NCBI RefSeq assembly: GCF_009755275.1
Contig: NZ_WQLA01000003.1
Span: 496,001-560,000 of the forward strand
Direction of reading: 5' to 3'
Length of the DNA: 64,000 nucleotides
From: Mucilaginibacter aquatilis
GTDB taxonomy: Bacteria > Bacteroidota > Bacteroidia > Sphingobacteriales > Sphingobacteriaceae
The notes below the pieces were generated by a model, which saw only the letters and a list, made by a program, of their open reading frames with translations, was not told where the DNA came from and made no database searches. Shown here in pieces: positions 1 to 64,000 of this stretch. The position numbers and the translations under genes were made by a program. Position 1 is the stretch's first letter, and every line of letters begins with the position of its first letter.

Positions 1-897
1 CAGTAACGGCACTATCACAGGTATAAGCGTCTTTTCACGGCATGTCCTAATCCATCGGTCGCCGTCAGCACCCATTACTATATGCTCGGGCTCAAGATTG
101 CTTACATCCACGTAGGATAGGCCCGTATAGCAGCAAAAGACGAACATGTCTCTCACCATTTCCAAACGCTCAATTCCAAACTTTTTTTCTTCTATAGCTT
201 TTAGTTCAACTTCCGACAATTGCTCTCTATTTACTTTTTGAATTTTAAGTTTATAAGTGGCGAATGGGTCTGCATCTATCCAGTGGAGATTTAAGGCCAG
301 GTTGGTCATCTTCTTTAACCGGATGATGTGTTTCATCACTCCATTGTTATTAAGCGGCTTTTGATGATCTTTCGGTTTGTGGTTACGTAAGAAAACTTCG
401 AAGTCTTTCACAAACTTGTAATTAAGCTCACGTAGGTAAATGTCAGTAGCCTTATAATGCTCTTCAATGAACTTTTTTAGGTACCGCTGGGTAACAAAGT
501 AATGCTTAAGCGTACTCCATTTCAGGTCAGATGTAGCCGTTTCATTATGGTAGCTCATTAGGCTATTAAGCGTAAAGGCTTCTTCCTTCTCACCGAGGAA
601 AAGGCTCTTGATCGATTTTGTGTCAATGAATTTTCCTTTCAATTGCAATTCCTTATAGCAATTTCCCAACTTCAAGCGTACCTCTTCAAGGAATGTTGAG
701 AGCTTTTTGACCTGATCCCGAGTTCCCTTTGGGTATCCCTTGTCAACATCCCACATCTCTATTGGAACACTTTCTTTCAATCCAATGAGGCATTTTTCCC
801 TATTTACTGTAACTGCCGCGTAGAGCGGAGCTTTACCATTTTTCGCTTTATAGGCTCTAACTACAAAGTGCACTCTGAATGATTGTGATGTTTTCAT
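1..897 (-). CDS. Tyrosine site-specific recombinase (integrase), 3' end beyond the window
   Basis: This leftward reading frame starts at the ATG at 897 and stays open to base 1 (299 codons seen). It encodes an N-terminal arm-binding-like segment, a SAM-like core-binding segment, and the first part of the catalytic domain. Box I reads CCYTGLSYVDV, so the first catalytic arginine of the family is a serine, as is known for Bacteroidota IntDOT-type enzymes. The box II lysine region (REKTLIPV) lies near the left edge. The HxxR and tyrosine motifs should lie off the edge. It should insert and excise a genomic island or integrative element. Repeats and a hairpin sit just upstream. The gene is probably complete outside the window. 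Confidence 0.9.
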   Translation of the reverse strand, partial: MKTSQSFRVHFVVRAYKAKNGKAPLYAAVTVNREKCLIGLKESVPIEMWDVDKGYPKGTRDQVKKLSTFLEEVRLKLGNCYKELQLKGKFIDTKSIKSLFLGEKEEAFTLNSLMSYHNETATSDLKWSTLKHYFVTQRYLKKFIEEHYKATDIYLRELNYKFVKDFEVFLRNHKPKDHQKPLNNNGVMKHIIRLKKMTNLALNLHWIDADPFATYKLKIQKVNREQLSEVELKAIEEKKFGIERLEMVRDMFVFCCYTGLSYVDVSNLEPEHIVMGADGDRWIRTCREKTLIPVIVPLL

Positions 898-927
898 TTT
901 TTATCTCCTTATTTAATGTTCAAATTG

Positions 928-943
928 ATGTAGCAGGCTACAT
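928..943. promoter_or_regulatory. Perfect 16-bp palindrome upstream of the integrase
   Basis: The sequence ATGTAGCAGGCTACAT is two perfect 7-bp arms around AG. It lies about 30 bp upstream of the integrase start. The position suits an operator or an integrase/excisionase binding site. No function is proven. Confidence 0.45.
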
Positions 944-1020
944 ATTCCGTGCATGTAAAGTGGCCGATGAAACCTAAAAAATACCGTAACCGATTGCATT
1001 TCAACAAATTGCATCGAAAC

Positions 1021-1068
1021 TGAGCACCTAAGTTAAAAACTTAAAAGAGGTGCTCAGTTAGGTGCTCA
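1021..1068. repeat. Inverted and direct AGGTGCTCA repeats upstream of the integrase
   Basis: TGAGCACCT (1021-1029) is followed by its inverted copy AGGTGCTCA (1048-1056) and a direct copy of that (1060-1068). A smaller AAGTT/AACTT inverted pair (1030-1042) lies between the first two. Short clustered repeats next to an integrase gene are typical of arm-type binding sites at element ends. That role here is inference. Confidence 0.5.
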
Positions 1069-1112
1069 GAAGTTTGGCTTTCTTTGGGGTTAGGAAGGGG
1101 ATAATTAATGAA

Positions 1113-1145
1113 AAAACCCCCTAAATAAGCTATTTAAGGGGTTTT
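1113..1145. terminator. Strong bidirectional terminator-like hairpin
   Basis: A 15-bp stem with one mismatch pairs 1113-1127 with 1131-1145. The arms run from AAAACCCC to GGGGTTTT, around a 3-base loop AGC. The A-rich and T-rich ends would allow termination in both directions. It may have belonged to a tRNA gene whose end served as the attachment site. Confidence 0.75.
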
Positions 1146-1784
1146 AGGTACTCCTGGAAGCGGAGTTTGTGCGCCCACCTGGGCTATCTCAGTATCTCTG
1201 TTATCAATTGATTATCAGTAACTTACGAGGGTCACAGCCAGCACTGGGTGCCGTTTTAGGTATCCACCTCTCAAGCGGTATAAAAGTACTAATAAGTGCT
1301 GAAAGACACCGAAAATCCGGGCTAAAAATTGGTTGTTTCCTGGTTCGAGCCCAACTAGGGCTAAACTTATATTTCGATCATAAATTATCGAGGTCCTAAA
1401 CTATTTCTAAAAAAGCAACTGATATCAGCCGCTAAACATTATGCAGCGCCTCCAAATGGGCTCGTGTCAGAAACCAAAAATCGTGAGTTTTCTACTCTAA
1501 CCAACTGGCCTATAGTGCAATCACGTCCAGTGACTTATAAATGCAGTTGATTGATTCTGCAGTCAATTTTAATGAATAATTATGAGGTAACTTTTTGCTA
1601 ACCATGAATTAGGAATATTAATCGTGGACTGCCTAACTTATACTTTTTGGATGACGAAGACCATCCATCAAATTATTTACTTTGAACCATAAGGTAAAAG
1701 ATACTACCTAAAGTTAGTTTATCGGTAAAAATTATTTCGTTCACAAGAATTAACAACAGCTTATTTAAAGTAAATCTTATAAAC
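1146..1784. other. Non-coding stretch, possible att-site debris
   Basis: No convincing gene is seen. The 76-codon frame at 1169-1399 has no recognisable composition or family. At 1341-1360 the text TGGTTCGAGCCCAACTAGGG resembles the T-loop and 3' acceptor part of a tRNA, but no intact tRNA can be folded around it. It could be a leftover attachment site for the element on the left. The rest (1400-1784) is AT-rich and probably carries the promoter of the gene at 1785. Confidence 0.35.
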
Positions 1785-2528
1785 ATGAAAATCTTAGTAG
1801 TTGGTGGAACAGGCTTGATCGGCAAATCAGTCAGTAAGAAATTGGTTGAAACTGGTCACGAGGTAATTATCGGATCTCCTTCTAAGGGCATAAATATTAT
1901 TTCCGGGGAAGGGCTCGCTGATGCCTTGAAAGGCACTGAGGTTGTTATTGACCTCTCCAATTCTAAATCGCCGGATGACGAAACAGCTTTAAACTTTTTC
2001 CGCGCGGCCGGTAAAAATCTGGTAGCATATGAAAAGGCAGCTGGTGTAAAACACCACTTGGTGTTATCCATCGTGGGAACGGACCGTGCGCAATATATCG
2101 GCTACCTTAAAGCAAAAACGGAACAAGAGGATAATATTAAAGAATCCGGTATCCCCTACACCATTATCAGGTCCACCCAATTTCATGAGCACACTCCAAC
2201 AATTATTGCGGTTCAGGGAAACGAAACCCAGGTCAATGTTTCGACGATCGACTATCAGCCTATTGCGGCTGAGGACGTTGTCGACTTGGTGTTACAATTC
2301 GCTTTAGCACCACCCAAGAATGGCACAGTGGAAATTGCCGGCCCTGACCGTGCGCCAATGACCGAATTTGTTCAAAAGTATCTTAATGCGAAGGGTGATA
2401 GCAAAATAGTCGTATCAGACGACGAGAATAAATATATGTTTTTTGATATCCCTAAAGATGGATTGGTACCGCTTGATAAATTTCACTCCGGTCGAATTGA
2501 TTTTGAGACCTGGATACAATCTCATTGA
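1785..2528 (+). CDS. NmrA-like NAD(P)-binding protein (atypical SDR)
   Basis: A 247-residue protein that opens directly with a Rossmann nucleotide-binding loop, VVGGTGLIGKSV (residues 5-16). The rest follows the atypical short-chain dehydrogenase pattern, with VVIDLSN near 54 and IIRSTQFHE near 127. Proteins of this family bind NAD(P) and act as reductases or redox sensors. The classical YxxxK site is not obvious. It stands alone in front of a membrane cytochrome-like gene on the same strand, about 100 bp away. Substrate is unknown. Confidence 0.8.
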   Translation: MKILVVGGTGLIGKSVSKKLVETGHEVIIGSPSKGINIISGEGLADALKGTEVVIDLSNSKSPDDETALNFFRAAGKNLVAYEKAAGVKHHLVLSIVGTDRAQYIGYLKAKTEQEDNIKESGIPYTIIRSTQFHEHTPTIIAVQGNETQVNVSTIDYQPIAAEDVVDLVLQFALAPPKNGTVEIAGPDRAPMTEFVQKYLNAKGDSKIVVSDDENKYMFFDIPKDGLVPLDKFHSGRIDFETWIQSH

Positions 2529-2634
2529 TCAGTTGCATCAAAAAGCCCCCATTTATAAATAAAATAATTTCGAATAGGAGATTACAAGCTGACCAAGCGG
2601 ATTATTTAGATATCTGCCTGGTTTTACTACCGCT

Positions 2635-3261
2635 ATGATTACCGTAAACCATTTCAGAAACCGCATCAAAAAACTACATTATGTATCGGGGCTAACGCTT
2701 TCGCTTTTTATAGGGTTTCACCTCATCAATCATTTATATGCGATCGCGGGTCCTGAGCGACATATAGCGATCATGGATATCTTCCGAAAGATCTACCGGA
2801 ACCCAATCGTCGAAACCCTACTTCTGCTCGTCGTATTTCTTCAGGTGATAACTGGTGTTCGGCTGGCTATCCGGCGCAAGGCCCAACTCCCTGCAGAAAG
2901 GTTGCACGTCTATTCTGGATGGTACCTAGCCTTCTTTTTGATCGCACATGTCGGCGCGGTCCTCTCAGCGAGATTTGTTCAACACCTGGATACTAACTTT
3001 TATTTTGGAGCCGTAGGCTTAAACTTTTCACCATCGGTCTATCTGTTTGTACCGTATTACTTTTTAGGGGTTGCTGCGATCAGCATTCATGTGGCTGCCA
3101 TCCATTATCTCAAAACCGGGTCAAAAATGATGTCTTACGGCATTGGTACGATCGGCATTATGACATCAACAATAATCATACTTGCTTTTACAAATTGTTT
3201 TCAGGGCAGGGCTATGCCAGTTGAATACATAAATTTTATGAAGGCATTCTTTGGTAATTAA
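2635..3261 (+). CDS. SdhC/FrdC-like transmembrane protein, possible heme b binder
   Basis: A 208-residue protein with about five hydrophobic segments (near residues 17-37, 57-75, 96-113, 136-158 and 165-185). Histidines lie in or next to helices (GFHLINH near 22-28, HVGAV near 105, HVAAIH near 152-157), as in the heme-binding membrane subunits of succinate dehydrogenase and fumarate reductase. No flavoprotein or iron-sulfur subunit is nearby, so it is probably an orphan membrane cytochrome-like protein. It faces the MocR gene tail to tail with a 12-bp gap. Confidence 0.6.
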   Translation: MITVNHFRNRIKKLHYVSGLTLSLFIGFHLINHLYAIAGPERHIAIMDIFRKIYRNPIVETLLLLVVFLQVITGVRLAIRRKAQLPAERLHVYSGWYLAFFLIAHVGAVLSARFVQHLDTNFYFGAVGLNFSPSVYLFVPYYFLGVAAISIHVAAIHYLKTGSKMMSYGIGTIGIMTSTIIILAFTNCFQGRAMPVEYINFMKAFFGN

Positions 3262-3273
3262 TATTACCTTGAA

Positions 3274-4749
3274 TCACTTTACCTCTTTTAATGCTTTGGT
3301 GAACTTCAGCACCTCCTCATCGGTAAGTGAGGCGAAGCCTAACCTGATACCGTTTACGTCATTATTGTATCTATACAGACTTCCGTCGTTCATGTAGATA
3401 CCTTTAACAGCTAATCTTTTGGATAGCTCTGGTATTGAATACTCCATATCAAATGTTGTCCAGACGGCCATCCCCCCTTGCGGAACGGTGAAGTGCGCCA
3501 TATCTCCAATGGATGCTGCCAAAAGATCACAAAACTGGTCACGTCTTTGCCGGTATAACTTAACGGATCGCCGGATATGTCGCTGCATTTCGCCTGTACT
3601 AAATAACTGCGCTACTGATTCTTCAAACAAAACGTCTCCACGGATCTCAACCAGTTGTTTTAGCTTAGATGCCTGCCAGATGAAATCCTCACTACCAATT
3701 AAATAGCCAAGCCTGATCGTCGGTGCTAGCGTTTTGGATATAGAGCCAATGTATAATACATAACCCTGATGGTCTGCACTGGCTAGTGGTAAGATGGGGC
3801 TGTTTTCATAATGAAAGTCATAATCATAGTCATCTTCGATCACCGGGAGCTTATATCTTCTGATCAGGTCCAGAAGCTTCATTCTTCTCTCCGCGCTTAG
3901 CGTCACTGTTGTAGGATGATGATGGTGAGGAATGATGTATAACAGATCCGGGCGGGAATCGTTACAAATTCGCTCGACCTCGTCAACATCCATACCGTGC
4001 TGATCCACTTTTACCTTGATCAATGTTGCCCCGAGTTGCTCGAATAGCTTGTCTGCCAGCACGTAGTTAAGGTCTCCGACAATTACCCTGCTGCCTGGCT
4101 TCAATACCATACTGGCCGCAGTAAAAATCGCTAATTGCGCACCGTGTGTAACAAGCACATTCTCTGATCCAATACTTAGGGCTCGTGTTTTTGAGAGAAA
4201 AGCAGCCAGTTCCGTTCTCAAAGCTAAACTTCCGGCAGAATTTCCCGTCATGAGCATGCCATGCAAATATGCCCTGCTCAATAAGGCTTTGTAGCGATTA
4301 AATATGGAATTCAGCGGCGCGATCCGCTGATCAGGATAACCATCGTTTATGATCAACTGGTAGGGTTTTAATTCCTGGAAAGGCGGGCGGGTAAAACTCA
4401 CCTGGCGATAAAAGTCCGGTTTTTCTGACGAAACGGACCCATCAAGTGCTGCTGCTTTAAAAGTTTTGGGATTGATCACCGGAAGTTGTTTAGAAACGAA
4501 CATTCCTTTTTTGCCAACCACCTCTGTCCAACCTTGTATTCTCAGTTCTTCATAAGCCGCCACTATGGTGGTACGGTTCAATTTCATCATACCGGCCATT
4601 TCACGGCTTGCCGGTAACTGGTAGCCTGGCCTCAGTTTACCGCTCCGAATCAAGTTCATCAATCCGTTTGCAATCTGCCTGAAAACAGGTGTGGCCGATC
4701 TCCTGTCGATCTCTATAAGATTGCTGAATGGCAATGTTTGGACGGTCAT
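3274..4749 (-). CDS. MocR/PdxR-type regulator (GntR HTH plus aminotransferase-like domain)
   Basis: A winged-helix GntR domain lies at the N terminus (GKLRPGYQLPASREMAGM) and is followed by a fold-type I PLP aminotransferase domain. The PLP lysine is in GSISKTLAPTIRLGYL. Such proteins use PLP or an amino-type ligand to control nearby genes. The ATG at 4749 (491 residues) is preferred because MTVQTLPFSN begins the conserved region. The longer frame from 4827 would overlap the divergent azoreductase start at 4813. The 63-bp gap to that gene is the likely shared control region, so it probably regulates the azoreductase-acetyltransferase pair. Confidence 0.85.
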   Translation of the reverse strand: MTVQTLPFSNLIEIDRRSATPVFRQIANGLMNLIRSGKLRPGYQLPASREMAGMMKLNRTTIVAAYEELRIQGWTEVVGKKGMFVSKQLPVINPKTFKAAALDGSVSSEKPDFYRQVSFTRPPFQELKPYQLIINDGYPDQRIAPLNSIFNRYKALLSRAYLHGMLMTGNSAGSLALRTELAAFLSKTRALSIGSENVLVTHGAQLAIFTAASMVLKPGSRVIVGDLNYVLADKLFEQLGATLIKVKVDQHGMDVDEVERICNDSRPDLLYIIPHHHHPTTVTLSAERRMKLLDLIRRYKLPVIEDDYDYDFHYENSPILPLASADHQGYVLYIGSISKTLAPTIRLGYLIGSEDFIWQASKLKQLVEIRGDVLFEESVAQLFSTGEMQRHIRRSVKLYRQRRDQFCDLLAASIGDMAHFTVPQGGMAVWTTFDMEYSIPELSKRLAVKGIYMNDGSLYRYNNDVNGIRLGFASLTDEEVLKFTKALKEVK

Positions 4750-4812
4750 GATATTAAGTTTTGGATGATTAAGGCCAACCAATGACGGCGTAATTTTACG
4801 AAAAAATCTAAC

Positions 4813-5442
4813 ATGAAAGTATTCCATATCGACAGCAGCGTTCGCGGTGACTGGTCAGTATCCAAAGATCTTACCAGGCATTTTGTACAGCAGTTAAAAG
4901 AAAAGTTTCCTGATGCGACGATCGACCATCTTGATCTTGCTGAACATATTCCATCACACCCGACACCGTTGTTTATACAGGCAAATTATGCTCCAGCCGA
5001 CACCAGGAGCAAAGAAATGTGGGAAGCATTGGCCGAATCCAATTCATTGGTTCAAAGAATGCATGATGCGAATGTGATCGTATTCGGTGTTCCCATGCAT
5101 AATTTTTCGATCCCATCGATCTTAAAAGCCTTTATTGATAATATCGTCCGGATAAACGAGACCTTCGCCATGACAGTAGATGGCATTGAAGGACTTTTAA
5201 AAGATAAAAAGGTATACGTCATCAGCACCCGCGGGGTAGACTTTAATAATCCGCACATGGAAGCGATGGATCAGATAAAACCGTACTTACGGACCGTGTT
5301 CGGCTTTATAGGAATGACCGCTGTGGAATTTATCGATGTTTCCCCGGTTCAATTTGCGGATCAGGAAGCTCGGAATGAAGCCATCAGCAAGGCAAAACAG
5401 AGCATCAACGTGCACATCAGTAATTTAAATACTGTTGGATAA
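4813..5442 (+). CDS. azoR: FMN-dependent NADH-azoreductase (NAD(P)H quinone reductase family)
   Basis: 209 residues of the flavodoxin-like fold. The N terminus MKVFHIDSSVRG carries the phosphate-binding SS of AzoR proteins. FGVPMHNFSIPSILKAF near residue 90 matches the FMN/substrate segment, and STRGVDF lies near 138. The enzyme reduces azo and quinone compounds with NAD(P)H in the cytoplasm. Its stop overlaps the start of the acetyltransferase by one base (TAATG), which implies translational coupling. It lies divergent from the MocR gene, which probably controls it. Confidence 0.88.
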   Translation: MKVFHIDSSVRGDWSVSKDLTRHFVQQLKEKFPDATIDHLDLAEHIPSHPTPLFIQANYAPADTRSKEMWEALAESNSLVQRMHDANVIVFGVPMHNFSIPSILKAFIDNIVRINETFAMTVDGIEGLLKDKKVYVISTRGVDFNNPHMEAMDQIKPYLRTVFGFIGMTAVEFIDVSPVQFADQEARNEAISKAKQSINVHISNLNTVG

Positions 5443-5906
5443 TGGTTCAAATAAAAAAAGTTGCTTCTAAGGATGACGTCATCATTTGTTCAAAAGCGAT
5501 ATTGGAGTTCCGGCCAAATCTCAACGCCGAAACACTGGTGGGGCAAACCTTACGTATGATGGACGAGGGGTTTAAAATTGCTTACATTCCTACTGAAGAT
5601 CATTCGCAGGCGGCAGCCTTCGTTGGCTATAGAAGTTACGAAATGTATCGCACAGGTAAGATCATCTATATTGACGATGTTTTTACCTCACCCGAATGCA
5701 GAGGAAGAGGTTATGCCGCGGCGCTGCTCAAACATATAGAGGCTGAAGCTTTAGCCGCCGGCATACAGTCTATCCACCTTGATAGCGGTTATGCCTTACA
5801 TCCGGCTCACCGTCTTTATCTGAATCAGGGTTACATCCTACCGTGCCATCATTTTACAAAGCCGTTAAGTTCTGATCATGTACAAGATCAACAGAACAAA
5901 CAGTGA
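5442..5906 (+). CDS. GNAT-family N-acetyltransferase
   Basis: 154 residues with the GNAT acetyl-CoA signature RGRGYAAALLKHIE (near 88-101) after strand YIDDVFTSPE. The C terminus, LYLNQGYILPCHHFTKPL, is the usual end of the fold. It transfers an acetyl group to an unknown amine. It is the second gene of the azoreductase operon, starting on the last base of azoR, and is followed by a terminator at 5939. Confidence 0.85.
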   Translation: MVQIKKVASKDDVIICSKAILEFRPNLNAETLVGQTLRMMDEGFKIAYIPTEDHSQAAAFVGYRSYEMYRTGKIIYIDDVFTSPECRGRGYAAALLKHIEAEALAAGIQSIHLDSGYALHPAHRLYLNQGYILPCHHFTKPLSSDHVQDQQNKQ

Positions 5907-5938
5907 ATAATAGTCCTACCACTTAATTGGAAGACATA

Positions 5939-5975
5939 TATGGCTCGGGAGTTAAGATTTCGGGCCATACTTTTT
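5939..5975 (+). terminator. Rho-independent terminator after azoR-GNAT
   Basis: TATGGCTCG (5939-5947) pairs with CGGGCCATA (5961-5969), with one G-U pair, and is followed by CTTTTT. It lies 33 bp after the acetyltransferase stop. Confidence 0.75.
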
Positions 5976-6053
5976 ACAGTATCATCATAGCAAAAGACTG
6001 CTTTTGAATATCTCTAACATTTTAATCGTGCTGAATTTAGATTAATTAACAGT

Positions 6054-6920
6054 ATGGAATTTGAACCGCACATCATGCTGCACAAACTGGAAAGAAGCGG
6101 AAGCGGTATCAAGTTAGGGCGCTGGGGAGATAAAGATGTTGATAAGGATGAATCCTTTCACCCTCATAGGCACGATCATTATACTTGTATGTTACTTGAG
6201 CATGGCGAGATCGACGTATTGCTTGACTTTGAAAATTTTAAAATGTCAGCACGAACGTTGTTCATTTCCTATCCCGGACAAGTACATCAGGTTTTATCAT
6301 CAAAAAATGGTAACGGGTGGTATCTTTCGTTTGACGACGCCCTGATCGATGAATCAGTTCAAGCCTCTCTAAACAGATCTTTGGCGGAAAAAATATCCGT
6401 AACTCTAAGTCCTAGAGAATTTGAATGGTTCATAAAGCTGATCAATTCTATTAGGGATTTAGGTGAGATCAATGACTTGCCACCTCCTGAAGTTGAACAT
6501 TCGTTATTATCTGCTTTCGTTTCTCAGGCAATTTTTAGTTATCAGAGGCGGCAATTAACCGAACAGATAAACATAGCGTCCAGGCCATTCCTGATCACAC
6601 GCCGTTTTAAAAACCTGGTAAGGACTAATTTTAAATCAATAAAAAAGCCTGGTGCTTACGCTGATCTGTTAAATATTACGGTTTCTTACCTCAACGATAC
6701 GGTCAAATGCGTTACAGGTCTGTCATTAACCTCAACTATTCAAAATGAGATCATTAAAGAAGCGCAGCGATTACTTACTTATACTGAAATGACCGTTAAG
6801 GAGATCGCAGCCTCATTAGGTTATGATGATCAAAAATATTTCACCAGGTTATTTGGCAAGATCACCGGGTTATCACCAGGCATCTACAGAAGCCGTAGTG
6901 TAAATGGTAAACGAGTGTAA
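6054..6920 (+). CDS. AraC-family transcriptional regulator
   Basis: 288 residues. The N-terminal half is a cupin-like sensor: HPHRHDHYTCMLLEHGEID carries the histidines usual in such domains. The C-terminal ~100 residues hold two helix-turn-helix units (TYTEMTVKEIAASLGY, then KYFTRLFGKITGLSPGIYR). It probably responds to a small ligand and controls the genes downstream (NTF2-like, DoxX, hydroxylase, SDRs), which run the same way. That link is inferred from position alone. Confidence 0.88.
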   Translation: MEFEPHIMLHKLERSGSGIKLGRWGDKDVDKDESFHPHRHDHYTCMLLEHGEIDVLLDFENFKMSARTLFISYPGQVHQVLSSKNGNGWYLSFDDALIDESVQASLNRSLAEKISVTLSPREFEWFIKLINSIRDLGEINDLPPPEVEHSLLSAFVSQAIFSYQRRQLTEQINIASRPFLITRRFKNLVRTNFKSIKKPGAYADLLNITVSYLNDTVKCVTGLSLTSTIQNEIIKEAQRLLTYTEMTVKEIAASLGYDDQKYFTRLFGKITGLSPGIYRSRSVNGKRV

Positions 6921-7087
6921 AATCGTATAGACGGCTATTAGATATATCATTTTAAGCATGCATAGGTGATTCGTCCACACCTTACCGCTATCTGTCGGAT
7001 TGATTGCCATTCAATAGCTGCCGTCCTTTGTAATAAAGAATGAGTATTGCAATACGGATCAAAAATTATTAACAAAAAATTGAAAGA

Positions 7088-7513
7088 ATGAGCAGTCAAA
7101 AATTTAATAGCGGTTCAAAACCCGCATTAGCAACCACGCCTGATGGTATCGTTGAGTCTTTATTATTACATATTAATTCACTGGATGTAGAAACCATGCT
7201 TGGTTTTTATGAACCTGAAGGCATTTTGGTAAATGCTAAAGGCGAACCTCAGCAAGGTCGTGAGGCGATAGGTAAAGAACTGGCGCTATACTTTAGCTTT
7301 GGTCTTCCGATGCAGATAACGGCAAGACACATCTTTGTAGCAGGAAATATTGCATCATTGGTATTGGACTGGAACATTGTAGGCACAGGTCCTAACGGTG
7401 AGCACGTACATATGGTAGCTACTTCAAATGATATCGCACGCAAAGGAGAAGATGGATTTTGGAGATATATCATCGATAATCCATTCGGTACACAAGTACG
7501 AAGTTTATTTTGA
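7088..7513 (+). CDS. SnoaL/NTF2-like small protein
   Basis: A 141-residue single-domain protein. The helix VESLLLHINSLDVETMLGFYEP is followed by a curved-sheet pattern with GREAIGKELALYF and HMVATSNDIARKGEDGFWRY, as in the SnoaL/ketosteroid-isomerase-like family. These fold into a cone with a hydrophobic pocket and act as isomerases, hydrolases or binding proteins. No specific substrate can be named. A terminator follows at 7531, so it is probably a separate transcript. Confidence 0.8.
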   Translation: MSSQKFNSGSKPALATTPDGIVESLLLHINSLDVETMLGFYEPEGILVNAKGEPQQGREAIGKELALYFSFGLPMQITARHIFVAGNIASLVLDWNIVGTGPNGEHVHMVATSNDIARKGEDGFWRYIIDNPFGTQVRSLF

Positions 7514-7530
7514 TTCACGCGTCGTTTTTT

Positions 7531-7559
7531 AAAGGTCTTCGTTATCGGAGGCCTTTTTT
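7531..7559 (+). terminator. Rho-independent terminator after the NTF2-like gene
   Basis: AAAGGTCTTCG (7531-7541) pairs with CGGAGGCCTTT (7546-7556), with two G-U pairs and a TTAT loop, and then a T run. Confidence 0.85.
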
Positions 7560-7708
7560 ACGTTGTAGGCTAATCACTCTTTGATAAAGGAACCTGACCT
7601 AGAATAAACTCAATTGATTTTAATGCATAAAAGAAGCTCTGGACCATCTCTTTTGAGACTTCTGGATCATTTACCTGTGTTTTTAAAGGCATAGTTTTGC
7701 TCAAAACA

Positions 7709-8170
7709 ATGAGAGACAAGTTAAAAAACATATCACAGCTAATTACAAGGCTGGCTTTAGGTGTTGGGTTTCTTTACCCTGTAGCGGATCGTTTAGGATT
7801 TCTCGGCGCGCCGGGTTCAGGAGTTAATTGGGGTGACTGGAAACATTTCACAGATTACTCGCATACGGTTATGGCATTTTTGCCTCGCGCATTATGTGAT
7901 CTGAGTGCCCTGATCGCTACTATTCTGGAAATAATTTTTGGGATGTCTTTGCTATTAGGTTTCAAAATACGTGTTACTGCAATTGGCAGCGCCATATTAA
8001 CGCTTCTTTTTGCTGTAAGCATGATCATTTCTAACGGTGTTTTGGCACCCGTCAAGTATCCGGTGTTTGTATTCGTCGGCGCAAGCCTGCTTTTAGCACA
8101 AATGGACTACTTCAAATGGAGCATAGACTCGCTTCTCATCAGTCATAACAAAACGAGTAAGCATTTATAA
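7709..8170 (+). CDS. DoxX-family membrane protein
   Basis: The ATG at 7709 gives 153 residues. A TTG at 7697 is the only earlier option. Four hydrophobic helices are visible (LALGVGFLYPVADRLGF; a stretch near 58-85; ITAIGSAILTLLFAV; FVFVGASLLL), as in DoxX/terminal-oxidase-associated membrane proteins. The exact role of this broad family is unclear. It is followed by a tiny membrane peptide gene and a hydroxylase, perhaps as one transcript. Confidence 0.75.
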   Translation: MRDKLKNISQLITRLALGVGFLYPVADRLGFLGAPGSGVNWGDWKHFTDYSHTVMAFLPRALCDLSALIATILEIIFGMSLLLGFKIRVTAIGSAILTLLFAVSMIISNGVLAPVKYPVFVFVGASLLLAQMDYFKWSIDSLLISHNKTSKHL

Positions 8171-8181
8171 AATACACAAAA

Positions 8182-8289
8182 ATGGAAAGCAACTTTTTTT
8201 ATATAACCCGCTCTTTAATGATAGTCAGTGCATTGATCATTTTTTATTACCTGGTCGAGGCTATTTACAGGACTGACCGTTCACACTAA
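8182..8289 (+). CDS. Small single-pass membrane peptide (35 aa)
   Basis: A short frame 11 bp after the DoxX stop encodes 35 residues. It opens MESNFFYITRSLMI, then has a hydrophobic helix (VSALIIFYYLV) and a polar tail EAIYRTDRSH. The tight spacing between two membrane-protein genes supports translation. No family is recognised. It may be an accessory subunit of one of its neighbours. Confidence 0.5.
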   Translation: MESNFFYITRSLMIVSALIIFYYLVEAIYRTDRSH

Positions 8290-8329
8290 AGCAATTATAA
8301 CATTCCATTAATGGTTTAATTACTATGTT

Positions 8330-8998
8330 ATGTCACGCAATACTCGAAAAAAGTTTAAATCCAACTCACAGGAATCCGTTCGGATGTTCAAAAGTAACTT
8401 GCTTGAACCGCTTTCAAAGGTGCATTACACTGTGCCGTTGTTCCTCTTTATTCCGGTAATATTATATTGTTTATACCGGTGTTTAAATGCAGGGCTTTGG
8501 TGGTGGGAATATCTAGTTACCTTTATTATAGGTCTGGTGGTCTGGACATTAACCGAATACATCATGCATCGTTATGTTTTTCATTGTGAACTGCCCGGAG
8601 AGATTGGAAAGCGCCTGCATTTTATCATTCATGGTGTGCATCATGATTATCCAAGTGACCGATTAAGGCTTGTTATGCCCCCCTCACTGAGCATTCCTTT
8701 AGCAATCGGCTTTTATTATTTTTTCAGGTTCATCATTCCTTTAAGTTATTTCTGGTGCTTTTTTGCAGCATTTTTAATCGGGTATCTGGTTTATGACATT
8801 GGCCATTATGCCATGCACCACTTCAATTTTAAAAGCGGGATATTTAAACGGATCAAGCAACATCATATGCTACACCACTACCAGCAACCGGAAAAAGGTT
8901 ACGGTGTGAGTTCTCCGCTTTGGGATCATATTTTAGGGTCTGTATTTGATAAGGCACAAAGTGTAAAAACGGATCTGCCACGGGGGATTCGTAAATAA
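8330..8998 (+). CDS. Sterol desaturase / fatty acid 2-hydroxylase-like membrane di-iron enzyme
   Basis: 222 residues with the histidine clusters of the superfamily: HRYVFH (near 85), HGVHHDYP (near 103), HYAMHHFNF (near 160) and HHMLHH (near 182). They sit between about four membrane helices. The histidines hold two irons that hydroxylate or desaturate a lipid chain. The short length and order of boxes match bacterial fatty-acid 2-hydroxylase-like members better than sterol enzymes. Substrate is not shown. It lies in a run with two SDR enzymes that could act on related lipids or carbonyls. Confidence 0.82.
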   Translation: MSRNTRKKFKSNSQESVRMFKSNLLEPLSKVHYTVPLFLFIPVILYCLYRCLNAGLWWWEYLVTFIIGLVVWTLTEYIMHRYVFHCELPGEIGKRLHFIIHGVHHDYPSDRLRLVMPPSLSIPLAIGFYYFFRFIIPLSYFWCFFAAFLIGYLVYDIGHYAMHHFNFKSGIFKRIKQHHMLHHYQQPEKGYGVSSPLWDHILGSVFDKAQSVKTDLPRGIRK

Positions 8999-9192
8999 AT
9001 AATCAGGCTAATCATCACCCGGATACTTCAATTAAAAGTGCCTGCCGGGACCAAAAGTGTATACACGGCTTATTCGATATCGGAATTTTATTTACGTGTG
9101 CCTTCTGAACTCTACAACAAAGTAAAACTGGACCTGACAACAAAACTACCAACCTATGATTATGCCGAACTTTGTATGAAATTATTAAAGAT

Positions 9193-10104
9193 ATGTGGAC
9201 AACAAATGATATTCCAGGCTTAGGCGGGAAAACAGCGCTGGTGACCGGGGCTAATACCGGGATCGGCTATGAAATAGGGAAGGCGCTTTATAAAGCTGGT
9301 GCTGATGTAACGCTGGCGGGCAGGAATGCCGGTAACCTGGAGGCTGCTGCCGCACAAATAAGGACTGAAGTCAACGGTAATGGAACGCTGGCAACCGGCA
9401 TTCTGAATTTGGGCAACCTTGGGCAAATACAGCGTTTTGCCGAAAACTTCAAAGCTGAAAATACGAAATTGGACATTCTCATCCACAACGCCGGCGTAAT
9501 GATCCCGCCGCCGTCTCTAACGGATGACGGGTATGAATTACAGTTCGGAGTTAATTTTATAGGGCATTTCGCTTTGACAGCGCATTTGTTCCCCTTACTT
9601 AAAGAGGCACCTGAAGGCAGAGTGGTTACCCTCTCCAGTGGAGCAGCCACTTTAGTTTCAACGATAGATTTTGATAACCTCAAACTGGAAAAGCCCTATG
9701 AGGAGTGGACCGCCTATGCCGTAAGTAAGCTTGCGGATATCCTCTTCGCTTACGAGTTGAACAGAAGAGTGCAAGCTAAACGATTAAACATCATATCTAC
9801 TGCCGCGCACCCGGGCGTAACTCGTACCAGTTTACAACGCCATATTCCGCATGATGTATTGGACGGTATGTTAGCGCAATATCCGGAAATAATGGAACCC
9901 TGGCAAGGAGCGCTTCCTGCACTGTTTGCAGCTACAGATAGGACAGTATCCGGAGGGAAATTTTATGGGCCGGATGGTGACAAGGAATATGCCGGCTATC
10001 CGGCGCTGTCAAAGCATAGTACGCCAGCCATGAATGATGCCTCCTTAGCTGCAAAACTATGGGATTATGCCGAGCGTGTTACAACTTTGAAATTCAATTT
10101 TTAA
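9193..10104 (+). CDS. Short-chain dehydrogenase/reductase
   Basis: Classical SDR of about 303 residues. The cofactor loop TGANTGIGYEIG lies near residue 21, the HNAGVMIPP strand near 98, the catalytic serine region TLSSGA near 147, and the YAVSK (YxxxK) site near 176. It looks like the retinol-dehydrogenase-like group. The ATG at 9193 is preferred over an upstream TTG at 9172, since conserved sequence starts at DIPGLGGKTALVTG. A second SDR-type gene follows 12 bp later, so they probably form one operon. Confidence 0.85.
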   Translation: MWTTNDIPGLGGKTALVTGANTGIGYEIGKALYKAGADVTLAGRNAGNLEAAAAQIRTEVNGNGTLATGILNLGNLGQIQRFAENFKAENTKLDILIHNAGVMIPPPSLTDDGYELQFGVNFIGHFALTAHLFPLLKEAPEGRVVTLSSGAATLVSTIDFDNLKLEKPYEEWTAYAVSKLADILFAYELNRRVQAKRLNIISTAAHPGVTRTSLQRHIPHDVLDGMLAQYPEIMEPWQGALPALFAATDRTVSGGKFYGPDGDKEYAGYPALSKHSTPAMNDASLAAKLWDYAERVTTLKFNF

Positions 10105-10116
10105 TCATCTCCTATC

Positions 10117-11085
10117 ATGAAAGATCATATCATATTGGTAACCGGCGGGTCCGGATTTGTTGGGGTCCACATCGTTTTGCAATTATTGCAACAAGGCTAT
10201 CGTGTACGAACTACCCTGCGGGACCTCTCTAAACAAGACACTGTTTTGAAGGCCCTGCGGGACGGGGGCATCGCAGATCCTGAACCTCTCCAGTTTTTCC
10301 AGGCAGAATTAACCAGTGACCAAGGCTGGAAAGAAGCGATGAAAGACGTAGATTACGTTTTACACGTAGCCTCCCCATTTCCGGCAAAGCAGCCAGAAGA
10401 TGAAAGTGAGCTGATCATACCGGCTCGCGAGGGTGCCTTAAGGGTATTGAGAGCTGCCAGGGATGCGGGGGTTAAACGCGTTGTCCTGACCTCTTCATTC
10501 GCTGCAATAGGTTATAGCAACAACTTACAGGGGCATGTCTTTACAGAAGAGGACTGGACAGATGAGGCTGACCCGTTAATGCCATATATCAAATCAAAAA
10601 CCGTGGCTGAGAAGGCAGCCTGGAATTTCATCGAAACGGAAGCCCGTGATCTCGAACTGACTGTTATCAATCCTGTGGGCATATTCGGGCCGGTCATTGG
10701 TGACATCTCTTCTGCTTCGCTGGATTCGGTAGTGAAAGAAATAATGACCGGCGCGGTCAGCCAAAGTCCGGAATTTACATTTGGCGTGGTGGATGTACGT
10801 GATGTGGCAGACATTCATATTAAGGCCATGTTGCATCCCGATGCAAAAGGACAACGATTTCTGGCCACGGCGGATGGCGTGATGAGCTTTTATGATGTGG
10901 CCGAACTCATTAAGAAAGAGCGTCCGGAACTTGCAGCGGGAATCAATAGAATAGCACCAACTCCAGAGCGCTTTTATATCAACTTATCAAATGAAAAAGC
11001 AAGGCAAGTGTTAACATGGCAGCCAAAAAGCAAAGAAGAAGCGTTGCTGGCCAGTGCAGATAGTATTGCGAAAACGTTATTTTAA
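10117..11085 (+). CDS. NAD(P)-dependent epimerase/reductase (dihydroflavonol-reductase-like extended SDR)
   Basis: 322 residues of the extended SDR type. VTGGSGFVGVHIVLQLLQ is the cofactor loop near residue 8, VLHVASPFP lies near 81, TSSFAAIGY near 128, and YIKSK (YxxxK) near 155. This pattern is that of aldehyde reductase/dihydroflavonol 4-reductase-like enzymes, which reduce carbonyls with NADPH. It follows the previous SDR by 12 bp. Substrate is unknown. Confidence 0.85.
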   Translation: MKDHIILVTGGSGFVGVHIVLQLLQQGYRVRTTLRDLSKQDTVLKALRDGGIADPEPLQFFQAELTSDQGWKEAMKDVDYVLHVASPFPAKQPEDESELIIPAREGALRVLRAARDAGVKRVVLTSSFAAIGYSNNLQGHVFTEEDWTDEADPLMPYIKSKTVAEKAAWNFIETEARDLELTVINPVGIFGPVIGDISSASLDSVVKEIMTGAVSQSPEFTFGVVDVRDVADIHIKAMLHPDAKGQRFLATADGVMSFYDVAELIKKERPELAAGINRIAPTPERFYINLSNEKARQVLTWQPKSKEEALLASADSIAKTLF

Positions 11086-11195
11086 CCAATATCGGCTGAG
11101 CTACTAGTCGTTTGCATTGCCACCCTTCGATACCGCATTCAGTTTGTCAGGCGAACAAATAGTCTTCAAACTGTTTTCTCCTTAATTGATCACTA

Positions 11196-11412
11196 ATGAA
11201 AAATATAATTCTATTCTCCTACTGATCTTCGGCTCGCCGGTAATTGCACAACACTCAAATGGTGTGCAGATGGCAGATACATTTATAGTTCAGGATAGAT
11301 CCAGGTGGTGGTCGGCAGGATAGCCATCGTCTTCCTGGGTCTGGCCATATATTTATTTAATATGGACCGTTGCGTTAGAAAACTGGAAAAGGACCATGAG
11401 GTTCAAAAATAA
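11196..11412 (+). pseudogene. Frameshifted CcmD-family protein remnant
   Basis: No single frame is open, but three frames in turn give a protein of the Bacteroidota CcmD type. It starts MKNIILFS at 11196, shifts near 11215 to LLIFGSPVIAQHSNGVQMADTF, and shifts again near 11300 to VVVGRIAIVFLGLAIYLFNM and DRCVRKLEKDHEVQK. This is signal peptide, MADT motif, one membrane helix and a charged tail, in the right order. CcmD proteins help deliver heme for cytochrome c assembly. No ccmC/ccs gene is nearby, so it is a decayed orphan. A terminator follows. A sequencing error is less likely given two separate shifts. Confidence 0.65.
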
Positions 11413-11420
11413 CCAAATAA

Positions 11421-11452
11421 AAAGGGCCGGAAATTATTGCTTTCGGCCCTTT
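11421..11452. terminator. Bidirectional terminator between the CcmD remnant and the membrane gene
   Basis: AAAGGGCCGGAAA (11421-11433) pairs with TTTCGGCCCTTT (11441-11452), leaving one bulged G. It separates a rightward remnant from a leftward operon. Confidence 0.8.
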
Positions 11453-11464
11453 ATTGTGTACCTG

Positions 11465-11815
11465 TTAAACACAGATATAAAACGTCAGCAAGCCGAAATT
11501 TACAAGCAAACTCGCAAAGAATGCGGTCAGCGTTACCCGGATACCGAATCCTCCCATATTTGCGACCAAGTTGGCGAAAAAGCCGCCGACAGTCAATCCG
11601 ACCAATAATACGGAAGCATTGTAATAATAAACCAGTACTGCGGGTACTGCCAATACCAAATTGGCGTGTACGACCAGATTAATGAACCACCACATGGTTT
11701 TATAACTTTCCTGATTATCCAGGAACTTCAAATACGCCTTCCATGGAGACAAATGAAGACTTTTAAATATTCTGGCCGGTGCAGCGGCAAGAATATGGAG
11801 ATTAAGTGTAGACAT
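11465..11815 (-). CDS. Small multi-pass membrane protein of unknown function
   Basis: 116 residues with three predicted helices (NLVVHANLVLAVPAVLVYYY, LLVGLTVGGFFANLV and LTAFFASLLVNFGLLTFYI). It follows the flavohemoglobin gene by 23 bp in the same direction, so it is probably co-transcribed and linked to nitric-oxide stress. No family is recognised with certainty. Confidence 0.65.
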   Translation of the reverse strand: MSTLNLHILAAAPARIFKSLHLSPWKAYLKFLDNQESYKTMWWFINLVVHANLVLAVPAVLVYYYNASVLLVGLTVGGFFANLVANMGGFGIRVTLTAFFASLLVNFGLLTFYICV

Positions 11816-11838
11816 TCTATTTAATTTTAATCAACGAA

Positions 11839-13050
11839 TTAGTTAAGGGAAAGCACTTGTGGGCCAAACTCCTCAAAGTGTATGTTGTCCTTATTTATCC
11901 CGGCTGATACAAGGTCTTTGTATTGCTTACTTATGAAGACCGATGGCCCACATAGGAAATAGTGCCCGTTCGGATCGAGCTCCAGTCCATCGATACCCTG
12001 TATGTCCAGAAACCCGTTCAATATACCCGCGGCCTGGTCAGTTTCGGACGCTAGATCGTAAAAAATATGATGGCGGACCTGTGCATGTTGATCAGCCAGC
12101 TCAGCAACTTGTTTTTTGAACGCATGAACACGCTCGTTCCTGCAACCATGCAACCAGGTGATCGGGAACGGATGTCCTTTGTCAACCAGGCTATATAACA
12201 TGCTTAACAGCGGTGTAAGTCCGACGCCTCCACTGATGAGGGTAACGGGGGCATCCAGGAGTTCCGGCAACACAAAATTACCTGCCGGGGCCGTTAGGTC
12301 AACCATATCACCCTCCGAAACGTGATCATGCAATCTGTTGCTGATCATGCCATTAGCATCGATCTCTTTACCAAGTTCCCTTTTTACAGAGATGCGATAA
12401 TAACTATCATCGGGTGCACTGGAAAGACTGTACTGCCGGGCTTGATTAACTTGCATTTCCGGTAAAAAGATGCGGAGACTGATAAATTGCCCAGGGACAT
12501 GCCTGGCAACTTTTCCACCATTTACGGGTACCAGATAGAATGAGGTGATCTCTTCCGATTCCCAAACTTTGCGTTCTACTTTAAACGGTCTCCAACCCGT
12601 CCAGCCATGCATCTGACTAGTTTTTTCCTGGTAAAGTCCGCTTTCATGGCCGCTCATGATCGCGGCGAGCTGGTTATAGGCGATCGTCCATGCATCTACA
12701 ATATCAGGGGTGGCCGCATCGCGCAAAACCTCCTGTATCGAGGCCAGCAGGTGGTGTCCGACGATTCGATAATGTTCAGGTCGAATATCCAGGCTGACAT
12801 GCTTGTGGCCGATCCTGTCCACCACCGGCATTAGCACTTTCGGATCTGCTATATTCTCTGCATAAGCAAGCACGGCCATAGCAAGCGCCATTTGTTGTTT
12901 ATCTGTTTTCTGATTACCCATATTGAATATGTTCTTCAGATCAGGGTGATGGATAAACATCCTGTTGTAGAAATATTTAGTTAACAATAAGCCATTCTCA
13001 CGAAGAATGGGTACGGTTGCCGTAATGAGTGCTTTCTGATCGGTTGTCAT
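11839..13050 (-). CDS. hmp: Flavohemoglobin (nitric oxide dioxygenase)
   Basis: 403 residues from the ATG at 13050 (MTTDQKALI), the normal length. The globin domain (1-~140) has the proximal histidine in the VDRIGHKHVSLDI stretch and the B10 tyrosine in TKYFYNRMF. A ferredoxin-reductase FAD domain follows (RQYSLSSAP), then an NAD domain (ISGGVGLTPLLSML) and the C-terminal FEEFGP. It converts NO and O2 to nitrate with NAD(P)H in the cytoplasm. The longer frame from 13122 would run through its own promoter. It lies divergent from an Rrf2-type gene, the usual NO-responsive partner. Confidence 0.95.
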   Translation of the reverse strand: MTTDQKALITATVPILRENGLLLTKYFYNRMFIHHPDLKNIFNMGNQKTDKQQMALAMAVLAYAENIADPKVLMPVVDRIGHKHVSLDIRPEHYRIVGHHLLASIQEVLRDAATPDIVDAWTIAYNQLAAIMSGHESGLYQEKTSQMHGWTGWRPFKVERKVWESEEITSFYLVPVNGGKVARHVPGQFISLRIFLPEMQVNQARQYSLSSAPDDSYYRISVKRELGKEIDANGMISNRLHDHVSEGDMVDLTAPAGNFVLPELLDAPVTLISGGVGLTPLLSMLYSLVDKGHPFPITWLHGCRNERVHAFKKQVAELADQHAQVRHHIFYDLASETDQAAGILNGFLDIQGIDGLELDPNGHYFLCGPSVFISKQYKDLVSAGINKDNIHFEEFGPQVLSLN

Positions 13051-13119
13051 AATAAATATATTAATACCTTTTAATCCTTTTATTAACGTAGTAAAGCCAG
13101 CGCTGCTTTTGTTACGGGA

Positions 13120-13152
13120 CAAATCTATAGATAAAAAGAATAAAAGACCAAA
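13120..13152 (-). promoter_or_regulatory. Bacteroidota-type promoter of hmp
   Basis: On the minus strand TTTG (13149-13152) is followed after 21 bases by TAGATTTG (13120-13127). This matches the TTTG/TAnnTTTG (-33/-7) consensus of the primary sigma factor in this phylum. The spacer holds A/T-rich repeats (GATAAA on the left, TTTATC at about 13161-13166), a likely operator for the divergent Rrf2 protein. Confidence 0.65.
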
Positions 13153-13180
13153 TTATCTTTATTTATCTTATCTTTGTTCA

Positions 13181-13618
13181 ATGGCGATATTTTCAAAAAC
13201 ATGTGAGTATGGTATCCGGGCGGTGTTCTTTATTGCCCACACATCCGCTAACGGACGTCGTATTGGGATCAAAGAGATCGCTGCTGGAATAGATTCTCCG
13301 GAATTTTTCTTAGCAAAAATTCTTCAGGACCTGAGCCGCAAGGGTATCATTAATTCTATAAAGGGCCCTAATGGCGGTTTTTATATCAGCAGTGAAAATC
13401 TAAAACGTCCTATCAGCGATATTGTAGAAGCCATAGATGGAAATGGATTGTTCAGAGGATGTGCTTTAGGTTTAAAGCAATGTTCGGAGGTCAACCCTTG
13501 TCCACTGCACGATGAGTTCAAGGCGATAAGGACTCGTATATACGATATGTTGCGAGGCATTAACATTGATCAGTTCAATCAGGAATTGTTAAGTGGAATA
13601 CTTTCATTAAAAAAGTAA
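13181..13618 (+). CDS. Rrf2-family regulator, NsrR-like
   Basis: 145 residues from the ATG at 13181 (MAIFSKTCEYGIRAVFFIA), which is the conserved start of the family. The longer frame from 13109 adds an unrelated leader. A winged helix-turn-helix is followed by three cysteines in CALGLKQCSEVNPC, the iron-sulfur cluster spacing of NsrR/IscR-type sensors. It should sense nitric oxide or iron-sulfur status and repress the divergent hmp. TATCTTTG at 13169-13176 is a possible -7 box so close to the start that the mRNA may be nearly leaderless. Confidence 0.85.
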   Translation: MAIFSKTCEYGIRAVFFIAHTSANGRRIGIKEIAAGIDSPEFFLAKILQDLSRKGIINSIKGPNGGFYISSENLKRPISDIVEAIDGNGLFRGCALGLKQCSEVNPCPLHDEFKAIRTRIYDMLRGINIDQFNQELLSGILSLKK

Positions 13619-13957
13619 TGGTGATTGTAGGTATTCATTGAGTTAATTCCTTTCACGAAAGGATAATGATGCAAAAGCACTAAAACGGCACCTCAAATCC
13701 ATAGGCGGATTGTAATACCTTATTGATTAATGAGATAGATGACTGCTTCGAGCCCGATCAGGCGCATGTACAGAATTTGCTATTTTCACATTTAAACTTA
13801 TCCACTGTAACTGGCTGCAAGTCGTCCACAACTTTGCGGTCTGGAGGATAGTACCTCCCGGTATGTTTAACTGAAAGAACGCCTGAAATTCAAAGGCGGC
13901 ATACGGGTTCCTATTTAAAAACTATTGCAGCAGCTATTATACCATATCCGCACCCGG
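13619..13957. other. Non-coding stretch at the left border of the defence island
   Basis: No gene is seen. At 13747-13755 the nonamer TTCGAGCCC recurs, in a setting (CTTCGAGCCCGATCAGGCGC) that again looks like part of a tRNA T-arm and loosely matches the text at 1341-1360. No intact tRNA is present. It may mark an old integration point, but the match is short. Confidence 0.3.
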
Positions 13958-15817
13958 TTAAACTTCTCTAAGAAGAGTTTTAAAATACTCGCGGGTCTCG
14001 CGGTCTGTACAATAGATATAACAACCTTTCATCCCTCTGGACATCAAAGTTCTGTAGGTGTTTTTGATTATTTTATCTAACAGCGCCTCAGTTTCAACCG
14101 GATTGGATTTCATTCTGTCCTTTTTGCCATAAGTTGCTGTATCATCACTCGCCCTTTTGAATGCATCAGAAATCGCCTGCCCGTTTCTGACTACGAAATC
14201 CGGACCTATGATCACACCTACATAATCAACTTCCAGCCCTTGACTAGTGTGAATGCATCCGACCTCAGTAACTGACTCGGGGTTCATAATCCATAGCATA
14301 CCATCGGTTCCTAAATTCCAACGCATGGCAAAATCATGCTCGGGAACGGTGATATCCATGATTGACGGATCCTTCTTGCTAACCCACTTCCAGCAAATCC
14401 CTGCCAATAGTCTGGCCTTGTTGCGATCTTTATTCTTTTCAAATATAGTATCGCGGAGTTCATTAGGATCATCAAAAATCCGAAAGTCGTATTCACCCGG
14501 GTCCAGTACGACGTTTGCGGTCTTCCGGATCTGTAGGGAATTATCCAGCCAGGCCATGTAACCATCTGAACCGCCACAACGAAATTGAGATGTCAGTTCC
14601 ATCGTCGTGACGTTGGCATTATAGAATGCAGCCCATTTTCTTATCTCGTCATCCGAACCTATATCAAGAAGTGCTACTTTCTGATCTTCATCAAGGAAAA
14701 AGACTGAACACGTGCCGCTGTTGATAATTTCCTTCACCTGATTTTCACCCTTTTTGAACATACCGGATTTTTCATTGAGCCTGTGGGCCTCATCAACTAT
14801 CAGTAAATCAAACGAATTGGCGGGTGTCTCCGTAAAAATCCCGGAACCTTTGAATAGATTAGAAATCCGGCTCTTTTTAAATGAGCCGGTAAGTTTATTT
14901 TCATAAACCACTCTTGGGGCAGAATTTTTGGAAATATAGACAGGCACCAGGCCTTTCTTTATGACTTTGGCCAACAGGTTAATTGCCACAACTGACTTTC
15001 CTGTACCTGGCCCTCCTTTAACAATAATTACATTTTTATTTGATGCACTGGAATTGGTTGTGATCGCAAGAACCTCTTCTAAAACCACTTTCTGTTCGTC
15101 GATCATAACAAACTCTTCGTTTCCTTTCAACATCGATGCGATGCTGTCTGCCAAAGCTTTTGAAGGCCTGATCCTGCCATTTTCAATTCGGAAAATCAAG
15201 TCCCTTTTATCGCCATGCTTTACGAAAGAAGCAATAAACTCTCTCAGTTTGATTTTATCTTCCTGGCAAAACAAAGGTGCTTTAGCGATATACTCACCAT
15301 AAAAAGAATCTGTTATAACAGAAATATCTTTACAGTTGTGCAGGTAGGCACATGGTTTTAACTGTATATTTTCCGTGTAAACAGTTTCGTTAAAGCCGTG
15401 CATCATCGTGGAGTATGACCAGGCCTGGTAACTGGGGTGAACCGTATCTTTTAATCCATGCTCAAAACGGACTTTCACCATCGCATCTTTAGACGTAATA
15501 TTAATTTTTTCCCATTGTTTAAGTTCGATCAATACCGCATGTTCAACACCTTCGGCGTCCTGACCAGATACGATAAAGTCAATTCTGCTGCCGGTCTGAG
15601 GTATGTTGTATTCGATCGCGATTCCCGCATCATCAGGAATGGTATTTGATCTTAAAACACTACTCATGTAAGGCAGAGACGATTTCCAGGAACGGTATTC
15701 GCTTTCTCCAACCTTGCGGTGCAGTTTTTTAAGCACTTCTTCTTTTATAATATCCTCTATAATAAAGTCATCGATGTCATTGAGGAATTCACTTTTTGAC
15801 TTTTTATAAACGATCAT
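13958..15817 (-). CDS. DUF2075 helicase with N-terminal nuclease-like domain
   Basis: 619 residues. The N-terminal third carries a PD-(D/E)XK-like core (GSRIDFIVSG with D80, then VLIELKQWE with E98 and K100). A superfamily 1-like NTPase follows, with Walker A GGPGTGKSVV (268-277), Walker B LLIVDEAHR (338-346), the SQFRC motif and a late QGLEVDYVGVIIG motif, as in DUF2075/Schlafen-group helicases. It starts inside the end of a MazG-like gene (4-bp overlap), so the two are coupled. Proteins of this type are common in defence islands. A role in cutting or unwinding foreign nucleic acid is inferred. Confidence 0.82.
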   Translation of the reverse strand: MIVYKKSKSEFLNDIDDFIIEDIIKEEVLKKLHRKVGESEYRSWKSSLPYMSSVLRSNTIPDDAGIAIEYNIPQTGSRIDFIVSGQDAEGVEHAVLIELKQWEKINITSKDAMVKVRFEHGLKDTVHPSYQAWSYSTMMHGFNETVYTENIQLKPCAYLHNCKDISVITDSFYGEYIAKAPLFCQEDKIKLREFIASFVKHGDKRDLIFRIENGRIRPSKALADSIASMLKGNEEFVMIDEQKVVLEEVLAITTNSSASNKNVIIVKGGPGTGKSVVAINLLAKVIKKGLVPVYISKNSAPRVVYENKLTGSFKKSRISNLFKGSGIFTETPANSFDLLIVDEAHRLNEKSGMFKKGENQVKEIINSGTCSVFFLDEDQKVALLDIGSDDEIRKWAAFYNANVTTMELTSQFRCGGSDGYMAWLDNSLQIRKTANVVLDPGEYDFRIFDDPNELRDTIFEKNKDRNKARLLAGICWKWVSKKDPSIMDITVPEHDFAMRWNLGTDGMLWIMNPESVTEVGCIHTSQGLEVDYVGVIIGPDFVVRNGQAISDAFKRASDDTATYGKKDRMKSNPVETEALLDKIIKNTYRTLMSRGMKGCYIYCTDRETREYFKTLLREV

Positions 15818-16143
15818 AGTTCGGTGTACTTTTTAGCATTGCCTCTGGCTTTTGAGGCGGGATATTTAATGTCATTTTCAGCAATCTTTTCCTTAATGAT
15901 TTCGGGGACAGATAGCTGATGCTTTTCAGCGAGAAGAAAGCAAAAAGACAAAATGTCGGCGAGTTCCTCCTTTAATCTTTGAGGATCAACATCTTCATTT
16001 TGTTTCCAGAGAAACAGTTCAAGCAGTTCACCGGCCTCAATGGAGATAGCAAGCGATAAGTCTTTGGAATTATGAAACTGCTGCCAGTCCCGTTCATCAC
16101 GGAACTTAATCAATTGTTGAATGATCTCCTGTATCTCTGACAT
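15814..16143 (-). CDS. MazG-like nucleotide pyrophosphohydrolase
   Basis: 109 residues with the all-alpha MazG pattern: SLAISIEAGELLELFLW (ExxE) near 29-45, then EELADILSFCFLLAEKH (ExxD) near 59-75. These acidic residues bind magnesium and split nucleotide triphosphates to monophosphate and PPi. It is the first gene of a two-gene unit with the DUF2075 helicase. The pair could deplete or clean nucleotides during phage attack, or act as a regulatory partner. That role is inference. Confidence 0.85.
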   Translation of the reverse strand: MSEIQEIIQQLIKFRDERDWQQFHNSKDLSLAISIEAGELLELFLWKQNEDVDPQRLKEELADILSFCFLLAEKHQLSVPEIIKEKIAENDIKYPASKARGNAKKYTEL

Positions 16144-16327
16144 TTATCTTACGGCTGATTGAAGGCTGCTTAACCTTTTTTTGAATGACGTTCTGGTGAC
16201 TACCCTGTCGGTAGCGCCATTGCCAGTTAACATAAAAGTAAGCAATCATTTGATAACCGCTAAATTATTTCCATTTACAACTCTACGCAAAGTCGTCACC
16301 CACCGACAAGCATGAATCAGACATTAA

Positions 16328-16738
16328 CTACGACCTTAAATCGTTCGCCAATAACTCCAGTAAGGCAAGTTCAGAACCAGCCTGATAAGATGAGCTGCAG
16401 TAAATTTCTTTATCCCGGACCTTAAAATAGGCAATGACGTTCCACTCTTGGTGCGGGTGTTGGCAAGTCTTGAACCACTCAATTTCATGTTGACTATAGC
16501 CTGTTGAAGAAAGACCGTTTTCCAGGAATTCCCGGATCTCCACTTGCTGATAGTCTTTAGTGAAGTACCATATCACCCCCTCAACCTCAAAGGTATTCAA
16601 AGGGATAAAGGTTCCTTCAAAAATAAAACCCCAATTGTCATTACCATCATCAGTAATCGGGATTATTGCTCCGTCCACGTAAACAATCTCTGTGTCCGGT
16701 GTAATTTCGTAATAGTTGTTGTGCACCAGTGCTCTCAT
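16328..16738 (-). CDS. Hypothetical protein (136 aa)
   Basis: No family is recognised. The protein is acidic and rich in aromatic residues (VEGVIWYFTKDYQQVEIREF, SQHEIEWFKTCQHPHQEW), with no membrane segment or signal peptide. It starts about 50 bp to the left of the first copy of the dispersed repeat, just as ssb does at the second copy, so the repeat may supply its promoter. Its downstream neighbour (MazG) is 184 bp away. Confidence 0.55.
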   Translation of the reverse strand: MRALVHNNYYEITPDTEIVYVDGAIIPITDDGNDNWGFIFEGTFIPLNTFEVEGVIWYFTKDYQQVEIREFLENGLSSTGYSQHEIEWFKTCQHPHQEWNVIAYFKVRDKEIYCSSSYQAGSELALLELLANDLRS

Positions 16739-16790
16739 TTCAATTAATTTTTAATTTTAATAATTAATAATAATCAGTCCGCTTTTCTTT

Positions 16791-16995
16791 AGCTGTGCGC
16801 CCCTCCCCGGACAGCTGTTTTTCAAAAGAAAAAACGGTAAAAAAGAAAGTCAGAAGAGCGGTCGCAAAGGCGGAGCGGAAGAACTATAAATCCCGGAGGG
16901 TGGCCGGAACAAAGTGCAGGACATTATGCGTTCGGACGAAACGGCTGACCGAACTTGACGCCGCTTTTGTCCGTTTTTCTGGGAAACAGTGTTAG
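16791..16995 (-). repeat. Dispersed ~205-bp noncoding repeat, copy 1
   Basis: Nearly identical to 31033-31235 and, in its first half, to 41651-41753, all in the same orientation. Shared landmarks are CAGAAGAGCGGTCG, GGCGGAGCGG, GGTGGCCGGAACAA and CTGACCGAACTTGACGCCGC. Rightward frames exist in all copies, but changes such as GCA/GTA alter residues, indels occur, and the reading starts differ, so it looks conserved as DNA or RNA rather than protein. It lies ~50 bp upstream of the leftward gene at 16738. A promoter/leader or module-exchange role is inference. Confidence 0.8.
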
Positions 16996-17427
16996 CCTCC
17001 CCTTTGAAGCAGGCATTAAATCGTATTACGGTCAGGTGCCGGAATATTTCAATCGGCTTAGTTGAATTGAGATCCTGAATCATTCAAGGTAATTAAGAGA
17101 GTGGAAGTTGTTACGAACATAGTTATCGTCAGCCAGCCGATTCCGACAGCGTCCCGGATCAGTATAATGGTACGTTTACGACGGGATGGATATTATGCTG
17201 CTTAGCCGGGAACTGAACCGTTGAACAGAAAATCGCTTTATTCTGTTTAGCAGATCTGGTTTTATCGGGTTCTATACATGCGAGGTATAAGACTTAGCCA
17301 AATGTGATTACACCCTGACGGATACAATCAGATTTGGCTAAACTTTCGTGTCAGGCATTCATGAAAAGAAGGTTGTATGTAAATGCAAGGAATTGCTTCT
17401 CTGTGGTAATAAATCAAGCACGGATGA
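16996..17427. other. Non-coding stretch between repeat copy 1 and the AIPR gene
   Basis: No gene is seen. It contains a small hairpin (AACAGAA near 17223 with TTCTGTT near 17244) and the large hairpin at 17294-17341, listed separately as a candidate terminator. Confidence 0.5.
17294..17341 (-). terminator. Long hairpin after the restriction-like operon
   Basis: TTAGCCAAATGTGATT (17294-17309) pairs with AATCAGATTTGGCTAA (17326-17341), 15 of 16 positions, around a 16-base loop. It lies 87 bp past the AIPR stop in the direction of transcription. There is no T run, so it could be an mRNA end-protecting structure instead of an intrinsic terminator. Confidence 0.5.
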
Positions 17428-19758
17428 TTACAGGGTAAACCCACAGCGGATGGCTTTTTTAATATTAAGAAGCGCAATACGTTTATTATGGTCCGTCAGG
17501 GATTTTTTCTCCGTCACCAGATCGTTCATAAACTGATATTCATAACCCTGAAGCTTTTTAGCTCTACGATCCCATGCAAGTACTTTCCCAAGCAGTTCAA
17601 GAGTGACATTGATATCCTCCTCTGAACTTTTTCCGGCAGCTTCATCAGGGTCATCCGTATAAAGGATTTCGGGTGCCCGTTCTGTGACGATTTCAAGAAT
17701 ACGGATGCCGGCCAGACGCTCAGTATCTGTTAGGAGTTTGTTATTGCGAATCCGCCCGACCAGGTTAAAGCAATGGTCCTGCTGCTGAAGCGAAAGATTT
17801 CCTGTTGCTTTGCCCCAGTCATCAATTTTACGCCATATAGCGGGAGGTACCGAACGCAGGCGCTCTGTATCTTCCGCAATTAATATCTGTGCGGCCTCAT
17901 CTTCGGAAATCTTCTTTCGCTGACCGGATCTTTTGTCCGCGAAGTCGCCTTTCAGTGAAGAAAGGTCAATTTTAAAATCGATGTTTTTAAGCTGATTCCA
18001 GCAGTCTTCCTTTTTTGCCCATTCTCCATAAAGCGAACCGGGAGCATTGACTCTTATCCATGAATCAATATTACTCATCAGATCATACAGTGTTTCAGAA
18101 AGGTTCTCTGAAATCTGCTGCTCTTTCCATATTTTGAATAAATCAAGCTGATAATTTGTTTTATGAGCCAGCCATCCGATTGCATAGGGAACTGTTATAT
18201 AGCGCATATCTCCGATTGCGTTCGGTTTAGTACCATATATTTTTTCGGCTGCCCTGAAAATAATTGCTTTTGCAACAAGATCCTCGAAAAAGATATTGTC
18301 CGGTACTGCTGTGGCTACAGCCATGAACTGAACGTAGTTTTTCTGATTACCTCTCACAACGGTCCAGGGACCTGCGGCGAGGGTACGTCCGGTATATTTC
18401 TCCCCGTAGGCATTCTCGTACTTGGCAATGTCTTCTTTGCTGAACACCTGGAATTTCGGGTTTTTAATATCGAAGGCTCTGGCTCTGGCATCTGTGAAGC
18501 CATCCTTGAGCCGGGCATTTTTATACTGCCCGCGGACACGTTCATAAAACCATCTGGTCTGAACAGATCTTGAATCATGGTGCGGTGTGAACAATGCACG
18601 GGATATTTTTTCAAGTTCCACATGAAAAGGCTTGTTGGAACTCAGGTCCGATACAGACACTTTATTTTGCGTATTGGCATATTCAGCGATACGGGAAACG
18701 ATGCTGCCCAGATTGTCCTTATTTGTAACAAGCGAAAGTTTCAGCTGAACGTAAATGCCGGAAATATCTGCCTTATCCTTTTTAAGTGTGTGGTATATTG
18801 ATGCGGTTGTCTGTCCGCCATTAACGATCTGCAGGTCTTTTACCGAGGCTATCACCTGACCTTTTCCATCTGCGGAGGCAGCTATCGTGACATCCTCAGC
18901 GGTGGCAGCAATTCCGTTATTAAAAGCAAGAAACATCTGGGGCTCGGTCATAATGGTTTTACGGATACCGTTATTTATTTTACCGGAAAACTGGAGAAAG
19001 GATCTTACATTCTGTTCCAGCAGACGTGCGCCAAAGCGTTCGTATATAACAGCAAGTGCATTGCCCGGTACAATGGCCAGATAGGACTGGTATTCGGTGG
19101 CCGGTCCCGGAGCAGCTACACAGGGAATCTCAAATCCGTCTTCACGGAAATTGATTTCGATCGGAATGTGCGACTTTACACTGATATTATATAAATATTC
19201 AAGGTCTACAATCCGGACGAAGACCGGATAACCTGATATATTAGCCTGCGCAGGAGGTTTACCCGAGTAAATACCGTCGGTAATAATGATTGCGTTAATC
19301 CGGACCAGATTTTCCCGCAGGTCAGAAGAAGTGCTGAGTGTGTGCGCAAACTGGAATATTTCTGAGGCCTCCTCAATTTCACCGGCATAATCCTTGTAAA
19401 CAGCCTTACGGAAGAAATTGGTGATCCGTTTTACCGCGGTATCGACATCTTCACGTGCAATTTTCTGCGGTTCGTCATATCCTCTGTAAAGAGTTATGAT
19501 GAGATCGACGGTTTCATAGTTTTCGGATATCGCATATCCGTTGATTTTATGCTGATTCTTCGTTCCGAGGGCCTTTTCATCATAGGACGGCCTGGCATTC
19601 TCGATTTCACCCGATTCACCAAGCAGGTTAAGAGCCCACTGGGTGAAGGTTTGTTCGAGTGTACCGCCGTTTTCGCCGGTCAGCTGGGTCGAGCGGACTT
19701 CACGTGATACCTCGGAATAAAACCGGTTAATACCGGCGCTTTCGTATAAATTACTCAT
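17428..19758 (-). CDS. AIPR-family abortive phage infection protein
   Basis: 776 residues of the AIPR type. Landmarks are LLGESGEIENARPSYDEK near 49, FLAFNNGIAATAEDV near 286, IVNGGQTTASIYH near 315 and the RAEKIYG region. Proteins of this family are tied to abortive infection and commonly sit with methyltransferase and Z1 genes. The catalytic role is not established. It is the last gene of the operon that begins near 28 kb, overlapping the upstream PD-(D/E)XK gene by 8 bp, so its dose is linked to the others. Confidence 0.85.
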   Translation of the reverse strand: MSNLYESAGINRFYSEVSREVRSTQLTGENGGTLEQTFTQWALNLLGESGEIENARPSYDEKALGTKNQHKINGYAISENYETVDLIITLYRGYDEPQKIAREDVDTAVKRITNFFRKAVYKDYAGEIEEASEIFQFAHTLSTSSDLRENLVRINAIIITDGIYSGKPPAQANISGYPVFVRIVDLEYLYNISVKSHIPIEINFREDGFEIPCVAAPGPATEYQSYLAIVPGNALAVIYERFGARLLEQNVRSFLQFSGKINNGIRKTIMTEPQMFLAFNNGIAATAEDVTIAASADGKGQVIASVKDLQIVNGGQTTASIYHTLKKDKADISGIYVQLKLSLVTNKDNLGSIVSRIAEYANTQNKVSVSDLSSNKPFHVELEKISRALFTPHHDSRSVQTRWFYERVRGQYKNARLKDGFTDARARAFDIKNPKFQVFSKEDIAKYENAYGEKYTGRTLAAGPWTVVRGNQKNYVQFMAVATAVPDNIFFEDLVAKAIIFRAAEKIYGTKPNAIGDMRYITVPYAIGWLAHKTNYQLDLFKIWKEQQISENLSETLYDLMSNIDSWIRVNAPGSLYGEWAKKEDCWNQLKNIDFKIDLSSLKGDFADKRSGQRKKISEDEAAQILIAEDTERLRSVPPAIWRKIDDWGKATGNLSLQQQDHCFNLVGRIRNNKLLTDTERLAGIRILEIVTERAPEILYTDDPDEAAGKSSEEDINVTLELLGKVLAWDRRAKKLQGYEYQFMNDLVTEKKSLTDHNKRIALLNIKKAIRCGFTL

Positions 19759-20755
19759 GATGATCTAGGCTGTTTAATACTGTTGCTGAAGTTACCACAT
19801 AATCCCGGCAGGACGAAATCATGACTGAATACTCGACATCCCCGATGCCGGAACGCAATTCATTTTCCTGAATTCTTGGAAAGTTCCCCTCTACTTTATA
19901 GAATTCCGCAGCGCGTATAAGATATCCGGTTTCTGTATAATGGTCACGGTCTTCATCACGATAGCCACCAAAAAGCAGTTTGGCGTTGAATCTGTTCAGG
20001 GCGGCCGCATTGGCAATAAGCGCCAGTCGTATTTCATCTACCAGCGCCGGAAGCGTTTCACCTGCATCCTGCAATACTTCCAGTGAAATATGGAAGAGGA
20101 AAAGATTACTGAGATGGGTTGGATCCAGCTGGCGGTCACCATTTATAAGTACGCTCTCGTGATTATTTCCTTTGGTCGTCTTTACTTCAACGGCGCACAG
20201 CCCCGCCTGAAAATCCCGGACCTGCCCTTCACAGCCCACCCACGCACTTACCCTTCCGAAATGGTCCGGCCCGCCATGTAAAAGAAAGAGCCTCAGGAAG
20301 TGAAGTTCTCCCCAGAGCCCACGCTGTGATTCCGGTTTAAGCCAGTCACCGGCGGCTTTTTTAAATAAGCCGTTCCAGTTCTCAAACCGGTTCAGCATTG
20401 TCTGTACGAGCATTTGTTCGGCCGTTATCGTGCGGGCGGAATTTATCAGGTCTTCACAAAGTATTCCGAAGATATCATTATGGTCAGGGTTGGTGAGTTT
20501 AAAAAGCAGCAGATTACGTCCGGCTTCACGTGGATGTGGTTCCAGTATAACTTCCAGATCCCTGAGTCCGTTATAAGGTGTCAGGTCCGGAGCCAGTCCG
20601 TTACTGACTGAGGCCGCGAGACATCTGTATTTCCCTGGCGACCTGAGTGCCACGAAAACATTAGGCAGGATTCCGCCTGTAAAACCCCTCAGCATAATGC
20701 CGGAGGTAAATTTCGGATCGTTTTCCTGCTGGCTCCAGATTTCCTTAATTGTCAT
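19751..20755 (-). CDS. PD-(D/E)XK motif protein (DUF4420)
   Basis: From the start at 20755 (MTIKEIWSQQ) it has 334 residues. A longer frame to 20890 would overlap the Z1 gene in an unlikely way. The core GQVRDFQAGLCAVEVKTTKG supplies the D and E-x-K residues of the nuclease fold, and the sequence before it (LWGELHFLRLFLLHG) is typical of DUF4420. It is the probable endonuclease arm of the operon. It overlaps both neighbours by ~10 bp. Other starts at 20761 or 20764 are possible. Confidence 0.82.
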   Translation of the reverse strand: MTIKEIWSQQENDPKFTSGIMLRGFTGGILPNVFVALRSPGKYRCLAASVSNGLAPDLTPYNGLRDLEVILEPHPREAGRNLLLFKLTNPDHNDIFGILCEDLINSARTITAEQMLVQTMLNRFENWNGLFKKAAGDWLKPESQRGLWGELHFLRLFLLHGGPDHFGRVSAWVGCEGQVRDFQAGLCAVEVKTTKGNNHESVLINGDRQLDPTHLSNLFLFHISLEVLQDAGETLPALVDEIRLALIANAAALNRFNAKLLFGGYRDEDRDHYTETGYLIRAAEFYKVEGNFPRIQENELRSGIGDVEYSVMISSCRDYVVTSATVLNSLDHHE

Positions 20756-23717
20756 CGTCATCATCTTCGTCCTGTTCGAATTCAAAATCCTGGTCAAAAT
20801 AGGGCAGCAATTGTTCGGGAATCTTATATGACACCGCTGAATTAAAACGGCTTCCCGGAAAGCTGATGGCAAAAGCAACAACCGGTTCACTGAATGTTGC
20901 CGGTTCGTCTTTCAGGAAGGCTCCTTTCGGTTCCAGCAGGTAAATCATCAGTAGCGAAGTCGATGGATCGCGGATTTCGTTACGTACGATTTCTCCGTTG
21001 GGATACTGGGGAGCACCTTCCTTGTTTTTATCTATCCACATTGCAGTTGTCCGTTTCATCGCTTCCAGGTATTCTGCATCTTCAAGATCTATGAACTCAT
21101 CTCTTGGACTGATCACGTGTGACTTGCGCAGATAATAATTTTCGGAAGTTGTGTTCATGGCATCTGCCGTCCGCAGATACCAGCCTGCACTCACGGCACC
21201 ACCAATCATACTTGTATGTTTGTCCGGGTCAGCGGTTTTCTTTGATATAAGGGCCACGTTCCATGACGTAAGTTCCTTGTTGGTGAGCTGGAGATTGATA
21301 AAACGGATAAGATTTGAGGGATCAGCGGCCCGGAGGTTCTCCGAGAGTCTGAACCCGTGCAGAAATTCCAGCACCTTTCCGGCAGAAACATCCTTCCACA
21401 GGTAGTTGTCTTTTCTAACATTGAAGCTGCTACCAAGAGACTCTATAAAACCCGTGGTAATTTCAAGGTTCCGGAGAACGGTATCCCTGTTTTTGGACAG
21501 CTCATAGGACTCAATCAGACGCCCTGCCCATGATATGGTAATATCGACCGCTTTCCGGATTTTATTCGATGCAGATATCTGCAGAACCCCGGGATGCGTT
21601 CTTACTTTCAGCGCATATTTTTCAGGTGTCGCGCCGGCTACATTGGACATGTAATCGAATTCATCACGCAGTTCTTCCGAGGCGTGCGTAATATGACAGA
21701 ACCATTCGTTGATATCCCGGCTGGTAAAAAGCCGGCACAGATCTGTGTAACCCGTCCGGTATCCGAACCAGCGGCCCATCTGCATGAGTGTATCGTACAT
21801 GCGGGATGCTCTCAGATAATAGCTCACTGAAAGACCCTCGAGCGTCAATCCGCGGGAAAGTTTGTCTCCCCCGATGGCAATCACTGACAGTCCGCCTTTG
21901 TGTTCGTAATAATCCAGTACATCCTTTGAACCGCCGTTGATTTCCCGTACCTGGATCCTGGAGGCGGCATCATGTAAAACGGCAACGACATCCTCCCATG
22001 AATGAACCTGCATATGGTGATCGAGTTTACCCAAACCGTTGGCAAGAATCGTCCGGGTGGTTGTTATATAAGATCTGTTACCATCAGTGTCTGTTTCGAA
22101 AACCGCACGGAGTTCGCTTATAATCTCCGGGACGTTCTGTTCGATCCCCAGCTTGTAGTAAGACAGCAACTCATCGACCACCCGGAAAACGAGTTTCTGC
22201 CAGTTCTGAAAACGGGTGATGTGTATGAGCATCGAATTATGAACAGCTGACTGTCCCCTGAGCAGGCGTACAGCGCAAGTAATGATAAAGGATTTGACAG
22301 CAGTTTTGAGCGACTCAGGAGCTCTGCCCCGAAAATCAGTTATGTAATTCTGCTCGACAGCCTCATTGGTCTTCCAGATGGGCAGATCAGCTTTTTTGTG
22401 TTTGTCTGGTATAAATGTATCATAATCGTTGATACGGCGCACGACAGGAAGAACCGAATCAGAATCTCCGTCATCTTCAAGTACAGAAAAGCCAAAGACC
22501 CGGTCAGGTCCGATGTAATTGGACGGCGCGGGAAGGTTTATGATAAAGTCACGGGGAAAAAGCTGATCCTCCTCGATAGGAATAAAGATATTGGCGAAAG
22601 GCGTTGCCGTATAGCCTACGTATCCTGATTTTTCGAAGAGACCGATTACGTCCCGGATTAAGCGGTTGGTTGTAGTCGCAGGATCATCTTCCTTATTGGT
22701 GTTAATAGATGCCTGATCTGCTTCGTCATCAATGAGCAGCATTTTCTTTGAACGGATAACGCGTTTTCCGTCGGGCCGCTGTTCTGCCTGGGCTGAAAGC
22801 CATTTAACGAGTTTCTCCAGGCGGGGCTTTGTTTTTTTAGCTACAACGATAATGGGCTCATTGGTATGGAATGTAAGTGTTGTGCTGCCACCGATATCAC
22901 CGCCGCTCGCGCTGGATGTGACAGAATGTACCGGAAGACGCTGACGGTTGATTCCTGCACCGATAGTATGCTCCCCCGTATCAAATGCTCTCTGAAACTG
23001 CGTGTCGAATCCGAGAAATCCTTCGTCAATCCGGAGCTGCGTCTGGCTGCGGAGGCTGTTCTGTGTTCCGGCAAGAACAATGATCAGGTTGAATCCGGCA
23101 TCAGCAGCCTTGCTGATCAGTCCGGTATAATTCGACGTCTTTCCGGATTGAACCTGCCCCACAACAAGTCCGTATTTGGTGATTGCACCCGGGAGCACCG
23201 GATCAAACAGACCATCCAGAATACGTGAGGTCAGCCGGTCAGTCTGGGTGACTACTGCTGACGGCATACCTTTCTGCTCCAGCAGGTATTCACTGTATCT
23301 TTTCCAGAAATTCCACCGGATAGATGCTGTTTTTTCGTAAACCCATGGTTTTGGGTTTCGTTCAAGGACCTTAAAATCCTCCATCCGTATATTATAAAGG
23401 GACATCAGTTCCTCTCTGATAATATCACGACCAAGACCGGCGAATCTCGGATTGCAGACTACGTTATCTATTACTTCTTCAAAGCGTGCATCGTCTATAG
23501 AACCTGTAAGAGGCAGATCGGTTCTGGCAAAGCGCAGTGCTTCTTCCAGGGAATCCGGATTGTCGAGTATATCTTTAATTTCTGCAGCAAGTTCATCAGC
23601 GCCGACCGGCAGAATCTGTATGACTTTTTCGGCTGTTGAGCGGATGACCTCCCCGGAAAGGGGTCTTGGCATCCGTGATATCATCACCAATGCTGTTTTT
23701 ACGGCTTGTTTGATCAT
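20745..23717 (-). CDS. Z1-domain ATPase
   Basis: 990 residues. Walker A is in GLVVGQVQSGKTSNYTGLI, Walker B in LLIDDEADQAS, and the Z1 core reads IAIGGDKLSRGLTLEGLS followed by YDTLMQMGRWFGYR, which resembles the helicase motif VI region. The C terminus ends in a very acidic run. Z1 proteins are P-loop enzymes found with methyltransferases and GHKL ATPases in restriction-like systems, where they may move DNA or unwind it. It overlaps the GHKL gene by 4 bp and the DUF4420 gene by ~11 bp. Confidence 0.9.
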   Translation of the reverse strand: MIKQAVKTALVMISRMPRPLSGEVIRSTAEKVIQILPVGADELAAEIKDILDNPDSLEEALRFARTDLPLTGSIDDARFEEVIDNVVCNPRFAGLGRDIIREELMSLYNIRMEDFKVLERNPKPWVYEKTASIRWNFWKRYSEYLLEQKGMPSAVVTQTDRLTSRILDGLFDPVLPGAITKYGLVVGQVQSGKTSNYTGLISKAADAGFNLIIVLAGTQNSLRSQTQLRIDEGFLGFDTQFQRAFDTGEHTIGAGINRQRLPVHSVTSSASGGDIGGSTTLTFHTNEPIIVVAKKTKPRLEKLVKWLSAQAEQRPDGKRVIRSKKMLLIDDEADQASINTNKEDDPATTTNRLIRDVIGLFEKSGYVGYTATPFANIFIPIEEDQLFPRDFIINLPAPSNYIGPDRVFGFSVLEDDGDSDSVLPVVRRINDYDTFIPDKHKKADLPIWKTNEAVEQNYITDFRGRAPESLKTAVKSFIITCAVRLLRGQSAVHNSMLIHITRFQNWQKLVFRVVDELLSYYKLGIEQNVPEIISELRAVFETDTDGNRSYITTTRTILANGLGKLDHHMQVHSWEDVVAVLHDAASRIQVREINGGSKDVLDYYEHKGGLSVIAIGGDKLSRGLTLEGLSVSYYLRASRMYDTLMQMGRWFGYRTGYTDLCRLFTSRDINEWFCHITHASEELRDEFDYMSNVAGATPEKYALKVRTHPGVLQISASNKIRKAVDITISWAGRLIESYELSKNRDTVLRNLEITTGFIESLGSSFNVRKDNYLWKDVSAGKVLEFLHGFRLSENLRAADPSNLIRFINLQLTNKELTSWNVALISKKTADPDKHTSMIGGAVSAGWYLRTADAMNTTSENYYLRKSHVISPRDEFIDLEDAEYLEAMKRTTAMWIDKNKEGAPQYPNGEIVRNEIRDPSTSLLMIYLLEPKGAFLKDEPATFSEPVVAFAISFPGSRFNSAVSYKIPEQLLPYFDQDFEFEQDEDDDDDN

Positions 23718-25186
23718 TCTTGTAAAAGGTCTATAAGGTGTGGGTAGTGGTTGAAAGGTTCTGTGTTGATCAGTATTTTTTTTGCCTGATCGCTATCTGT
23801 ACCGGTCGACAGGATATTTCTGAAAATCAGCTCAAGTGTTTCTCCGACCGGATTGCCGGCAGCGCCGTCGAACGGAGAGCCCTGATGCTCCGGCTGCTCC
23901 GCTTCCCTGATGTAAATTGACTTCACCGGAACGGTTTCTTCAACAAATCTGAGCAGCAGGTCAACCGCCCTTGACGGGTTTTCTGAGGCTTCCTGCATTG
24001 CTTTTTCGACTAACGGGTGCGTTCTGTTAATCTTAAAATACCATTTATCGCCTCGTTTGTGCTCTGCCCAAAGGGGAACGAAAGGCTGTCCCGGCGATCT
24101 TGAAATCGTTTTACCCCGGTGCCGGTAAACTTCGACGGCAATATTCCTGATTTGTCCGGCATACGCTTTCAGCTGGTCGCGGAGCAGCAGGGGCGGCCGG
24201 GCAACGGACTTTTTAATGTCTATCTGCCATTGTGCATCGAGACTGTTCGGTATATCCACCATAATACGCGCCAGTTTATAATGTTCCTCTTTACGGTACA
24301 TACCCAGCCAATCACCGGCCAGCAGCAGGCGCTGATTACGGTAGATATAAAACCCCTGCTGCTCATTCCACCCGCGCGGCCCTTCAGCCGCCCGGAATTC
24401 GTCTCCTGATAATTTCGACTTGTGAGGCAGAACGTAACCTTTCAGGAAGACTTTTCCGTTCAGCAGATGTTCCTCAGGCTGAGCCTGGGTGAATTTATGA
24501 GTTGGAAGAAAAGGATTCCAGGGTTCAATGAGCCGGTCCTGAAAAAAAATTTTCAGTTTGCCGGATTCCATAAAGCGGTGGAAAACCATTGCAAGGTGAC
24601 GTTTGACCTGATTCATGATATGCATGAATTTTTCCAGCGCGCCCTGATCGTCTTTCCGGAAATGCTGAACCAGCCTGTCGATATCATTCCATAGTATTGC
24701 CGTGCCGGACTCCAGCTGAGTGAGTCTGTCTGTTCCGGAGTCCTCCGGCCGGTACTTAAGCAGTTCCCAGCGTCCGGTTTCCCTGACAAAATCAAGATCC
24801 CAAGTCCACATAGCCGGCTCCCCGTTCTTACGGTGACTGGTGGCTGTCAGCTTCCGGCATTGTGAAAAGCTTGCTGTTTTAAGGCCCAGGCCAAACCGCC
24901 CGAGATCTTTTTCGCCACGCTCAGTAAGCGGATTTTTGCTTCCCGGACGCATGGCCTGAACCAGTTCGTCGCTGTCCATACCGGTCCCGTTGTCTGTTAT
25001 GGAAAGCCATGTATCATTTCCTTTCCATTCAAAGTCCACCCATACACCGGATGCACCGGCGGATACTGAATTATCGATAATATCCGCGACTGCGGCCTCG
25101 ATTGTATAACCTATAGCACGGAAAGTTTCAATCATTGAAGATGCTTCCGGCACCGCAGGCTCGGTTTCAAATAAACTATAATCCAT
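23714..25186 (-). CDS. GHKL (HSP90/MORC/MutL-type) ATPase
   Basis: 490 residues. ATP-binding motifs are seen at the N terminus: AAVADIIDNSVSAGA (N-box, with D where many members have E), ITDNGTGMDSDEL (G1) and GRFGLGLKTASFSQ (G2). A middle domain follows. ATP-driven dimer closure of this fold is used as a clamp or switch in MutL and MORC proteins. Here it is encoded between a DUF3883 nuclease-like gene and Z1, with a 4-bp overlap to Z1. In the literature on restriction-like systems, MORC-type ATPases occur together with Z1. The role as a DNA clamp is inference. Confidence 0.88.
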   Translation of the reverse strand: MDYSLFETEPAVPEASSMIETFRAIGYTIEAAVADIIDNSVSAGASGVWVDFEWKGNDTWLSITDNGTGMDSDELVQAMRPGSKNPLTERGEKDLGRFGLGLKTASFSQCRKLTATSHRKNGEPAMWTWDLDFVRETGRWELLKYRPEDSGTDRLTQLESGTAILWNDIDRLVQHFRKDDQGALEKFMHIMNQVKRHLAMVFHRFMESGKLKIFFQDRLIEPWNPFLPTHKFTQAQPEEHLLNGKVFLKGYVLPHKSKLSGDEFRAAEGPRGWNEQQGFYIYRNQRLLLAGDWLGMYRKEEHYKLARIMVDIPNSLDAQWQIDIKKSVARPPLLLRDQLKAYAGQIRNIAVEVYRHRGKTISRSPGQPFVPLWAEHKRGDKWYFKINRTHPLVEKAMQEASENPSRAVDLLLRFVEETVPVKSIYIREAEQPEHQGSPFDGAAGNPVGETLELIFRNILSTGTDSDQAKKILINTEPFNHYPHLIDLLQE

Positions 25187-25960
25187 TTAATAGAAGGCTG
25201 ACAGCTGACCGGATGTGATACTCCAGTTTACCTGTATGGTTGTGATAATATTTTGTTTAGGTTTTAATTTTGAGGCCGGATTCTGAATCAGCAGAATTCT
25301 TTCTGCGCTTTTTACTGCTGCTACGACTACGAGATAATAGCTGTCGCCGTTCCGGAGAGCAGTTTCCCACTCCTTGCCGGTGAACCCGATCCCTCCTTCA
25401 GCCTCTCCGATACCTTTGACTTCAACAAAAAGGGAGCTGTTTTCTGTTTCTATTTCAAAGTCATACCCCGTGCCAAGCTCGCGGGTATCGATCAGCCTGC
25501 CGGCTGCAGGGAGCTTATGTACAGCATACCATTTCATGAAAATCTCTTCAGCCTTCCGGCCGGTCGGCCCGCGCGGTACAAATACAGGGGAAGACTTCTT
25601 TCTGTCCGAAGAACCCGGTACAGCAAGAAGTACGGCGATCGAATCAGCATTCTGTATCCCCCTGTTGAGTATTTCAGTGACAATTGCAAAAACATCATTC
25701 TCTCCCAGTCCCTCCATTGCTTTGGCAACCAGTTCACGGGATACAATCATTTTTTTCTGATACCAGCCGGCCCGGTTACCAAAAAGCGGGTCAAATTCGT
25801 CACGCATCTGTTTCAGCGTTGTCTGTTTGACGTCGAGTATTTCGGCAATAGCTCTGTGGGTTTCATTCATTGTGCCATAACCAAGCCTGGCATAAGCAAC
25901 TTCATTAAACCTCGCCAGGTAATACGCCGGATACAATGCTAATTTTCTCCTGTTGTCCAT
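25187..25960 (-). CDS. DUF3883-domain protein, nuclease-like fold
   Basis: 257 residues. The C-terminal half matches DUF3883: GRKAEEIFMKWYAVHK near 134, then LGTGYDFEIETENSSLFVEV with D-x-E and EVKG spacing like a PD-(D/E)XK core, and a WETALRNGDSYYLVVV ending. The N-terminal half is helical. It abuts the GHKL gene with no gap and overlaps the methyltransferase by ~22 bp. It may be a second nuclease or a DNA-reading partner of the ATPase. Confidence 0.75.
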   Translation of the reverse strand: MDNRRKLALYPAYYLARFNEVAYARLGYGTMNETHRAIAEILDVKQTTLKQMRDEFDPLFGNRAGWYQKKMIVSRELVAKAMEGLGENDVFAIVTEILNRGIQNADSIAVLLAVPGSSDRKKSSPVFVPRGPTGRKAEEIFMKWYAVHKLPAAGRLIDTRELGTGYDFEIETENSSLFVEVKGIGEAEGGIGFTGKEWETALRNGDSYYLVVVAAVKSAERILLIQNPASKLKPKQNIITTIQVNWSITSGQLSAFY

Positions 25961-27528
25961 AACTCCAGCTGATGATTTGCATTGATCCGGTTTAATAAAT
26001 CTGAAACAATTACGGAGATCTGTCCGGCGAGCATAGGAGGCACAGCGTTTCCAACCTGGTGAAACTGCTGGGTTCTGCTGCCACAGAAAAAGTAGTTATC
26101 CGGAAAAGTCTGAATCCGTGCCGCTTCCCTGACGGTCAGACTGCGGCATTGTCCCGGATCATAATGAATAAAATAATGTCCGTCTTTGGAAATATGACTG
26201 GTAACCGTTGTAGCAGGCTCATCCGGCACCTGAACCCGGAAACGGTCATTAAACTTACCCGATTCTGCATTCTCATGATCAGGTAAGAGATCTTCGCCGA
26301 ATTTCCGGTAGTCAGCCATCCGCGGAAACTTGTGAAAAATGCGGGTGTAAAGTGAAGCAAAGAGATAACGTTTGAGATCCTGCGTAAGATGGCCACGGGA
26401 GGAATGGTGAACTACGCCGTCAAGCCTGCTGTCATGATACCAGTTGTAATGCGGATGTGCCGGTGAGATTGTATCGGTTGAGATTTTGAGATACTCTTCA
26501 CCGGTCGACTGTGGATAGACAGGATTAAAATCCACATCAACCTTCTGTTTTTCAAATGAGCTGACAAGCTCTCCGGTATATTTCAGAACCCTTTCTGACC
26601 AGTCAGCATATGAATCAGTAAGATTTTTATAAACTCTTTTCTTTTTAAAACCTGTGCCGTCAGGAACGATCTCACTGCTTACAAATTCGCGGTACAATCC
26701 GCTTCTGACCGGTGGCAGACCACCGATCACTGATTTCAGGTCTGTCTTTCTTTTTGTTCTGAGTATGTCAGGGCTCATATCTATATCTCCCCGCACACCG
26801 AGCAGAATAACGCGGTGCCGCTTCTGGGGGATACCATACATTTCTGATTTTATCAGATAATCGGAATCACTTCTGATATCATGGGTCACAAGCGAATAAA
26901 TGCGGTAATCCTGCGATTCAGAGCCGGGAAACACGTGGCCGGGTCTGCGCAAGTCCTCAATAATTTTACTGAAAATTTTTTCGCCGTTCAGTTCTGCGGA
27001 AAGCAGTCCCTTTACGTTTTCCATTACGAACACTGATGGCTGATGACGTGCGATAATACGGAGATACTCTTTATAGAGATGTACACGATGATCTTCTTCA
27101 AATATTCCGCCGACACGTGATCGTCCGGCCATAGAATAAGCCTGACATGGCGGCCCGCCGATCAGCACCCAGTTTTTTTCATTACCAATACATTCACTGA
27201 TGCGCCCGTCAATTTCCTTTTCAGGAGTCTGCCCGAGCGTCGCCTGCCACGCTTCTCTTGAAGCTTCGTGATATTCAGCAGGATATTGCTTGTAAAGGTC
27301 TCTGATGTCCGTTTTTTCCTTAAGAAACAGATAGTATTCTTCCGGGAATTCCCCTTTTGGAAACTGCCGCAAAAATGATCTCAAAGTAAGTGTCTGGTGA
27401 GCGTGAGCATCTTTCTCGATTGAAAGCCGGATCTTAAATACACGCTGATTGTTTTCATCCACAAGTGAACTGAAACCCTCGGCCAGACCACCCGGACCTG
27501 CAAATAAATCAATAACTGAGAAAGGCAT
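25939..27528 (-). CDS. DNA (cytosine-5) methyltransferase
   Basis: The expected motif order is present: I (VIDLFAGPGGLAEGF), IV (GGPPCQAYSMAGR with the catalytic cysteine), VI (MENVKG), VIII (QKRHRVILLG) and X (GNAVPPMLAG). A long variable region before motif IX is the target-recognition part. It uses SAM to methylate cytosines and so protects host DNA. The ATG at 27528 (MPFSVIDLFAG) is preferred; one at 27576 adds 16 residues. Downstream genes supply ATPases and nucleases, and upstream is vsr. The target site cannot be read from sequence. Confidence 0.93.
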   Translation of the reverse strand: MPFSVIDLFAGPGGLAEGFSSLVDENNQRVFKIRLSIEKDAHAHQTLTLRSFLRQFPKGEFPEEYYLFLKEKTDIRDLYKQYPAEYHEASREAWQATLGQTPEKEIDGRISECIGNEKNWVLIGGPPCQAYSMAGRSRVGGIFEEDHRVHLYKEYLRIIARHQPSVFVMENVKGLLSAELNGEKIFSKIIEDLRRPGHVFPGSESQDYRIYSLVTHDIRSDSDYLIKSEMYGIPQKRHRVILLGVRGDIDMSPDILRTKRKTDLKSVIGGLPPVRSGLYREFVSSEIVPDGTGFKKKRVYKNLTDSYADWSERVLKYTGELVSSFEKQKVDVDFNPVYPQSTGEEYLKISTDTISPAHPHYNWYHDSRLDGVVHHSSRGHLTQDLKRYLFASLYTRIFHKFPRMADYRKFGEDLLPDHENAESGKFNDRFRVQVPDEPATTVTSHISKDGHYFIHYDPGQCRSLTVREAARIQTFPDNYFFCGSRTQQFHQVGNAVPPMLAGQISVIVSDLLNRINANHQLELWTTGEN

Positions 27529-27590
27529 ATAAGATAAATGCACAAGATAAGAAGATTCAAAGACATTTTTGTGCATTTACATCCGGCAAA

Positions 27591-28010
27591 TCACATGTGC
27601 CTTATATCCCTTACAAGCCGTGTGAGTGTATCCCTGATCTTATCTTTTTTCAGATCGCACTCCCATACATTCAAAACATGCCAGCCTGCCTGTTTAAGCG
27701 ATTCAACCGATTTATGATCGTTGTCAATGTTTCTGTTGATCTTTTCAGTCCACCATTCGGTTCTCGTTTTCGGAACAACAAAATATCTGCAGCCGTCATG
27801 CCCGTGCCAGAAACAACCGTGGACAAAAATAACCGTACGATACCTGGGAAGTACGATATCCGGTTTCCCGGGCAACTTTTTATCATGAAGGCGATAACGA
27901 AACCCCTGAGAAAACAGGAATCTCCTGACCAGCATTTCCGGCCTGGTATTTTTGCCCCTGATACGGGACATATTAAAACTTCGTACAGCAGGAGAATGCA
28001 CATCGGCCAT
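27591..28010 (-). CDS. vsr: Very short patch repair endonuclease
   Basis: 139 residues from the ATG at 28010 (MADVHSPAVRSFNMSRI), the usual start of Vsr. A TTG at 28025 would add five residues. Motifs are GKNTRPEMLVRRFLF, GKPDIVLPRY (catalytic D), VFVHGCFWHGHDGCR (zinc and active-site histidines), TEWWTEKI and VWECDL. Vsr nicks T:G mismatches that arise when methylated cytosines deaminate. Its place next to the m5C methyltransferase is standard and marks the start of the restriction-like operon. Confidence 0.92.
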   Translation of the reverse strand: MADVHSPAVRSFNMSRIRGKNTRPEMLVRRFLFSQGFRYRLHDKKLPGKPDIVLPRYRTVIFVHGCFWHGHDGCRYFVVPKTRTEWWTEKINRNIDNDHKSVESLKQAGWHVLNVWECDLKKDKIRDTLTRLVRDIRHM

Positions 28011-28026
28011 ACCAAAGTCTGACAAA

Positions 28027-28329
28027 TCAGATGCCAGAATCGGGGATTACCGCAGATGGCAGCGGGATGAAAGTATCCAGCCCGGTCTCCTTTAAAAAGA
28101 TTTCCTGCATAACACTGTAAATATCCGCGTGATTGCCTTCACAGACTTCAAAAGCCTGTTCCATTAACCGGTTTCTTAAAGCAGCCTCCTCGTTTGTATA
28201 GGTCGGCAACCCGGTATCTATATGGACATAATCCGAAAAACTATCATCCGGGTGTGCATTTACACTTTCTTCAATAAGACAATGCATAAAGGCAGCCACG
28301 TCCTGTAAGTCTTTAATTTCGGTTATCAT
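28027..28329 (-). CDS. Hypothetical acidic protein (100 aa)
   Basis: No family is recognised. The sequence is helical and acidic (VAAFMHCLIEESVNAHPDDS, EEAALRNRLMEQAFEVCEGN). Its stop lies one base before the upstream vsr frame, so it could be co-transcribed with the restriction operon. Its company on the other side (small genes, DUF932, ssb) suggests it belongs to the mobile-element module instead. Confidence 0.55.
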   Translation of the reverse strand: MITEIKDLQDVAAFMHCLIEESVNAHPDDSFSDYVHIDTGLPTYTNEEAALRNRLMEQAFEVCEGNHADIYSVMQEIFLKETGLDTFIPLPSAVIPDSGI

Positions 28330-28340
28330 GATATTCGGTT

Positions 28341-28499
28341 TTATCTGAGCATCCAGTTGTCATCGGCCTGACAAATTAAAATCTCCATCTCTCCATCACT
28401 TGTCGTGATATTCCTCGGCTCTACAGACGACTGTTCATCGCTGTAAATTTTGTCAGAATGATCCATAGCAGCCATTCCTGAATATCTTCCCGGGGCCAT
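28341..28499 (-). CDS. Small acidic protein (52 aa)
   Basis: A short leftward frame opens MAPGRYSGMAAMDHSDKIYS and ends EILICQADDNWMLR, 11 bp before the next gene. Tight spacing within a co-directional cluster and protein-like composition support it. Starts at the internal methionines are also possible. No family is recognised. It fills most of the gap between 28330 and 28608. Confidence 0.45.
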   Translation of the reverse strand: MAPGRYSGMAAMDHSDKIYSDEQSSVEPRNITTSDGEMEILICQADDNWMLR

Positions 28500-28608
28500 T
28501 GCATTAACGAAACAGTAGATTTTCCTCGGCTATTTAGGTGATATTCTTACAGCAGCAGCCGGTGTTTCTCCGGAAGCTCATGATTTAACAATTGACTATT
28601 TGTCCAGA

Positions 28609-28878
28609 TCAGCGGTCATTCCACGATCTGATATAGTTCTCGAGATTTTCGCTGATCACTACGAGTTCATTTTTACGGACAGACTCCCGCGCTGCGGCAT
28701 CCGGATACTTTACGTTACGCTGTAACTCTCTCAGATTCACAACCAGGATCTCCTCGTCGTCAGCAAAACCGGAAGGATCTTCAGCTATGATGTAAACCTG
28801 ATCAGATTTTATATCAGGAACAACAGATACCATTTTACAGATCTGTCCGGGCCGGTCTGGTATCATTGACAAGTCCAT
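28609..28878 (-). CDS. Hypothetical protein (89 aa)
   Basis: A small protein with a beta-rich start (MVSVVPDIKSDQVYIIAEDP) and a helical, basic C terminus (ENLENYIRSWNDR). It lies in the leftward cluster that begins with ssb and DUF932, a set of small genes common in Bacteroidota integrative elements. Function is unknown. Confidence 0.55.
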   Translation of the reverse strand: MDLSMIPDRPGQICKMVSVVPDIKSDQVYIIAEDPSGFADDEEILVVNLRELQRNVKYPDAAARESVRKNELVVISENLENYIRSWNDR

Positions 28879-28886
28879 TTACAAAT

Positions 28887-29117
28887 CTAATTAAAGTAAT
28901 TGATTAATACCTGGGCCACCCGGTTACAATGCGGGCAGCTCCTGGCTATATTAATTAATGTTTCCATGCACGGATCAACAGCGCTTACCTGTGTGCAGAA
29001 AAGTACTTTATCCGTGCCCTCCTCTGCGGTTGAAACTTCTTCTGTCGATATGCTAACTGTTTGATGATCTAAGCTTATAAGAGCAACCGCTGTGGACGAA
29101 ACATTTATAACGCGCTT
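28887..29117 (-). pseudogene. Possible small gene without a normal start codon
   Basis: A leftward frame is open from 29117 to the stop at 28887 and reads like a real protein. It includes STAVALISLDHQTVSIS, then VLFCTQVSAVDP and IARSCPHCNRVAQVLINYF with a CPHC pair. No ATG, GTG or TTG occurs in frame before the late methionine in PCMETLI. It may be decayed, start at ATA/ATT, or be joined to the upstream gene by a shift. It lies between two small genes of the ssb cluster. Confidence 0.3.
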
Positions 29118-29122
29118 TCAGA

Positions 29123-29500
29123 TCAGCCAAATAAAAGCCCGACAGCCAGCTTAAACCTGGGATCATCCTGCCTGTCCTGCGCCGTATACTGCAGTAATGC
29201 ATGCACGGTAAACAGGGCCATGAACCCGCCGAACAACTGGTCAGCGAAGACCGGCGCACTTTTGCGCAGGTCTTTTGGATATCTGGCCATGACCTTCTGC
29301 GTTTCTCTCGCGAGTTCGAACCACATTTCTACGCCGAACATCTGATCTTTCCACTGCGCCGCAATGCGTTCCTGATCGCTTAGAACCGTTTCGGTCAACT
29401 CCCGGAGATACCCCAGAAACCGGGGTATCTCGCTGCTGAGCAGGCTGTGCAAAAGCCTTGCTTTCTGCACATTGTTCAATATAGATAAGGGTTGCATCAC
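29123..29500 (-). CDS. Hypothetical helical protein of the ssb-DUF932 cluster (125 aa)
   Basis: All-helical, 125 residues (NVQKARLLHSLLSSEIPRFL, LARETQKVMARYPKDLRKSA), with no membrane or secretion signal. It begins one base after the DUF932 stop, so the two are surely co-transcribed. Genes at this place in Bacteroidota integrative elements serve transfer or maintenance. The exact role is unknown. Confidence 0.65.
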   Translation of the reverse strand: MMQPLSILNNVQKARLLHSLLSSEIPRFLGYLRELTETVLSDQERIAAQWKDQMFGVEMWFELARETQKVMARYPKDLRKSAPVFADQLFGGFMALFTVHALLQYTAQDRQDDPRFKLAVGLLFG

Positions 29501-29501
29501 G

Positions 29502-30575
29502 TTAATTTTTAAAGATGTTTAACGCATCTGCACCCTGACGGGCAAAGTTCCCGCAAAGATCAAAGGCGACCTGCGCCCGCTGTTTAGCGGTACCATCCAT
29601 GATCGACTTGAATTTAGCATCACCATCCTTGAAGCTGCGCACATTCTGGTAGTAACCCGTAATGGCATTGTACGCGCCGAACAACGTGCCGGCGGTCGTT
29701 TCCATCTGTTGTGTCGGGTTGCCCATTGCATAGGCAAAGGCATTATCTACGATATTGGTATAGGTGGTTGACAGTTTATCCAATAAACCCAGTTCCAGGT
29801 TGTTCAATACATCCTTATTGGGCGCCATAGCGACTTGTATCATCTTTTTCACCTGTTTATCAGTGATGCGCACCCTTGTCCAGTAATTAAAGAGTTCCTC
29901 CAGCTCCTGCGCCATCACATGCGAAATACCCATCAGCGTATGCGCCTGCTTTAAGCGGTCGTTTGCTGATGCGGTATGCCTGATCTTGATCCCATTGGTA
30001 TGGTTGCGCATGGCAGCGTTGAGCGTGTTGTTACACACGATACGAGTCGGCGTAAAGGCTGCGGTGATACTGCCAAAACCATCATGGGAAGTGGTCAGAA
30101 ACAAATACTGCTCGATCAAGTCTTCCTTACCCACTTTGATGTATTCCGGCAACCTGGCAGTAATAAATATCCGCTCTCCCCTTCCCAACGCACCGGCCGT
30201 CTCGTATCTGATCCCGCTGCCACCGCCCACGATGGCATCAAAAAACTGGAACGCGTCCGCATTCTGTACCACCGCGTAATCTTTACCGACCACACCCAAA
30301 ACCGCGTCATTATCCGTGCGTACGGTCGCGTAAAAACCGGGGACTTCAACAGAGGGAAAAGCCAGATCGGTATCGACGCTGTCCAGCCCCAATGCCGCCC
30401 CATTGGTAAACAAAGGCCGTTTCTCCACAAAATAGTCTAATCCCGCGTACCGGATCGCTTCCGCACTTGTCGGACAGTCTTCAACGATCTGCCCCAAACC
30501 GTGCCATGCCTTTTCCTTTACACTGAAAAAGCTGTGTTTCTCTGTCTCTCCGTTATAAAAAATATTGTGTGCCAT
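29502..30575 (-). CDS. DUF932 phage/plasmid-like protein
   Basis: 357 residues. The N terminus MAHNIFYNGETEKHSFFSVK and AWHGLGQIVED are hallmarks of DUF932, also called the phage/plasmid-like family. Further landmarks are FYATVRTDNDAVLGVVGKDY and RIVCNNTLNAAM. The family is abundant on plasmids, phages and integrative elements and is thought to act in DNA metabolism of the element, without a proven activity. It follows ssb by 30 bp. Confidence 0.88.
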   Translation of the reverse strand: MAHNIFYNGETEKHSFFSVKEKAWHGLGQIVEDCPTSAEAIRYAGLDYFVEKRPLFTNGAALGLDSVDTDLAFPSVEVPGFYATVRTDNDAVLGVVGKDYAVVQNADAFQFFDAIVGGGSGIRYETAGALGRGERIFITARLPEYIKVGKEDLIEQYLFLTTSHDGFGSITAAFTPTRIVCNNTLNAAMRNHTNGIKIRHTASANDRLKQAHTLMGISHVMAQELEELFNYWTRVRITDKQVKKMIQVAMAPNKDVLNNLELGLLDKLSTTYTNIVDNAFAYAMGNPTQQMETTAGTLFGAYNAITGYYQNVRSFKDGDAKFKSIMDGTAKQRAQVAFDLCGNFARQGADALNIFKN

Positions 30576-30605
30576 GATCTTAAATCTGAAATGTTTACTG
30601 ATTGC

Positions 30606-30977
30606 TTAGTTGCCTTGTGCTGCCTGGTTCTTCCTGTCCTTTTTATTTTTCGCCTTTACCGCATCTGCCTTTCGCGAAGCACTAAGCAACCTGATCTCGT
30701 TCGTGTAAAAGTTCAGGCTCGCCATCGGCTCCCCGTCACGGTTTACCCACGGTCTTGCGCTGATATGCCCGAACAACTGCACCAGTAAACCTTTGGTCAG
30801 GTAAGGCGCTACCGCATCGGAGCGCCAGTAAGCGCAATCAATAAATGTGGTGTCCTCTCTCTGTTCACCACCCGATACATACTTACGGTTCACCGCTACC
30901 CTGAAATTAGTGACCGTCCGGTCCCCTTCGATGTTCCTTACGGCAGCATCTGCTACCAGTCTTCCTGTGATCTCCAT
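30606..30977 (-). CDS. ssb: Single-stranded DNA-binding protein
   Basis: 123 residues with an OB fold: MEITGRLVADAAV, TVTNFRVAVNRKY, TFIDCAYWRSDAV, LTKGLLVQLFGHISARPW, and a final ASLNFYTNEIRLL strand. The C terminus is basic (KAKNKKDRKNQ) and lacks the acidic tip used by chromosomal SSB to recruit partners, which fits an element-borne copy. It is the first gene of the leftward cluster and starts ~55 bp from repeat copy 2, which is the likely promoter region. Confidence 0.9.
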   Translation of the reverse strand: MEITGRLVADAAVRNIEGDRTVTNFRVAVNRKYVSGGEQREDTTFIDCAYWRSDAVAPYLTKGLLVQLFGHISARPWVNRDGEPMASLNFYTNEIRLLSASRKADAVKAKNKKDRKNQAAQGN

Positions 30978-31032
30978 GACCTTTAAATTTTAAGTCGTTA
31001 AAAATGAAATGAACTACTCTCCTTTCCCCTTT

Positions 31033-31235
31033 ACCTGTGCGACCCTCCCGGATAGCTGTTTTTCAAAAGAAAAAACGGTAAAAAAGAAAGTCAGAAGAGC
31101 GGTCGTAAAGGCGGAGCGGGAGAACTATAAGTCCCGGAGGGTGGCCGGAACAACGTGGAGGCCATTATGCGTTCGTACGAAACGGCTGACCGAACTTGAC
31201 GCCGCTTTTGTCCGTTTTCTTTGGAAACAGCGTAG
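31033..31235 (-). repeat. Dispersed ~205-bp noncoding repeat, copy 2
   Basis: Same sequence as copy 1 at 16791-16995 with scattered changes (for example GTCGCAAAGG becomes GTCGTAAAGG), in the same orientation. It sits ~55 bp upstream of ssb, matching the ~50 bp spacing at copy 1. The shared distance to a leftward start codon argues for a promoter or leader RNA. Confidence 0.8.
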
Positions 31236-31574
31236 GCGTCAGTTTATTTACAGCAATCCCTGTAAGTGTCTGCCAAATAAGAAGAACCGTTTTGGCGCAA
31301 CATCGCTGACATTTGTTAAATCTGATTTCCAGGCGGTAACAGATGTTGAAATGACAGCGACCTCATGCATACAATGATGGCAGCCCGAATTGCTTGTATA
31401 CTTACTGGATGTTGACTGGCTGCAATTTCAAATAAGTGCAGGCGTAACTGCCACAAGTATAATTAAGTTTAACAATGCTTCACCGGATCATAAAACATCA
31501 AGAAATCAGCAAACAGGTCAGCCATCCAAAGCAAATCATAACCCATGTCCTGGCAGAATGACAACTGAAAAATT
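31236..31574. other. Non-coding stretch upstream of the ECF transporter
   Basis: No gene or known riboswitch is recognised. The stretch must hold the promoter of the rightward ABC gene at 31575. GTTGACTGGCTGCA near 31410 recalls ACTGGCTGCA near 13810, but the match is too short to interpret. Confidence 0.4.
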
Positions 31575-32993
31575 ATGCGCGGTAATTTAGACTATGCTAT
31601 AATTCAGAAAAAAGTAACAAGAGTGATACGTTTGTCTTTCAACGAATTGTATATTTGGAAGAACCTATCTCATATTCACATGGTGGAATCCAGGTATTTT
31701 GTTACTTATGAAGATCTTGTCGGGTATCTTGAGTTGAAAACAGGATTTGCACCTCCCCAGATAATAGAGGGTAAAGGCCTTTTCCTGGGTAAATTTAACA
31801 AGTGGTTCACAAATTTCGAAGACGTGTCATCGGAAAACGTCAATTGGCGTTGCATATTCCCCGATCCAAAGCTGAATATTTCTTACCCTTACCCGATTGA
31901 TGAAATAACTGTTGCCTGTTCGCTGTGCAGCAGTCCTTCCGCATATGATCAGGCAAACAGAATATTAAACGACTACCATCTGGACGCCAGCCTTTCCAAA
32001 AGACAAACCATGACGCTGTCGGGTGGTGAACTTCTATTGCTGAGTTTCGCGAAAGCACAGGGATTAAAAGATCTGACAGAGACGTTATATGTATGTACGC
32101 CTACTCAATGGCTTCATCCCACCAAGTATTTTCTTCTGGAAAACTTAATTAAGGAGTATTCCGATAGTGGGAAGACTGTCAGCCTGTTGCTGTTAGAGGG
32201 AGAACAGATTGAAACCGCGCCTGATAACGACCTGCAGGAACAGGAACAAGTGTCGTCCGTTCAGGTGGAGAGCCTCCCCTGGAGCCTTTATATTAAAAAT
32301 CTGCTTAAAATATTTGACGCTCAGACATTCCCAAAAAACAGCCCCGAGAAAATAATCAGATATGTCCCGGCTGACTTTGACAGGGAATTTGAATCGCCAA
32401 CGCTGGTAACGGGTGACAACGGCGTCGGAAAAAGTGTTTTTGTCAAGATGCTGAGTAACATCTACCAGCCGACAACCGGAAGAATAGCCATAAGGTGCCT
32501 CGGTAACGAAGGTTATGCCAGAGTACTCATGCAGGATTCTCTGGACCAGCTCTTCGGGGAAACCATCAACGACCATTTTACAAGAGTATTTAAATTTGAC
32601 AAGGCTAAAGGCAAACAGGCAAGAGAATTATACGAAAAAATGTTAGATGAACTCCGGCTTGCAATCAAGACTGATGTGAGATTAAGAAAAATGAAATTAG
32701 CAGCTTCGAACTCCGGTACGATAGAAACGGTACTTCAGGTAAAGTTTGCATTAGTCTGTGAGCGCCTTGCCTCTAAGCCGCCGCTATTAATACTTGATGA
32801 GCCCGACTGGTGCCTTTCACGACCAGTGACCGGGCTGTTCACTTCAATTGTTGTGAATGCTGCACATAAAATTCATATTCCGGTATTGATCATAACGCAT
32901 CTGCGGAATTGGTACAGTAACTTATATAAAAGCGTGATCAACTTAAAGATAATGGAAAATCCGCAGGAGGTTCATATTGAGCAGATTAATTAA
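31575..32993 (+). CDS. ECF-type ABC ATPase with two nucleotide-binding domains, the first degenerate
   Basis: 472 residues. Domain 1 (~1-210) keeps an ABC signature (LSGGELLLLSFAKAQG) but has no Walker A, and its Walker B is altered (TLYVCTPTQW). Domain 2 (~240-472) has Walker A TGDNGVGKSVFVK, Walker B LLILDEPDW and an H-loop (IITHL), but no clear LSGG. The two halves could form one working site between them. Together with the next two genes it makes a full energy-coupling-factor importer. It starts a three-gene operon with almost no gaps. Substrate is unknown. Confidence 0.75.
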   Translation: MRGNLDYAIIQKKVTRVIRLSFNELYIWKNLSHIHMVESRYFVTYEDLVGYLELKTGFAPPQIIEGKGLFLGKFNKWFTNFEDVSSENVNWRCIFPDPKLNISYPYPIDEITVACSLCSSPSAYDQANRILNDYHLDASLSKRQTMTLSGGELLLLSFAKAQGLKDLTETLYVCTPTQWLHPTKYFLLENLIKEYSDSGKTVSLLLLEGEQIETAPDNDLQEQEQVSSVQVESLPWSLYIKNLLKIFDAQTFPKNSPEKIIRYVPADFDREFESPTLVTGDNGVGKSVFVKMLSNIYQPTTGRIAIRCLGNEGYARVLMQDSLDQLFGETINDHFTRVFKFDKAKGKQARELYEKMLDELRLAIKTDVRLRKMKLAASNSGTIETVLQVKFALVCERLASKPPLLILDEPDWCLSRPVTGLFTSIVVNAAHKIHIPVLIITHLRNWYSNLYKSVINLKIMENPQEVHIEQIN

Positions 32994-33731
32994 ATGAACA
33001 AAAAATACCAGTTGCATGTAGCAAAAGTAAAACCTGTATGGTTGCGCTTTTTGATTTTGGTCATTATCGGCCTGCCTCCCATAACCGGCTGGCCATTAAC
33101 ACTGTTCGCCACTGCGAAAGATCCACTACACAATCTTTTCATGTGGCTTTCCTACGGCTGTTTTATCTGGTTATTTATTCTGCTGAACACAGGTTTTAAA
33201 AAGCTGCTCAGCTATCTTTCGTTTGCATTCCTCCTCGCGTTAATTACCTGCCTGGTAGGCGCCGGAATACGGAATTTAATCGGATTTATTCAGGGTGCCA
33301 GCAGACAGGACATGACGCTCGTTTCTATCAGGATGTTATCGCTCTTCATCTGCATGGTTTCGGTGATACCTTACAGTCTGTTTTTTATCAATTGTTTTTC
33401 AGTTTCCAGCTTCATATCAAGATTGGATTTCAGCACTGTAAAAAATCATAGAACTAAAATACACCTGGCGTTAGCGCTCAGGGTTTTCCAGCATGTCGGC
33501 GATGTGACAATCAGTCTGCTTGATGTGTGGAGAGAAGAGAATCCCAAAATGATAAGTCCCAGATTCAGTGATGAATTATGGGAGTCTAGGCTCAGTCCGC
33601 TGGCCTGGTTGAACTGGATGCGGAATTCGGCAGTCACCTGGTGTCTTGCTATGATCATGCACACATTTGAAGCCATACCTTATTTAACCGAGGAGATGAA
33701 GAATATAATCAATTTCAGAGAAAACAGATAG
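32994..33731 (+). CDS. ECF transporter transmembrane (T) subunit-like protein
   Basis: 245 residues with four to five hydrophobic helices (FLILVIIGLPPITGWPLTLF, LSYGCFIWLFILLNTGF, YLSFAFLLALITCLVGAG, LSLFICMVSVIPYSLFFINC). The C-terminal cytoplasmic helices (KIHLALALRVFQHVGDVT, SPLAWLNWMRNSAVTW) correspond to the coupling helices of EcfT, though the usual A-R-G motif is not clear. It starts directly after the ATPase stop. The assignment leans on its neighbours. Confidence 0.65.
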   Translation: MNKKYQLHVAKVKPVWLRFLILVIIGLPPITGWPLTLFATAKDPLHNLFMWLSYGCFIWLFILLNTGFKKLLSYLSFAFLLALITCLVGAGIRNLIGFIQGASRQDMTLVSIRMLSLFICMVSVIPYSLFFINCFSVSSFISRLDFSTVKNHRTKIHLALALRVFQHVGDVTISLLDVWREENPKMISPRFSDELWESRLSPLAWLNWMRNSAVTWCLAMIMHTFEAIPYLTEEMKNIINFRENR

Positions 33732-33734
33732 CTT

Positions 33735-34274
33735 ATGAGTAATAACTGGACACTTGGTAAAACTGCTGTCGTTGCAGCTTTAACCGGTCTTTCTGCTTTA
33801 GGGACGATGATCATCAGAGTACCTATCCCGGTCACGAACGGATATTTTAATATAGGTGACGTTTTCGTTGTTTTAGCTGGCCTATGGCTCGGACCGGTTC
33901 CCGGACTCATTGTCGGGCTTGTAGGGCCAACCGTTGCAGACGCCGTCGGCTTTCCGCAATTCATTCTCGCTACAGCCATCATCAAGGGATTGGAAGGATT
34001 TGTAGTAGGTCTGATCGGAAGACATCGTGGAATTGGTGTCGGACGAAGGGTGATTGCAGCCTCAGTTGGTGGATTCATCATAGTCGCCGGGTACTTTCTA
34101 TTTGAGGCCTATATATATCCTTACCTTGGCAGTTACGTCCCGTTTTTTAAAGTAACCGATATTGGCGGAGCCATTGTTGAAGTGCCGGCGAATATTGCCC
34201 AGGCAGTGATTGCAGTAGCAGGAGGAGTTGCTCTCTGGCGTCCGCTTGCCGGAAGTGCTCGGCCGGACGAGTGA
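33735..34274 (+). CDS. ECF transporter substrate-binding (S) component
   Basis: 179 residues with about six hydrophobic helices. It has the S-component pattern: KTAVVAALTGLSALGTM at the N terminus, then YFNIGDVFVVLAGLWLGPVP and a glycine-rich GLIVGLVGPTVADAVG. S components bind the vitamin or metabolite that the ECF module imports. This one resembles the riboflavin/HmpT-type group but its ligand cannot be told. It starts 3 bp after the T subunit. A terminator-like hairpin follows. Confidence 0.82.
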   Translation: MSNNWTLGKTAVVAALTGLSALGTMIIRVPIPVTNGYFNIGDVFVVLAGLWLGPVPGLIVGLVGPTVADAVGFPQFILATAIIKGLEGFVVGLIGRHRGIGVGRRVIAASVGGFIIVAGYFLFEAYIYPYLGSYVPFFKVTDIGGAIVEVPANIAQAVIAVAGGVALWRPLAGSARPDE

Positions 34275-34276
34275 GT

Positions 34277-34298
34277 TTTTCCTGCCAAAGGCAGAAAA
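34277..34298. terminator. Short bidirectional hairpin between convergent operons
   Basis: CTGCC (34282-34286) pairs with GGCAG (34290-34294), flanked by TTTT and AAAA, between the S-component stop and the DUF262 stop. The stem is short, so confidence is moderate. Confidence 0.5.
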
Positions 34299-34312
34299 GG
34301 CTCTGTTTATTA

Positions 34313-36232
34313 TTATTGCGTTACAGGACCTTCAGATAGTATGGGCTCTTCTTCGGGCAGATTATGGTATCTTCGCAGAACGCTCATCATATCCTGCTCG
34401 TGCTGGATCATGGCTGCTACGGACCAATCCTCATGACCATATGCGAACGCCAGTTTCAGGCTCTCTATACCGGACTTATTTGTCCGGTGTATAAAATCCC
34501 AACGCTTCTGATCAGGTGATTGATTATTGTAACCGGAATTAGAATTTACGCTGATCAGTGCCAGGTTACCGAATCTGTCCTTTATTTTTTCGTCCACCCC
34601 TTCCGGTATAGGAACCGTCGACCAGGTATCGAAAGCCGGATTTCTGGGGTAGATGTGTTCTACCGAACGATTATCCCGGAACTGGAAGTTCCGGATCTTT
34701 TCACGATGGTCTTCGATCCTGACGACAGGAAGTTTGAGTGACCCGGTCGTCCATTCTTTCCACAGGATATAATCCAGATTATAGAACCAATACCGATTCG
34801 TGCCTGTTCCGTTGTTCAGCACCGAACTCAGTCTTTTTCCGCGGAGAAAGTTCATCGCGATACTCCTGTCTATTGTCCCGAGTACTTCTAACAGGCGTAT
34901 CTGGTCATCGCCCTCCTGAATAAGGTGCGCAAGCGCTTTGGTAAACCAAAGGGAAGGTGCTGTGCTGACGTTCAGCATGGCTTGCAGCTGAACGAGCAGT
35001 GCGTCCTTACCTGCGCAGGTCCGAACATATTCGTCTTTGGAAGGGTCCATCTGTCTGATGCCACGGATCTCCCAACAATAACCCTGTTCAGTATTGATAC
35101 TTTTAATGAAATGCTCATCATAAAGGATCCTGCACCTGAACAGATGCCGGATAAACCGATCCGCATCGCTAATATTGAAGTAGGTCTCGAAACCGGTCAG
35201 GAGTTTCTTATCCTCTACCGACAGACCTGAAGTGTCCGAACCCTTCAGGAACAGTTTAAGGCAGTGTAAGAGGAATTCCGGAAAATTAACGATAGAGCCG
35301 ACCTTTTCCCTTATCATATCGGGGTCCTGTTCTTCCTTTTGTCTCTGCCTGCCAGCTTTAACGCCCTCCCCGATCAATGTCTCCAGCGTAGGCAGATCCG
35401 AGCCATTGCCCCCGGCATTGAAAAAGGACATGATCCTCACATCGATGTTTAAAAGCTTTGCCCGGTTAAAGCTCAGACCCCCATCCAGTCCGTATTCTAC
35501 ATACTGGTCCAGTTGTGCCACCGCATCCCATATCTTACCGTATCCTTCCTGTAGTTCCGGATCGATATGAGATAATAACGTCGCTTTCAGGATGTGATGA
35601 CTTTCCAGCTGCAGACCGCGGTTGTTCATATCCTCAAAATATTTATTAAGGTCCACACTGTCCGGCAGAAATATTGCGACCATATTGACCTGCCTCAGGA
35701 AAAAACCGGAAAGCCGTTCGGTCTCAGAAGCGGAAAGCTCGCGTAGAAACTCTTTTATGGACCTGATTGCATCGACCATTATAAGGTTGATATCTTCATC
35801 AACGATTTCTGCAGGTTCATCGATGTTCGCGCCGATCAGAGATCTCAGGAATCGTTCATCCTCACGTCTTGCGGCGAAACCCAGCATTGGTGAACCATCA
35901 GCCAGCAGGAACAGGTCCCAGCCCTGACATCCTATCGAACGCATGACCGAGCCGATCAGCCATAAGGTTGTCAAACGTTGCTGACCGTCGATGATATCAA
36001 AACACTGAGAAATTTTATTGTGGTGTAACGTGATGTTACCGATATAATAATCACGCCCGGGATCTTTGTTCGCGGCGTCAAGGACATCTTTTAATAATCT
36101 GTTGATTTCCTTATGCCCCCAGGAATAAAGTCGCTGATAGATGGGAATATTAAAGGTACGAACCTGATGGGACGAACGGATCGCGTTAAGTTCAATTGGT
36201 GTAAAAGGTATAGGTTCAGGTATCATGGTCAT
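34313..36232 (-). CDS. DUF262/DUF1524 protein (GmrSD-like restriction enzyme)
   Basis: 639 residues. The DUF262 part (ParB/Srx-like NTPase) has FNIPIYQRLYSWG near 29-41, YYIGNITLHH and DIIDGQQRLTTLWLIG near 78-93. The C-terminal DUF1524 His-Me finger nuclease has RSVEHIYPRNP followed by DRFGNLALIS and NSGYNNQS. GmrSD enzymes of this design cut DNA with modified bases. It overlaps a second DUF262 gene by 4 bp, so both are made together. Confidence 0.88.
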   Translation of the reverse strand: MTMIPEPIPFTPIELNAIRSSHQVRTFNIPIYQRLYSWGHKEINRLLKDVLDAANKDPGRDYYIGNITLHHNKISQCFDIIDGQQRLTTLWLIGSVMRSIGCQGWDLFLLADGSPMLGFAARREDERFLRSLIGANIDEPAEIVDEDINLIMVDAIRSIKEFLRELSASETERLSGFFLRQVNMVAIFLPDSVDLNKYFEDMNNRGLQLESHHILKATLLSHIDPELQEGYGKIWDAVAQLDQYVEYGLDGGLSFNRAKLLNIDVRIMSFFNAGGNGSDLPTLETLIGEGVKAGRQRQKEEQDPDMIREKVGSIVNFPEFLLHCLKLFLKGSDTSGLSVEDKKLLTGFETYFNISDADRFIRHLFRCRILYDEHFIKSINTEQGYCWEIRGIRQMDPSKDEYVRTCAGKDALLVQLQAMLNVSTAPSLWFTKALAHLIQEGDDQIRLLEVLGTIDRSIAMNFLRGKRLSSVLNNGTGTNRYWFYNLDYILWKEWTTGSLKLPVVRIEDHREKIRNFQFRDNRSVEHIYPRNPAFDTWSTVPIPEGVDEKIKDRFGNLALISVNSNSGYNNQSPDQKRWDFIHRTNKSGIESLKLAFAYGHEDWSVAAMIQHEQDMMSVLRRYHNLPEEEPILSEGPVTQ

Positions 36233-37647
36233 AAACGGGCTAAAAATGACAGGGACCTTGGTAAAAGATGCCGGTGGCCTAAAAAGAACGCATGTTCAGG
36301 ATCTTCGAATAATGAAATCCTCATTTTTTCACGTATGCTGTTGGACTTTATATTTTGCTCCCGATAGGCACCTTCCAGAAGTACATTGCAGCGTTCAACA
36401 ATGTAGTCGGGATGTCCGGCCCTTTCGATCAGCGCGAAGGGATTATGCTCCTCCCGTATATAGCGGTATACCGAACTATACTGCACCGTCGGTTGTTTGA
36501 ATCTTAAATGGTAACAGGTGAAGAACAAGCAGGCCAGAACATAATCCGCTTCTTCATGACCAAACTTGTCCACATAGAAAATGACCGCAGCAACGAATAG
36601 CTCATGAACATACCGGGTGCCTGTATTATGGTCAAAATGCTTCAGGTTGGTTTCCAGTTCACGAAAGAAAGGGCCAAGCTTATTCCCGACGATGATCTGT
36701 TTATATAGCTGGTAATATTTCTGGGTGAACCAAAAGAAGGATTCGCCACCTTCAAGCGACTGCGTGATCTGCAATGGTAGCGAAAGCAGGGCATCATCAT
36801 TAATAAGTATACTTCCGGAACGATAGATACCGTCATGTCTGTCAAAGAACAGTTCCAGGCCTTTGCCGCTGACCGGGTCGTATCTCCACGTCCTGAATAA
36901 GGGGGCCTGCTGATATCTGTTCATGAGATATCCTGATCGGTCAGACCTGTGTATACGTTGCGAGCGGAACTCTTTTTTGATATCCAGTTCGCGGTACTCT
37001 TTACGCCCCCATTTTCGCCCCCTGCCCAGGATGCTGCCTAACAACGTTCCAATTTTAAGGGCAGGATCTTTTTCAAGGGATTGCCACTTGACCGCACAAT
37101 CCTCCGCCAGAGCCGGGTCCGCAATGTAACGTAAGTGATGTGCCTTGAGTATCTCATGGTCGTCCAGCCTTTTTCCACGCGAATTCTGACTGTCAAAAAA
37201 TGCAAAAGCGTCATCAAGATCAGGAGCGTACAGAACGATAAAGAAGATATCCGCGAAATCAAGCTCCGGACCACCACCTTTCTTTTTAATCATATCGTTT
37301 ATTAGAGCGGCGTTCTTCCTGACATTCTCCTGAGCCGATAAGTAACGGAATGGCCTTTTCATCAGAAAGTTAGAGGCCCCGGTATTCAACAATCTGTGCA
37401 GTATCGCGAAGGTGGTGAGACGCTGTTGCCCGTCAACGATATCGGTCAGGGAGCCGTTACGATGGAATATCAGACTTCCCATGACCAGCGTATCCCCCTT
37501 CTTCGCTTTGTAAAGATCAGACATAAGCGGGATCACCTGCTGGTCCGTCCAGGAATACGGACGCTGATACACCGGTATGGTAAGATCATGATCCGCCAGT
37601 AAGTCCTTCAGACTCATAACCTTCGTCTCTAACCTGGTTCCTGACAT
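36229..37647 (-). CDS. DUF262 protein without a complete DUF1524 domain
   Basis: 472 residues. The DUF262 motifs are clear: LTIPVYQRPYSWTDQQV near 23, MGSLIFHRNGSLTDIVDGQQ near 57, then RLTTFAILHRL. The C-terminal region is a different helical domain. Only a lone HRHLLPRS near the very end recalls the H-x-x-P start of DUF1524, and the rest of that nuclease is missing. It may be the NTPase/sensor of a pair whose nuclease is the downstream gene. It lies divergent from the GIY-YIG-like gene. Confidence 0.82.
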   Translation of the reverse strand: MSGTRLETKVMSLKDLLADHDLTIPVYQRPYSWTDQQVIPLMSDLYKAKKGDTLVMGSLIFHRNGSLTDIVDGQQRLTTFAILHRLLNTGASNFLMKRPFRYLSAQENVRKNAALINDMIKKKGGGPELDFADIFFIVLYAPDLDDAFAFFDSQNSRGKRLDDHEILKAHHLRYIADPALAEDCAVKWQSLEKDPALKIGTLLGSILGRGRKWGRKEYRELDIKKEFRSQRIHRSDRSGYLMNRYQQAPLFRTWRYDPVSGKGLELFFDRHDGIYRSGSILINDDALLSLPLQITQSLEGGESFFWFTQKYYQLYKQIIVGNKLGPFFRELETNLKHFDHNTGTRYVHELFVAAVIFYVDKFGHEEADYVLACLFFTCYHLRFKQPTVQYSSVYRYIREEHNPFALIERAGHPDYIVERCNVLLEGAYREQNIKSNSIREKMRISLFEDPEHAFFLGHRHLLPRSLSFLARL

Positions 37648-37721
37648 TATTAATTGTGTATTACAGATTTAGTTCCTGAATTTAAGAGTAATTTTTAACT
37701 TTAAAAAATAACCTTATTACG

Positions 37722-38147
37722 ATGCATCAATCCGCACACAAACGTGTGAACGTCAATATCACATGGGGAAAACCCTTGACGTTCGCAGCTCTGAGGGAAC
37801 TACAAGAAGAAAAATGCCGTGACACCTGTTTTTATAAGATACCAGGCAGGCATAACAACCGTTACAAGTTATTCTATACCGGGAAATGCGTCGACCAATA
37901 TGTAACGGTCCGGACATTTCAAAAGGACCATCTGACCAAACCAGCGAACTTCAGGCAGATGCGTAAGAAGAGTACGTTAATGGCCAGCCTGGGTGAAGTG
38001 AGTGCGTACCGGAAACCGCAACCGGCCGAGCCCGGTAAGTTGGATAGTCTTCTGATATCCTCCCCTACGAACGCAGATTTCTCCTGCATTAAGAACAAGC
38101 AGTGTCGCCTAGTCACAATACCGGAAGAACTGTCGTATAGCCGTTAA
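37722..38147 (+). CDS. GIY-YIG-like nuclease domain protein (tentative)
   Basis: 141 residues. FYKIPGRHNNRYKLFYTGKC followed by an arginine and QKDH fits a diverged GIY-YIG core, where YTGK stands for the YIGK element, and a late LLISSPTNADFSCIKNKQ fits the glutamate/asparagine end of that fold. Key residues are only partly kept, so the family call is tentative. It is 98 bp before the helicase gene and may be part of that system. Confidence 0.45.
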   Translation: MHQSAHKRVNVNITWGKPLTFAALRELQEEKCRDTCFYKIPGRHNNRYKLFYTGKCVDQYVTVRTFQKDHLTKPANFRQMRKKSTLMASLGEVSAYRKPQPAEPGKLDSLLISSPTNADFSCIKNKQCRLVTIPEELSYSR

Positions 38148-38245
38148 GGAATAGCCCGAAGAGGGATGTATGGGGTTCGAGGCCTATGGACTGATCGTCA
38201 ATAAGCAAATATTCACAATACTCAATAAACCTAATATCTTATCAA

Positions 38246-39703
38246 ATGCGTTTAGAAGAATGGCTTGTCGCTGACAGCAGGCTGGATGAGCAACAATATG
38301 AGATTTATATGTCCGAACCGGGCAATAGCATGGTCATTGCGGGTAATGCGGGCAGCGGAAAGACCGTGCTCGCCGTACTGCGGGCAAAAAGAGTGTCCAA
38401 TCTGGGTTCGTTCGTACTCCTGGTCTTCAACAAGGCCCTTAAAGCGATGCTGGAGTTCGGATTTATGGCTCAGCAGTTGTCCGCGGACGCAACGATCTAT
38501 GCCTGGGCTTGGGAGAACCGGGGAATGGATCTCTCCGGACTGGTCTTTTTCCCTATCACTAAGAATGGAGAGAATGTACAATATCTTTCAAGCCACATTT
38601 ATCTCCAAAAAGGTGACCGGATCGAGGTCTACAAAAAAAGTGACCATGTAAGGAAGTCACATTATGCCGCACTGCATGCCGCTTATCTTCGTGATTTCAA
38701 AACGCTTACCCCGGAAGAGATCCGGAGCAGGGAGGCCGAGATCACCAGGTTCGTCTCCGTCGACTTTGCAGATTGGATCGGTAATGCCTATTGGCAGACC
38801 TATGGACGACGAACATGTTTTTACGAATTGGAAAAGATCCTGTCCCCGCAGGAACTGAGATTGACGGACAGCACCAAATTCGAATCGTTGTCAAGTGCCA
38901 TCCTGTTCGTGCCGTTCAAGTTCAAAAAAGATTTTATGATTCTGGATGAAGCGCAGGATTTTCAGGCCGAGCAGATAGAATCATTAAGGTCGGATTTTAC
39001 CAAAAGCATTGTGTTCTTCGGCGACACAAGTCAGAAGCTTTCCACATCGGGGACATCCATAAACGCGATTGCCAAGACCATGGCATGCGAATACGTCGAA
39101 TTACAAAAGAACTATCGTGTAACTAAGGAGATCGCACGTCTGGCCGAATATATGTTACCTGACGATGAACGGACATTGGTCCGCAGATGTAACAAGGACT
39201 GGGGCAACGCGTTACCGGTAGTAAAAAAATGCAAGTCCCTGGATGAGCAGATCGACTTCATATTAGGCATCATCAAAGCAGAAGATCTGACAGATGTCGC
39301 TATATTGGTGCCGACCAACAAGATGGTCGAGATCGTGGTCAAAAAAATGAATGAAAAAGGAATGGATTCACAATATCGCTATAACCGTCCGTTAGGTGGT
39401 TTCACTGAGGCCTTGAACGACTTTATGTCCGGAGAACTCGGAGGCGGTTATTATAACCAGATTGACAACCTTAATTTTCAGAGCACGCTTCCTTGTGTAC
39501 TTACTTACCACAGTTCCAAAGGGACACAGTTCGAGACGGTGTTCATACCGTTTGCTAACGACAGTATGCATTTCAATGGGATCAAAAAGAATGCTTTCTA
39601 TGTCGCAATGACCCGTGCCAGCAGAGAATTATATCTTACTTATGAGGATAAGCTGACATCAGCTTTTGCACCAGTACCTGTGTCCTGCTATAGAAGTGTC
39701 TGA
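38246..39703 (+). CDS. UvrD-like superfamily 1 helicase
   Basis: 485 residues. Motif I is GNAGSGKTVLAVLRAKR (near 33), motif II FMILDEAQDFQ (near 231), motif III GDTSQKL, motif IV LQKNYR, motif V TYHSSKGTQFETVFIPF and motif VI YVAMTRASRELYL. The size and motif set resemble small defence helicases such as GajB, yet the next gene is not a GajA-type OLD nuclease. It should bind and move along DNA using ATP. It is followed 2 bp later by a large coiled-coil protein, clearly in one operon. Confidence 0.85.
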   Translation: MRLEEWLVADSRLDEQQYEIYMSEPGNSMVIAGNAGSGKTVLAVLRAKRVSNLGSFVLLVFNKALKAMLEFGFMAQQLSADATIYAWAWENRGMDLSGLVFFPITKNGENVQYLSSHIYLQKGDRIEVYKKSDHVRKSHYAALHAAYLRDFKTLTPEEIRSREAEITRFVSVDFADWIGNAYWQTYGRRTCFYELEKILSPQELRLTDSTKFESLSSAILFVPFKFKKDFMILDEAQDFQAEQIESLRSDFTKSIVFFGDTSQKLSTSGTSINAIAKTMACEYVELQKNYRVTKEIARLAEYMLPDDERTLVRRCNKDWGNALPVVKKCKSLDEQIDFILGIIKAEDLTDVAILVPTNKMVEIVVKKMNEKGMDSQYRYNRPLGGFTEALNDFMSGELGGGYYNQIDNLNFQSTLPCVLTYHSSKGTQFETVFIPFANDSMHFNGIKKNAFYVAMTRASRELYLTYEDKLTSAFAPVPVSCYRSV

Positions 39704-39705
39704 AT

Positions 39706-41571
39706 ATGAACATCAATAATTATCATTATCTTCCGTTATCATCCTGGAACATCAACAGTCTGTTTACAACCGAGAGCGTATCCCCACATTATTTCTACGG
39801 TTCAAGGCGATTTGGTACCATGCGTAACACGCTGACAACGGATCAGGAGTTACCGCTACAGTTCGATAATTGTCTGGTTCTCTATCCTCAACCATTCCGG
39901 TTCAGACCATTAAAAGGCCGGCCGGTGTTCCTGGCCATTCTTAAAACGAGCCTGCCGGACAGCAAATATGTTGTCAGCAAGGATGGCCTGACCTATTGCT
40001 ACCGTACCATCTATCTGAGGAGGGATCAGTGCTTTATCTGCATCGCAACGGAAGAAGATAAAAAGTTGATACTGGCAGATGCCTCACCGAGTATCGAGGT
40101 GAAGACTATCCCTAAATACCTGTTGTTCAAAGGAAGTTCCAGTTTCAGGATCATTGCAGACGACCGTAAGTTCGATCTGATGTTCCATAGTCCTCAGATT
40201 CATTACCCTGACAGGTTACTGCTGAATAAGCGTTCAGAATCCCAACCGTATTTTGACCGGGCCTTCAATCAGATCAAAGGAACATTATATGGACTGATCT
40301 GCGGCACCATCGGTGGCAGGAACGATTCAGAAATCGAATTGGAAAAAGGGTTTCAGGAGTTGCAGAACGTGATGACCGCAACCAAAGGCAAAGCAGAGCT
40401 ATCCGAAGGTTTCACGCCGGATCTGTTCATTGAGCTCCGCGCAAAAATCAAGGGCACCAGAGATCGTTTCAAGGCCGCGAACAAAAAGGAAAAGACAAGC
40501 AAATTCGACCTGTTGGATCATTACCTTAATGAACTGGTGACTTACACGGAAAGACGATCACAGGAGTTGGCGCGGCAACGTACCGCTATGATCCCAGCCG
40601 TTGAAGAGGATACTGAGTACCGTTCGCCTTTATTGAGTGATGCCATGAGCGGAAAAGAGCTGTTAGAGCGGCATCTGTCCGAACTGAATGCTGATATTCA
40701 GCGGATCACAGATGAATTAAAGGACCTGGGACGGTCGGCCAAGTACAAAGACCGGCGGTCCTTGTTGAAAGAACAAAGGTCTGATCTTAACGACCGCGGT
40801 AAGGAACTTAAAAAGCATATCTCCGCTTTAAAGTCGCGCATCAACTCCCTGCAATACAGGGGTCTCAACAGAACGCTGAACGGCAGGACAAATTTCGATG
40901 GCAACATTGAGGACATCTATTACAAGATGGGCACTTTAGTGACCGAGATGAATTTCAATAATAAGGCAAGATTTTTGGGTAAGAAAAGAAAGGATACTGA
41001 ACTTGACCTTGAACCATATCTGTTCGATATCAAGCACCTGACCAGATGCTACTACAATGACAAAGTTGAGACCGATGATCAGATACTCTTAGCGCATGAC
41101 CAGGCACATTTTCCTGATAGTGAATTGTTCAGGATCATCATTGATACCTTATTGCTGAATGCCAAAGGGCAGCAGGATATTAACGAGGGCCAGATCAACT
41201 CGATCTTAAGTGACGTGATCCGCAAAATGAACGGTAAAAATGAGTTGACTGACTCATTAAAAGCGTTACACCAGCTGCAGGACTACCGTGCCACAAAGGC
41301 GTTCGAATACGTTCTTCCCGATAACACACCCCTGATAAGGAACTTTATCGCGTTCTTATTCAAACCCAATAGTATGGAAGAACTTCAACGGTACCTCTTC
41401 AACAAGAATATTGAACAACATCACATTGCATATACGTTCTGGGGTGCATTCAACGGGTTTGCGGCCATGCCGAAAACGTTTACCGATCCCATTTTCAATA
41501 AAGGAAATGAGAAATTAATGGATGCGATCGACCAACATTTGTTCTTCCATTACTTAGCCATTGCTCAATAA
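39706..41571 (+). CDS. Large unrecognised protein with central coiled coil, helicase partner
   Basis: 621 residues that match no family I know. The N terminus is beta-rich with a distinctive start (LPLSSWNINSLFTTESVSPH, then FYGSRRFG). The middle is charged and helical with a likely coiled coil (near 325-385, LNADIQRITDELKDLG, KELKKHISALKSRIN). The end has a helical domain with FWGAFNGFAAMPKTF. No Walker, nuclease or zinc motif is evident. It begins 2 bp after the UvrD-like helicase, so the two surely work together. A structural or sensor role is possible. Confidence 0.75.
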   Translation: MNINNYHYLPLSSWNINSLFTTESVSPHYFYGSRRFGTMRNTLTTDQELPLQFDNCLVLYPQPFRFRPLKGRPVFLAILKTSLPDSKYVVSKDGLTYCYRTIYLRRDQCFICIATEEDKKLILADASPSIEVKTIPKYLLFKGSSSFRIIADDRKFDLMFHSPQIHYPDRLLLNKRSESQPYFDRAFNQIKGTLYGLICGTIGGRNDSEIELEKGFQELQNVMTATKGKAELSEGFTPDLFIELRAKIKGTRDRFKAANKKEKTSKFDLLDHYLNELVTYTERRSQELARQRTAMIPAVEEDTEYRSPLLSDAMSGKELLERHLSELNADIQRITDELKDLGRSAKYKDRRSLLKEQRSDLNDRGKELKKHISALKSRINSLQYRGLNRTLNGRTNFDGNIEDIYYKMGTLVTEMNFNNKARFLGKKRKDTELDLEPYLFDIKHLTRCYYNDKVETDDQILLAHDQAHFPDSELFRIIIDTLLLNAKGQQDINEGQINSILSDVIRKMNGKNELTDSLKALHQLQDYRATKAFEYVLPDNTPLIRNFIAFLFKPNSMEELQRYLFNKNIEQHHIAYTFWGAFNGFAAMPKTFTDPIFNKGNEKLMDAIDQHLFFHYLAIAQ

Positions 41572-41650
41572 TTAAATAGTTCATGTTAAACGTTTGTCAG
41601 CGGAAATTCCGAAACAGATTACGAACTTGTAAGATCTGATTACTCCGCTA

Positions 41651-41753
41651 TCCCTTTACCCGTGCAGCCCTCCCGGATAGCTGTCTATAAAAGAAAAACA
41701 ATAAAAAAGAAAGTCAGAGGAGCGGTCGCAAAGGCGGAGCGGGAGACTATAAG
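41651..41753 (-). repeat. Dispersed noncoding repeat, copy 3 (partial)
   Basis: Matches the first ~100 bp of copies 1 and 2 (CCCTTTACC, CCTCCCGGATAGCTGT, AAAAAAGAAAGTCAGA, AGCGGTCGCAAAGGCGGAGC) and then diverges after GGGAGACTATAAG. Unlike the other copies, no leftward gene starts beside it; the helicase operon ends 80 bp to the left. It looks like a truncated relic. Confidence 0.7.
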
Positions 41754-42042
41754 ACAGCCTCCGCCCGCGTGCCGAATTGCGTTTTCCGTGCAAGTCCGGC
41801 CGCCTGAAGAATGACCTTTCGTATTTGTTGTTTAGTTGCTGTTACCTTGTCGTGAATCATGTATATATTCAAGCCACCAATATTCAAATCAAATAAATTC
41901 TGTAAATAAAAAGCGCCATTGTCATCTAGTTAACCTCGAACCTACCAGTTGCATGTTACTGATCATCATCAAAGTCGCCCTTATCTACCAGGTCGCTCAT
42001 TTAAGACACTGTTGATCATTGAGTAATTCAAAACTTATATAA
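41754..42042. other. Non-coding stretch beyond repeat copy 3
   Basis: No gene is seen. The start (GACAGCCTCCGCCCGCGTGC) may be decayed repeat sequence. The rest is AT-rich and lies between two convergent units. Confidence 0.4.
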
Positions 42043-43053
42043 TCAAAGAAGCGGATTTTCCCTCGAAAAAATGCGACCCTTCAAAGCGAAATCCCGCTGC
42101 ATCTTACCGCAGGTACGATTGAGGATTTCAGACTGTTTAAAAGGTATTTCCTCTTCCTGACAGATCTTTTGCTCAACCTCATGCAAGTCGGCCAAACCCC
42201 ACAATTCAATCATTTCTTCTTTGACCGAGTCTGGATAACGTTGCGATGCCCGATGGATCAGTTTGGCATATCTCCTTTCGTTAGGTAGATTGATCCGATT
42301 TACTATGCCCAGATCGAAGTTAAATACCGGCGAGCGCTCATCAGTGTGATCAAGGGTGATCGTATAAGGTGTCAAATCGTTTGCGTAGTCGTGATCAAAA
42401 GTATTACCATCGTCGTAATGATCCAGGTAAGGATGAAAATGTGTTACCGGAGTGAAGGTCCGCTGTTGCTTAAAATTTTCATTGCAGGGTGAACAAGCAG
42501 GTATCAGGTTATAAAATGATAAACATAAATATGGATAAGTTGCCTTATCATAAAAGTGATCATAGCTTACAATCGCCAACTGACGCTCCTCATCCCAATG
42601 AACCCAGACCGGCAACATGTTACAATAAGGGCAAACATCGATGCCAAGCATGGTCAACAATCTCTTGCTTTTGACACTTCGTCGCCAGTTCTCATAATCA
42701 AAAACTTCATGCAGTATCTCATGCCCCAGGCTCCCCGGATCAGCACTTCCATGTGCAAGTCCATGTCGGGCATACAGGGCGTTCATGCGGGCGATCAATG
42801 CCGGTGTTGTCTCCGGCCGCACCAGTATAATCTCTTTCAGCAGAGCGCAATCCGCATCAAGCAGTTCGTTATAAAAAGCTGTACGTGCAGCATTGCCATT
42901 ATTTTGATAAAAGTCGCGCTTGCGTACGACGCGCATGACGAGTGAATAGTCATGATAACGTTCCTGAGCCTTAATATACGGACTTATCAGATTCCAATGA
43001 TCTTCGGCAACCTCCGTTATGGGCTTTTCTGCACCCCTTTCGATCTTAACCAT
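42043..43053 (-). CDS. HNH endonuclease, Septu PtuB-like
   Basis: 336 residues. The HNH core has VCPYCNM (C141, C144), SYDHFYDKATYP (D165, H166), NLIPACSPCNENFKQ (C187, C190 and the asparagine). These are the zinc knuckles and metal-binding residues of an HNH nuclease. The gene overlaps the end of an ABC-type ATPase gene by 8 bp. That order, ATPase then HNH nuclease, is the layout of Septu (ptuA-ptuB). It would be the DNA-cutting effector. Confidence 0.82.
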   Translation of the reverse strand: MVKIERGAEKPITEVAEDHWNLISPYIKAQERYHDYSLVMRVVRKRDFYQNNGNAARTAFYNELLDADCALLKEIILVRPETTPALIARMNALYARHGLAHGSADPGSLGHEILHEVFDYENWRRSVKSKRLLTMLGIDVCPYCNMLPVWVHWDEERQLAIVSYDHFYDKATYPYLCLSFYNLIPACSPCNENFKQQRTFTPVTHFHPYLDHYDDGNTFDHDYANDLTPYTITLDHTDERSPVFNFDLGIVNRINLPNERRYAKLIHRASQRYPDSVKEEMIELWGLADLHEVEQKICQEEEIPFKQSEILNRTCGKMQRDFALKGRIFSRENPLL

Positions 43054-44932
43054 TGAGTCTTTTACTTAATCTTTCTTCCAGAATACGTTTCAATACCGGT
43101 TCACCGACCCGGTCTATCAGCTGCTGCACCTTTCGGATGTCGAAGCGGTCACTGCTGAGTATAGGTGCTATGATTTCGTCTTGTATCTTTTGCCTCGCAA
43201 AACTGCTAACGGTTGATTCGCCCAAGAAAAAATTTTCCGTAAACAACGTATGGATATTTCCGCCCAAGGTCCGTTTTTCAGGTCTGCTGACACGAACGTT
43301 CGAGAACCCGAGATCATCTTCGCTTTTTTCCAGCAGAATAATATTCTCGCGGGGCAGGTCGCTAATGATAAAGGGTGAGTGTGTGGTAAGAATAAGATGA
43401 ATTCCGTTCGGACGTATAAGCTCAGAATTAAGGAACTCCAACAAGAAATGCACATAATCACGCTGCCATTCTGGATGAAAATACAAATCGCCTTCATCGA
43501 TGAGCATGAGTACGTTATCGCTTCGGATATCTTTGAGAATAGCAAACAGCCTGGAAAAATAAGCGATTAAAGATTCTTCACCTGCACTCAGCGAAGGCCA
43601 GCGCATGTTCATAAAGGGTAAATCCAGGGCAGTACTGTAATGACGCTCAAAGAATTCGCTAAACAAATCTGAATTTGTCCGTAAAGTCAGTGAATGTTTA
43701 TCTTTTTCAAACTCTGGCCAGTGACGCCGGAAGTACACCTCCAACGCTTCAATATCCGTAAGCTTAGCCAGGATCGGCAACTGCTTCTTTGATCTTTTTT
43801 CATTTTTTTCTGTTGCACGACGCTGCAGGTCCTCAAATAGCCCACGTAAATTATCAATCAGTCTCCCATAGCGCGAATTGTCGTGGTCCAGAAATTCCTG
43901 ACCTTCCCGGAATATGTCGATCAGTTGGATAAAATGTTCCTGTTGCTGAATCAGCAGATCAATTAAAACATTATCCTGCAGGATACTCCGTAAAAGGAAC
44001 AAGGTCAGGTTCTCGTAAAAACGACCTTGTAGCGGATCAGTTCCGTGTTCATAACGAAATTCGATCCGTTTACCGAATTCACTTAGTGTTGCGGATAACC
44101 GATCCGATAGATCCCGAACAAATCCTTCTGGTAAAGACATGTTATCAGTAACGCGTTCGATATTCTCTATCAGATACGATCTCAGCCTGTCAACATCGTT
44201 CCTGGACAATGTGTGAATATTTACAGCTATCGCGTCTATACGTTTAAAAGGAATGTCCGGGCGACGTTGCAATTCATTGAATGCCCGGAGGAACTCCACC
44301 TGCCGTTTCAGCTCTGTATAACGAAACCTTTTGACGCCGCCTAGGGTCCGGATCTTTTTGCTCCTGACCGCCTGATTGATCTTACCGATTTGTTCTTTAA
44401 GAAAACCGGTTGATACATTATAATAATTGACGCTTTCCTTTTCAAAGAAATCGGTCTCTAAGCTATTGGAGTAATATATGGTCGTCAGATTCTTAATGCG
44501 ATCGAGCACCTTTGGATAATCCCGGTAATAAACCTCTTCGAGTGGCAAGCCGGTCTCATTATCAATTTCAATATCGGCACGTGCATACTGATTAATATAT
44601 ACTTTGATCACACCTCCGTCTTTAAAAAACACAATGTCCTGTTCCCGTTCATCCAGCTCTTTTTTATCTTTAATGAACAGATCCCTGAGATAACGCAGCG
44701 TCGTCGATTTACCCACGCCGTTTTTACCGACAATGCCAGTCACATAAATAATATTCTGACCGAAAAAATCCTTGATTAAATCTTCGCGCTGAGCGATCGT
44801 AATGAATGTTTTAGATGCATTATGATTAATGCGGATATCAAAGCGTTGATCAAAGCAAAGTATTTGGTCGCTCAAAACGCCGTATTTCGAGCCTAGTTTG
44901 ATACCTATAAGGTTAGTCGTATGTTCATCCAT
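43046..44932 (-). CDS. ABC/OLD-like AAA ATPase, Septu PtuA-like
   Basis: 628 residues from the ATG at 44932 (MDEHTTNLIG). A longer frame from 45028 adds an unconserved leader. Walker A is GIVGKNGVGKSTTLRYL, followed by a long coiled middle section, the ABC signature WPSLSAGEESLIAY, Walker B NVLMLIDEGDLYFH and the H-loop LILTTHSPFIISD. It is an SMC/OLD-type ATPase that probably senses infection and controls the HNH partner. The 246-bp gap to the divergent gene at 45179 holds both promoters. Confidence 0.85.
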   Translation of the reverse strand: MDEHTTNLIGIKLGSKYGVLSDQILCFDQRFDIRINHNASKTFITIAQREDLIKDFFGQNIIYVTGIVGKNGVGKSTTLRYLRDLFIKDKKELDEREQDIVFFKDGGVIKVYINQYARADIEIDNETGLPLEEVYYRDYPKVLDRIKNLTTIYYSNSLETDFFEKESVNYYNVSTGFLKEQIGKINQAVRSKKIRTLGGVKRFRYTELKRQVEFLRAFNELQRRPDIPFKRIDAIAVNIHTLSRNDVDRLRSYLIENIERVTDNMSLPEGFVRDLSDRLSATLSEFGKRIEFRYEHGTDPLQGRFYENLTLFLLRSILQDNVLIDLLIQQQEHFIQLIDIFREGQEFLDHDNSRYGRLIDNLRGLFEDLQRRATEKNEKRSKKQLPILAKLTDIEALEVYFRRHWPEFEKDKHSLTLRTNSDLFSEFFERHYSTALDLPFMNMRWPSLSAGEESLIAYFSRLFAILKDIRSDNVLMLIDEGDLYFHPEWQRDYVHFLLEFLNSELIRPNGIHLILTTHSPFIISDLPRENIILLEKSEDDLGFSNVRVSRPEKRTLGGNIHTLFTENFFLGESTVSSFARQKIQDEIIAPILSSDRFDIRKVQQLIDRVGEPVLKRILEERLSKRLNG

Positions 44933-45178
44933 GATATGGTAAGGTGAAAGAAAAAATAAATATATAAAATATTCATGTGGGGTAGTGGCAATTACGATTT
45001 TGAAGCGACAATGACCCAATAAGCCCACCGTCCTGTATACTTAAATCAGCACATTTTTAATAGTTTGATAAAATAACTTTTTCATAGTACTCCGAATCGC
45101 GTTTCAATTTTTCAGCAACAAAAAATATTTATTAGGTTTATAGATGAAACCCTTTCATACCGCCTACTTGTCACAATT

Positions 45179-47125
45179 ATGAGTTACTATTCTTATACCG
45201 ATACTGCGCTCAGAGTCATACACATTAATACTCGTATGACTGTTGCAAATAAGGAAGTCAAGAAGATCCGCGAGCTCTTTCAGAATTTTGTGGGGTCTAA
45301 TAATTTTAAAGGACAGATGATCTCACAGAATTTAATGGCGAATCTTTTGAACCCGGAGCTGCAAAAGGTCCTGATTCATGAATCACATCATTACTGGCAA
45401 AGTCTCTTTTATCCGTTTCTATTCTATATCAATTTTTTGGAGTACCATGGCGTAGTTCACCTGCGCAGAGAGGTCAGGCTATCAGAAGAAGCACAGGTGC
45501 CATTCGATCACTTTGGACTCAACACGCCAACGGTAAACAACTTTCATTTTTGCTGCGTGAACTTCCGCTATTACTGGAATGACAGTAATATGCTGGAGAT
45601 CGATGTCGACTACCAGCAATGGACAGACTGGTATGATGCAGATATATTTTGTTTAAATGACCTGATAGAGGACAGCACAACCATTTTCGAGTTCAAGGCA
45701 TCCAACGAAGATGCCGGTCCTGAACGATATTTTGAGTGGATACAAAATCCCGCTAACAGAGCCTATAAAAAGCTTTACAAGTTCCTGTGTAAGCGTTTTG
45801 ACCCGAAGTACGCTTACCACTTCATCCCGATATTAACGCAATTAGCTTTCCATACAACTGAACCCATTTCCATCTTTCGTGACCTCGTTAACATGACCAT
45901 TGCCTATAATCTTGACAAGAATTTTGACGGGATCGATTATTTTCTGCTCAAGGATATGATCAAGATACGTTATAAGACCATTGATCTCGATCCGGCAAAC
46001 ACGAACTTTATACAGGATATACCCGTCGGCTTTATCGACGATACACTTTATGATAAGATCATTACCTATGCGAACATGAACACCGGTTCCGCGCATTATC
46101 CCCTGAGTGTACATGCCGGAAAATATCTCAACTGGAAAAAAGAGAACGAACAACGGGAGATGGCGTTGATCGAGACCGACCACCAAAGATCGAAAAAGCT
46201 GTTGGAAACTTTTTTCCCGTTTGCTATCCACGTTAATTTCCTTGACCTACATGCCCGTGATACCGCATTAGTGTGTTCTTCTCCGGATTATCAAGAATAC
46301 AAAATCAAGGATCATACGGTCGACTATGGTACGATAGTCAAGGAGATGGTCAAAATGAAAGAGATCACTTTGGCTTTGTTCAGCGATGCGATGGCTGATA
46401 CCCCGTTTTTGTGCCATCACAAACAGTGCGCTTACTACAACATTGGAATTTGCCGAAAATGGAATTCTGTTCCGGCCGATTATAAGGAATGTAAGTTCCC
46501 GTCCTGGTTCGCATGGAATTATCTGTACGAAATATCCGTTGAGGATAATTGCTTGAAAAAGATCAACGCCGAGCAGGAAAAGGCCTATGAGAAGGAATTC
46601 TTCAGGATTAATGACAAATTCGCGGAAGACCGGTTCCGTTATGTCGGACTTGATCAATACCATATTGTACTTTTGATTAATAAGGAAGTCCTGAATGAAA
46701 ATGACTATTCCTATGTAGGAGAATTCCTAAACAAGATCAGCAACACCCGTGATCCGGAACAACTATTCAGTTTCTTAGTGATCGAATTCCCGGATCATAA
46801 GGATGATCCACGACCGGTTTTCCAGATACCGGAAATCAAAAAATACGTCCAGGTAATCATGGATAGGATCCCCGCGCTGTTTTTTTACCTGGCACTAAAG
46901 GGCAGGTTCCGGACACATCACTATATGTTCCCTTTTTTCGTAAAGCATAAAGCTACTGTCTATCCGGATACAAGTTTTATGGTTCAGTACGATCATCATT
47001 CCTTAGAAGCATTCATTAAAAGACAAATGTCCGATATACTTAACCACTGTTTAAGTCAAAAACTTGACTCTGATTTTTATCTTGAAGAATTTATCAAACA
47101 TTCCCTGCAAAACAGTCACCAATGA
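45179..47125 (+). CDS. Unrecognised large protein with an HExxH zincin-like motif
   Basis: 648 residues with no family I can name. VLIHESHHYWQSLFYPF holds H67, E68 and H71 of the HExxH zinc-protease signature in a predicted helix. A cysteine/histidine group (FLCHHKQCAYYNIGICRKW, then ECKFPSW) near 415-447 may bind another zinc. The rest mixes aromatic helices. It overlaps a small membrane-type gene by 4 bp and lies divergent from a Septu-like pair inside a defence island, so a protease effector is plausible. Activity is inference from the motif alone. Confidence 0.7.
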   Translation: MSYYSYTDTALRVIHINTRMTVANKEVKKIRELFQNFVGSNNFKGQMISQNLMANLLNPELQKVLIHESHHYWQSLFYPFLFYINFLEYHGVVHLRREVRLSEEAQVPFDHFGLNTPTVNNFHFCCVNFRYYWNDSNMLEIDVDYQQWTDWYDADIFCLNDLIEDSTTIFEFKASNEDAGPERYFEWIQNPANRAYKKLYKFLCKRFDPKYAYHFIPILTQLAFHTTEPISIFRDLVNMTIAYNLDKNFDGIDYFLLKDMIKIRYKTIDLDPANTNFIQDIPVGFIDDTLYDKIITYANMNTGSAHYPLSVHAGKYLNWKKENEQREMALIETDHQRSKKLLETFFPFAIHVNFLDLHARDTALVCSSPDYQEYKIKDHTVDYGTIVKEMVKMKEITLALFSDAMADTPFLCHHKQCAYYNIGICRKWNSVPADYKECKFPSWFAWNYLYEISVEDNCLKKINAEQEKAYEKEFFRINDKFAEDRFRYVGLDQYHIVLLINKEVLNENDYSYVGEFLNKISNTRDPEQLFSFLVIEFPDHKDDPRPVFQIPEIKKYVQVIMDRIPALFFYLALKGRFRTHHYMFPFFVKHKATVYPDTSFMVQYDHHSLEAFIKRQMSDILNHCLSQKLDSDFYLEEFIKHSLQNSHQ

Positions 47126-47496
47126 AAATAAAATTTGAATCAGAGAATCGCGAGCTTCTGCACGAATTTCATCAGTACCTCTATGAGAGAAATAAAAGCC
47201 TGATCGTTGATGAACACTATGAAATGACGCCTGGTGTTCACAAAGAGCCGATGGTAGTCGCCCTTATCATTGCATTAGGCGGAAAACATATTCTGGAATT
47301 CATACAAAAATCGATGAAGGATTTTCTCGACTACAAGATCGAGCGCTCAAAACAGGAAACGCTTCGGCAGCAAGAACAGCTTCGGCATAAAGAAGTATTG
47401 CTCAAGCTGAGCTTATATGAGAACGGCAAATGGCAGGACCTAACTTCCGAAGCTTTTGAGAAGCTTGAAACGCGTCCTGAAAAAGAAAATCGATGA
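47122..47496 (+). CDS. Small protein with one membrane-type helix and coiled coil
   Basis: 124 residues. A soluble N-terminal part (ENRELLHEFHQYLYERNKSL) is followed by a hydrophobic helix (MVVALIIALGGKHILEFI), a charged helix (KIERSKQETLRQQEQLRH) and a short basic end (LYENGKWQDLTSEAFEKL). This outline recalls the small constant components that accompany protease effectors in ternary conflict systems, though no sequence family can be claimed. It starts within the end of the HExxH gene (4-bp overlap), so it is its obligate partner. Confidence 0.65.
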   Translation: MKIKFESENRELLHEFHQYLYERNKSLIVDEHYEMTPGVHKEPMVVALIIALGGKHILEFIQKSMKDFLDYKIERSKQETLRQQEQLRHKEVLLKLSLYENGKWQDLTSEAFEKLETRPEKENR

Positions 47497-47638
47497 ACCA
47501 AGCATTTGAAGCACACACTGGTTAAAAAAGAATGAATAACATTTCACTATATGTCGTCTGCTTAAAATAATGCTAACGATTCATTGAAAATAGTAGCTTT
47601 TGATTGCCTGATAACCAGTACTTAACCGTACAATCACA

Positions 47639-49063
47639 ATGAAAATAAGCAAATTGTTTCAACTGGGTAAAACCCAGGCAGAGTTGGATTTTGTTGATAT
47701 TGATCCCGACGGAGATACGCCGCTTTTTCTGGACCCACATTTTTTAAGCAAACGAGTAGATAGCTGGTCAGTTGAGGCGACCCTCACTTTAAAAAGTTTC
47801 TTTCAAAGAATCATTGACCTCGTTCGTACGGATCAAATTGATGTTGCGAAAGACATGTTTGACTATCTGAGAGAACCAAACGCTACCTGTCTTGGTCTAT
47901 CTCAGGGCAGACCGAGAGGTAACGGTGTTGGAGACAGAGATACAGCAAAAATCTTTCAAAGCCTCCTGAAAAGCAGAGCCATACAAACTGGCTTAGTCCA
48001 AGACTTGCAAGACAGCATCCTATTCGTTGACAATTTCGGAAGAGATAAGCTGTCAGACATGGCGACTAACATCATTACTAAACACCTCGTTGATTACACG
48101 ATCAGACAATGCATTTTCCACAATATACCTTTGCATAGTGGATTATCAACAGGTTACTATTGGTCAAGACAAAGCAATTCCTGGGAAAACTCTTCATCGC
48201 AACGTTTAATCGCTGGCGGTAAACCCATACTTCTTGTGCCCAAGGGAGCTGTGTCGTTTAGCCAATCGTATACACCAGATAGATACTACCAGCATTTTGT
48301 ATTGACCTTCTTACAGAATGAACACTTGCGACTCAATTCGGCGTTAGTGCAAAGGAGGGCTAAAGGGGCCCGATTTGTTACAAAGAAATCCCTTGAAACG
48401 GATAACCCCAGAAACAAAGATTTTCTAAGAAGCTTTACCTTCAAACACCCCAAGGTTTTGCAAGATTTCAAAGATCAAACAAATCCCCCTCCGCTTCAGA
48501 ATAGCCAAATCTCGGATGTTAGTTTTCAGACTATTGCAAAATCGTTAGGATCTCAATTAGTAAAAATCCCCTTCGGTACCAAAGATGCCAGTGCTTTCCA
48601 TAACATAGTGCTGGGTATTTTAGAATTGTTGTTCTATCCTGACCTGATGAATCCTGTCAAAGAACAAGATATCGACAAAGGCAGAAAGCGAATCGATATA
48701 CTTTTTGACAACAGCAGTACCAGTGGTTTTTTCTTTAACTTATCTAACCATTTCATGTTACCTTGTGGTCATATTTTTATAGAGTGTAAGAACTATTCAA
48801 CCGATATTGCCAACCCTGAGCTTGACCAGCTTGCGGGGCGATTTTCAATCAATCGGGGAAAGGTTGGAATTGTGGTTTGTAGAAGTTTTGATAACCGACA
48901 ATTATTCATCGAGCGATGTCGAGATACGTACACCGCACAACGAGGCTTAATTATTCCCTTAATCGATCAGGATCTCGTAAACTTGTTAGATAACATCGAT
49001 GAAAATAACCGCACATTCTTAAATGACTACCTAACGAAAATTTTGAAAGAAATCACTTTATAA
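47639..49063 (+). CDS. PD-(D/E)XK nuclease-like protein
   Basis: 474 residues. The C-terminal third has a restriction-nuclease-like core: GRKRIDILFDN (D) and GHIFIECKNYSTDIANPELD (E-x-K), followed by KVGIVVCRSFDNRQLF. The N-terminal two thirds are a separate domain (DIDPDGDTPLFLDPHFL, then GSLKSRA-type helices) with no known name. It lies alone, 142 bp after the HExxH pair and 219 bp before an HNH gene. A single-gene defence nuclease is likely; the target is unknown. Confidence 0.7.
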   Translation: MKISKLFQLGKTQAELDFVDIDPDGDTPLFLDPHFLSKRVDSWSVEATLTLKSFFQRIIDLVRTDQIDVAKDMFDYLREPNATCLGLSQGRPRGNGVGDRDTAKIFQSLLKSRAIQTGLVQDLQDSILFVDNFGRDKLSDMATNIITKHLVDYTIRQCIFHNIPLHSGLSTGYYWSRQSNSWENSSSQRLIAGGKPILLVPKGAVSFSQSYTPDRYYQHFVLTFLQNEHLRLNSALVQRRAKGARFVTKKSLETDNPRNKDFLRSFTFKHPKVLQDFKDQTNPPPLQNSQISDVSFQTIAKSLGSQLVKIPFGTKDASAFHNIVLGILELLFYPDLMNPVKEQDIDKGRKRIDILFDNSSTSGFFFNLSNHFMLPCGHIFIECKNYSTDIANPELDQLAGRFSINRGKVGIVVCRSFDNRQLFIERCRDTYTAQRGLIIPLIDQDLVNLLDNIDENNRTFLNDYLTKILKEITL

Positions 49064-49282
49064 AGATAGCGTAAAAGGGTCACTGCCAAATCATTTACAT
49101 CAGCGAGGCTGGATTCCACTCAAGGATATGCCTAACTGCCTAATTCCTAAGTATCAAACAGCAATTGTACGAGAAGCGTTCTTATATTTGATAAACAGAA
49201 CTTTTGAACTAAGAATGCCAGCCTTTATAGGATCTTATTCATGTCATTAACCCTGTAAAAAAATCTGTTTTATAAAAGTAAG

Positions 49283-50383
49283 TTGAATCTCCAGACGTTT
49301 AAAAACATCAACCAGATACTGGCAAGGGACAGTAAGTCTTCAACCTATAAATTCGCTCTGTTAAGGGGGACCATCGACTTAATTGATGACAACTCTCCTT
49401 TCATTGTTATCAAAGGCGACAGGATACATTTTCCATTAGGCTTACTTATTGAAAAATGGCTATTGTATTATTACCCGCTGGTCAATATACCGCAGATCAA
49501 CCGGTCTACGCAACTGGCGTTCTCGGGACCGTTAAAAACATTGATAGAAACCTATGAATTAAGGGGTGGATTCTCGGCTTTTTATAATGACCTGAAGAAC
49601 AAAGGCATTCCCCAGGAATTACATAGACTGTTTTTAGAGCTTGTCAAAAAGCTGGCTGCAACGATCACATTGATGCCCATGAAGTATATTGGCACGTCCA
49701 TTTATGATCAGTTTTACGGCATTTATAAGTATGAAAAAGTAAAATTTCACCGGACCAACAGTATTGACGCCGAATACCTCATTAATAACTTTGGCACATT
49801 TTCTATACCGCTCGAATATTACGAAGCTTTCCAGGTGCTCGGCAGTTTTGTCAATGGACAGGACTCCATATTGTTTAAATGGGCAGAATTTTCTGTTCAG
49901 GCATCGGGCAAAACTCTGTCTGTAACACAAGTACTTGACGAAGTACTCAAAAGTCCCATCACTTCGCGTGAAATCACTGAATCTAAAGCCTTATACAAAA
50001 GCATTCTGCAAACTGAAGGGCAGGTATGTTGCGTATGGAGCGGCGACAAAATCACCAACTATGATATTGATCATATCCTCCCTTTCACCATCTGGAAAAA
50101 CAATGATCTATGGAATTTGCTGCCTACACGTCCTGACCTTAATAACCAAAAACGCGACAAGATTCCCAGTCCTGCGCTAATTGAAGGCCGAAAAGAACTA
50201 ATTTGCCATTACTGGGACCTCATCAACAATAACAAACCTCAGCGCTTTCAAAAAGAGCTTCACATCGCTTTATTAGGTTTACAAAAAGGCGACGATTGGC
50301 ATGACATAGCCATTAACCAGCTTAAAAAGAATTGTGACTACTTAATTTCAACCAGAGGATATGGAATGTGGTCACAGTTGTAA
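49283..50383 (+). CDS. HNH endonuclease domain protein with TTG start
   Basis: 366 residues. The C-terminal HNH domain reads NYDIDHILPFTIWKNNDLWN, then NNQKRDKIPS, the D-H...N...K pattern of HNH_4-type nucleases. The N-terminal region is helical and lacks known motifs. No ATG exists before the conserved sequence. An in-frame stop at 49256 leaves TTG at 49283 (or CTG at 49265) as start. An IS3 remnant begins 46 bp after its stop. It may be a stand-alone defence nuclease. Confidence 0.72.
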   Translation: MNLQTFKNINQILARDSKSSTYKFALLRGTIDLIDDNSPFIVIKGDRIHFPLGLLIEKWLLYYYPLVNIPQINRSTQLAFSGPLKTLIETYELRGGFSAFYNDLKNKGIPQELHRLFLELVKKLAATITLMPMKYIGTSIYDQFYGIYKYEKVKFHRTNSIDAEYLINNFGTFSIPLEYYEAFQVLGSFVNGQDSILFKWAEFSVQASGKTLSVTQVLDEVLKSPITSREITESKALYKSILQTEGQVCCVWSGDKITNYDIDHILPFTIWKNNDLWNLLPTRPDLNNQKRDKIPSPALIEGRKELICHYWDLINNNKPQRFQKELHIALLGLQKGDDWHDIAINQLKKNCDYLISTRGYGMWSQL

Positions 50384-50494
50384 CATTAGCAATAATTAGG
50401 ATTGCTAACTAGTTTACCTTACTCTTCTTGTAACCCCTCCTAAAAGTCGGACTGCTTAGCGGACGAAAAGTCTTAACTTTAAACAGTCAAACAA

Positions 50495-50761
50495 ATGAAG
50501 AACTCTATCATTACAGAAGCGCAGATCGTCAAGGCCATCAAAGAGTATGAAGGTGGCCGTGAGCTTAACGATGTATGCCGCGAACTCGGCGTACACAAAT
50601 CAACCTTTTACAACTGGCGTAAAAAGTATGCCGGTATGGATAGCCAGGAACTGAAGCGGCTCAAATAGCTGGAGGAAGAGAACCGAAAGCTGAAGCATAT
50701 GTATGCGGAATGGGCTTTAGATCATAGCTTGTTAAAAGATGTACTCTCAAAAAAGTTTTAA
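50495..50761 (+). pseudogene. IS3 orfA with an in-frame stop
   Basis: The frame codes for a transposase helix-turn-helix protein (ITEAQIVKAIKEYEGGREL, then ELGVHKSTFYNWRKKYAGMD) and a leucine-zipper-like end (LEEENRKLKHMYAEWALDH). A TAG at 50666-50668 interrupts it between RLK and LEEE. Downstream orfB is truncated, so the stop is most likely decay. Confidence 0.8.
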
Positions 50762-50781
50762 AGCCCTGCCAGCGCAAGGAC

Positions 50782-51065
50782 ATGGTTACTTATCTACTGG
50801 AGTTCCGTCAGGTAAGTATCAGCAGGGCTTGCCGGGTAGTGAAGCTGCCCAAATCCATATTTTACTATAAGAACGTCCGGGATGACTCAGCCACCATCGA
50901 TAAGTTGTTGGAGCTATCCGAGAAACATCCTACCGAGGGTCAGGATTTGTATTACAGTCGTATTCGGCAGCAAGGGTTACTTTGGAACTATAAACGTGTA
51001 AGGAGGGTTTACCTGCTATTGGGTATGAATAAGCGTCGTAAAGTGCGCAGACGTGTACCGGCATT
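50782..51065 (+). pseudogene. IS3 orfB, truncated after ~90 codons
   Basis: The start (YLLEFRQVSISRACRVVKLP, then KSIFYYKN) and RIRQQGLLWNYKRVRRVYLL with GMNKRRK are the usual N-terminal part of IS3 orfB. The integrase DDE core is absent. Beyond ~51065 the frame runs into antisense sequence of the next gene and stops at 51279. Confidence 0.8.
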
Positions 51066-51378
51066 GTTCTTCCCTGGTAAACTGGTCTTCGTTAATCGAA
51101 ATGCCGAGATCGTCAAGTTCGTTGGCCAGGAAATAGTGAATCGATTCATGTTCATAATTGGTCTGGCACTCGTCTTTGTTGGTACAGACCAAAAGATGTT
51201 TCCGGTATTCCTGATCGTTCGCTTCAAGGATCACGCGAAGGAAAATGATTTTATCCAGAGGGCTATTGATATTATATAGCTCGGATTGGGCTTCACTAAT
51301 CACTTTCTTGTGTTCATCTACCTGATGTGCTATATGATGGCTGACAAATTTGTCAGCTCTTTTCTTGATGTAGTCCAT
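51016..51378 (-). pseudogene. Third gene of the CBASS operon, 3' end replaced by the IS3 remnant
   Basis: The frame starts 52 bp after the CD-NTase stop, same direction. About 105 residues look native (ADKFVSHHIAHQVDEHKKVI, then DKIIFLRVILEANDQEYRKH), helical and charged. The last ~13 residues (YTSAHFTTLIHTQ) are the antisense of IS3 orfB. How much was lost cannot be told, and no known Cap protein is recognised. If the gene was an essential part, the CBASS unit may be damaged. Confidence 0.6.
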
Positions 51379-51429
51379 TGTAGTTATTGTTAAATTGGAC
51401 CTATTAGTATTTTAATTTATGTAGTGTTC

Positions 51430-52770
51430 TTAGGTAATAATCACCGATTGCCTGTCCTTTGCAACGCAAATACCATCTTTAACGATATAGCATTCGACAA
51501 AATGGTTGCCCTTGAAACTCGTAGGCTCCTGATGGGTTACCCCCCCTTCATTGATCTGGCCACGGATACAATTCGAGGCGATAGCATGTTCTCCACGGTT
51601 TAAGGTTTTCCAGTATATGGCGTATGGTTGCGGTATGTTCACGTTGGTTACGGTAAAGGTGATCCACCTGCCCCGTCCGACCTTGTTTCCTTGTGTGGCC
51701 AAGTCATAATGCCGGTGGCCTGTTTTTTTGTTTACCCGCCCGGTCAGGCGTACTTTATAAATGGGATTGATGCGAAGCGGAAAGCCCAGCTCGGTAATCT
51801 GTTGTTCGGTATTGTTGTAGGACACCAGACTTCTGCTGGCGGCATTTTGCTGCTCTTCTGTCTTTGTTTTCGGTTTCTTGAAGCACTCCCCAAATATTTC
51901 CTGCCATTTGACCAGGCTTTTTTCTTTATCGGTTTCGTCATAGGCTTCCGTGATCTTATCACTGTAATAAATCATCTTGGTTCTGAATACCGCCCAGCCA
52001 TCCTGGTTCCAGCGATCCCCAAAGTTTTCGCCCGTTTCTCCGGGATCTGCAATAGTTGGCATATATTCGTGATCGTGAACATAGGCCTTCAGTTTTTTCA
52101 TGACCGTGTACAAAGTTGTGGGAACATCGCTGTAGCAATTTTCGTCTTCCAATAAGGCGGCATCATTGACCTGCTCACCTACAAGCGTATTGAGGATGAT
52201 GGATTTGATAGCGAAAGTCTGTTTGTAGTCACGGATATACTTGATCAGACGGATAACTTTCACAAAATGATGTTTGGTGATCCGGTTGCGCTCATCAAGC
52301 CATTCCGTATATTTTTCGGGGTCTGTCAGCTCAAAATTATTCTCATGGCGATTGGTCACGAACTTTTGCCCATGTCGCTCTAAAAAGGGAACAACATCAA
52401 TGTGGAAGTCATTGGCATATTTGATTGTCACACACCTAGTTTTCCTACTGACTTTTTCCCGGTAGGTGCTATTGTCCCGGAAAAATTGGTAAAGTTCGTG
52501 CACGTAATCTTTTGCTTCCCATTCCGGGTATTCCTTGAGATAAAGCAATATATCTGCGTCAAACTCATGGGTGGCTTTGACCGGTTTGATGATCGTTTTA
52601 TGCGCGTATGAACCTTGTGGAATCACATCGATAAAATTATCCTTAAATTTATCGCTTTCGCTCAACAGGTCGGTAATGATTTCCGTCCGGTCGTCCAGAG
52701 TCGTGATCCTAGCTGAATTTAAGTTGACTTCGTTATCCAAGAAGCTTTTAAAGTAGTTGATTAATTTCAT
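51430..52770 (-). CDS. CBASS nucleotide cyclase (CD-NTase) with AGS-C sensor domain
   Basis: 446 residues. The nucleotidyltransferase core has QGSYAHKT (G53-S54), HEFDADILLYL (D71, D73) and DFHIDVVPFL (D125), the residues that bind two magnesium ions. A helical SMODS-type part follows. The C-terminal ~130 residues (YKVRLTGRVNKKTGHR, GNHFVECYIVKDG) match the AGS-C sensor domain. On infection it makes a cyclic oligonucleotide signal. It overlaps the SAVED effector gene by 4 bp. Confidence 0.9.
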   Translation of the reverse strand: MKLINYFKSFLDNEVNLNSARITTLDDRTEIITDLLSESDKFKDNFIDVIPQGSYAHKTIIKPVKATHEFDADILLYLKEYPEWEAKDYVHELYQFFRDNSTYREKVSRKTRCVTIKYANDFHIDVVPFLERHGQKFVTNRHENNFELTDPEKYTEWLDERNRITKHHFVKVIRLIKYIRDYKQTFAIKSIILNTLVGEQVNDAALLEDENCYSDVPTTLYTVMKKLKAYVHDHEYMPTIADPGETGENFGDRWNQDGWAVFRTKMIYYSDKITEAYDETDKEKSLVKWQEIFGECFKKPKTKTEEQQNAASRSLVSYNNTEQQITELGFPLRINPIYKVRLTGRVNKKTGHRHYDLATQGNKVGRGRWITFTVTNVNIPQPYAIYWKTLNRGEHAIASNCIRGQINEGGVTHQEPTSFKGNHFVECYIVKDGICVAKDRQSVIIT

Positions 52771-53963
52771 TTGGCATTTACGGTTAGTGCAGGTTTATAA
52801 ATGGTTCCGCTTCGGTCATAAACGATGATTGCCGGTTGCGCGTCACGCATCAGTCCACGGCCACAGGCTAGGGCGGCAGTCACCGGTACTGCCGGAAAAA
52901 GGTTAATCTGTTTACAGGATTTGTGCGATACTTCCAATTGACTTAGAAACCCATGATAGGTTTTGCTGAAGTTCTCGTAGGAGGCCTTGCTCCTTAGAAT
53001 GTCGCGATTTGGCGTGGTTCCAACAGGCACCATCTCGTAGAGATTACAGCTTTCCAAAATCTTTTCCGGCAGTTCGCTTGGATTGATACTCCCGCTTAGA
53101 GATAGAATCAAGGCAATTTTATCGGAGGCATTTTCCTTTAGTTTGAACACCTCGAAGGTTTCCGTTTTCGTCTCTTCAGACCACATCCAGGTTTCCTGAT
53201 CGCCACGGTGTTTCTGATAAAGGGATGTCGGTATCTTGTCGTCAAGTTGGTAGCCAAGATAAACCAATAAGGGTATGCGGCTCATCGCAAAAACGGAAAG
53301 GTGGCGAACCTGACCTTTGACCACGCCTTCGATAAGCGGGTTTAAGCTCCTGTCGATAATACCCTGCCCGATCGACCAGTACCCTTCCCAATTTTCTTCC
53401 GGCTCCGGCAACGCCTTCAGATCTATTTCAATGCCGTGTTTGTCAAAGCTATCGATGAACATGGCAAATTTGCGTTCACTGTTAAAAATAACATTCCGGG
53501 CATTTTCCTTGGATACCTCTACTGTTGCGCCCCTTATCCCGCCCAGCATTCTTAAAACCACACTTTCCGAATCGATCTGTAAGTCGGTCAGGTGGTGTAT
53601 CCTTTTTTCATGGTCGGCCTTGTGCTGCATCAAGCGTTCCAGCGTAAACTCTTCCAGTAGCTCTTTAGTATCGATGATCTTATGATGGTCTGCACAAAGC
53701 AGCATCAGATTGTTAACCGTATTCCTCGCATCCAGGGCAAGTTCGGCGTCGCCCCGAGGAGATTTGTCTGCCTTGCTCCATCCCACAATATGTGCCATTT
53801 CGCCGATGGAAACATCGTAATTGAGATCGAGCAGGTATTTGTTGCAGATCGCACAGCGTCCGCCAGAGCGTACCCATAACCTCACTTTGTCCGGTTCCTT
53901 GATCGCTGGCCTCGTTTCCACGATATGATTGTCTACTTCTATTTTTTTATTCTTTTTTGCCAC
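52767..53963 (-). CDS. CBASS effector, HNH-SAVED nuclease (Cap5-like)
   Basis: 398 residues. The N-terminal HNH nuclease has GGRCAICNKYL (C37, C40), GEMAHIVGWS (H58) and NNLMLLCADHHKIID (C90, H93, H94). The C-terminal ~230 residues are a SAVED domain, with LPEPEENWEGYWSIGQGI, LSVFAMSRIPLLVYLG and FPAVPVTAALACGRGLM. SAVED binds the cyclic nucleotide and switches on DNA cutting, which kills the infected cell. It is the first gene of the operon. Confidence 0.9.
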   Translation of the reverse strand: MAKKNKKIEVDNHIVETRPAIKEPDKVRLWVRSGGRCAICNKYLLDLNYDVSIGEMAHIVGWSKADKSPRGDAELALDARNTVNNLMLLCADHHKIIDTKELLEEFTLERLMQHKADHEKRIHHLTDLQIDSESVVLRMLGGIRGATVEVSKENARNVIFNSERKFAMFIDSFDKHGIEIDLKALPEPEENWEGYWSIGQGIIDRSLNPLIEGVVKGQVRHLSVFAMSRIPLLVYLGYQLDDKIPTSLYQKHRGDQETWMWSEETKTETFEVFKLKENASDKIALILSLSGSINPSELPEKILESCNLYEMVPVGTTPNRDILRSKASYENFSKTYHGFLSQLEVSHKSCKQINLFPAVPVTAALACGRGLMRDAQPAIIVYDRSGTIYKPALTVNAK

Positions 53964-54629
53964 AAGGCCTTTGTTTATGAAAGGGCAATTTACTAATTAT
54001 TGTTGTTTGCATTCTTGCAAGTTGTTAACAATGTGATGGTTATCCTGTGTAATAAATTATTATGCTGTTGCCTGCGACCCGCGCTATCCGTTCCAAGACC
54101 TCGCGGCTGATAGGAGGGCTTCGTGCTCCCACTACTATCGCTAAAGGGCTATTCAGCAGATGCAAGTTGATTGTGCAGCACAATTCAAATCGCGCAAGGC
54201 AAACCGAATCATCCAACATAGTCGCTACAAACATCAACTTCCTACTTAGATTATGAAGATATATCGCCTCGGCTTAGGCGACGTTTATGGATACGATCAA
54301 ATTGAACCGTAAGAGATTGGAAACCGCATACGTTTAGACTGGGGACAAATTAAAATCGTCTTGCCGAAACTAAAATGGACTCGGATTGGTATTACCATGC
54401 AACTGATTAAAGTATAAAAATTGTTAGAATCTTGGAACTATAAAAGTTTATTTTTTCCACTATTAACAAAGGAACATTATCTACGCTGAAAGCTAATGAG
54501 ATATACATTGGCTGACGAACGAATTTAAAGTTGATTCGCTTTTCATTCGCGATAGAGATCGCAGCGACATCCTGCTCAGCAGATATAGCGGAGAGCCCGA
54601 GCCGTAGGCATCGCCCAAAACAGCAGCAC
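53964..54629. other. Non-coding stretch at the right border of the defence island
   Basis: No convincing gene is seen. Overlapping antiparallel frames at 54040-54256 have no family and look like chance frames in a GC-richer patch. The remainder is AT-rich. Confidence 0.4.
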
Positions 54630-54908
54630 CTACTTACCTTTTCGTTCTTTTCTTGTAGGTGGGTGTTTAACTTGGTCGAAATTAAAATCCATAAGCTCTT
54701 TTGGATGCACCTCTAAAGCATGTGCTAAGGCTTCTAAATGAGATATAGCAAAATTACTTTTCCCCGTAAGCATTAACCAGACTTGCTTTTGAGTGAAACC
54801 GGTTCTTTCAACGATATCTTCTTGAACAATACCTTTGTGTAAGCGAATCTCTTCAATTCGTTTAATGATTTGATCAATGAATTCTTGATTACGGTATTGC
54901 TTTGCCAT
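54630..54908 (-). CDS. XRE-family helix-turn-helix regulator
   Basis: 92 residues. The Cro/C1 helix-turn-helix spans KGIVQEDIVERTGFTQKQVW and LTGKSNFAISHLEALAHALE, with a basic tail (PPTRKERKGK). It binds DNA as a small repressor. Upstream lies the palindrome ACGTCA-CTAT-TGACGT (54947-54962), a likely operator, so it may control itself and the divergent leader RNA operon. It sits at the island border. Confidence 0.85.
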   Translation of the reverse strand: MAKQYRNQEFIDQIIKRIEEIRLHKGIVQEDIVERTGFTQKQVWLMLTGKSNFAISHLEALAHALEVHPKELMDFNFDQVKHPPTRKERKGK

Positions 54909-54946
54909 TATCCATGTAAAGCAACCACCAAATTAATTTTATAAGT

Positions 54947-54962
54947 ACGTCACTATTGACGT
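54947..54962. promoter_or_regulatory. Palindromic operator candidate upstream of the XRE gene
   Basis: ACGTCA and TGACGT are separated by CTAT, a perfect 6+6 dyad 39 bp before the XRE start. A second dyad TGTGC/GCACA lies at 55012-55027, just before the TAATTTTG box (55032-55039) of the rightward leader. Either may bind the XRE protein. Confidence 0.5.
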
Positions 54963-55078
54963 TATTATTTCTATTAATTATATTTGATTATGAATAAAAG
55001 CTAAATAAACCTGTGCATTCACGCACATATGTTAATTTTGCGGATACTTCTAAAATATTGAAGCATTCGCTTTGAGTC

Positions 55079-55222
55079 TTGCTCACGGAAATTACCACTT
55101 TCAAAACGAGCACAAGATGAGAAGCCGGAATGCCCATGCTACAGGTATGGGTATCCCTTCTTATTTGTGCTCCAGGCTGTGGTAAGCCTCCGTGAACAAT
55201 AAGTTGGGACCCATGCCTGTAG
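55079..55222 (+). ncRNA. Structured leader RNA with alternative pairings
   Basis: Three nested stems are seen. Stem 1 pairs 55079-55098 with 55179-55199 (TTGCTCACGG with CCGTGAACAA, TTACCAC with GTGGTAA). Stem 2 pairs 55108-55124 with 55157-55172 (GAGCACAA with TTGTGCTC, extended by TGAGAAG/CTTCTTA). Stem 3 pairs ATGCCCAT (55130-55137) with ATGGGTAT (55147-55154). A downstream segment, CCCATGCCTGTAG (55210-55222), is complementary to loop and stem 3 (55139-55151) in all 13 positions, with one G-U pair, so two structures exclude each other or form a pseudoknot. A TAATTTTG box lies at 55032. It precedes a small gene by ~57 bp. A cis-regulatory switch is inference. Confidence 0.55.
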
Positions 55223-55279
55223 TATTACAACAGACCATCCCCTTCAGCGGACTCCATACTTGAAATTAAATTCATTGTC

Positions 55280-55561
55280 ATGGAAAACTTAGAACCACAT
55301 CAAGACAAACCTGACTTCGGTACGCTTACCGGGATCATGGAACGCTTTGCTCAAATTCCCTATGAGCAGTTCCAGCAGGAACTGGATGCCTGGTTCTATA
55401 CCTCGCTATCGGAAAAAGGGATCGATGTTCAACAACAACTACAGCTAAATGGGCTTGCCTGCTTACCCGAACTGGTCAGCGCCATTTACCATGAGGCTGA
55501 GGTGAAACAATTGTTGAACGAAAGATCCATTTCCCATGAATCGAACAACGATCAAGTTTAA
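55280..55561 (+). CDS. Hypothetical small protein of the TlpA-SusCD operon (93 aa)
   Basis: 93 acidic residues without a signal peptide (LTGIMERFAQIPYEQFQQEL, VQQQLQLNGLACLPELVSAI), mostly helical. No family is recognised. It is the first frame after the structured leader and precedes a secreted thioredoxin-like gene by 143 bp, with an intergenic hairpin between. It could be a regulator or precursor peptide for the system downstream. Confidence 0.6.
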   Translation: MENLEPHQDKPDFGTLTGIMERFAQIPYEQFQQELDAWFYTSLSEKGIDVQQQLQLNGLACLPELVSAIYHEAEVKQLLNERSISHESNNDQV

Positions 55562-55600
55562 ACTCTGGCTTCTCGTCATCTGCCCGCCCGAATGACCTAC

Positions 55601-55658
55601 CGATAACGGCAGGCCTGCGATCAGTTAATAGTTAAGCTCCTGCGGGCCGCCGTTATCG
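55601..55658 (+). terminator. Intercistronic hairpin before the TlpA-like gene
   Basis: CGATAACGGC (55601-55610) pairs with GCCGTTATCG (55649-55658), and the stem continues inward with GGCC pairs near 55612/55645. There is no T run afterwards, so it may tune mRNA stability or partial termination. Confidence 0.5.
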
Positions 55659-55704
55659 CGCGTCCCTTTCCTGAACAAATTCCATTCAAATCTTAAATAA
55701 TCCC

Positions 55705-56262
55705 ATGAAAAAAACGATACTCACCAGTGTCCTGGCCGCGCTTTGCCTTTACTTACCGGCCCGGGCACAAACCGCAGGCCCCCTCGCCTACCTGCATCCC
55801 GGCGACCAGATGCCGGAACTGCGCCTGCAAAACCTATTGAACACCAAAGCCAAAACCATAGACCTGGCCACACTGAAAGGCAAGATCGTCATTCTGGACC
55901 TCTGGAACACCTGGTGCTCCGCCTGCATTGAAGGCTTTACGACACTCGACTCCTTGCAAAGAGCCTATCCCGACCAACTCGAGGTCATCCTGGTCAACCC
56001 CTCGGCGCAAGACAGCCGCAAAGCCATCCAGGCGGTCATCGACCGGACCAAAGCCTGGTCAAAGAACGGCTTTAAACTACCCATCGTGATGGCCGATACC
56101 ACGGTAAAGCAATACTTTAAATTCCGCTCGGTACCCCATACGATCTGGATCGGCAGGGACGGCAAGATCCTGGCGATCACCGGTAAAGAAGAGGTCACCG
56201 CGCAGAACATCGCCAAGGTGATCGCCGGCGAGCGTATCCATGTAAAAGAAAAGACCGACTGA
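55705..56262 (+). CDS. TlpA-like periplasmic thioredoxin
   Basis: 185 residues with a signal peptide (KKTILTSVLAALCLYLPARA) and a thioredoxin fold: DLWNTWCSACIEGF holds the redox pair WCSAC, and the cis-proline comes in FRSVPHTIWIGRDG. It reduces or exchanges disulfides in the periplasm. It is 4 bp before susC, which ties thiol chemistry to the transported substrate. The gene is GC-rich like its followers. Confidence 0.85.
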   Translation: MKKTILTSVLAALCLYLPARAQTAGPLAYLHPGDQMPELRLQNLLNTKAKTIDLATLKGKIVILDLWNTWCSACIEGFTTLDSLQRAYPDQLEVILVNPSAQDSRKAIQAVIDRTKAWSKNGFKLPIVMADTTVKQYFKFRSVPHTIWIGRDGKILAITGKEEVTAQNIAKVIAGERIHVKEKTD

Positions 56263-56266
56263 CGCC

Positions 56267-59200
56267 ATGAAAACTATCTCATTGATCTATATCATCACGA
56301 TCCTGCTCAGCGCGATCAGTTACCAGGCCAGCGCACAAGACCCCTATACGATCTACGGCGAAGTGCGCTCGACCGACGGCAAGCCCCTGCCGGGCGTGCG
56401 CCTGGAGTCGATGAAACGCCACAGCACCACCGCGACAGACGGCGAAGGCCATTTTAAGCTCCTGTTCTTCCCGCCAGCAGACACGATCAAAGCGACCCAT
56501 GTCGGCTATAAGACCACCTATACGGTCATCAAATCCAGCAGTAGCATTCCCGTTAAGATCACCATGGCCGATACGGTCACCCAGTTGCAGGAAGTAGTAA
56601 TCAGCACCGGCTATCAGGACATCCCCAGGGAACGGGCGACCGGCTCGTTCAATAAAGTGGACCGTCAACTGCTCGACCAGCGGGTCAGCCCCGATATCCT
56701 CAGCCGCCTGGACGGCGTAACCAGCGGCCTGCTGTTCGATAACCACGACACCCAGCAGCGCACGATCCAGATCCGAGGACTGAGCACGCTGAACTATGAT
56801 GCCGCCGCACCACTGATCGTGCTGGACAACTTCCCGTATGCCGGCGACATCAATAACATCAACCCCAATGATATCGAAAGCGTGACGGTGCTGAAAGATG
56901 CCGCGGCCGCCTCGATCTGGGGCGCCCGGGCCGGCAACGGTGTAATCGTGATCACGACGAAAAAGGCCAAAGCCGGGCAGCCGCTGCGCGTCAGCTTCAA
57001 CGCCAACATCAGCCTGTCGCCCAAACCCAACCTGATGAAGGCGAATCAGCTCAGCCCCGCAGAAGCGGTGGACCTGCAGCGCTACCTGTTCCAGCAAGGC
57101 TACTATGATGCCTCCCTGAACGACCCCTCGTTCCCGGGCGTACCGCCCGTGGCCGAAGTGCTGAACCGTGTCCGGAACGGCGAACTGACGGCCGCGCAGG
57201 CAGATGCCCAACTGGCAGCATTTCGGCAACAGGACGTCCGGCAGGACATGCTGCGTTACCTCTACCGGCCGGCGTTAGCCCAGCAGTACTACCTGAACCT
57301 GAGCGGCGCCGGTCCGAACAACCGCTACCTGCTCTCGGCGGGCTATGACCGAAACAGCAGCACGCTGCGCGGCAATGACAACGACCGGCTGACGCTGCGC
57401 TATAACCAGCAGGTGAACCTGACCGCCAGGTGGCAACTGCAAAGCGACGTGATCCTCACACGGAGCAAGGGCACGGCCAACAGCCCCGGTGATTATAACG
57501 GCTTTAAAGGCTATAACAAAAGCCTGGCCCCCTACGCCCGGCTGATCAACCCGGACGGCAGCCCGGCGGCGGTCGACCTATACCACAGCGGCGCGTTTAC
57601 CGACACGGCAGGGAGAGGCAAACTGCTGGACTGGAAGTACCGGCCACTGCAGGAACTGGCGAATAATGACAACAGCAGTAAAGCGACCGACATCCTGGTC
57701 AACCTGGGCAGCAGCTACCGGATCGCGCCCTGGTTGAGCGCCGACCTGAAATACCAGTACCAGCATGCCCGTAACGATGCCAGGCAACTGGCCAACCTGA
57801 ATGCGTATTCCGCCAGGGACCTGATCAACACCTACACGCAGCTCAACGGCGACCAGCTGACCTATGCCATTCCCAAAAAAGCGATCCTGACGACCACCGA
57901 AGGCCGGAACCAGCAGCAGGCCTTCCGGGGTCAACTCAGCGCGGACCACCGCTGGCAAGCGCATTCTATCTCGGCTATCGCCGGAGCCGAAGTGCGCGAA
58001 ACCCGGCAGAACACCACCTACCAGACCACCTATGGCTATGACGAAAACACGCTGACGCTGAGTCCGGTCGATTATGCGAATCTGTACCCGACCTATGCCA
58101 ATATCAACGGTGATGCCTACATCTTCAATGGCAACCGCTTTTCGCAATACGTCAACCGCTTCGTGTCGGTGTTCACGAATGCCTCCTATACGTATAAGGA
58201 CCGGTATACCGTCTCCGGCAGCGCGCGGCGGGATGCCTCGAACCTCTTCGGCGTAGCGACTAACCAGCGCTGGGTACCGCTCTGGTCGGCGGGCCTTCTC
58301 TGGCGGGCCGACCAGGAACCGTTCTATCATATCAGCTGGCTGCCGCAGCTGAACCTGCGCATAACCTATGGGTCGAGCGGTAACTTGTCGCCAAACGAAT
58401 CTGCGTTAACGCGAATCACCTATATTAACGCTTCCCGTTCCCCCGTTAACCTGCCATCCGTGGGCATCGCTGCGCCGCCCAACCCGCATCTGCGCTGGGA
58501 GCAGGTCAAGACGTTTAATGCCGGTGTCGACTTCGGGCTGTCCGGCCGCCGGATCAGCGGCTCGCTGGAGTACTATACCAAGCATTCGACCGACCTCATC
58601 AATAGCGTGCTCCTTGACCCGACGACCGGGTTCTCCAATGCGAACCAGAATTCGGCGGCGATCTTTACCAAAGGCATGGATGTGGTGCTGAATACGCTGA
58701 ACATCGACCGGGCGCTCCAATGGCGTTCGATGATCCTGTTCAATTATGTCCGTTACCAAGTCACCAAAAATCTAAACCCACCGCCCGCCCAAGGACTGGT
58801 CAGTGACGGCACTTTCATCTTCCCGACGCTAGGTCTAAACCCGTATACCGTTGCCAGTTATCGCTGGGCGGGGCTCGACCCGAAGACCGGCGACCCGCAG
58901 GGCTACGTGAACGGGCAGGTCAGCAAGGATTATGCCGCCATTGCTACCAACCCAATCGAACAGCAGGTGATCAGCGGTCCGGCCGTACCACCGTTCTTTG
59001 GCTCCTTCCGGAACACGCTGGACTGGAAACGCTTTTCCATGGCGGTAACACTGGGCTACCGCTTCGGCTATTACTTCCGCAAGCCGACCACGAACTTCAG
59101 CACATTGGTCGAGAACGGTATCGGTTACCAGGATTACGGGCAGCGCTGGCAACAGCCAGGCGATGAGGCCCATACCCAAGTGCCCTCGTTCAGCTATCCC

Positions 59201-59467
59201 GGCGATGCCCTGCGTGACCAGTTCTACCGCTTTGCGGAGATCAACGTCGACCGGGCCGATAACATCAAGCTGAACGACCTGTACCTGAGCTATACCCTAC
59301 CCCTCACGAAGCAGCGAGCTGGTTTTTCCTCTATACAATTTTACCTGTATGCGAATCAACTGAACCTGCTGCTCTGGAAGGCCAATCAAGACGGGATCGA
59401 TCCGGACTTTATTTATGGCATCCGCACCCCGGCCACTTATTCTGCCGGTATCAAGATCAACCTTTAA
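56267..59467 (+). CDS. SusC/RagA-family TonB-dependent outer membrane transporter
   Basis: 1066 residues. A signal peptide is followed by a carboxypeptidase-like regulatory domain (YTIYGEVRSTDGKPLPGVRL, then HVGYKTTY), a TonB-plug domain (RVSPDILSRLDGVTSGLL, then IQIRGLSTL and GARAGNGVIVITTKKAK) and a 22-strand-type barrel that ends in a typical aromatic strand (YSAGIKINL). With SusD it imports large nutrients across the outer membrane. It starts 4 bp after the thioredoxin gene. The region is visibly GC-richer than the island. Substrate is unknown. Confidence 0.93.
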   Translation: MKTISLIYIITILLSAISYQASAQDPYTIYGEVRSTDGKPLPGVRLESMKRHSTTATDGEGHFKLLFFPPADTIKATHVGYKTTYTVIKSSSSIPVKITMADTVTQLQEVVISTGYQDIPRERATGSFNKVDRQLLDQRVSPDILSRLDGVTSGLLFDNHDTQQRTIQIRGLSTLNYDAAAPLIVLDNFPYAGDINNINPNDIESVTVLKDAAAASIWGARAGNGVIVITTKKAKAGQPLRVSFNANISLSPKPNLMKANQLSPAEAVDLQRYLFQQGYYDASLNDPSFPGVPPVAEVLNRVRNGELTAAQADAQLAAFRQQDVRQDMLRYLYRPALAQQYYLNLSGAGPNNRYLLSAGYDRNSSTLRGNDNDRLTLRYNQQVNLTARWQLQSDVILTRSKGTANSPGDYNGFKGYNKSLAPYARLINPDGSPAAVDLYHSGAFTDTAGRGKLLDWKYRPLQELANNDNSSKATDILVNLGSSYRIAPWLSADLKYQYQHARNDARQLANLNAYSARDLINTYTQLNGDQLTYAIPKKAILTTTEGRNQQQAFRGQLSADHRWQAHSISAIAGAEVRETRQNTTYQTTYGYDENTLTLSPVDYANLYPTYANINGDAYIFNGNRFSQYVNRFVSVFTNASYTYKDRYTVSGSARRDASNLFGVATNQRWVPLWSAGLLWRADQEPFYHISWLPQLNLRITYGSSGNLSPNESALTRITYINASRSPVNLPSVGIAAPPNPHLRWEQVKTFNAGVDFGLSGRRISGSLEYYTKHSTDLINSVLLDPTTGFSNANQNSAAIFTKGMDVVLNTLNIDRALQWRSMILFNYVRYQVTKNLNPPPAQGLVSDGTFIFPTLGLNPYTVASYRWAGLDPKTGDPQGYVNGQVSKDYAAIATNPIEQQVISGPAVPPFFGSFRNTLDWKRFSMAVTLGYRFGYYFRKPTTNFSTLVENGIGYQDYGQRWQQPGDEAHTQVPSFSYPGDALRDQFYRFAEINVDRADNIKLNDLYLSYTLPLTKQRAGFSSIQFYLYANQLNLLLWKANQDGIDPDFIYGIRTPATYSAGIKINL

Positions 59468-59477
59468 TGCTGAACCC

Positions 59478-60857
59478 ATGAAACACACGAAAAAGAAAAT
59501 AACGCCCGGCCTCAACCTTTGCTGCGCCATGGCCGGTGTGCTAGCCTGTCTGGCACTTAGTTCCTGCAAAAAATATCTAGAAGCCAAGCCGGACCAGAGT
59601 ATCGCGACACCATCCACCCCGGAGGACCTGGAAGGTATCCTGAACAATTACAATTTTGTCAATGCGCGGTATCCTTCGGCCGGCGAGATCGCCGCGGATA
59701 ATTATTACCTAAAGACCGGCGACTATAACGCCCTGTTGGAATACCAGCGAAATTTCTATACCTGGCAGAAATATGGCAAGAACCTCGGCACCGACTACAT
59801 GGCGCCGTATAATGCGATCGAGTACGCCAACGTGATTCTGGACGCGCTGCCGAAGATCAGCATCAGGGAAGAAAGCCGCAAACGGCAGATCGAAGGCAGT
59901 GCGCTGTACATCCGGGCCGCCTATCACTACGCGCTAGCCCAGTTATTCTGCGGCGTCTATCGTCCCGCGCGTGCCGACAAGGATCTCGGTATCGCCGTCC
60001 GGCTGACCGCTGACATCGCCGACAAACCGGTCCGTACGACCATCGCCAACACCTATATCGCGATCATCGCTGACCTGCAAAAAGCCATCCCGGAGTTACC
60101 GCCGCTGGCCGATACGAAATTCCATGTCAGCCGCTGTGCCGCCTACGGCCTGCTGGCCAGGGTGTACCTGAGTATGAGCGATTTTCCTAACGCTGGAAAG
60201 TACGCGGACGCTGCACTGGCAATCTATTCCACGCTGATCGACCTCAATAAAGTGAATGCGAACGCGAACGTGCCTTTTCCTCAGTTCCATGACGAAGTGA
60301 TCTACGATGCCCGGGTCGCCGCCCCGGCAGCACTGCAACAGGCTCGCGCCAAGGTGGACACGCTGCTCTATGCGAGTTACGCCGCCAATGACCTACGTAA
60401 GGCCGTTTACTACAAAAACAATACGGATGGCAGCAAAGCTTTTAAAGGGACCTACAGCGGACAGGCGAACGGAGCCTTATTCACCGGAATCGCTACAGAT
60501 GAACTGTACCTGATCAGCGCGGAAGCGAAGGCCAGGGCATCGGATATCAGCGGCGCATTGCAGCGCCTGAATACGCTGCTGAGCAAGCGCTGGAAAACGG
60601 GCACCTTCACGCCGGTGACCGGCACTGATGCCGCGCAGGTCCTGACCAGAACACTGGAAGAACGCCGAAAAGAACTGCCGTTCCGTACGCTGCGCTGGAC
60701 CGATCTGCGGCGGTTGAATGAAGAGCCGGCAAGGGCGATCCTGCTATACCGGAATATCAGCGGAACCCTTTACACTTTGAAGCCGGGCGATCTCCGCTAC
60801 GTCTTCCAGATCGATGAAGAGGCGGTCAGGTTGAGCGGGCTGGAGCAAAACCCATAA
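59478..60857 (+). CDS. RagB/SusD-family lipoprotein
   Basis: 459 residues from the ATG at 59478. A lipoprotein signal (VLACLALSSC, then KKYLEAKPD) anchors it on the cell surface. TPR-like helices (ALYIRAAYHYALAQLFCGVY, YGLLARVYLSMSDFPNAGKY) and the C-terminal ERRKELPFRTLRWTDLRRLN segment are typical of SusD. It binds the substrate and hands it to SusC, 10 bp upstream. A longer frame from 59415 overlaps susC and is unlikely. Confidence 0.93.
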   Translation: MKHTKKKITPGLNLCCAMAGVLACLALSSCKKYLEAKPDQSIATPSTPEDLEGILNNYNFVNARYPSAGEIAADNYYLKTGDYNALLEYQRNFYTWQKYGKNLGTDYMAPYNAIEYANVILDALPKISIREESRKRQIEGSALYIRAAYHYALAQLFCGVYRPARADKDLGIAVRLTADIADKPVRTTIANTYIAIIADLQKAIPELPPLADTKFHVSRCAAYGLLARVYLSMSDFPNAGKYADAALAIYSTLIDLNKVNANANVPFPQFHDEVIYDARVAAPAALQQARAKVDTLLYASYAANDLRKAVYYKNNTDGSKAFKGTYSGQANGALFTGIATDELYLISAEAKARASDISGALQRLNTLLSKRWKTGTFTPVTGTDAAQVLTRTLEERRKELPFRTLRWTDLRRLNEEPARAILLYRNISGTLYTLKPGDLRYVFQIDEEAVRLSGLEQNP

Positions 60858-60861
60858 AAAA

Positions 60862-60880
60862 GGGGGGCTTTAAGCCCCCC
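60862..60880. terminator. GC-rich terminator between susD and the DUF6520 gene
   Basis: GGGGGGC and GCCCCCC flank TTTAA. A run of A before it (60856-60861) forms the T run for leftward transcripts from the DUF6520 gene, whose stop is 5 bp away. It may also stop the rightward susD transcript. Confidence 0.8.
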
Positions 60881-60885
60881 TCCTG

Positions 60886-61206
60886 TTAATTCTTCATGTC
60901 AATGTTCGGATCCGCCGGCGCATGCGCCTGCTGGGAAGCCCAGAGATTCGCTTTTTCGGCATTGAACTCTGAGGCGACCGGGGTCTGGCCGACCGCACGG
61001 CTGGTCGATAAAGTCACCCCGCAAACGTCCTGCGCACCACTGCAAGGATTCGTAGCGGTCGCCACGTAGTTATTGATGTTCTGGATGTCTGCCTGTGCAG
61101 CAGAACCGGTATAGGCATAAAAATTACTGTTCACTTTCTTAGCGGTGAATGCGCTGGTGCCAAAGGCCAAAGCGATGGCCAGGGCAGGTAATACTAACTT
61201 TTTCAT
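60886..61206 (-). CDS. Secreted small cysteine-containing protein (DUF6520-like)
   Basis: 106 residues. A signal peptide (LVLPALAIALAFGTSAF) is followed by FYAYTGSA and a two-cysteine segment NPCSGAQDVCGV, the outline of the DUF6520 proteins of Sphingobacteriales. Its function is unknown. A MauE-like gene lies upstream on the same strand, and a TlpA-SusCD operon lies opposite. The two cysteines and the redox neighbours suggest disulfide formation in the periplasm or at the surface. Confidence 0.75.
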   Translation of the reverse strand: MKKLVLPALAIALAFGTSAFTAKKVNSNFYAYTGSAAQADIQNINNYVATATNPCSGAQDVCGVTLSTSRAVGQTPVASEFNAEKANLWASQQAHAPADPNIDMKN

Positions 61207-61310
61207 GGATACATTTTTTAAAATAAGAATTGATGAATGGAATCTTACCCGTGGTCACAGGGACGGGCACGGCCTGCCGGGGCTGCTGCATGGCAACAAC
61301 ATGGGTCAGT

Positions 61311-61745
61311 TTAGCGATGGGAAAGCCGGATCCTCCTTTCTCTGTTCTCCAGTACTATAGCGAGGATGTTCAACAGCAAGACAATGACGTTCAAGATCAG
61401 GTGAGCGGTCCAGCCCATACCGGCAATCACGCCGCCGCAACTGCAGGGCAAATGCGGAAAAAAGCCGGAGACCGCCAGGGCCACGTAAGTGGTGAAGACC
61501 AGCATCAATATCGCTGAAACATACAGCCCGATCCTGCGCGTACGCCGGAACAGCAAGCAGGCTGCCGCCAGCAACTCTGCTGCGGGCAGGACGGGCACCA
61601 GGACGGGCAATAACGCCTTCGGCAATGCCTGGCGGCCCATGCTGAGCCGGTAATCTGCATAAGCTAAAAGCTTACTGACCGCTGTATGCACGAAGAGCAG
61701 CACCAGCAGCGAGATGACCATATCGATGATAAATGACCTTTTCAT
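61311..61745 (-). CDS. MauE/DoxX-like redox-associated membrane protein
   Basis: 144 residues with four helices and the MauE signature PCSCGGVIAGMGWTAHLILN near 101. MauE-type proteins help form disulfides or supply electrons in the membrane. It is 104 bp before the DUF6520 gene and likely transcribed with it, so it may oxidise the two cysteines of that protein. This pairing recurs in the order as I know it; the role is inference. Confidence 0.8.
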   Translation of the reverse strand: MKRSFIIDMVISLLVLLFVHTAVSKLLAYADYRLSMGRQALPKALLPVLVPVLPAAELLAAACLLFRRTRRIGLYVSAILMLVFTTYVALAVSGFFPHLPCSCGGVIAGMGWTAHLILNVIVLLLNILAIVLENRERRIRLSHR

Positions 61746-62271
61746 ATGCTACCCTAAAGGTACCGGCCAGGTAATGAAGGCATGGTCAAACAGATCACCG
61801 GATTGAGGGAATAAGATCACCATTTCTTGTGACCGGTCCAGGTAAGATATTGATTGGCCGTCCGGTTCCGGCCGGCGTCCGCCAGGGCCGCAGCGGGGTT
61901 TACGGCCAGTTGACTGGATAATAACCGGCAAATAATACCGATATATCGATACCTTATGGTGACATAGCCACGGAATTAACAAGAATTAGGGATCAGCGCG
62001 GCATCCTACACAGCATATACAGCAGAGCGCCCACTCGAAGGCGACGTCATTGTAAATAATTGTATTGAAGCTTAAACCAACAAAACAATTATCCAAATGA
62101 CCTCCAGCCTGAATTAGTGCATATTATGTTTAAATAAATAACACTAATATATTTGTTAGACATCAAGGTATCCTTATTAAAAAGATGTTCAGAATGACCT
62201 CAATGTCTTTATAATTTGAATAAATAATAAAGGAGGTATATTTTGAGCTGTATATGATTTAAAAATCAAGT
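61746..62271. other. Non-coding stretch before the AraC gene
   Basis: No convincing gene is seen. The left part (61746-62000) is GC-rich and holds the promoter of the leftward MauE gene; a 77-codon leftward frame there has no family. The right part (62000-62271) is AT-rich and carries the AraC promoter. AAAGGAGGTATA near 62230 looks like a ribosome-binding sequence but is ~35 bp before the start. Confidence 0.4.
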
Positions 62272-63108
62272 ATGCACGATTGGCAAAGTTACGCAGTGAA
62301 GCATGTGATGCAATACCCTATCACATTAGCCAAAGGGCAGTACGTTGGAAACAAGACAAAAGAACTTGTATCTGGTGGCATCATCGTCAGTGAAACGGTT
62401 TTTGAGGCAGGAATGTGCTCAGATTGGCACTTTCATCAGAATCCTCACTTCTCCCATATTTTAAGTGGTGGAAGCATGGAAGAGCGGCCACAATCTACTG
62501 AGCATCAGCTACCAGGGAAGGGATTGTTTTATTTTCCGGGCATACCGCATCGAAATGTAGCTTATCAGCCGGGAACCAGAATTATTAATATTGAACTTGA
62601 GCAATCTTTTTTTGAGCACCACCAATTGGAAAGCCCTAAGGAAAGGCTGATGTTTGATGCAAATGAGATGCTGAATACCGGTGGCCTTATCAAAATTCTT
62701 AATGAATTTAGATTAGATGATGCCGGCACCCCTGTAGCCATAGAACAAGCTTGTGTAGAACTGATAAGCAGTAAGCAAGAGACGCGTCACCCCGGAATAG
62801 AGTGGATGAACAGAATCAGAAGTTTACTAAATGACCATTGGAATAATCCCATCACCCTTGTTGATCTAGCCGCACATATGGGTATCCATCCGGTAACCTT
62901 ATCGCGGCTGTTTACTGTTGCGTTTCACTGCACGTTCGGCGAATATTTGCGCAGGCTAAAAGTTGAACGTTCATTCACCCTGATCAGAAATAAGAAACAT
63001 TCTTTAACAGAGGTCGCTTATATGTGTGGCTTTTATGACCAGGCACATTTCACCCGCACTTTTTTAAACACCACCGGTACGCTTCCCAAAGCTTACCGCG
63101 GTTTTTAA
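62272..63108 (+). CDS. AraC-family transcriptional regulator
   Basis: 278 residues. The cupin-like sensor half has CSDWHFHQNPHFSHILSGGS with metal/ligand-type histidines and a late PGIPHRNVAYQPGTR. The C-terminal half is the double helix-turn-helix (ITLVDLAAHMGIHPVTLSRL and SLTEVAYMCGFYDQAHFTRT). It should respond to a small molecule. Targets are unknown. The acetyltransferase downstream is 67 bp away. Confidence 0.88.
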   Translation: MHDWQSYAVKHVMQYPITLAKGQYVGNKTKELVSGGIIVSETVFEAGMCSDWHFHQNPHFSHILSGGSMEERPQSTEHQLPGKGLFYFPGIPHRNVAYQPGTRIINIELEQSFFEHHQLESPKERLMFDANEMLNTGGLIKILNEFRLDDAGTPVAIEQACVELISSKQETRHPGIEWMNRIRSLLNDHWNNPITLVDLAAHMGIHPVTLSRLFTVAFHCTFGEYLRRLKVERSFTLIRNKKHSLTEVAYMCGFYDQAHFTRTFLNTTGTLPKAYRGF

Positions 63109-63175
63109 CCCGCTGTTAAATCCATACAATTTTTAAAAATTACGACAATTTACATTTGCTTAAAATCAACAGCAA

Positions 63176-63664
63176 ATGGAAGTCGACTATGTGATCCGGC
63201 CAATACAGCATTCCGATAACGCTGCAATTTGTAGCTTGATCAAAGACGTTTTAGCCTCTTATCAAGCCAACAAACCAGGTACGGCATTTTACGATGATAG
63301 CCTAAAAAACCTAAGTCAAACATTTACAGAACCCGGTTCAGGCTATTGGGTGGCTGAACGATACAAGGTGGTCATTGGGGGTTGCGGTATTTATCCAACG
63401 GATGGTTTGCCTGCCGGACACTGTGAACTCGTGAAGTTTTATGTTGCACCTAACGTTCGGGGCAGTGGTATCGGAGCCGCACTATTTGATAAAGCATGTG
63501 ACTTCGCGCGATCTGCAGGTTATACCCATATATATCTGGAAACGCTTCCAGAGCTTCTTACGGGCTTGGCATTTTACGAAAAGAAGGGATTTAATTATCT
63601 GGCTTCTCCGTTAGGCAATTCCGGCCATTTCGGCTGTTCAATATGGATGGAAAAAACACTTTAG
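63176..63664 (+). CDS. GNAT-family N-acetyltransferase
   Basis: 162 residues. It has the acetyl-CoA binding segment VAPNVRGSGIGAALFDKACD near 88-108 after ELVKFY, and the usual end AFYEKKGFNYLASPLGNSGH. It acetylates an unknown small amine or protein. It is followed by a secreted DUF885 gene 11 bp away in the same direction. Confidence 0.87.
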   Translation: MEVDYVIRPIQHSDNAAICSLIKDVLASYQANKPGTAFYDDSLKNLSQTFTEPGSGYWVAERYKVVIGGCGIYPTDGLPAGHCELVKFYVAPNVRGSGIGAALFDKACDFARSAGYTHIYLETLPELLTGLAFYEKKGFNYLASPLGNSGHFGCSIWMEKTL

Positions 63665-63675
63665 AATTAACACAT

Positions 63676-64000
63676 ATGCAAAATCAATCAACTATAAGCA
63701 TCAAAGTAGCGCAGCTTATTTTTAGCCTCGTACTAACTTATTGGGGGTCGGCAATGGCGGCCTTCGCTCAGTCAGATCCAATAAAACTAAAGGGTATTTT
63801 CAAAGAATACCAGGAGGACAATCTCAAATTACATCCGATCAACGCAACTTTTTCGGGTGACCATCGATATGATGGCGAATTAGCCAATGATATCTCACAA
63901 GCGTTCATTAAAACTTCAGTCAATGTTGACAGAAAATATCTTCGCCGGCTACAAAGCATAAAAAGAGAGCATCTGAGTATTGCCGATCAGATTTCCTACG
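63676..64000 (+). CDS. DUF885-family secreted protein, 3' part beyond the window
   Basis: The frame is open from the ATG at 63676 to the window end (108 codons). A signal peptide (VAQLIFSLVLTYWGSAMAAF, then AQ) is followed by FKEYQEDNLKLHPINATFSG and DHRYDGELANDIS, the N-terminal pattern of DUF885 proteins, which are predicted metal-dependent peptidase-like enzymes. The catalytic part lies outside. It starts 11 bp after the acetyltransferase stop. Confidence 0.8.
   Translation, partial: MQNQSTISIKVAQLIFSLVLTYWGSAMAAFAQSDPIKLKGIFKEYQEDNLKLHPINATFSGDHRYDGELANDISQAFIKTSVNVDRKYLRRLQSIKREHLSIADQISY

Follow-up and report, generated by a model that had tools for sequence, protein, structure and literature searches.

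The question posed by the locus considered here is what a UvrD-like helicase is doing beside a large protein in which the initial annotation recognized a coiled coil but no known catalytic motif. The window, i.e., the whole stretch of DNA that was analyzed, consists of 64,000 nucleotides from Mucilaginibacter aquatilis (contig NZ_WQLA01000003.1, positions 496,001 to 560,000). The list of open reading frames places the helicase at 38246-39703 and its partner of 621 residues at 39706-41571, both on the + strand and separated by 2 bp, as had been annotated.

The initial annotation had left room for the two genes to be unlinked in other genomes. This is not what is found: at all 47 distinct loci of the partner, a helicase gene lies directly upstream, with a gap that ranges from -83 to +15 bp. 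The 47 loci remain after removal of four that repeat a genome already counted (L014 = L034, L015 = L024, L016 = L025, and L017 = L041) and of G761 (L068), which has no helicase and whose match of 23 bits lies on the coiled coil. The tree of helicases is congruent with that of the partners (r = 0.907 for 44 loci; 0 of 999 permutations), three loci in which the partner gene is cut or broken (L056, L062, and L063) having been left out. A helicase profile applied at an E-value of 1e-45 matched 6 of 198 genomes of the class, all 6 with the partner, but those 6 are among the sources of the profile, and the result shows only that no partner-less member was found at that threshold. Given linkage at every locus and the agreement of the gene trees, the helicase and its partner are a genuine conserved module. 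The partner has diverged further than the helicase (16-23% as opposed to 31-38% identity to the window proteins). No match was found in a plasmid collection for the three partners tried, nor in a phage collection for the window partner at an E-value of 0.1; one phage record was matched by the partner from locus L041.

The first gene of the module (38246..39703, + strand) encodes an SF1 helicase or ATPase of 485 amino acids, related to UvrD, GajB, and HelD. The protein matches UvrD_C (2.2e-12) and UvrD_C_2 (1.2e-10) of Pfam, its best match in PADLOC is GajB (3.4e-18), and its motifs (P-loop, DExQDF, GDxxQ, TYHxxKG, and YVAxTR) are intact, all of which bears out its original description as GajB-like. 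Walker A (residues 33-40, GNAGSGKT; 38342..38365, + strand) is invariant at residues 33 and 35-39 in 29 of 29 aligned helicases, and so are D234, E235, Q237, and D238 of Walker B, or motif II (residues 234-239, DEAQDF; 38945..38962, + strand). Between motifs Ia and II, where UvrD has its 1B domain, lies an insertion of about 135 residues (38522..38929, + strand, its limits set by eye on an alignment of seven helicases). It is present only in the helicases of the window and of genome G285 (485 and 541 amino acids), those of the other loci having 331-382. The profiles of GajB and C3a187 (NERD+UvrD) are matched by all seven helicases scanned, and the helicase also matches RTasHel of PADLOC. The HelD profile NF041464 is matched by the window helicase (3.6e-16) and by a relative (3.6e-22), both far under the cut-off of this NCBIfam equivalog (for the window helicase, 58.2 bits against 419).

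The second gene (39706..41571, + strand) encodes the partner. The idea that it belongs to no described system has held up: searches of PADLOC 2023, NCBIfam 2026, Pfam, and PHROGs yielded no meaningful family for it, and the relatives scanned (41 against Pfam, 7 each against PADLOC and PHROGs, 5 against NCBIfam) likewise gave no match to a described system. The best library matches of the window partner all fall on the coiled coil (LmuB of PADLOC, 1e-4; TPR_MLP1_2 of Pfam, 0.023; PHROGs, 0.031), and so does its match to ASRP of NCBIfam (0.002, far under the cut-off of that family). With seven relatives scanned against PADLOC at an E-value of 0.1, only LmuB and ZorA (0.056) appeared, in one member each. 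Since these matches are confined to the coiled-coil stretch, I regard them as noise and have dropped the reading of the partner as LmuB or ZorA. A reverse transcriptase was considered because neighboring genes resemble DRT accessories, and it too was set aside as unlikely, with no such profile among the Pfam families listed (25 of 57, from 41 partners) and no such protein among the structure-search matches listed for either partner model. A Top1 C4 zinc ribbon was detected in 4 of 41 partners at E-values up to 1 (best 2.6e-12), with the full cysteine pattern in two, and its presence in some sequences would fit a nucleic-acid target. In literature that was mostly non-subscription, titles and the openings of abstracts described no pair of this composition.

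What the partner might be is suggested by predicted structures. AlphaFold (AF2) models were examined for the window partner and for the relative from locus L041, about 20% identical to each other (pLDDT 70 and 85). The two models, which are not independent because they share the same 41-sequence input, agree in pointing to DarT for the N-terminus and to the ARH family for the rest. They suggest that the partner is a DarT-like ADP-ribosyltransferase (ART) domain joined to an ARH/DraG-like domain, with the coiled coil as an insertion, rather than a coiled-coil protein devoid of known catalytic motifs, as had been supposed. Foldseek against the PDB returned nothing at an E-value of 0.001 or better for either model; DarT occupied rows 1-4 for one of them and rows 3-4 for the other, below two unrelated chains (best DarT E-values 0.35 and 0.52). 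Against viral models, again nothing reached 0.001, and the first row was an uncharacterized protein of Bacillus phage SP-15 (0.064).

The predicted ART domain comprises residues 1-157 (39706..40176, + strand; AF2 + VIA, conservation). That of the window aligns with DarT 7omw at Z 9.3 (126 residues, 3.2 A; AF2 + VIA) and that of the relative with DarT 8baq at Z 9.4, DarT1 and DarT2 structures giving Z 8.7-9.4 over the two models. The N-terminus had been singled out at the start as distinctive, and it proves to be conserved more strongly than the rest of the protein across a wide family: N15, N17, S24, S26, P27, R34, G37, K133, and Y138 are invariant in all 41 members, and E131 is kept in 37. 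By conservation, R34 and the glutamate E131 are the candidate catalytic residues. At the position of H17 of DarT1, the partner has no histidine, as judged by eye. Sequence comparison gave nothing: HHalign of the N-terminus with seven DarT sequences yielded a probability of 0.18%, with 40 of 100 shuffles scoring as high; PF14487 is unmatched by the window partner at E-values up to 1 and absent from its genome; and the N-terminal profile found no DarT among PDB sequences, only a single chance match (6.3). The proposed link to DarT is one of predicted structure.

The remainder of the partner (residues 185-621; 40258..41568, + strand) is predicted to resemble ARH/DraG, whose fold is all-helical. 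The part from the window aligns with ARH3 (6g1q_B) at Z 13.7 (218 residues, 4.0 A) and the best ARH/DraG match of the relative has Z 12.8, values to be read knowing that helical folds can reach about 13 by chance. Chains from chloroplasts and from the mitoribosome also match this part, at Z 8.4-12.5. The match to an ARH profile beats 100 of 100 column shuffles and brings the terminal ARH motif into register, though the HHalign probability is only 5.6%. Three glycines, G192, G580, and G584, are present in 41 of 41 members, and the latter two align with glycines of ARH. The ARH metal motifs DD and DxD, sought with the patterns [TSD]D[DE][TS] and D[TSG]D[TS], are found in this part of none of the 41; the only five matches fall at residues 77-91, within the ART part. 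The ARH-like half is therefore probably a pseudo-hydrolase. It is interrupted in the window partner by a coiled-coil-like insertion (residues about 265-391; 40498..40878, + strand), recognized from AF2 secondary structure of low pLDDT, and the L041 model has no such long helices there.

The genes surrounding the module vary. A DUF1848 gene and a methyltransferase-like gene are each found at 33 of 47 related loci (the DUF1848 count on the tree omits L045 and L047, which lie near contig ends), and at 6 of 47 BREX genes contain or adjoin the module. One DUF1848 neighbor matches RTasDUF1848 of PADLOC (4.7e-39), and methyltransferase-like neighbors match RT_UG35 (8.1e-9, L050) and mad2 (3.5e-6 and 6.9e-7, L043 and L066). 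The term DUF1848 was not found in the mostly non-subscription literature searched. The defence-type neighbors within the window are two GmrSD-type genes, PDC-M62-like and PDC-M36-like genes, SMODS and SAVED-HNH genes of the CBASS type, and AIPR. A 141-amino-acid open reading frame at 37722, put forward initially as a possible third component, has only a GIY-YIG similarity below the Pfam cut-off (0.023), no homologue in 197 other genomes of the class, and no BLAST match among the open reading frames of the other loci. I have rejected it as part of the module.

The conserved gene pair, the intact motifs of the helicase, the two folds of the predicted models, and the defence-type neighbors support a reading of the two genes as a mobile module for conflict, most likely directed against phages, with an SF1 helicase/ATPase as sensor and a DarT-type ART/pseudo-ARH protein as effector; I put the chances of this at about even. 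Most likely it would be a helicase-controlled defence module that ADP-ribosylates nucleic acid, neither Gabija nor canonical DarTG. I infer that the helicase would be sensor and motor on nucleic acid, loading on or unwinding foreign or damaged molecules and so offering single strands to the ART domain, which would move ADP-ribose from NAD+ onto bases and thereby stop replication or transcription of the phage. A restraint on the ART domain, or a grip on the modified product, may come from the pseudo-ARH domain, which would then do the work of the antitoxin that DarTG encodes separately. The bolder proposal, to which I lean somewhat less than halfway, is of helicase-gated ADP-ribosylation immunity as a new class beside DarTG, in which the SF1 motor would feed foreign single-stranded nucleic acid to a DarT-fold transferase carrying its own dead ARH as brake or product reader, with versions accompanied by the methyltransferase-like gene and DUF1848 and others residing in BREX.

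The same observations might be read differently. The predicted ART domain could be akin to Tpt1/KptA, acting on RNA ends or 2'-phosphate, and together with a HelD-like motor constitute a module for RNA repair or transcription rescue rather than defence. Tpt1/KptA structures are indeed the next-best fold matches of the window N-terminus (Z 7.5, 6.6, 6.5, and 6.2), the sub-threshold HelD matches would suit such a motor, and E131 is not universal. DarT nonetheless scores higher in the window model (Z 8.7-9.3), Tpt1 is absent from the best 50 matches listed for the model of the relative, and the faster divergence of the partner and its patchy defence-type contexts favor conflict over housekeeping repair. 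I consider this explanation unlikely, and similarly so the notion of the partner as a scaffold without enzymatic activity. With both of its ADP-ribose folds degenerate, it would only bind nucleic acid or NAD+/ADP-ribose, as a sensor that steers the helicase. That notion draws on the lack of ARH metal motifs and on the four members that have lost E131 while the helicase gene is still present. However, nine ART residues invariant at about 20% overall identity are the pattern expected of a working pocket, albeit one that could serve for binding.

Least credible, and in my estimation very improbable, is a Gabija-like or NERD-helicase-like system with a nuclease hidden in the partner. It has in its favor the GajB and C3a187 matches of all seven helicases scanned, but the window partner matches no nuclease profile at E-values up to 1, no nuclease is among the Pfam families listed for the 41 partners (25 of 57), and both structure searches returned ADP-ribosyl folds.

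If the favored reading, a helicase-controlled ADP-ribosylating module, is correct, then helicase sensing (Gabija, Hachiman) and ADP-ribosylation of nucleic acid (DarTG), known separately, would be united in one compact pair, whose partner has no family in the libraries scanned. The pair would also offer a possible job for pseudo-ARH domains and a functional setting for DUF1848. Its conservation and the clear point mutants available make direct testing feasible.

DarTG (DarT1-NADAR and DarT2-DarG) has the DarT fold that is predicted for the N-terminus of the partner. It differs in that the module has no sequence similarity to PF14487, and the putative effector carries an ARH-like domain in the same chain and has a helicase as its companion. 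No Macro domain was found in the host genome, nor Macro or NADAR in nine other window proteins scanned (34313 to 49063). ARH/DraG proteins (PF03747, unmatched in the genome of the window) appear to share the fold of the C-terminal two thirds but, unlike the partner, are not fused to an ART-like domain and do not lack the DD and DxD motifs. Gabija (GajAB) has the two-gene layout and an SF1 helicase like that of the module. The GajA gene precedes GajB in Gabija, whereas the helicase gene comes first here, and no GajA-type partner was found in Pfam or PADLOC; the window partner has no OLD/TOPRIM match in either at E-values up to 1, so the initial judgment that this is not Gabija stands. The two-gene logic of sensor helicase and effector resembles that of Hachiman (HamAB), in which HamA is reported to be a nuclease, in contrast to the predicted ADP-ribosyl folds of the putative effector here; PADLOC scans gave no Hachiman model for the partner. 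Finally, the helicase and neighbors of the module match profiles of the DRT-associated RTasHel and RTasDUF1848 and of mad2 from MADS, but the place of the effector appears to be taken here by an ART-ARH fusion.

The helicase (38246-39703, 485 aa) and the partner (39706-41571, 621 aa) are both read from the forward strand and are separated by 2 bp; the initial annotation had placed the two ORFs at exactly these coordinates. Homologues of the partner were found in 7 of 395 genomes of the class, the window's own genome included, and in 5 of 395 genomes of the phylum set at E 1e-5. One of these five, G761, matched through its coiled coil, without a helicase, and was dropped. A pattern scan gave 41 loci from the species-genome collection and two from viral contigs. 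Four duplicates and G761 were removed, which leaves 47 distinct loci; in all 47 the partner follows a co-directional helicase ORF, with a gap of -83 to +15 bp. The pairing proposed in the initial annotation thus holds at every locus, and the pair is a real module.

Helicase and partner distances are correlated over 44 loci (omitting L056, L062 and L063, which are cut or broken), with an r of 0.907 that may be raised partly by shared species history and that was reached in 0 of 999 permutations (highest 0.37). At E 1e-45, a search of 198 genomes of the class found the helicase subfamily in 6, each of which also encodes the partner (the remaining partner genome, G285, is unlisted and was presumably not drawn); since these six helicases are themselves part of the profile, the result shows only that no partner-less member was found at that threshold. 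The window helicase is a UvrD-type SF1 protein (Pfam UvrD_C 2.2e-12) with P-loop, DExQDF, GDxxQ, TYHxxKG and YVAxTR motifs, and its likeness to GajB, remarked on earlier, is borne out by PADLOC (GajB 3.4e-18). It has an insertion in common with the helicase of G285 (485 and 541 aa, versus 331-382 aa elsewhere), and the two group together in the tree, where the tool warns of possible long-branch attraction.

Searches of Pfam, PADLOC, NCBIfam and PHROGs gave no meaningful match for the window partner, whose weak profile matches fall on the coiled coil (the strongest, LmuB, 1e-4), and with relatives scanned as well (41 in Pfam, 7 in PADLOC, 7 in PHROGs, 5 in NCBIfam) these libraries yielded no partner family. 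AlphaFold models of the window protein (pLDDT 70.1, pTM 0.72) and of a relative about 20% identical to it, from Parabacteroides acidifaciens (pLDDT 85.2, pTM 0.71), returned the same two folds, though both were built on the same 41 sequences and are not fully independent. Residues 1-157 of the window model resemble DarT (7omw, Z 9.3, 126 aligned, 3.2 A) and residues 1-148 of the relative DarT1 (8baq, Z 9.4, 129 aligned, 3.6 A). Residues 185-621 of the former resemble ADP-ribosylhydrolases of the ARH/DraG type (6g1q_B, Z 13.7, 218 aligned, 4.0 A) and residues 163-486 of the latter ARH3 (Z 12.8, 192 aligned, 3.2 A). Chains of the chloroplast FtsHi complex and the mitoribosome also match the ARH-like part (Z 10.5-12.5 and 8.4-10.7 in the two models), and the first of the remaining, unrelated rows stand at Z 7.0 and 7.9. 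The Z scores come from a re-comparison of the chains on Foldseek's own lists (Foldseek itself gave nothing at E 0.001 for either model) and are singly moderate, the tool warning that chance alone can take helical folds to about 13. The assignments are credible because each of the two domains points to ADP-ribose biology in both of these distant members. From the models, the partner is predicted to combine a DarT-like ADP-ribosyltransferase (ART) fold with an ARH/DraG-like fold.

For the ARH part there is some support from sequence: the HHalign score of 29.3 exceeds those of all 100 column shuffles (highest 24.2), at a stated probability of 5.6%, and the alignment keeps the terminal ARH motif in register. 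The DarT part finds none, its HHalign score being equalled by 40 of 100 shuffles. Macro, canonical DarT and canonical ARH domains have no match in the window's own genome. All 41 members have N15, N17, S24, S26, P27, R34, G37, K133 and Y138 in the ART-like part, and NFNNIL, after the first strand, resembles by eye the NLxxIL of DarT. DarT1 has an essential Arg and Glu, R52 and E152, as described in PMC11543638; R34 and E131 are candidate counterparts, judged by eye. E131 is present in 37 of the 41 members and replaced by G, N, T and T in L037, L055, L061 and L065, respectively; by eye, the partner has no His at the place of DarT1 H17. The ARH-like half keeps glycines G192, G580 and G584 in all 41 members and, in the window protein, carries the coiled coil (residues ~265-391, low pLDDT) as an insertion. 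A pattern scan found the ARH metal motifs, DD and DxD, in this half of none of the 41, and I therefore call it a putative pseudo-ARH.

Many loci contain further genes. A methyltransferase-like gene (GxGxGG-type motif by eye) and a DUF1848 gene each occur by clustering at 33 of 47 loci, shares that lean on the clade favoured by the pattern scan; of the 14 loci lacking DUF1848, at least two (L045, L056) stop at a contig edge. The resulting four-gene version is seen at L028:5029-10274 and elsewhere. Two DUF1848 genes scanned match PF08902 (5.1e-91, 2.1e-89); by eye, the C-terminal end carries a radical-SAM-like CxxxCxxC cluster, with a weak NCBIfam radical-SAM match on the Cys stretch (E 0.0085). 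PADLOC matches of methyltransferase-like genes are RT_UG35 (8.1e-9, L050) and mad2 (3.5e-6, L043; 6.9e-7, L066), and the short form in L028 has no Pfam match. According to locus maps, G167 alone among the seven partner genomes of the class has DUF1848, which is rare in the class (3 of 149 genomes, G167 included); in the other two, the 1,500-base flanks contain neither helicase nor partner. On the partner tree, DUF1848 linkage needs 2 changes, L045 and L047 not counted. No mention of DUF1848 was found in the literature searched. In a decayed-looking copy (L062:7001-10050), the partner is broken into two ORFs of 444 and 242 aa, and DUF1848 likewise into two of 153 and 94 aa.

The bare pair lies inside a BREX-like operon at L026:579-13687, L027:2373-13514 and L034:1339-15569, with PglZ and BrxL genes following it (immediately in L026 and L027, after a few small genes in L034) and a 1155-1200-aa gene, a candidate pglX by position, preceding it. 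In L043, L053 and L063, a BrxL gene stands just upstream of the methyltransferase-like, DUF1848, helicase and partner genes. Both PglZ and BrxL are Pfam-confirmed in L026; elsewhere PglZ is assigned by position (L027, L034, L053) and BrxL by clustering (L027, L034, L043, L053, L063). The window carries the bare pair, embedded in a defence island with two adjacent GmrSD/DUF262-type genes (34313-37647, the first with the GmrSD C-terminal domain, the second with DUF7834 instead), a PDC-M62-like ATPase with HNH, a PDC-M36-like gene, a CBASS-type pair (51430-53963) of a SMODS nucleotidyltransferase with AGS_C and a SAVED-HNH protein, and a 776-aa AIPR abortive-infection protein (17428-19758, PF10592 5.4e-92). 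A 648-aa protein beside defence genes (45179-47125) shows a weak resemblance, below cut-off, to the CRR6 NdhI maturation factor (NF038024 3.4e-5; Pfam Crr6 7.5e-4). At L024:4228-5859 and L025:4207-5811, a divergent HTH-like gene (by eye), a capP/ImmA-like gene (PADLOC capP 9.8e-22 in L024) and a PIN-like gene (by eye) lie directly upstream of the pair.

The hosts are mainly Bacteroidota. Also nested inside the tree are a Desulfovibrio isolate, placed among Prevotella-type members, and two MAGs, one of Geobacter and one of Chloroherpeton. This suggests horizontal transfer of the module, subject to possible misassignment of MAG contigs. MT835661.1, a phage-labelled faecal record, marked unverified and unannotated, has the complete four-gene version flanked on both sides by tyrosine recombinase-like genes (by eye). 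In this record (L099, 9698-15488), the DUF1848 protein shares 87% identity with its counterpart in L033 and the partner only ~27% with its best matches, so that divergence is very unequal between the two genes.

DarT enzymes are described as modifying bases of single-stranded DNA (PMC11543638), and a role in phage defence is cited in PMC11833690. A helicase that makes single strands would be a natural feeder for an enzyme of this type. In the proposed working, the helicase may make single strands, the ART domain may ADP-ribosylate foreign nucleic acid under the helicase's gating, and the pseudo-ARH may act as brake or product reader. Reaction, nucleic-acid target and defence role are inferred. 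A Tpt1-like role on RNA, with a HelD-like motor, I consider unlikely; in its favour, Tpt1/KptA comes next after DarT for window residues 1-157 (Z 7.5), and HelD NF041464 matches the window helicase at 3.6e-16, yet far below its cut-off. A second rival that I consider unlikely is that the partner is a non-enzymatic sensor.

The literature searched held no description of a helicase with an ART-ARH partner. By kind, the pair is a helicase-plus-effector module, and it would deserve a class of its own if activity and defence were shown.
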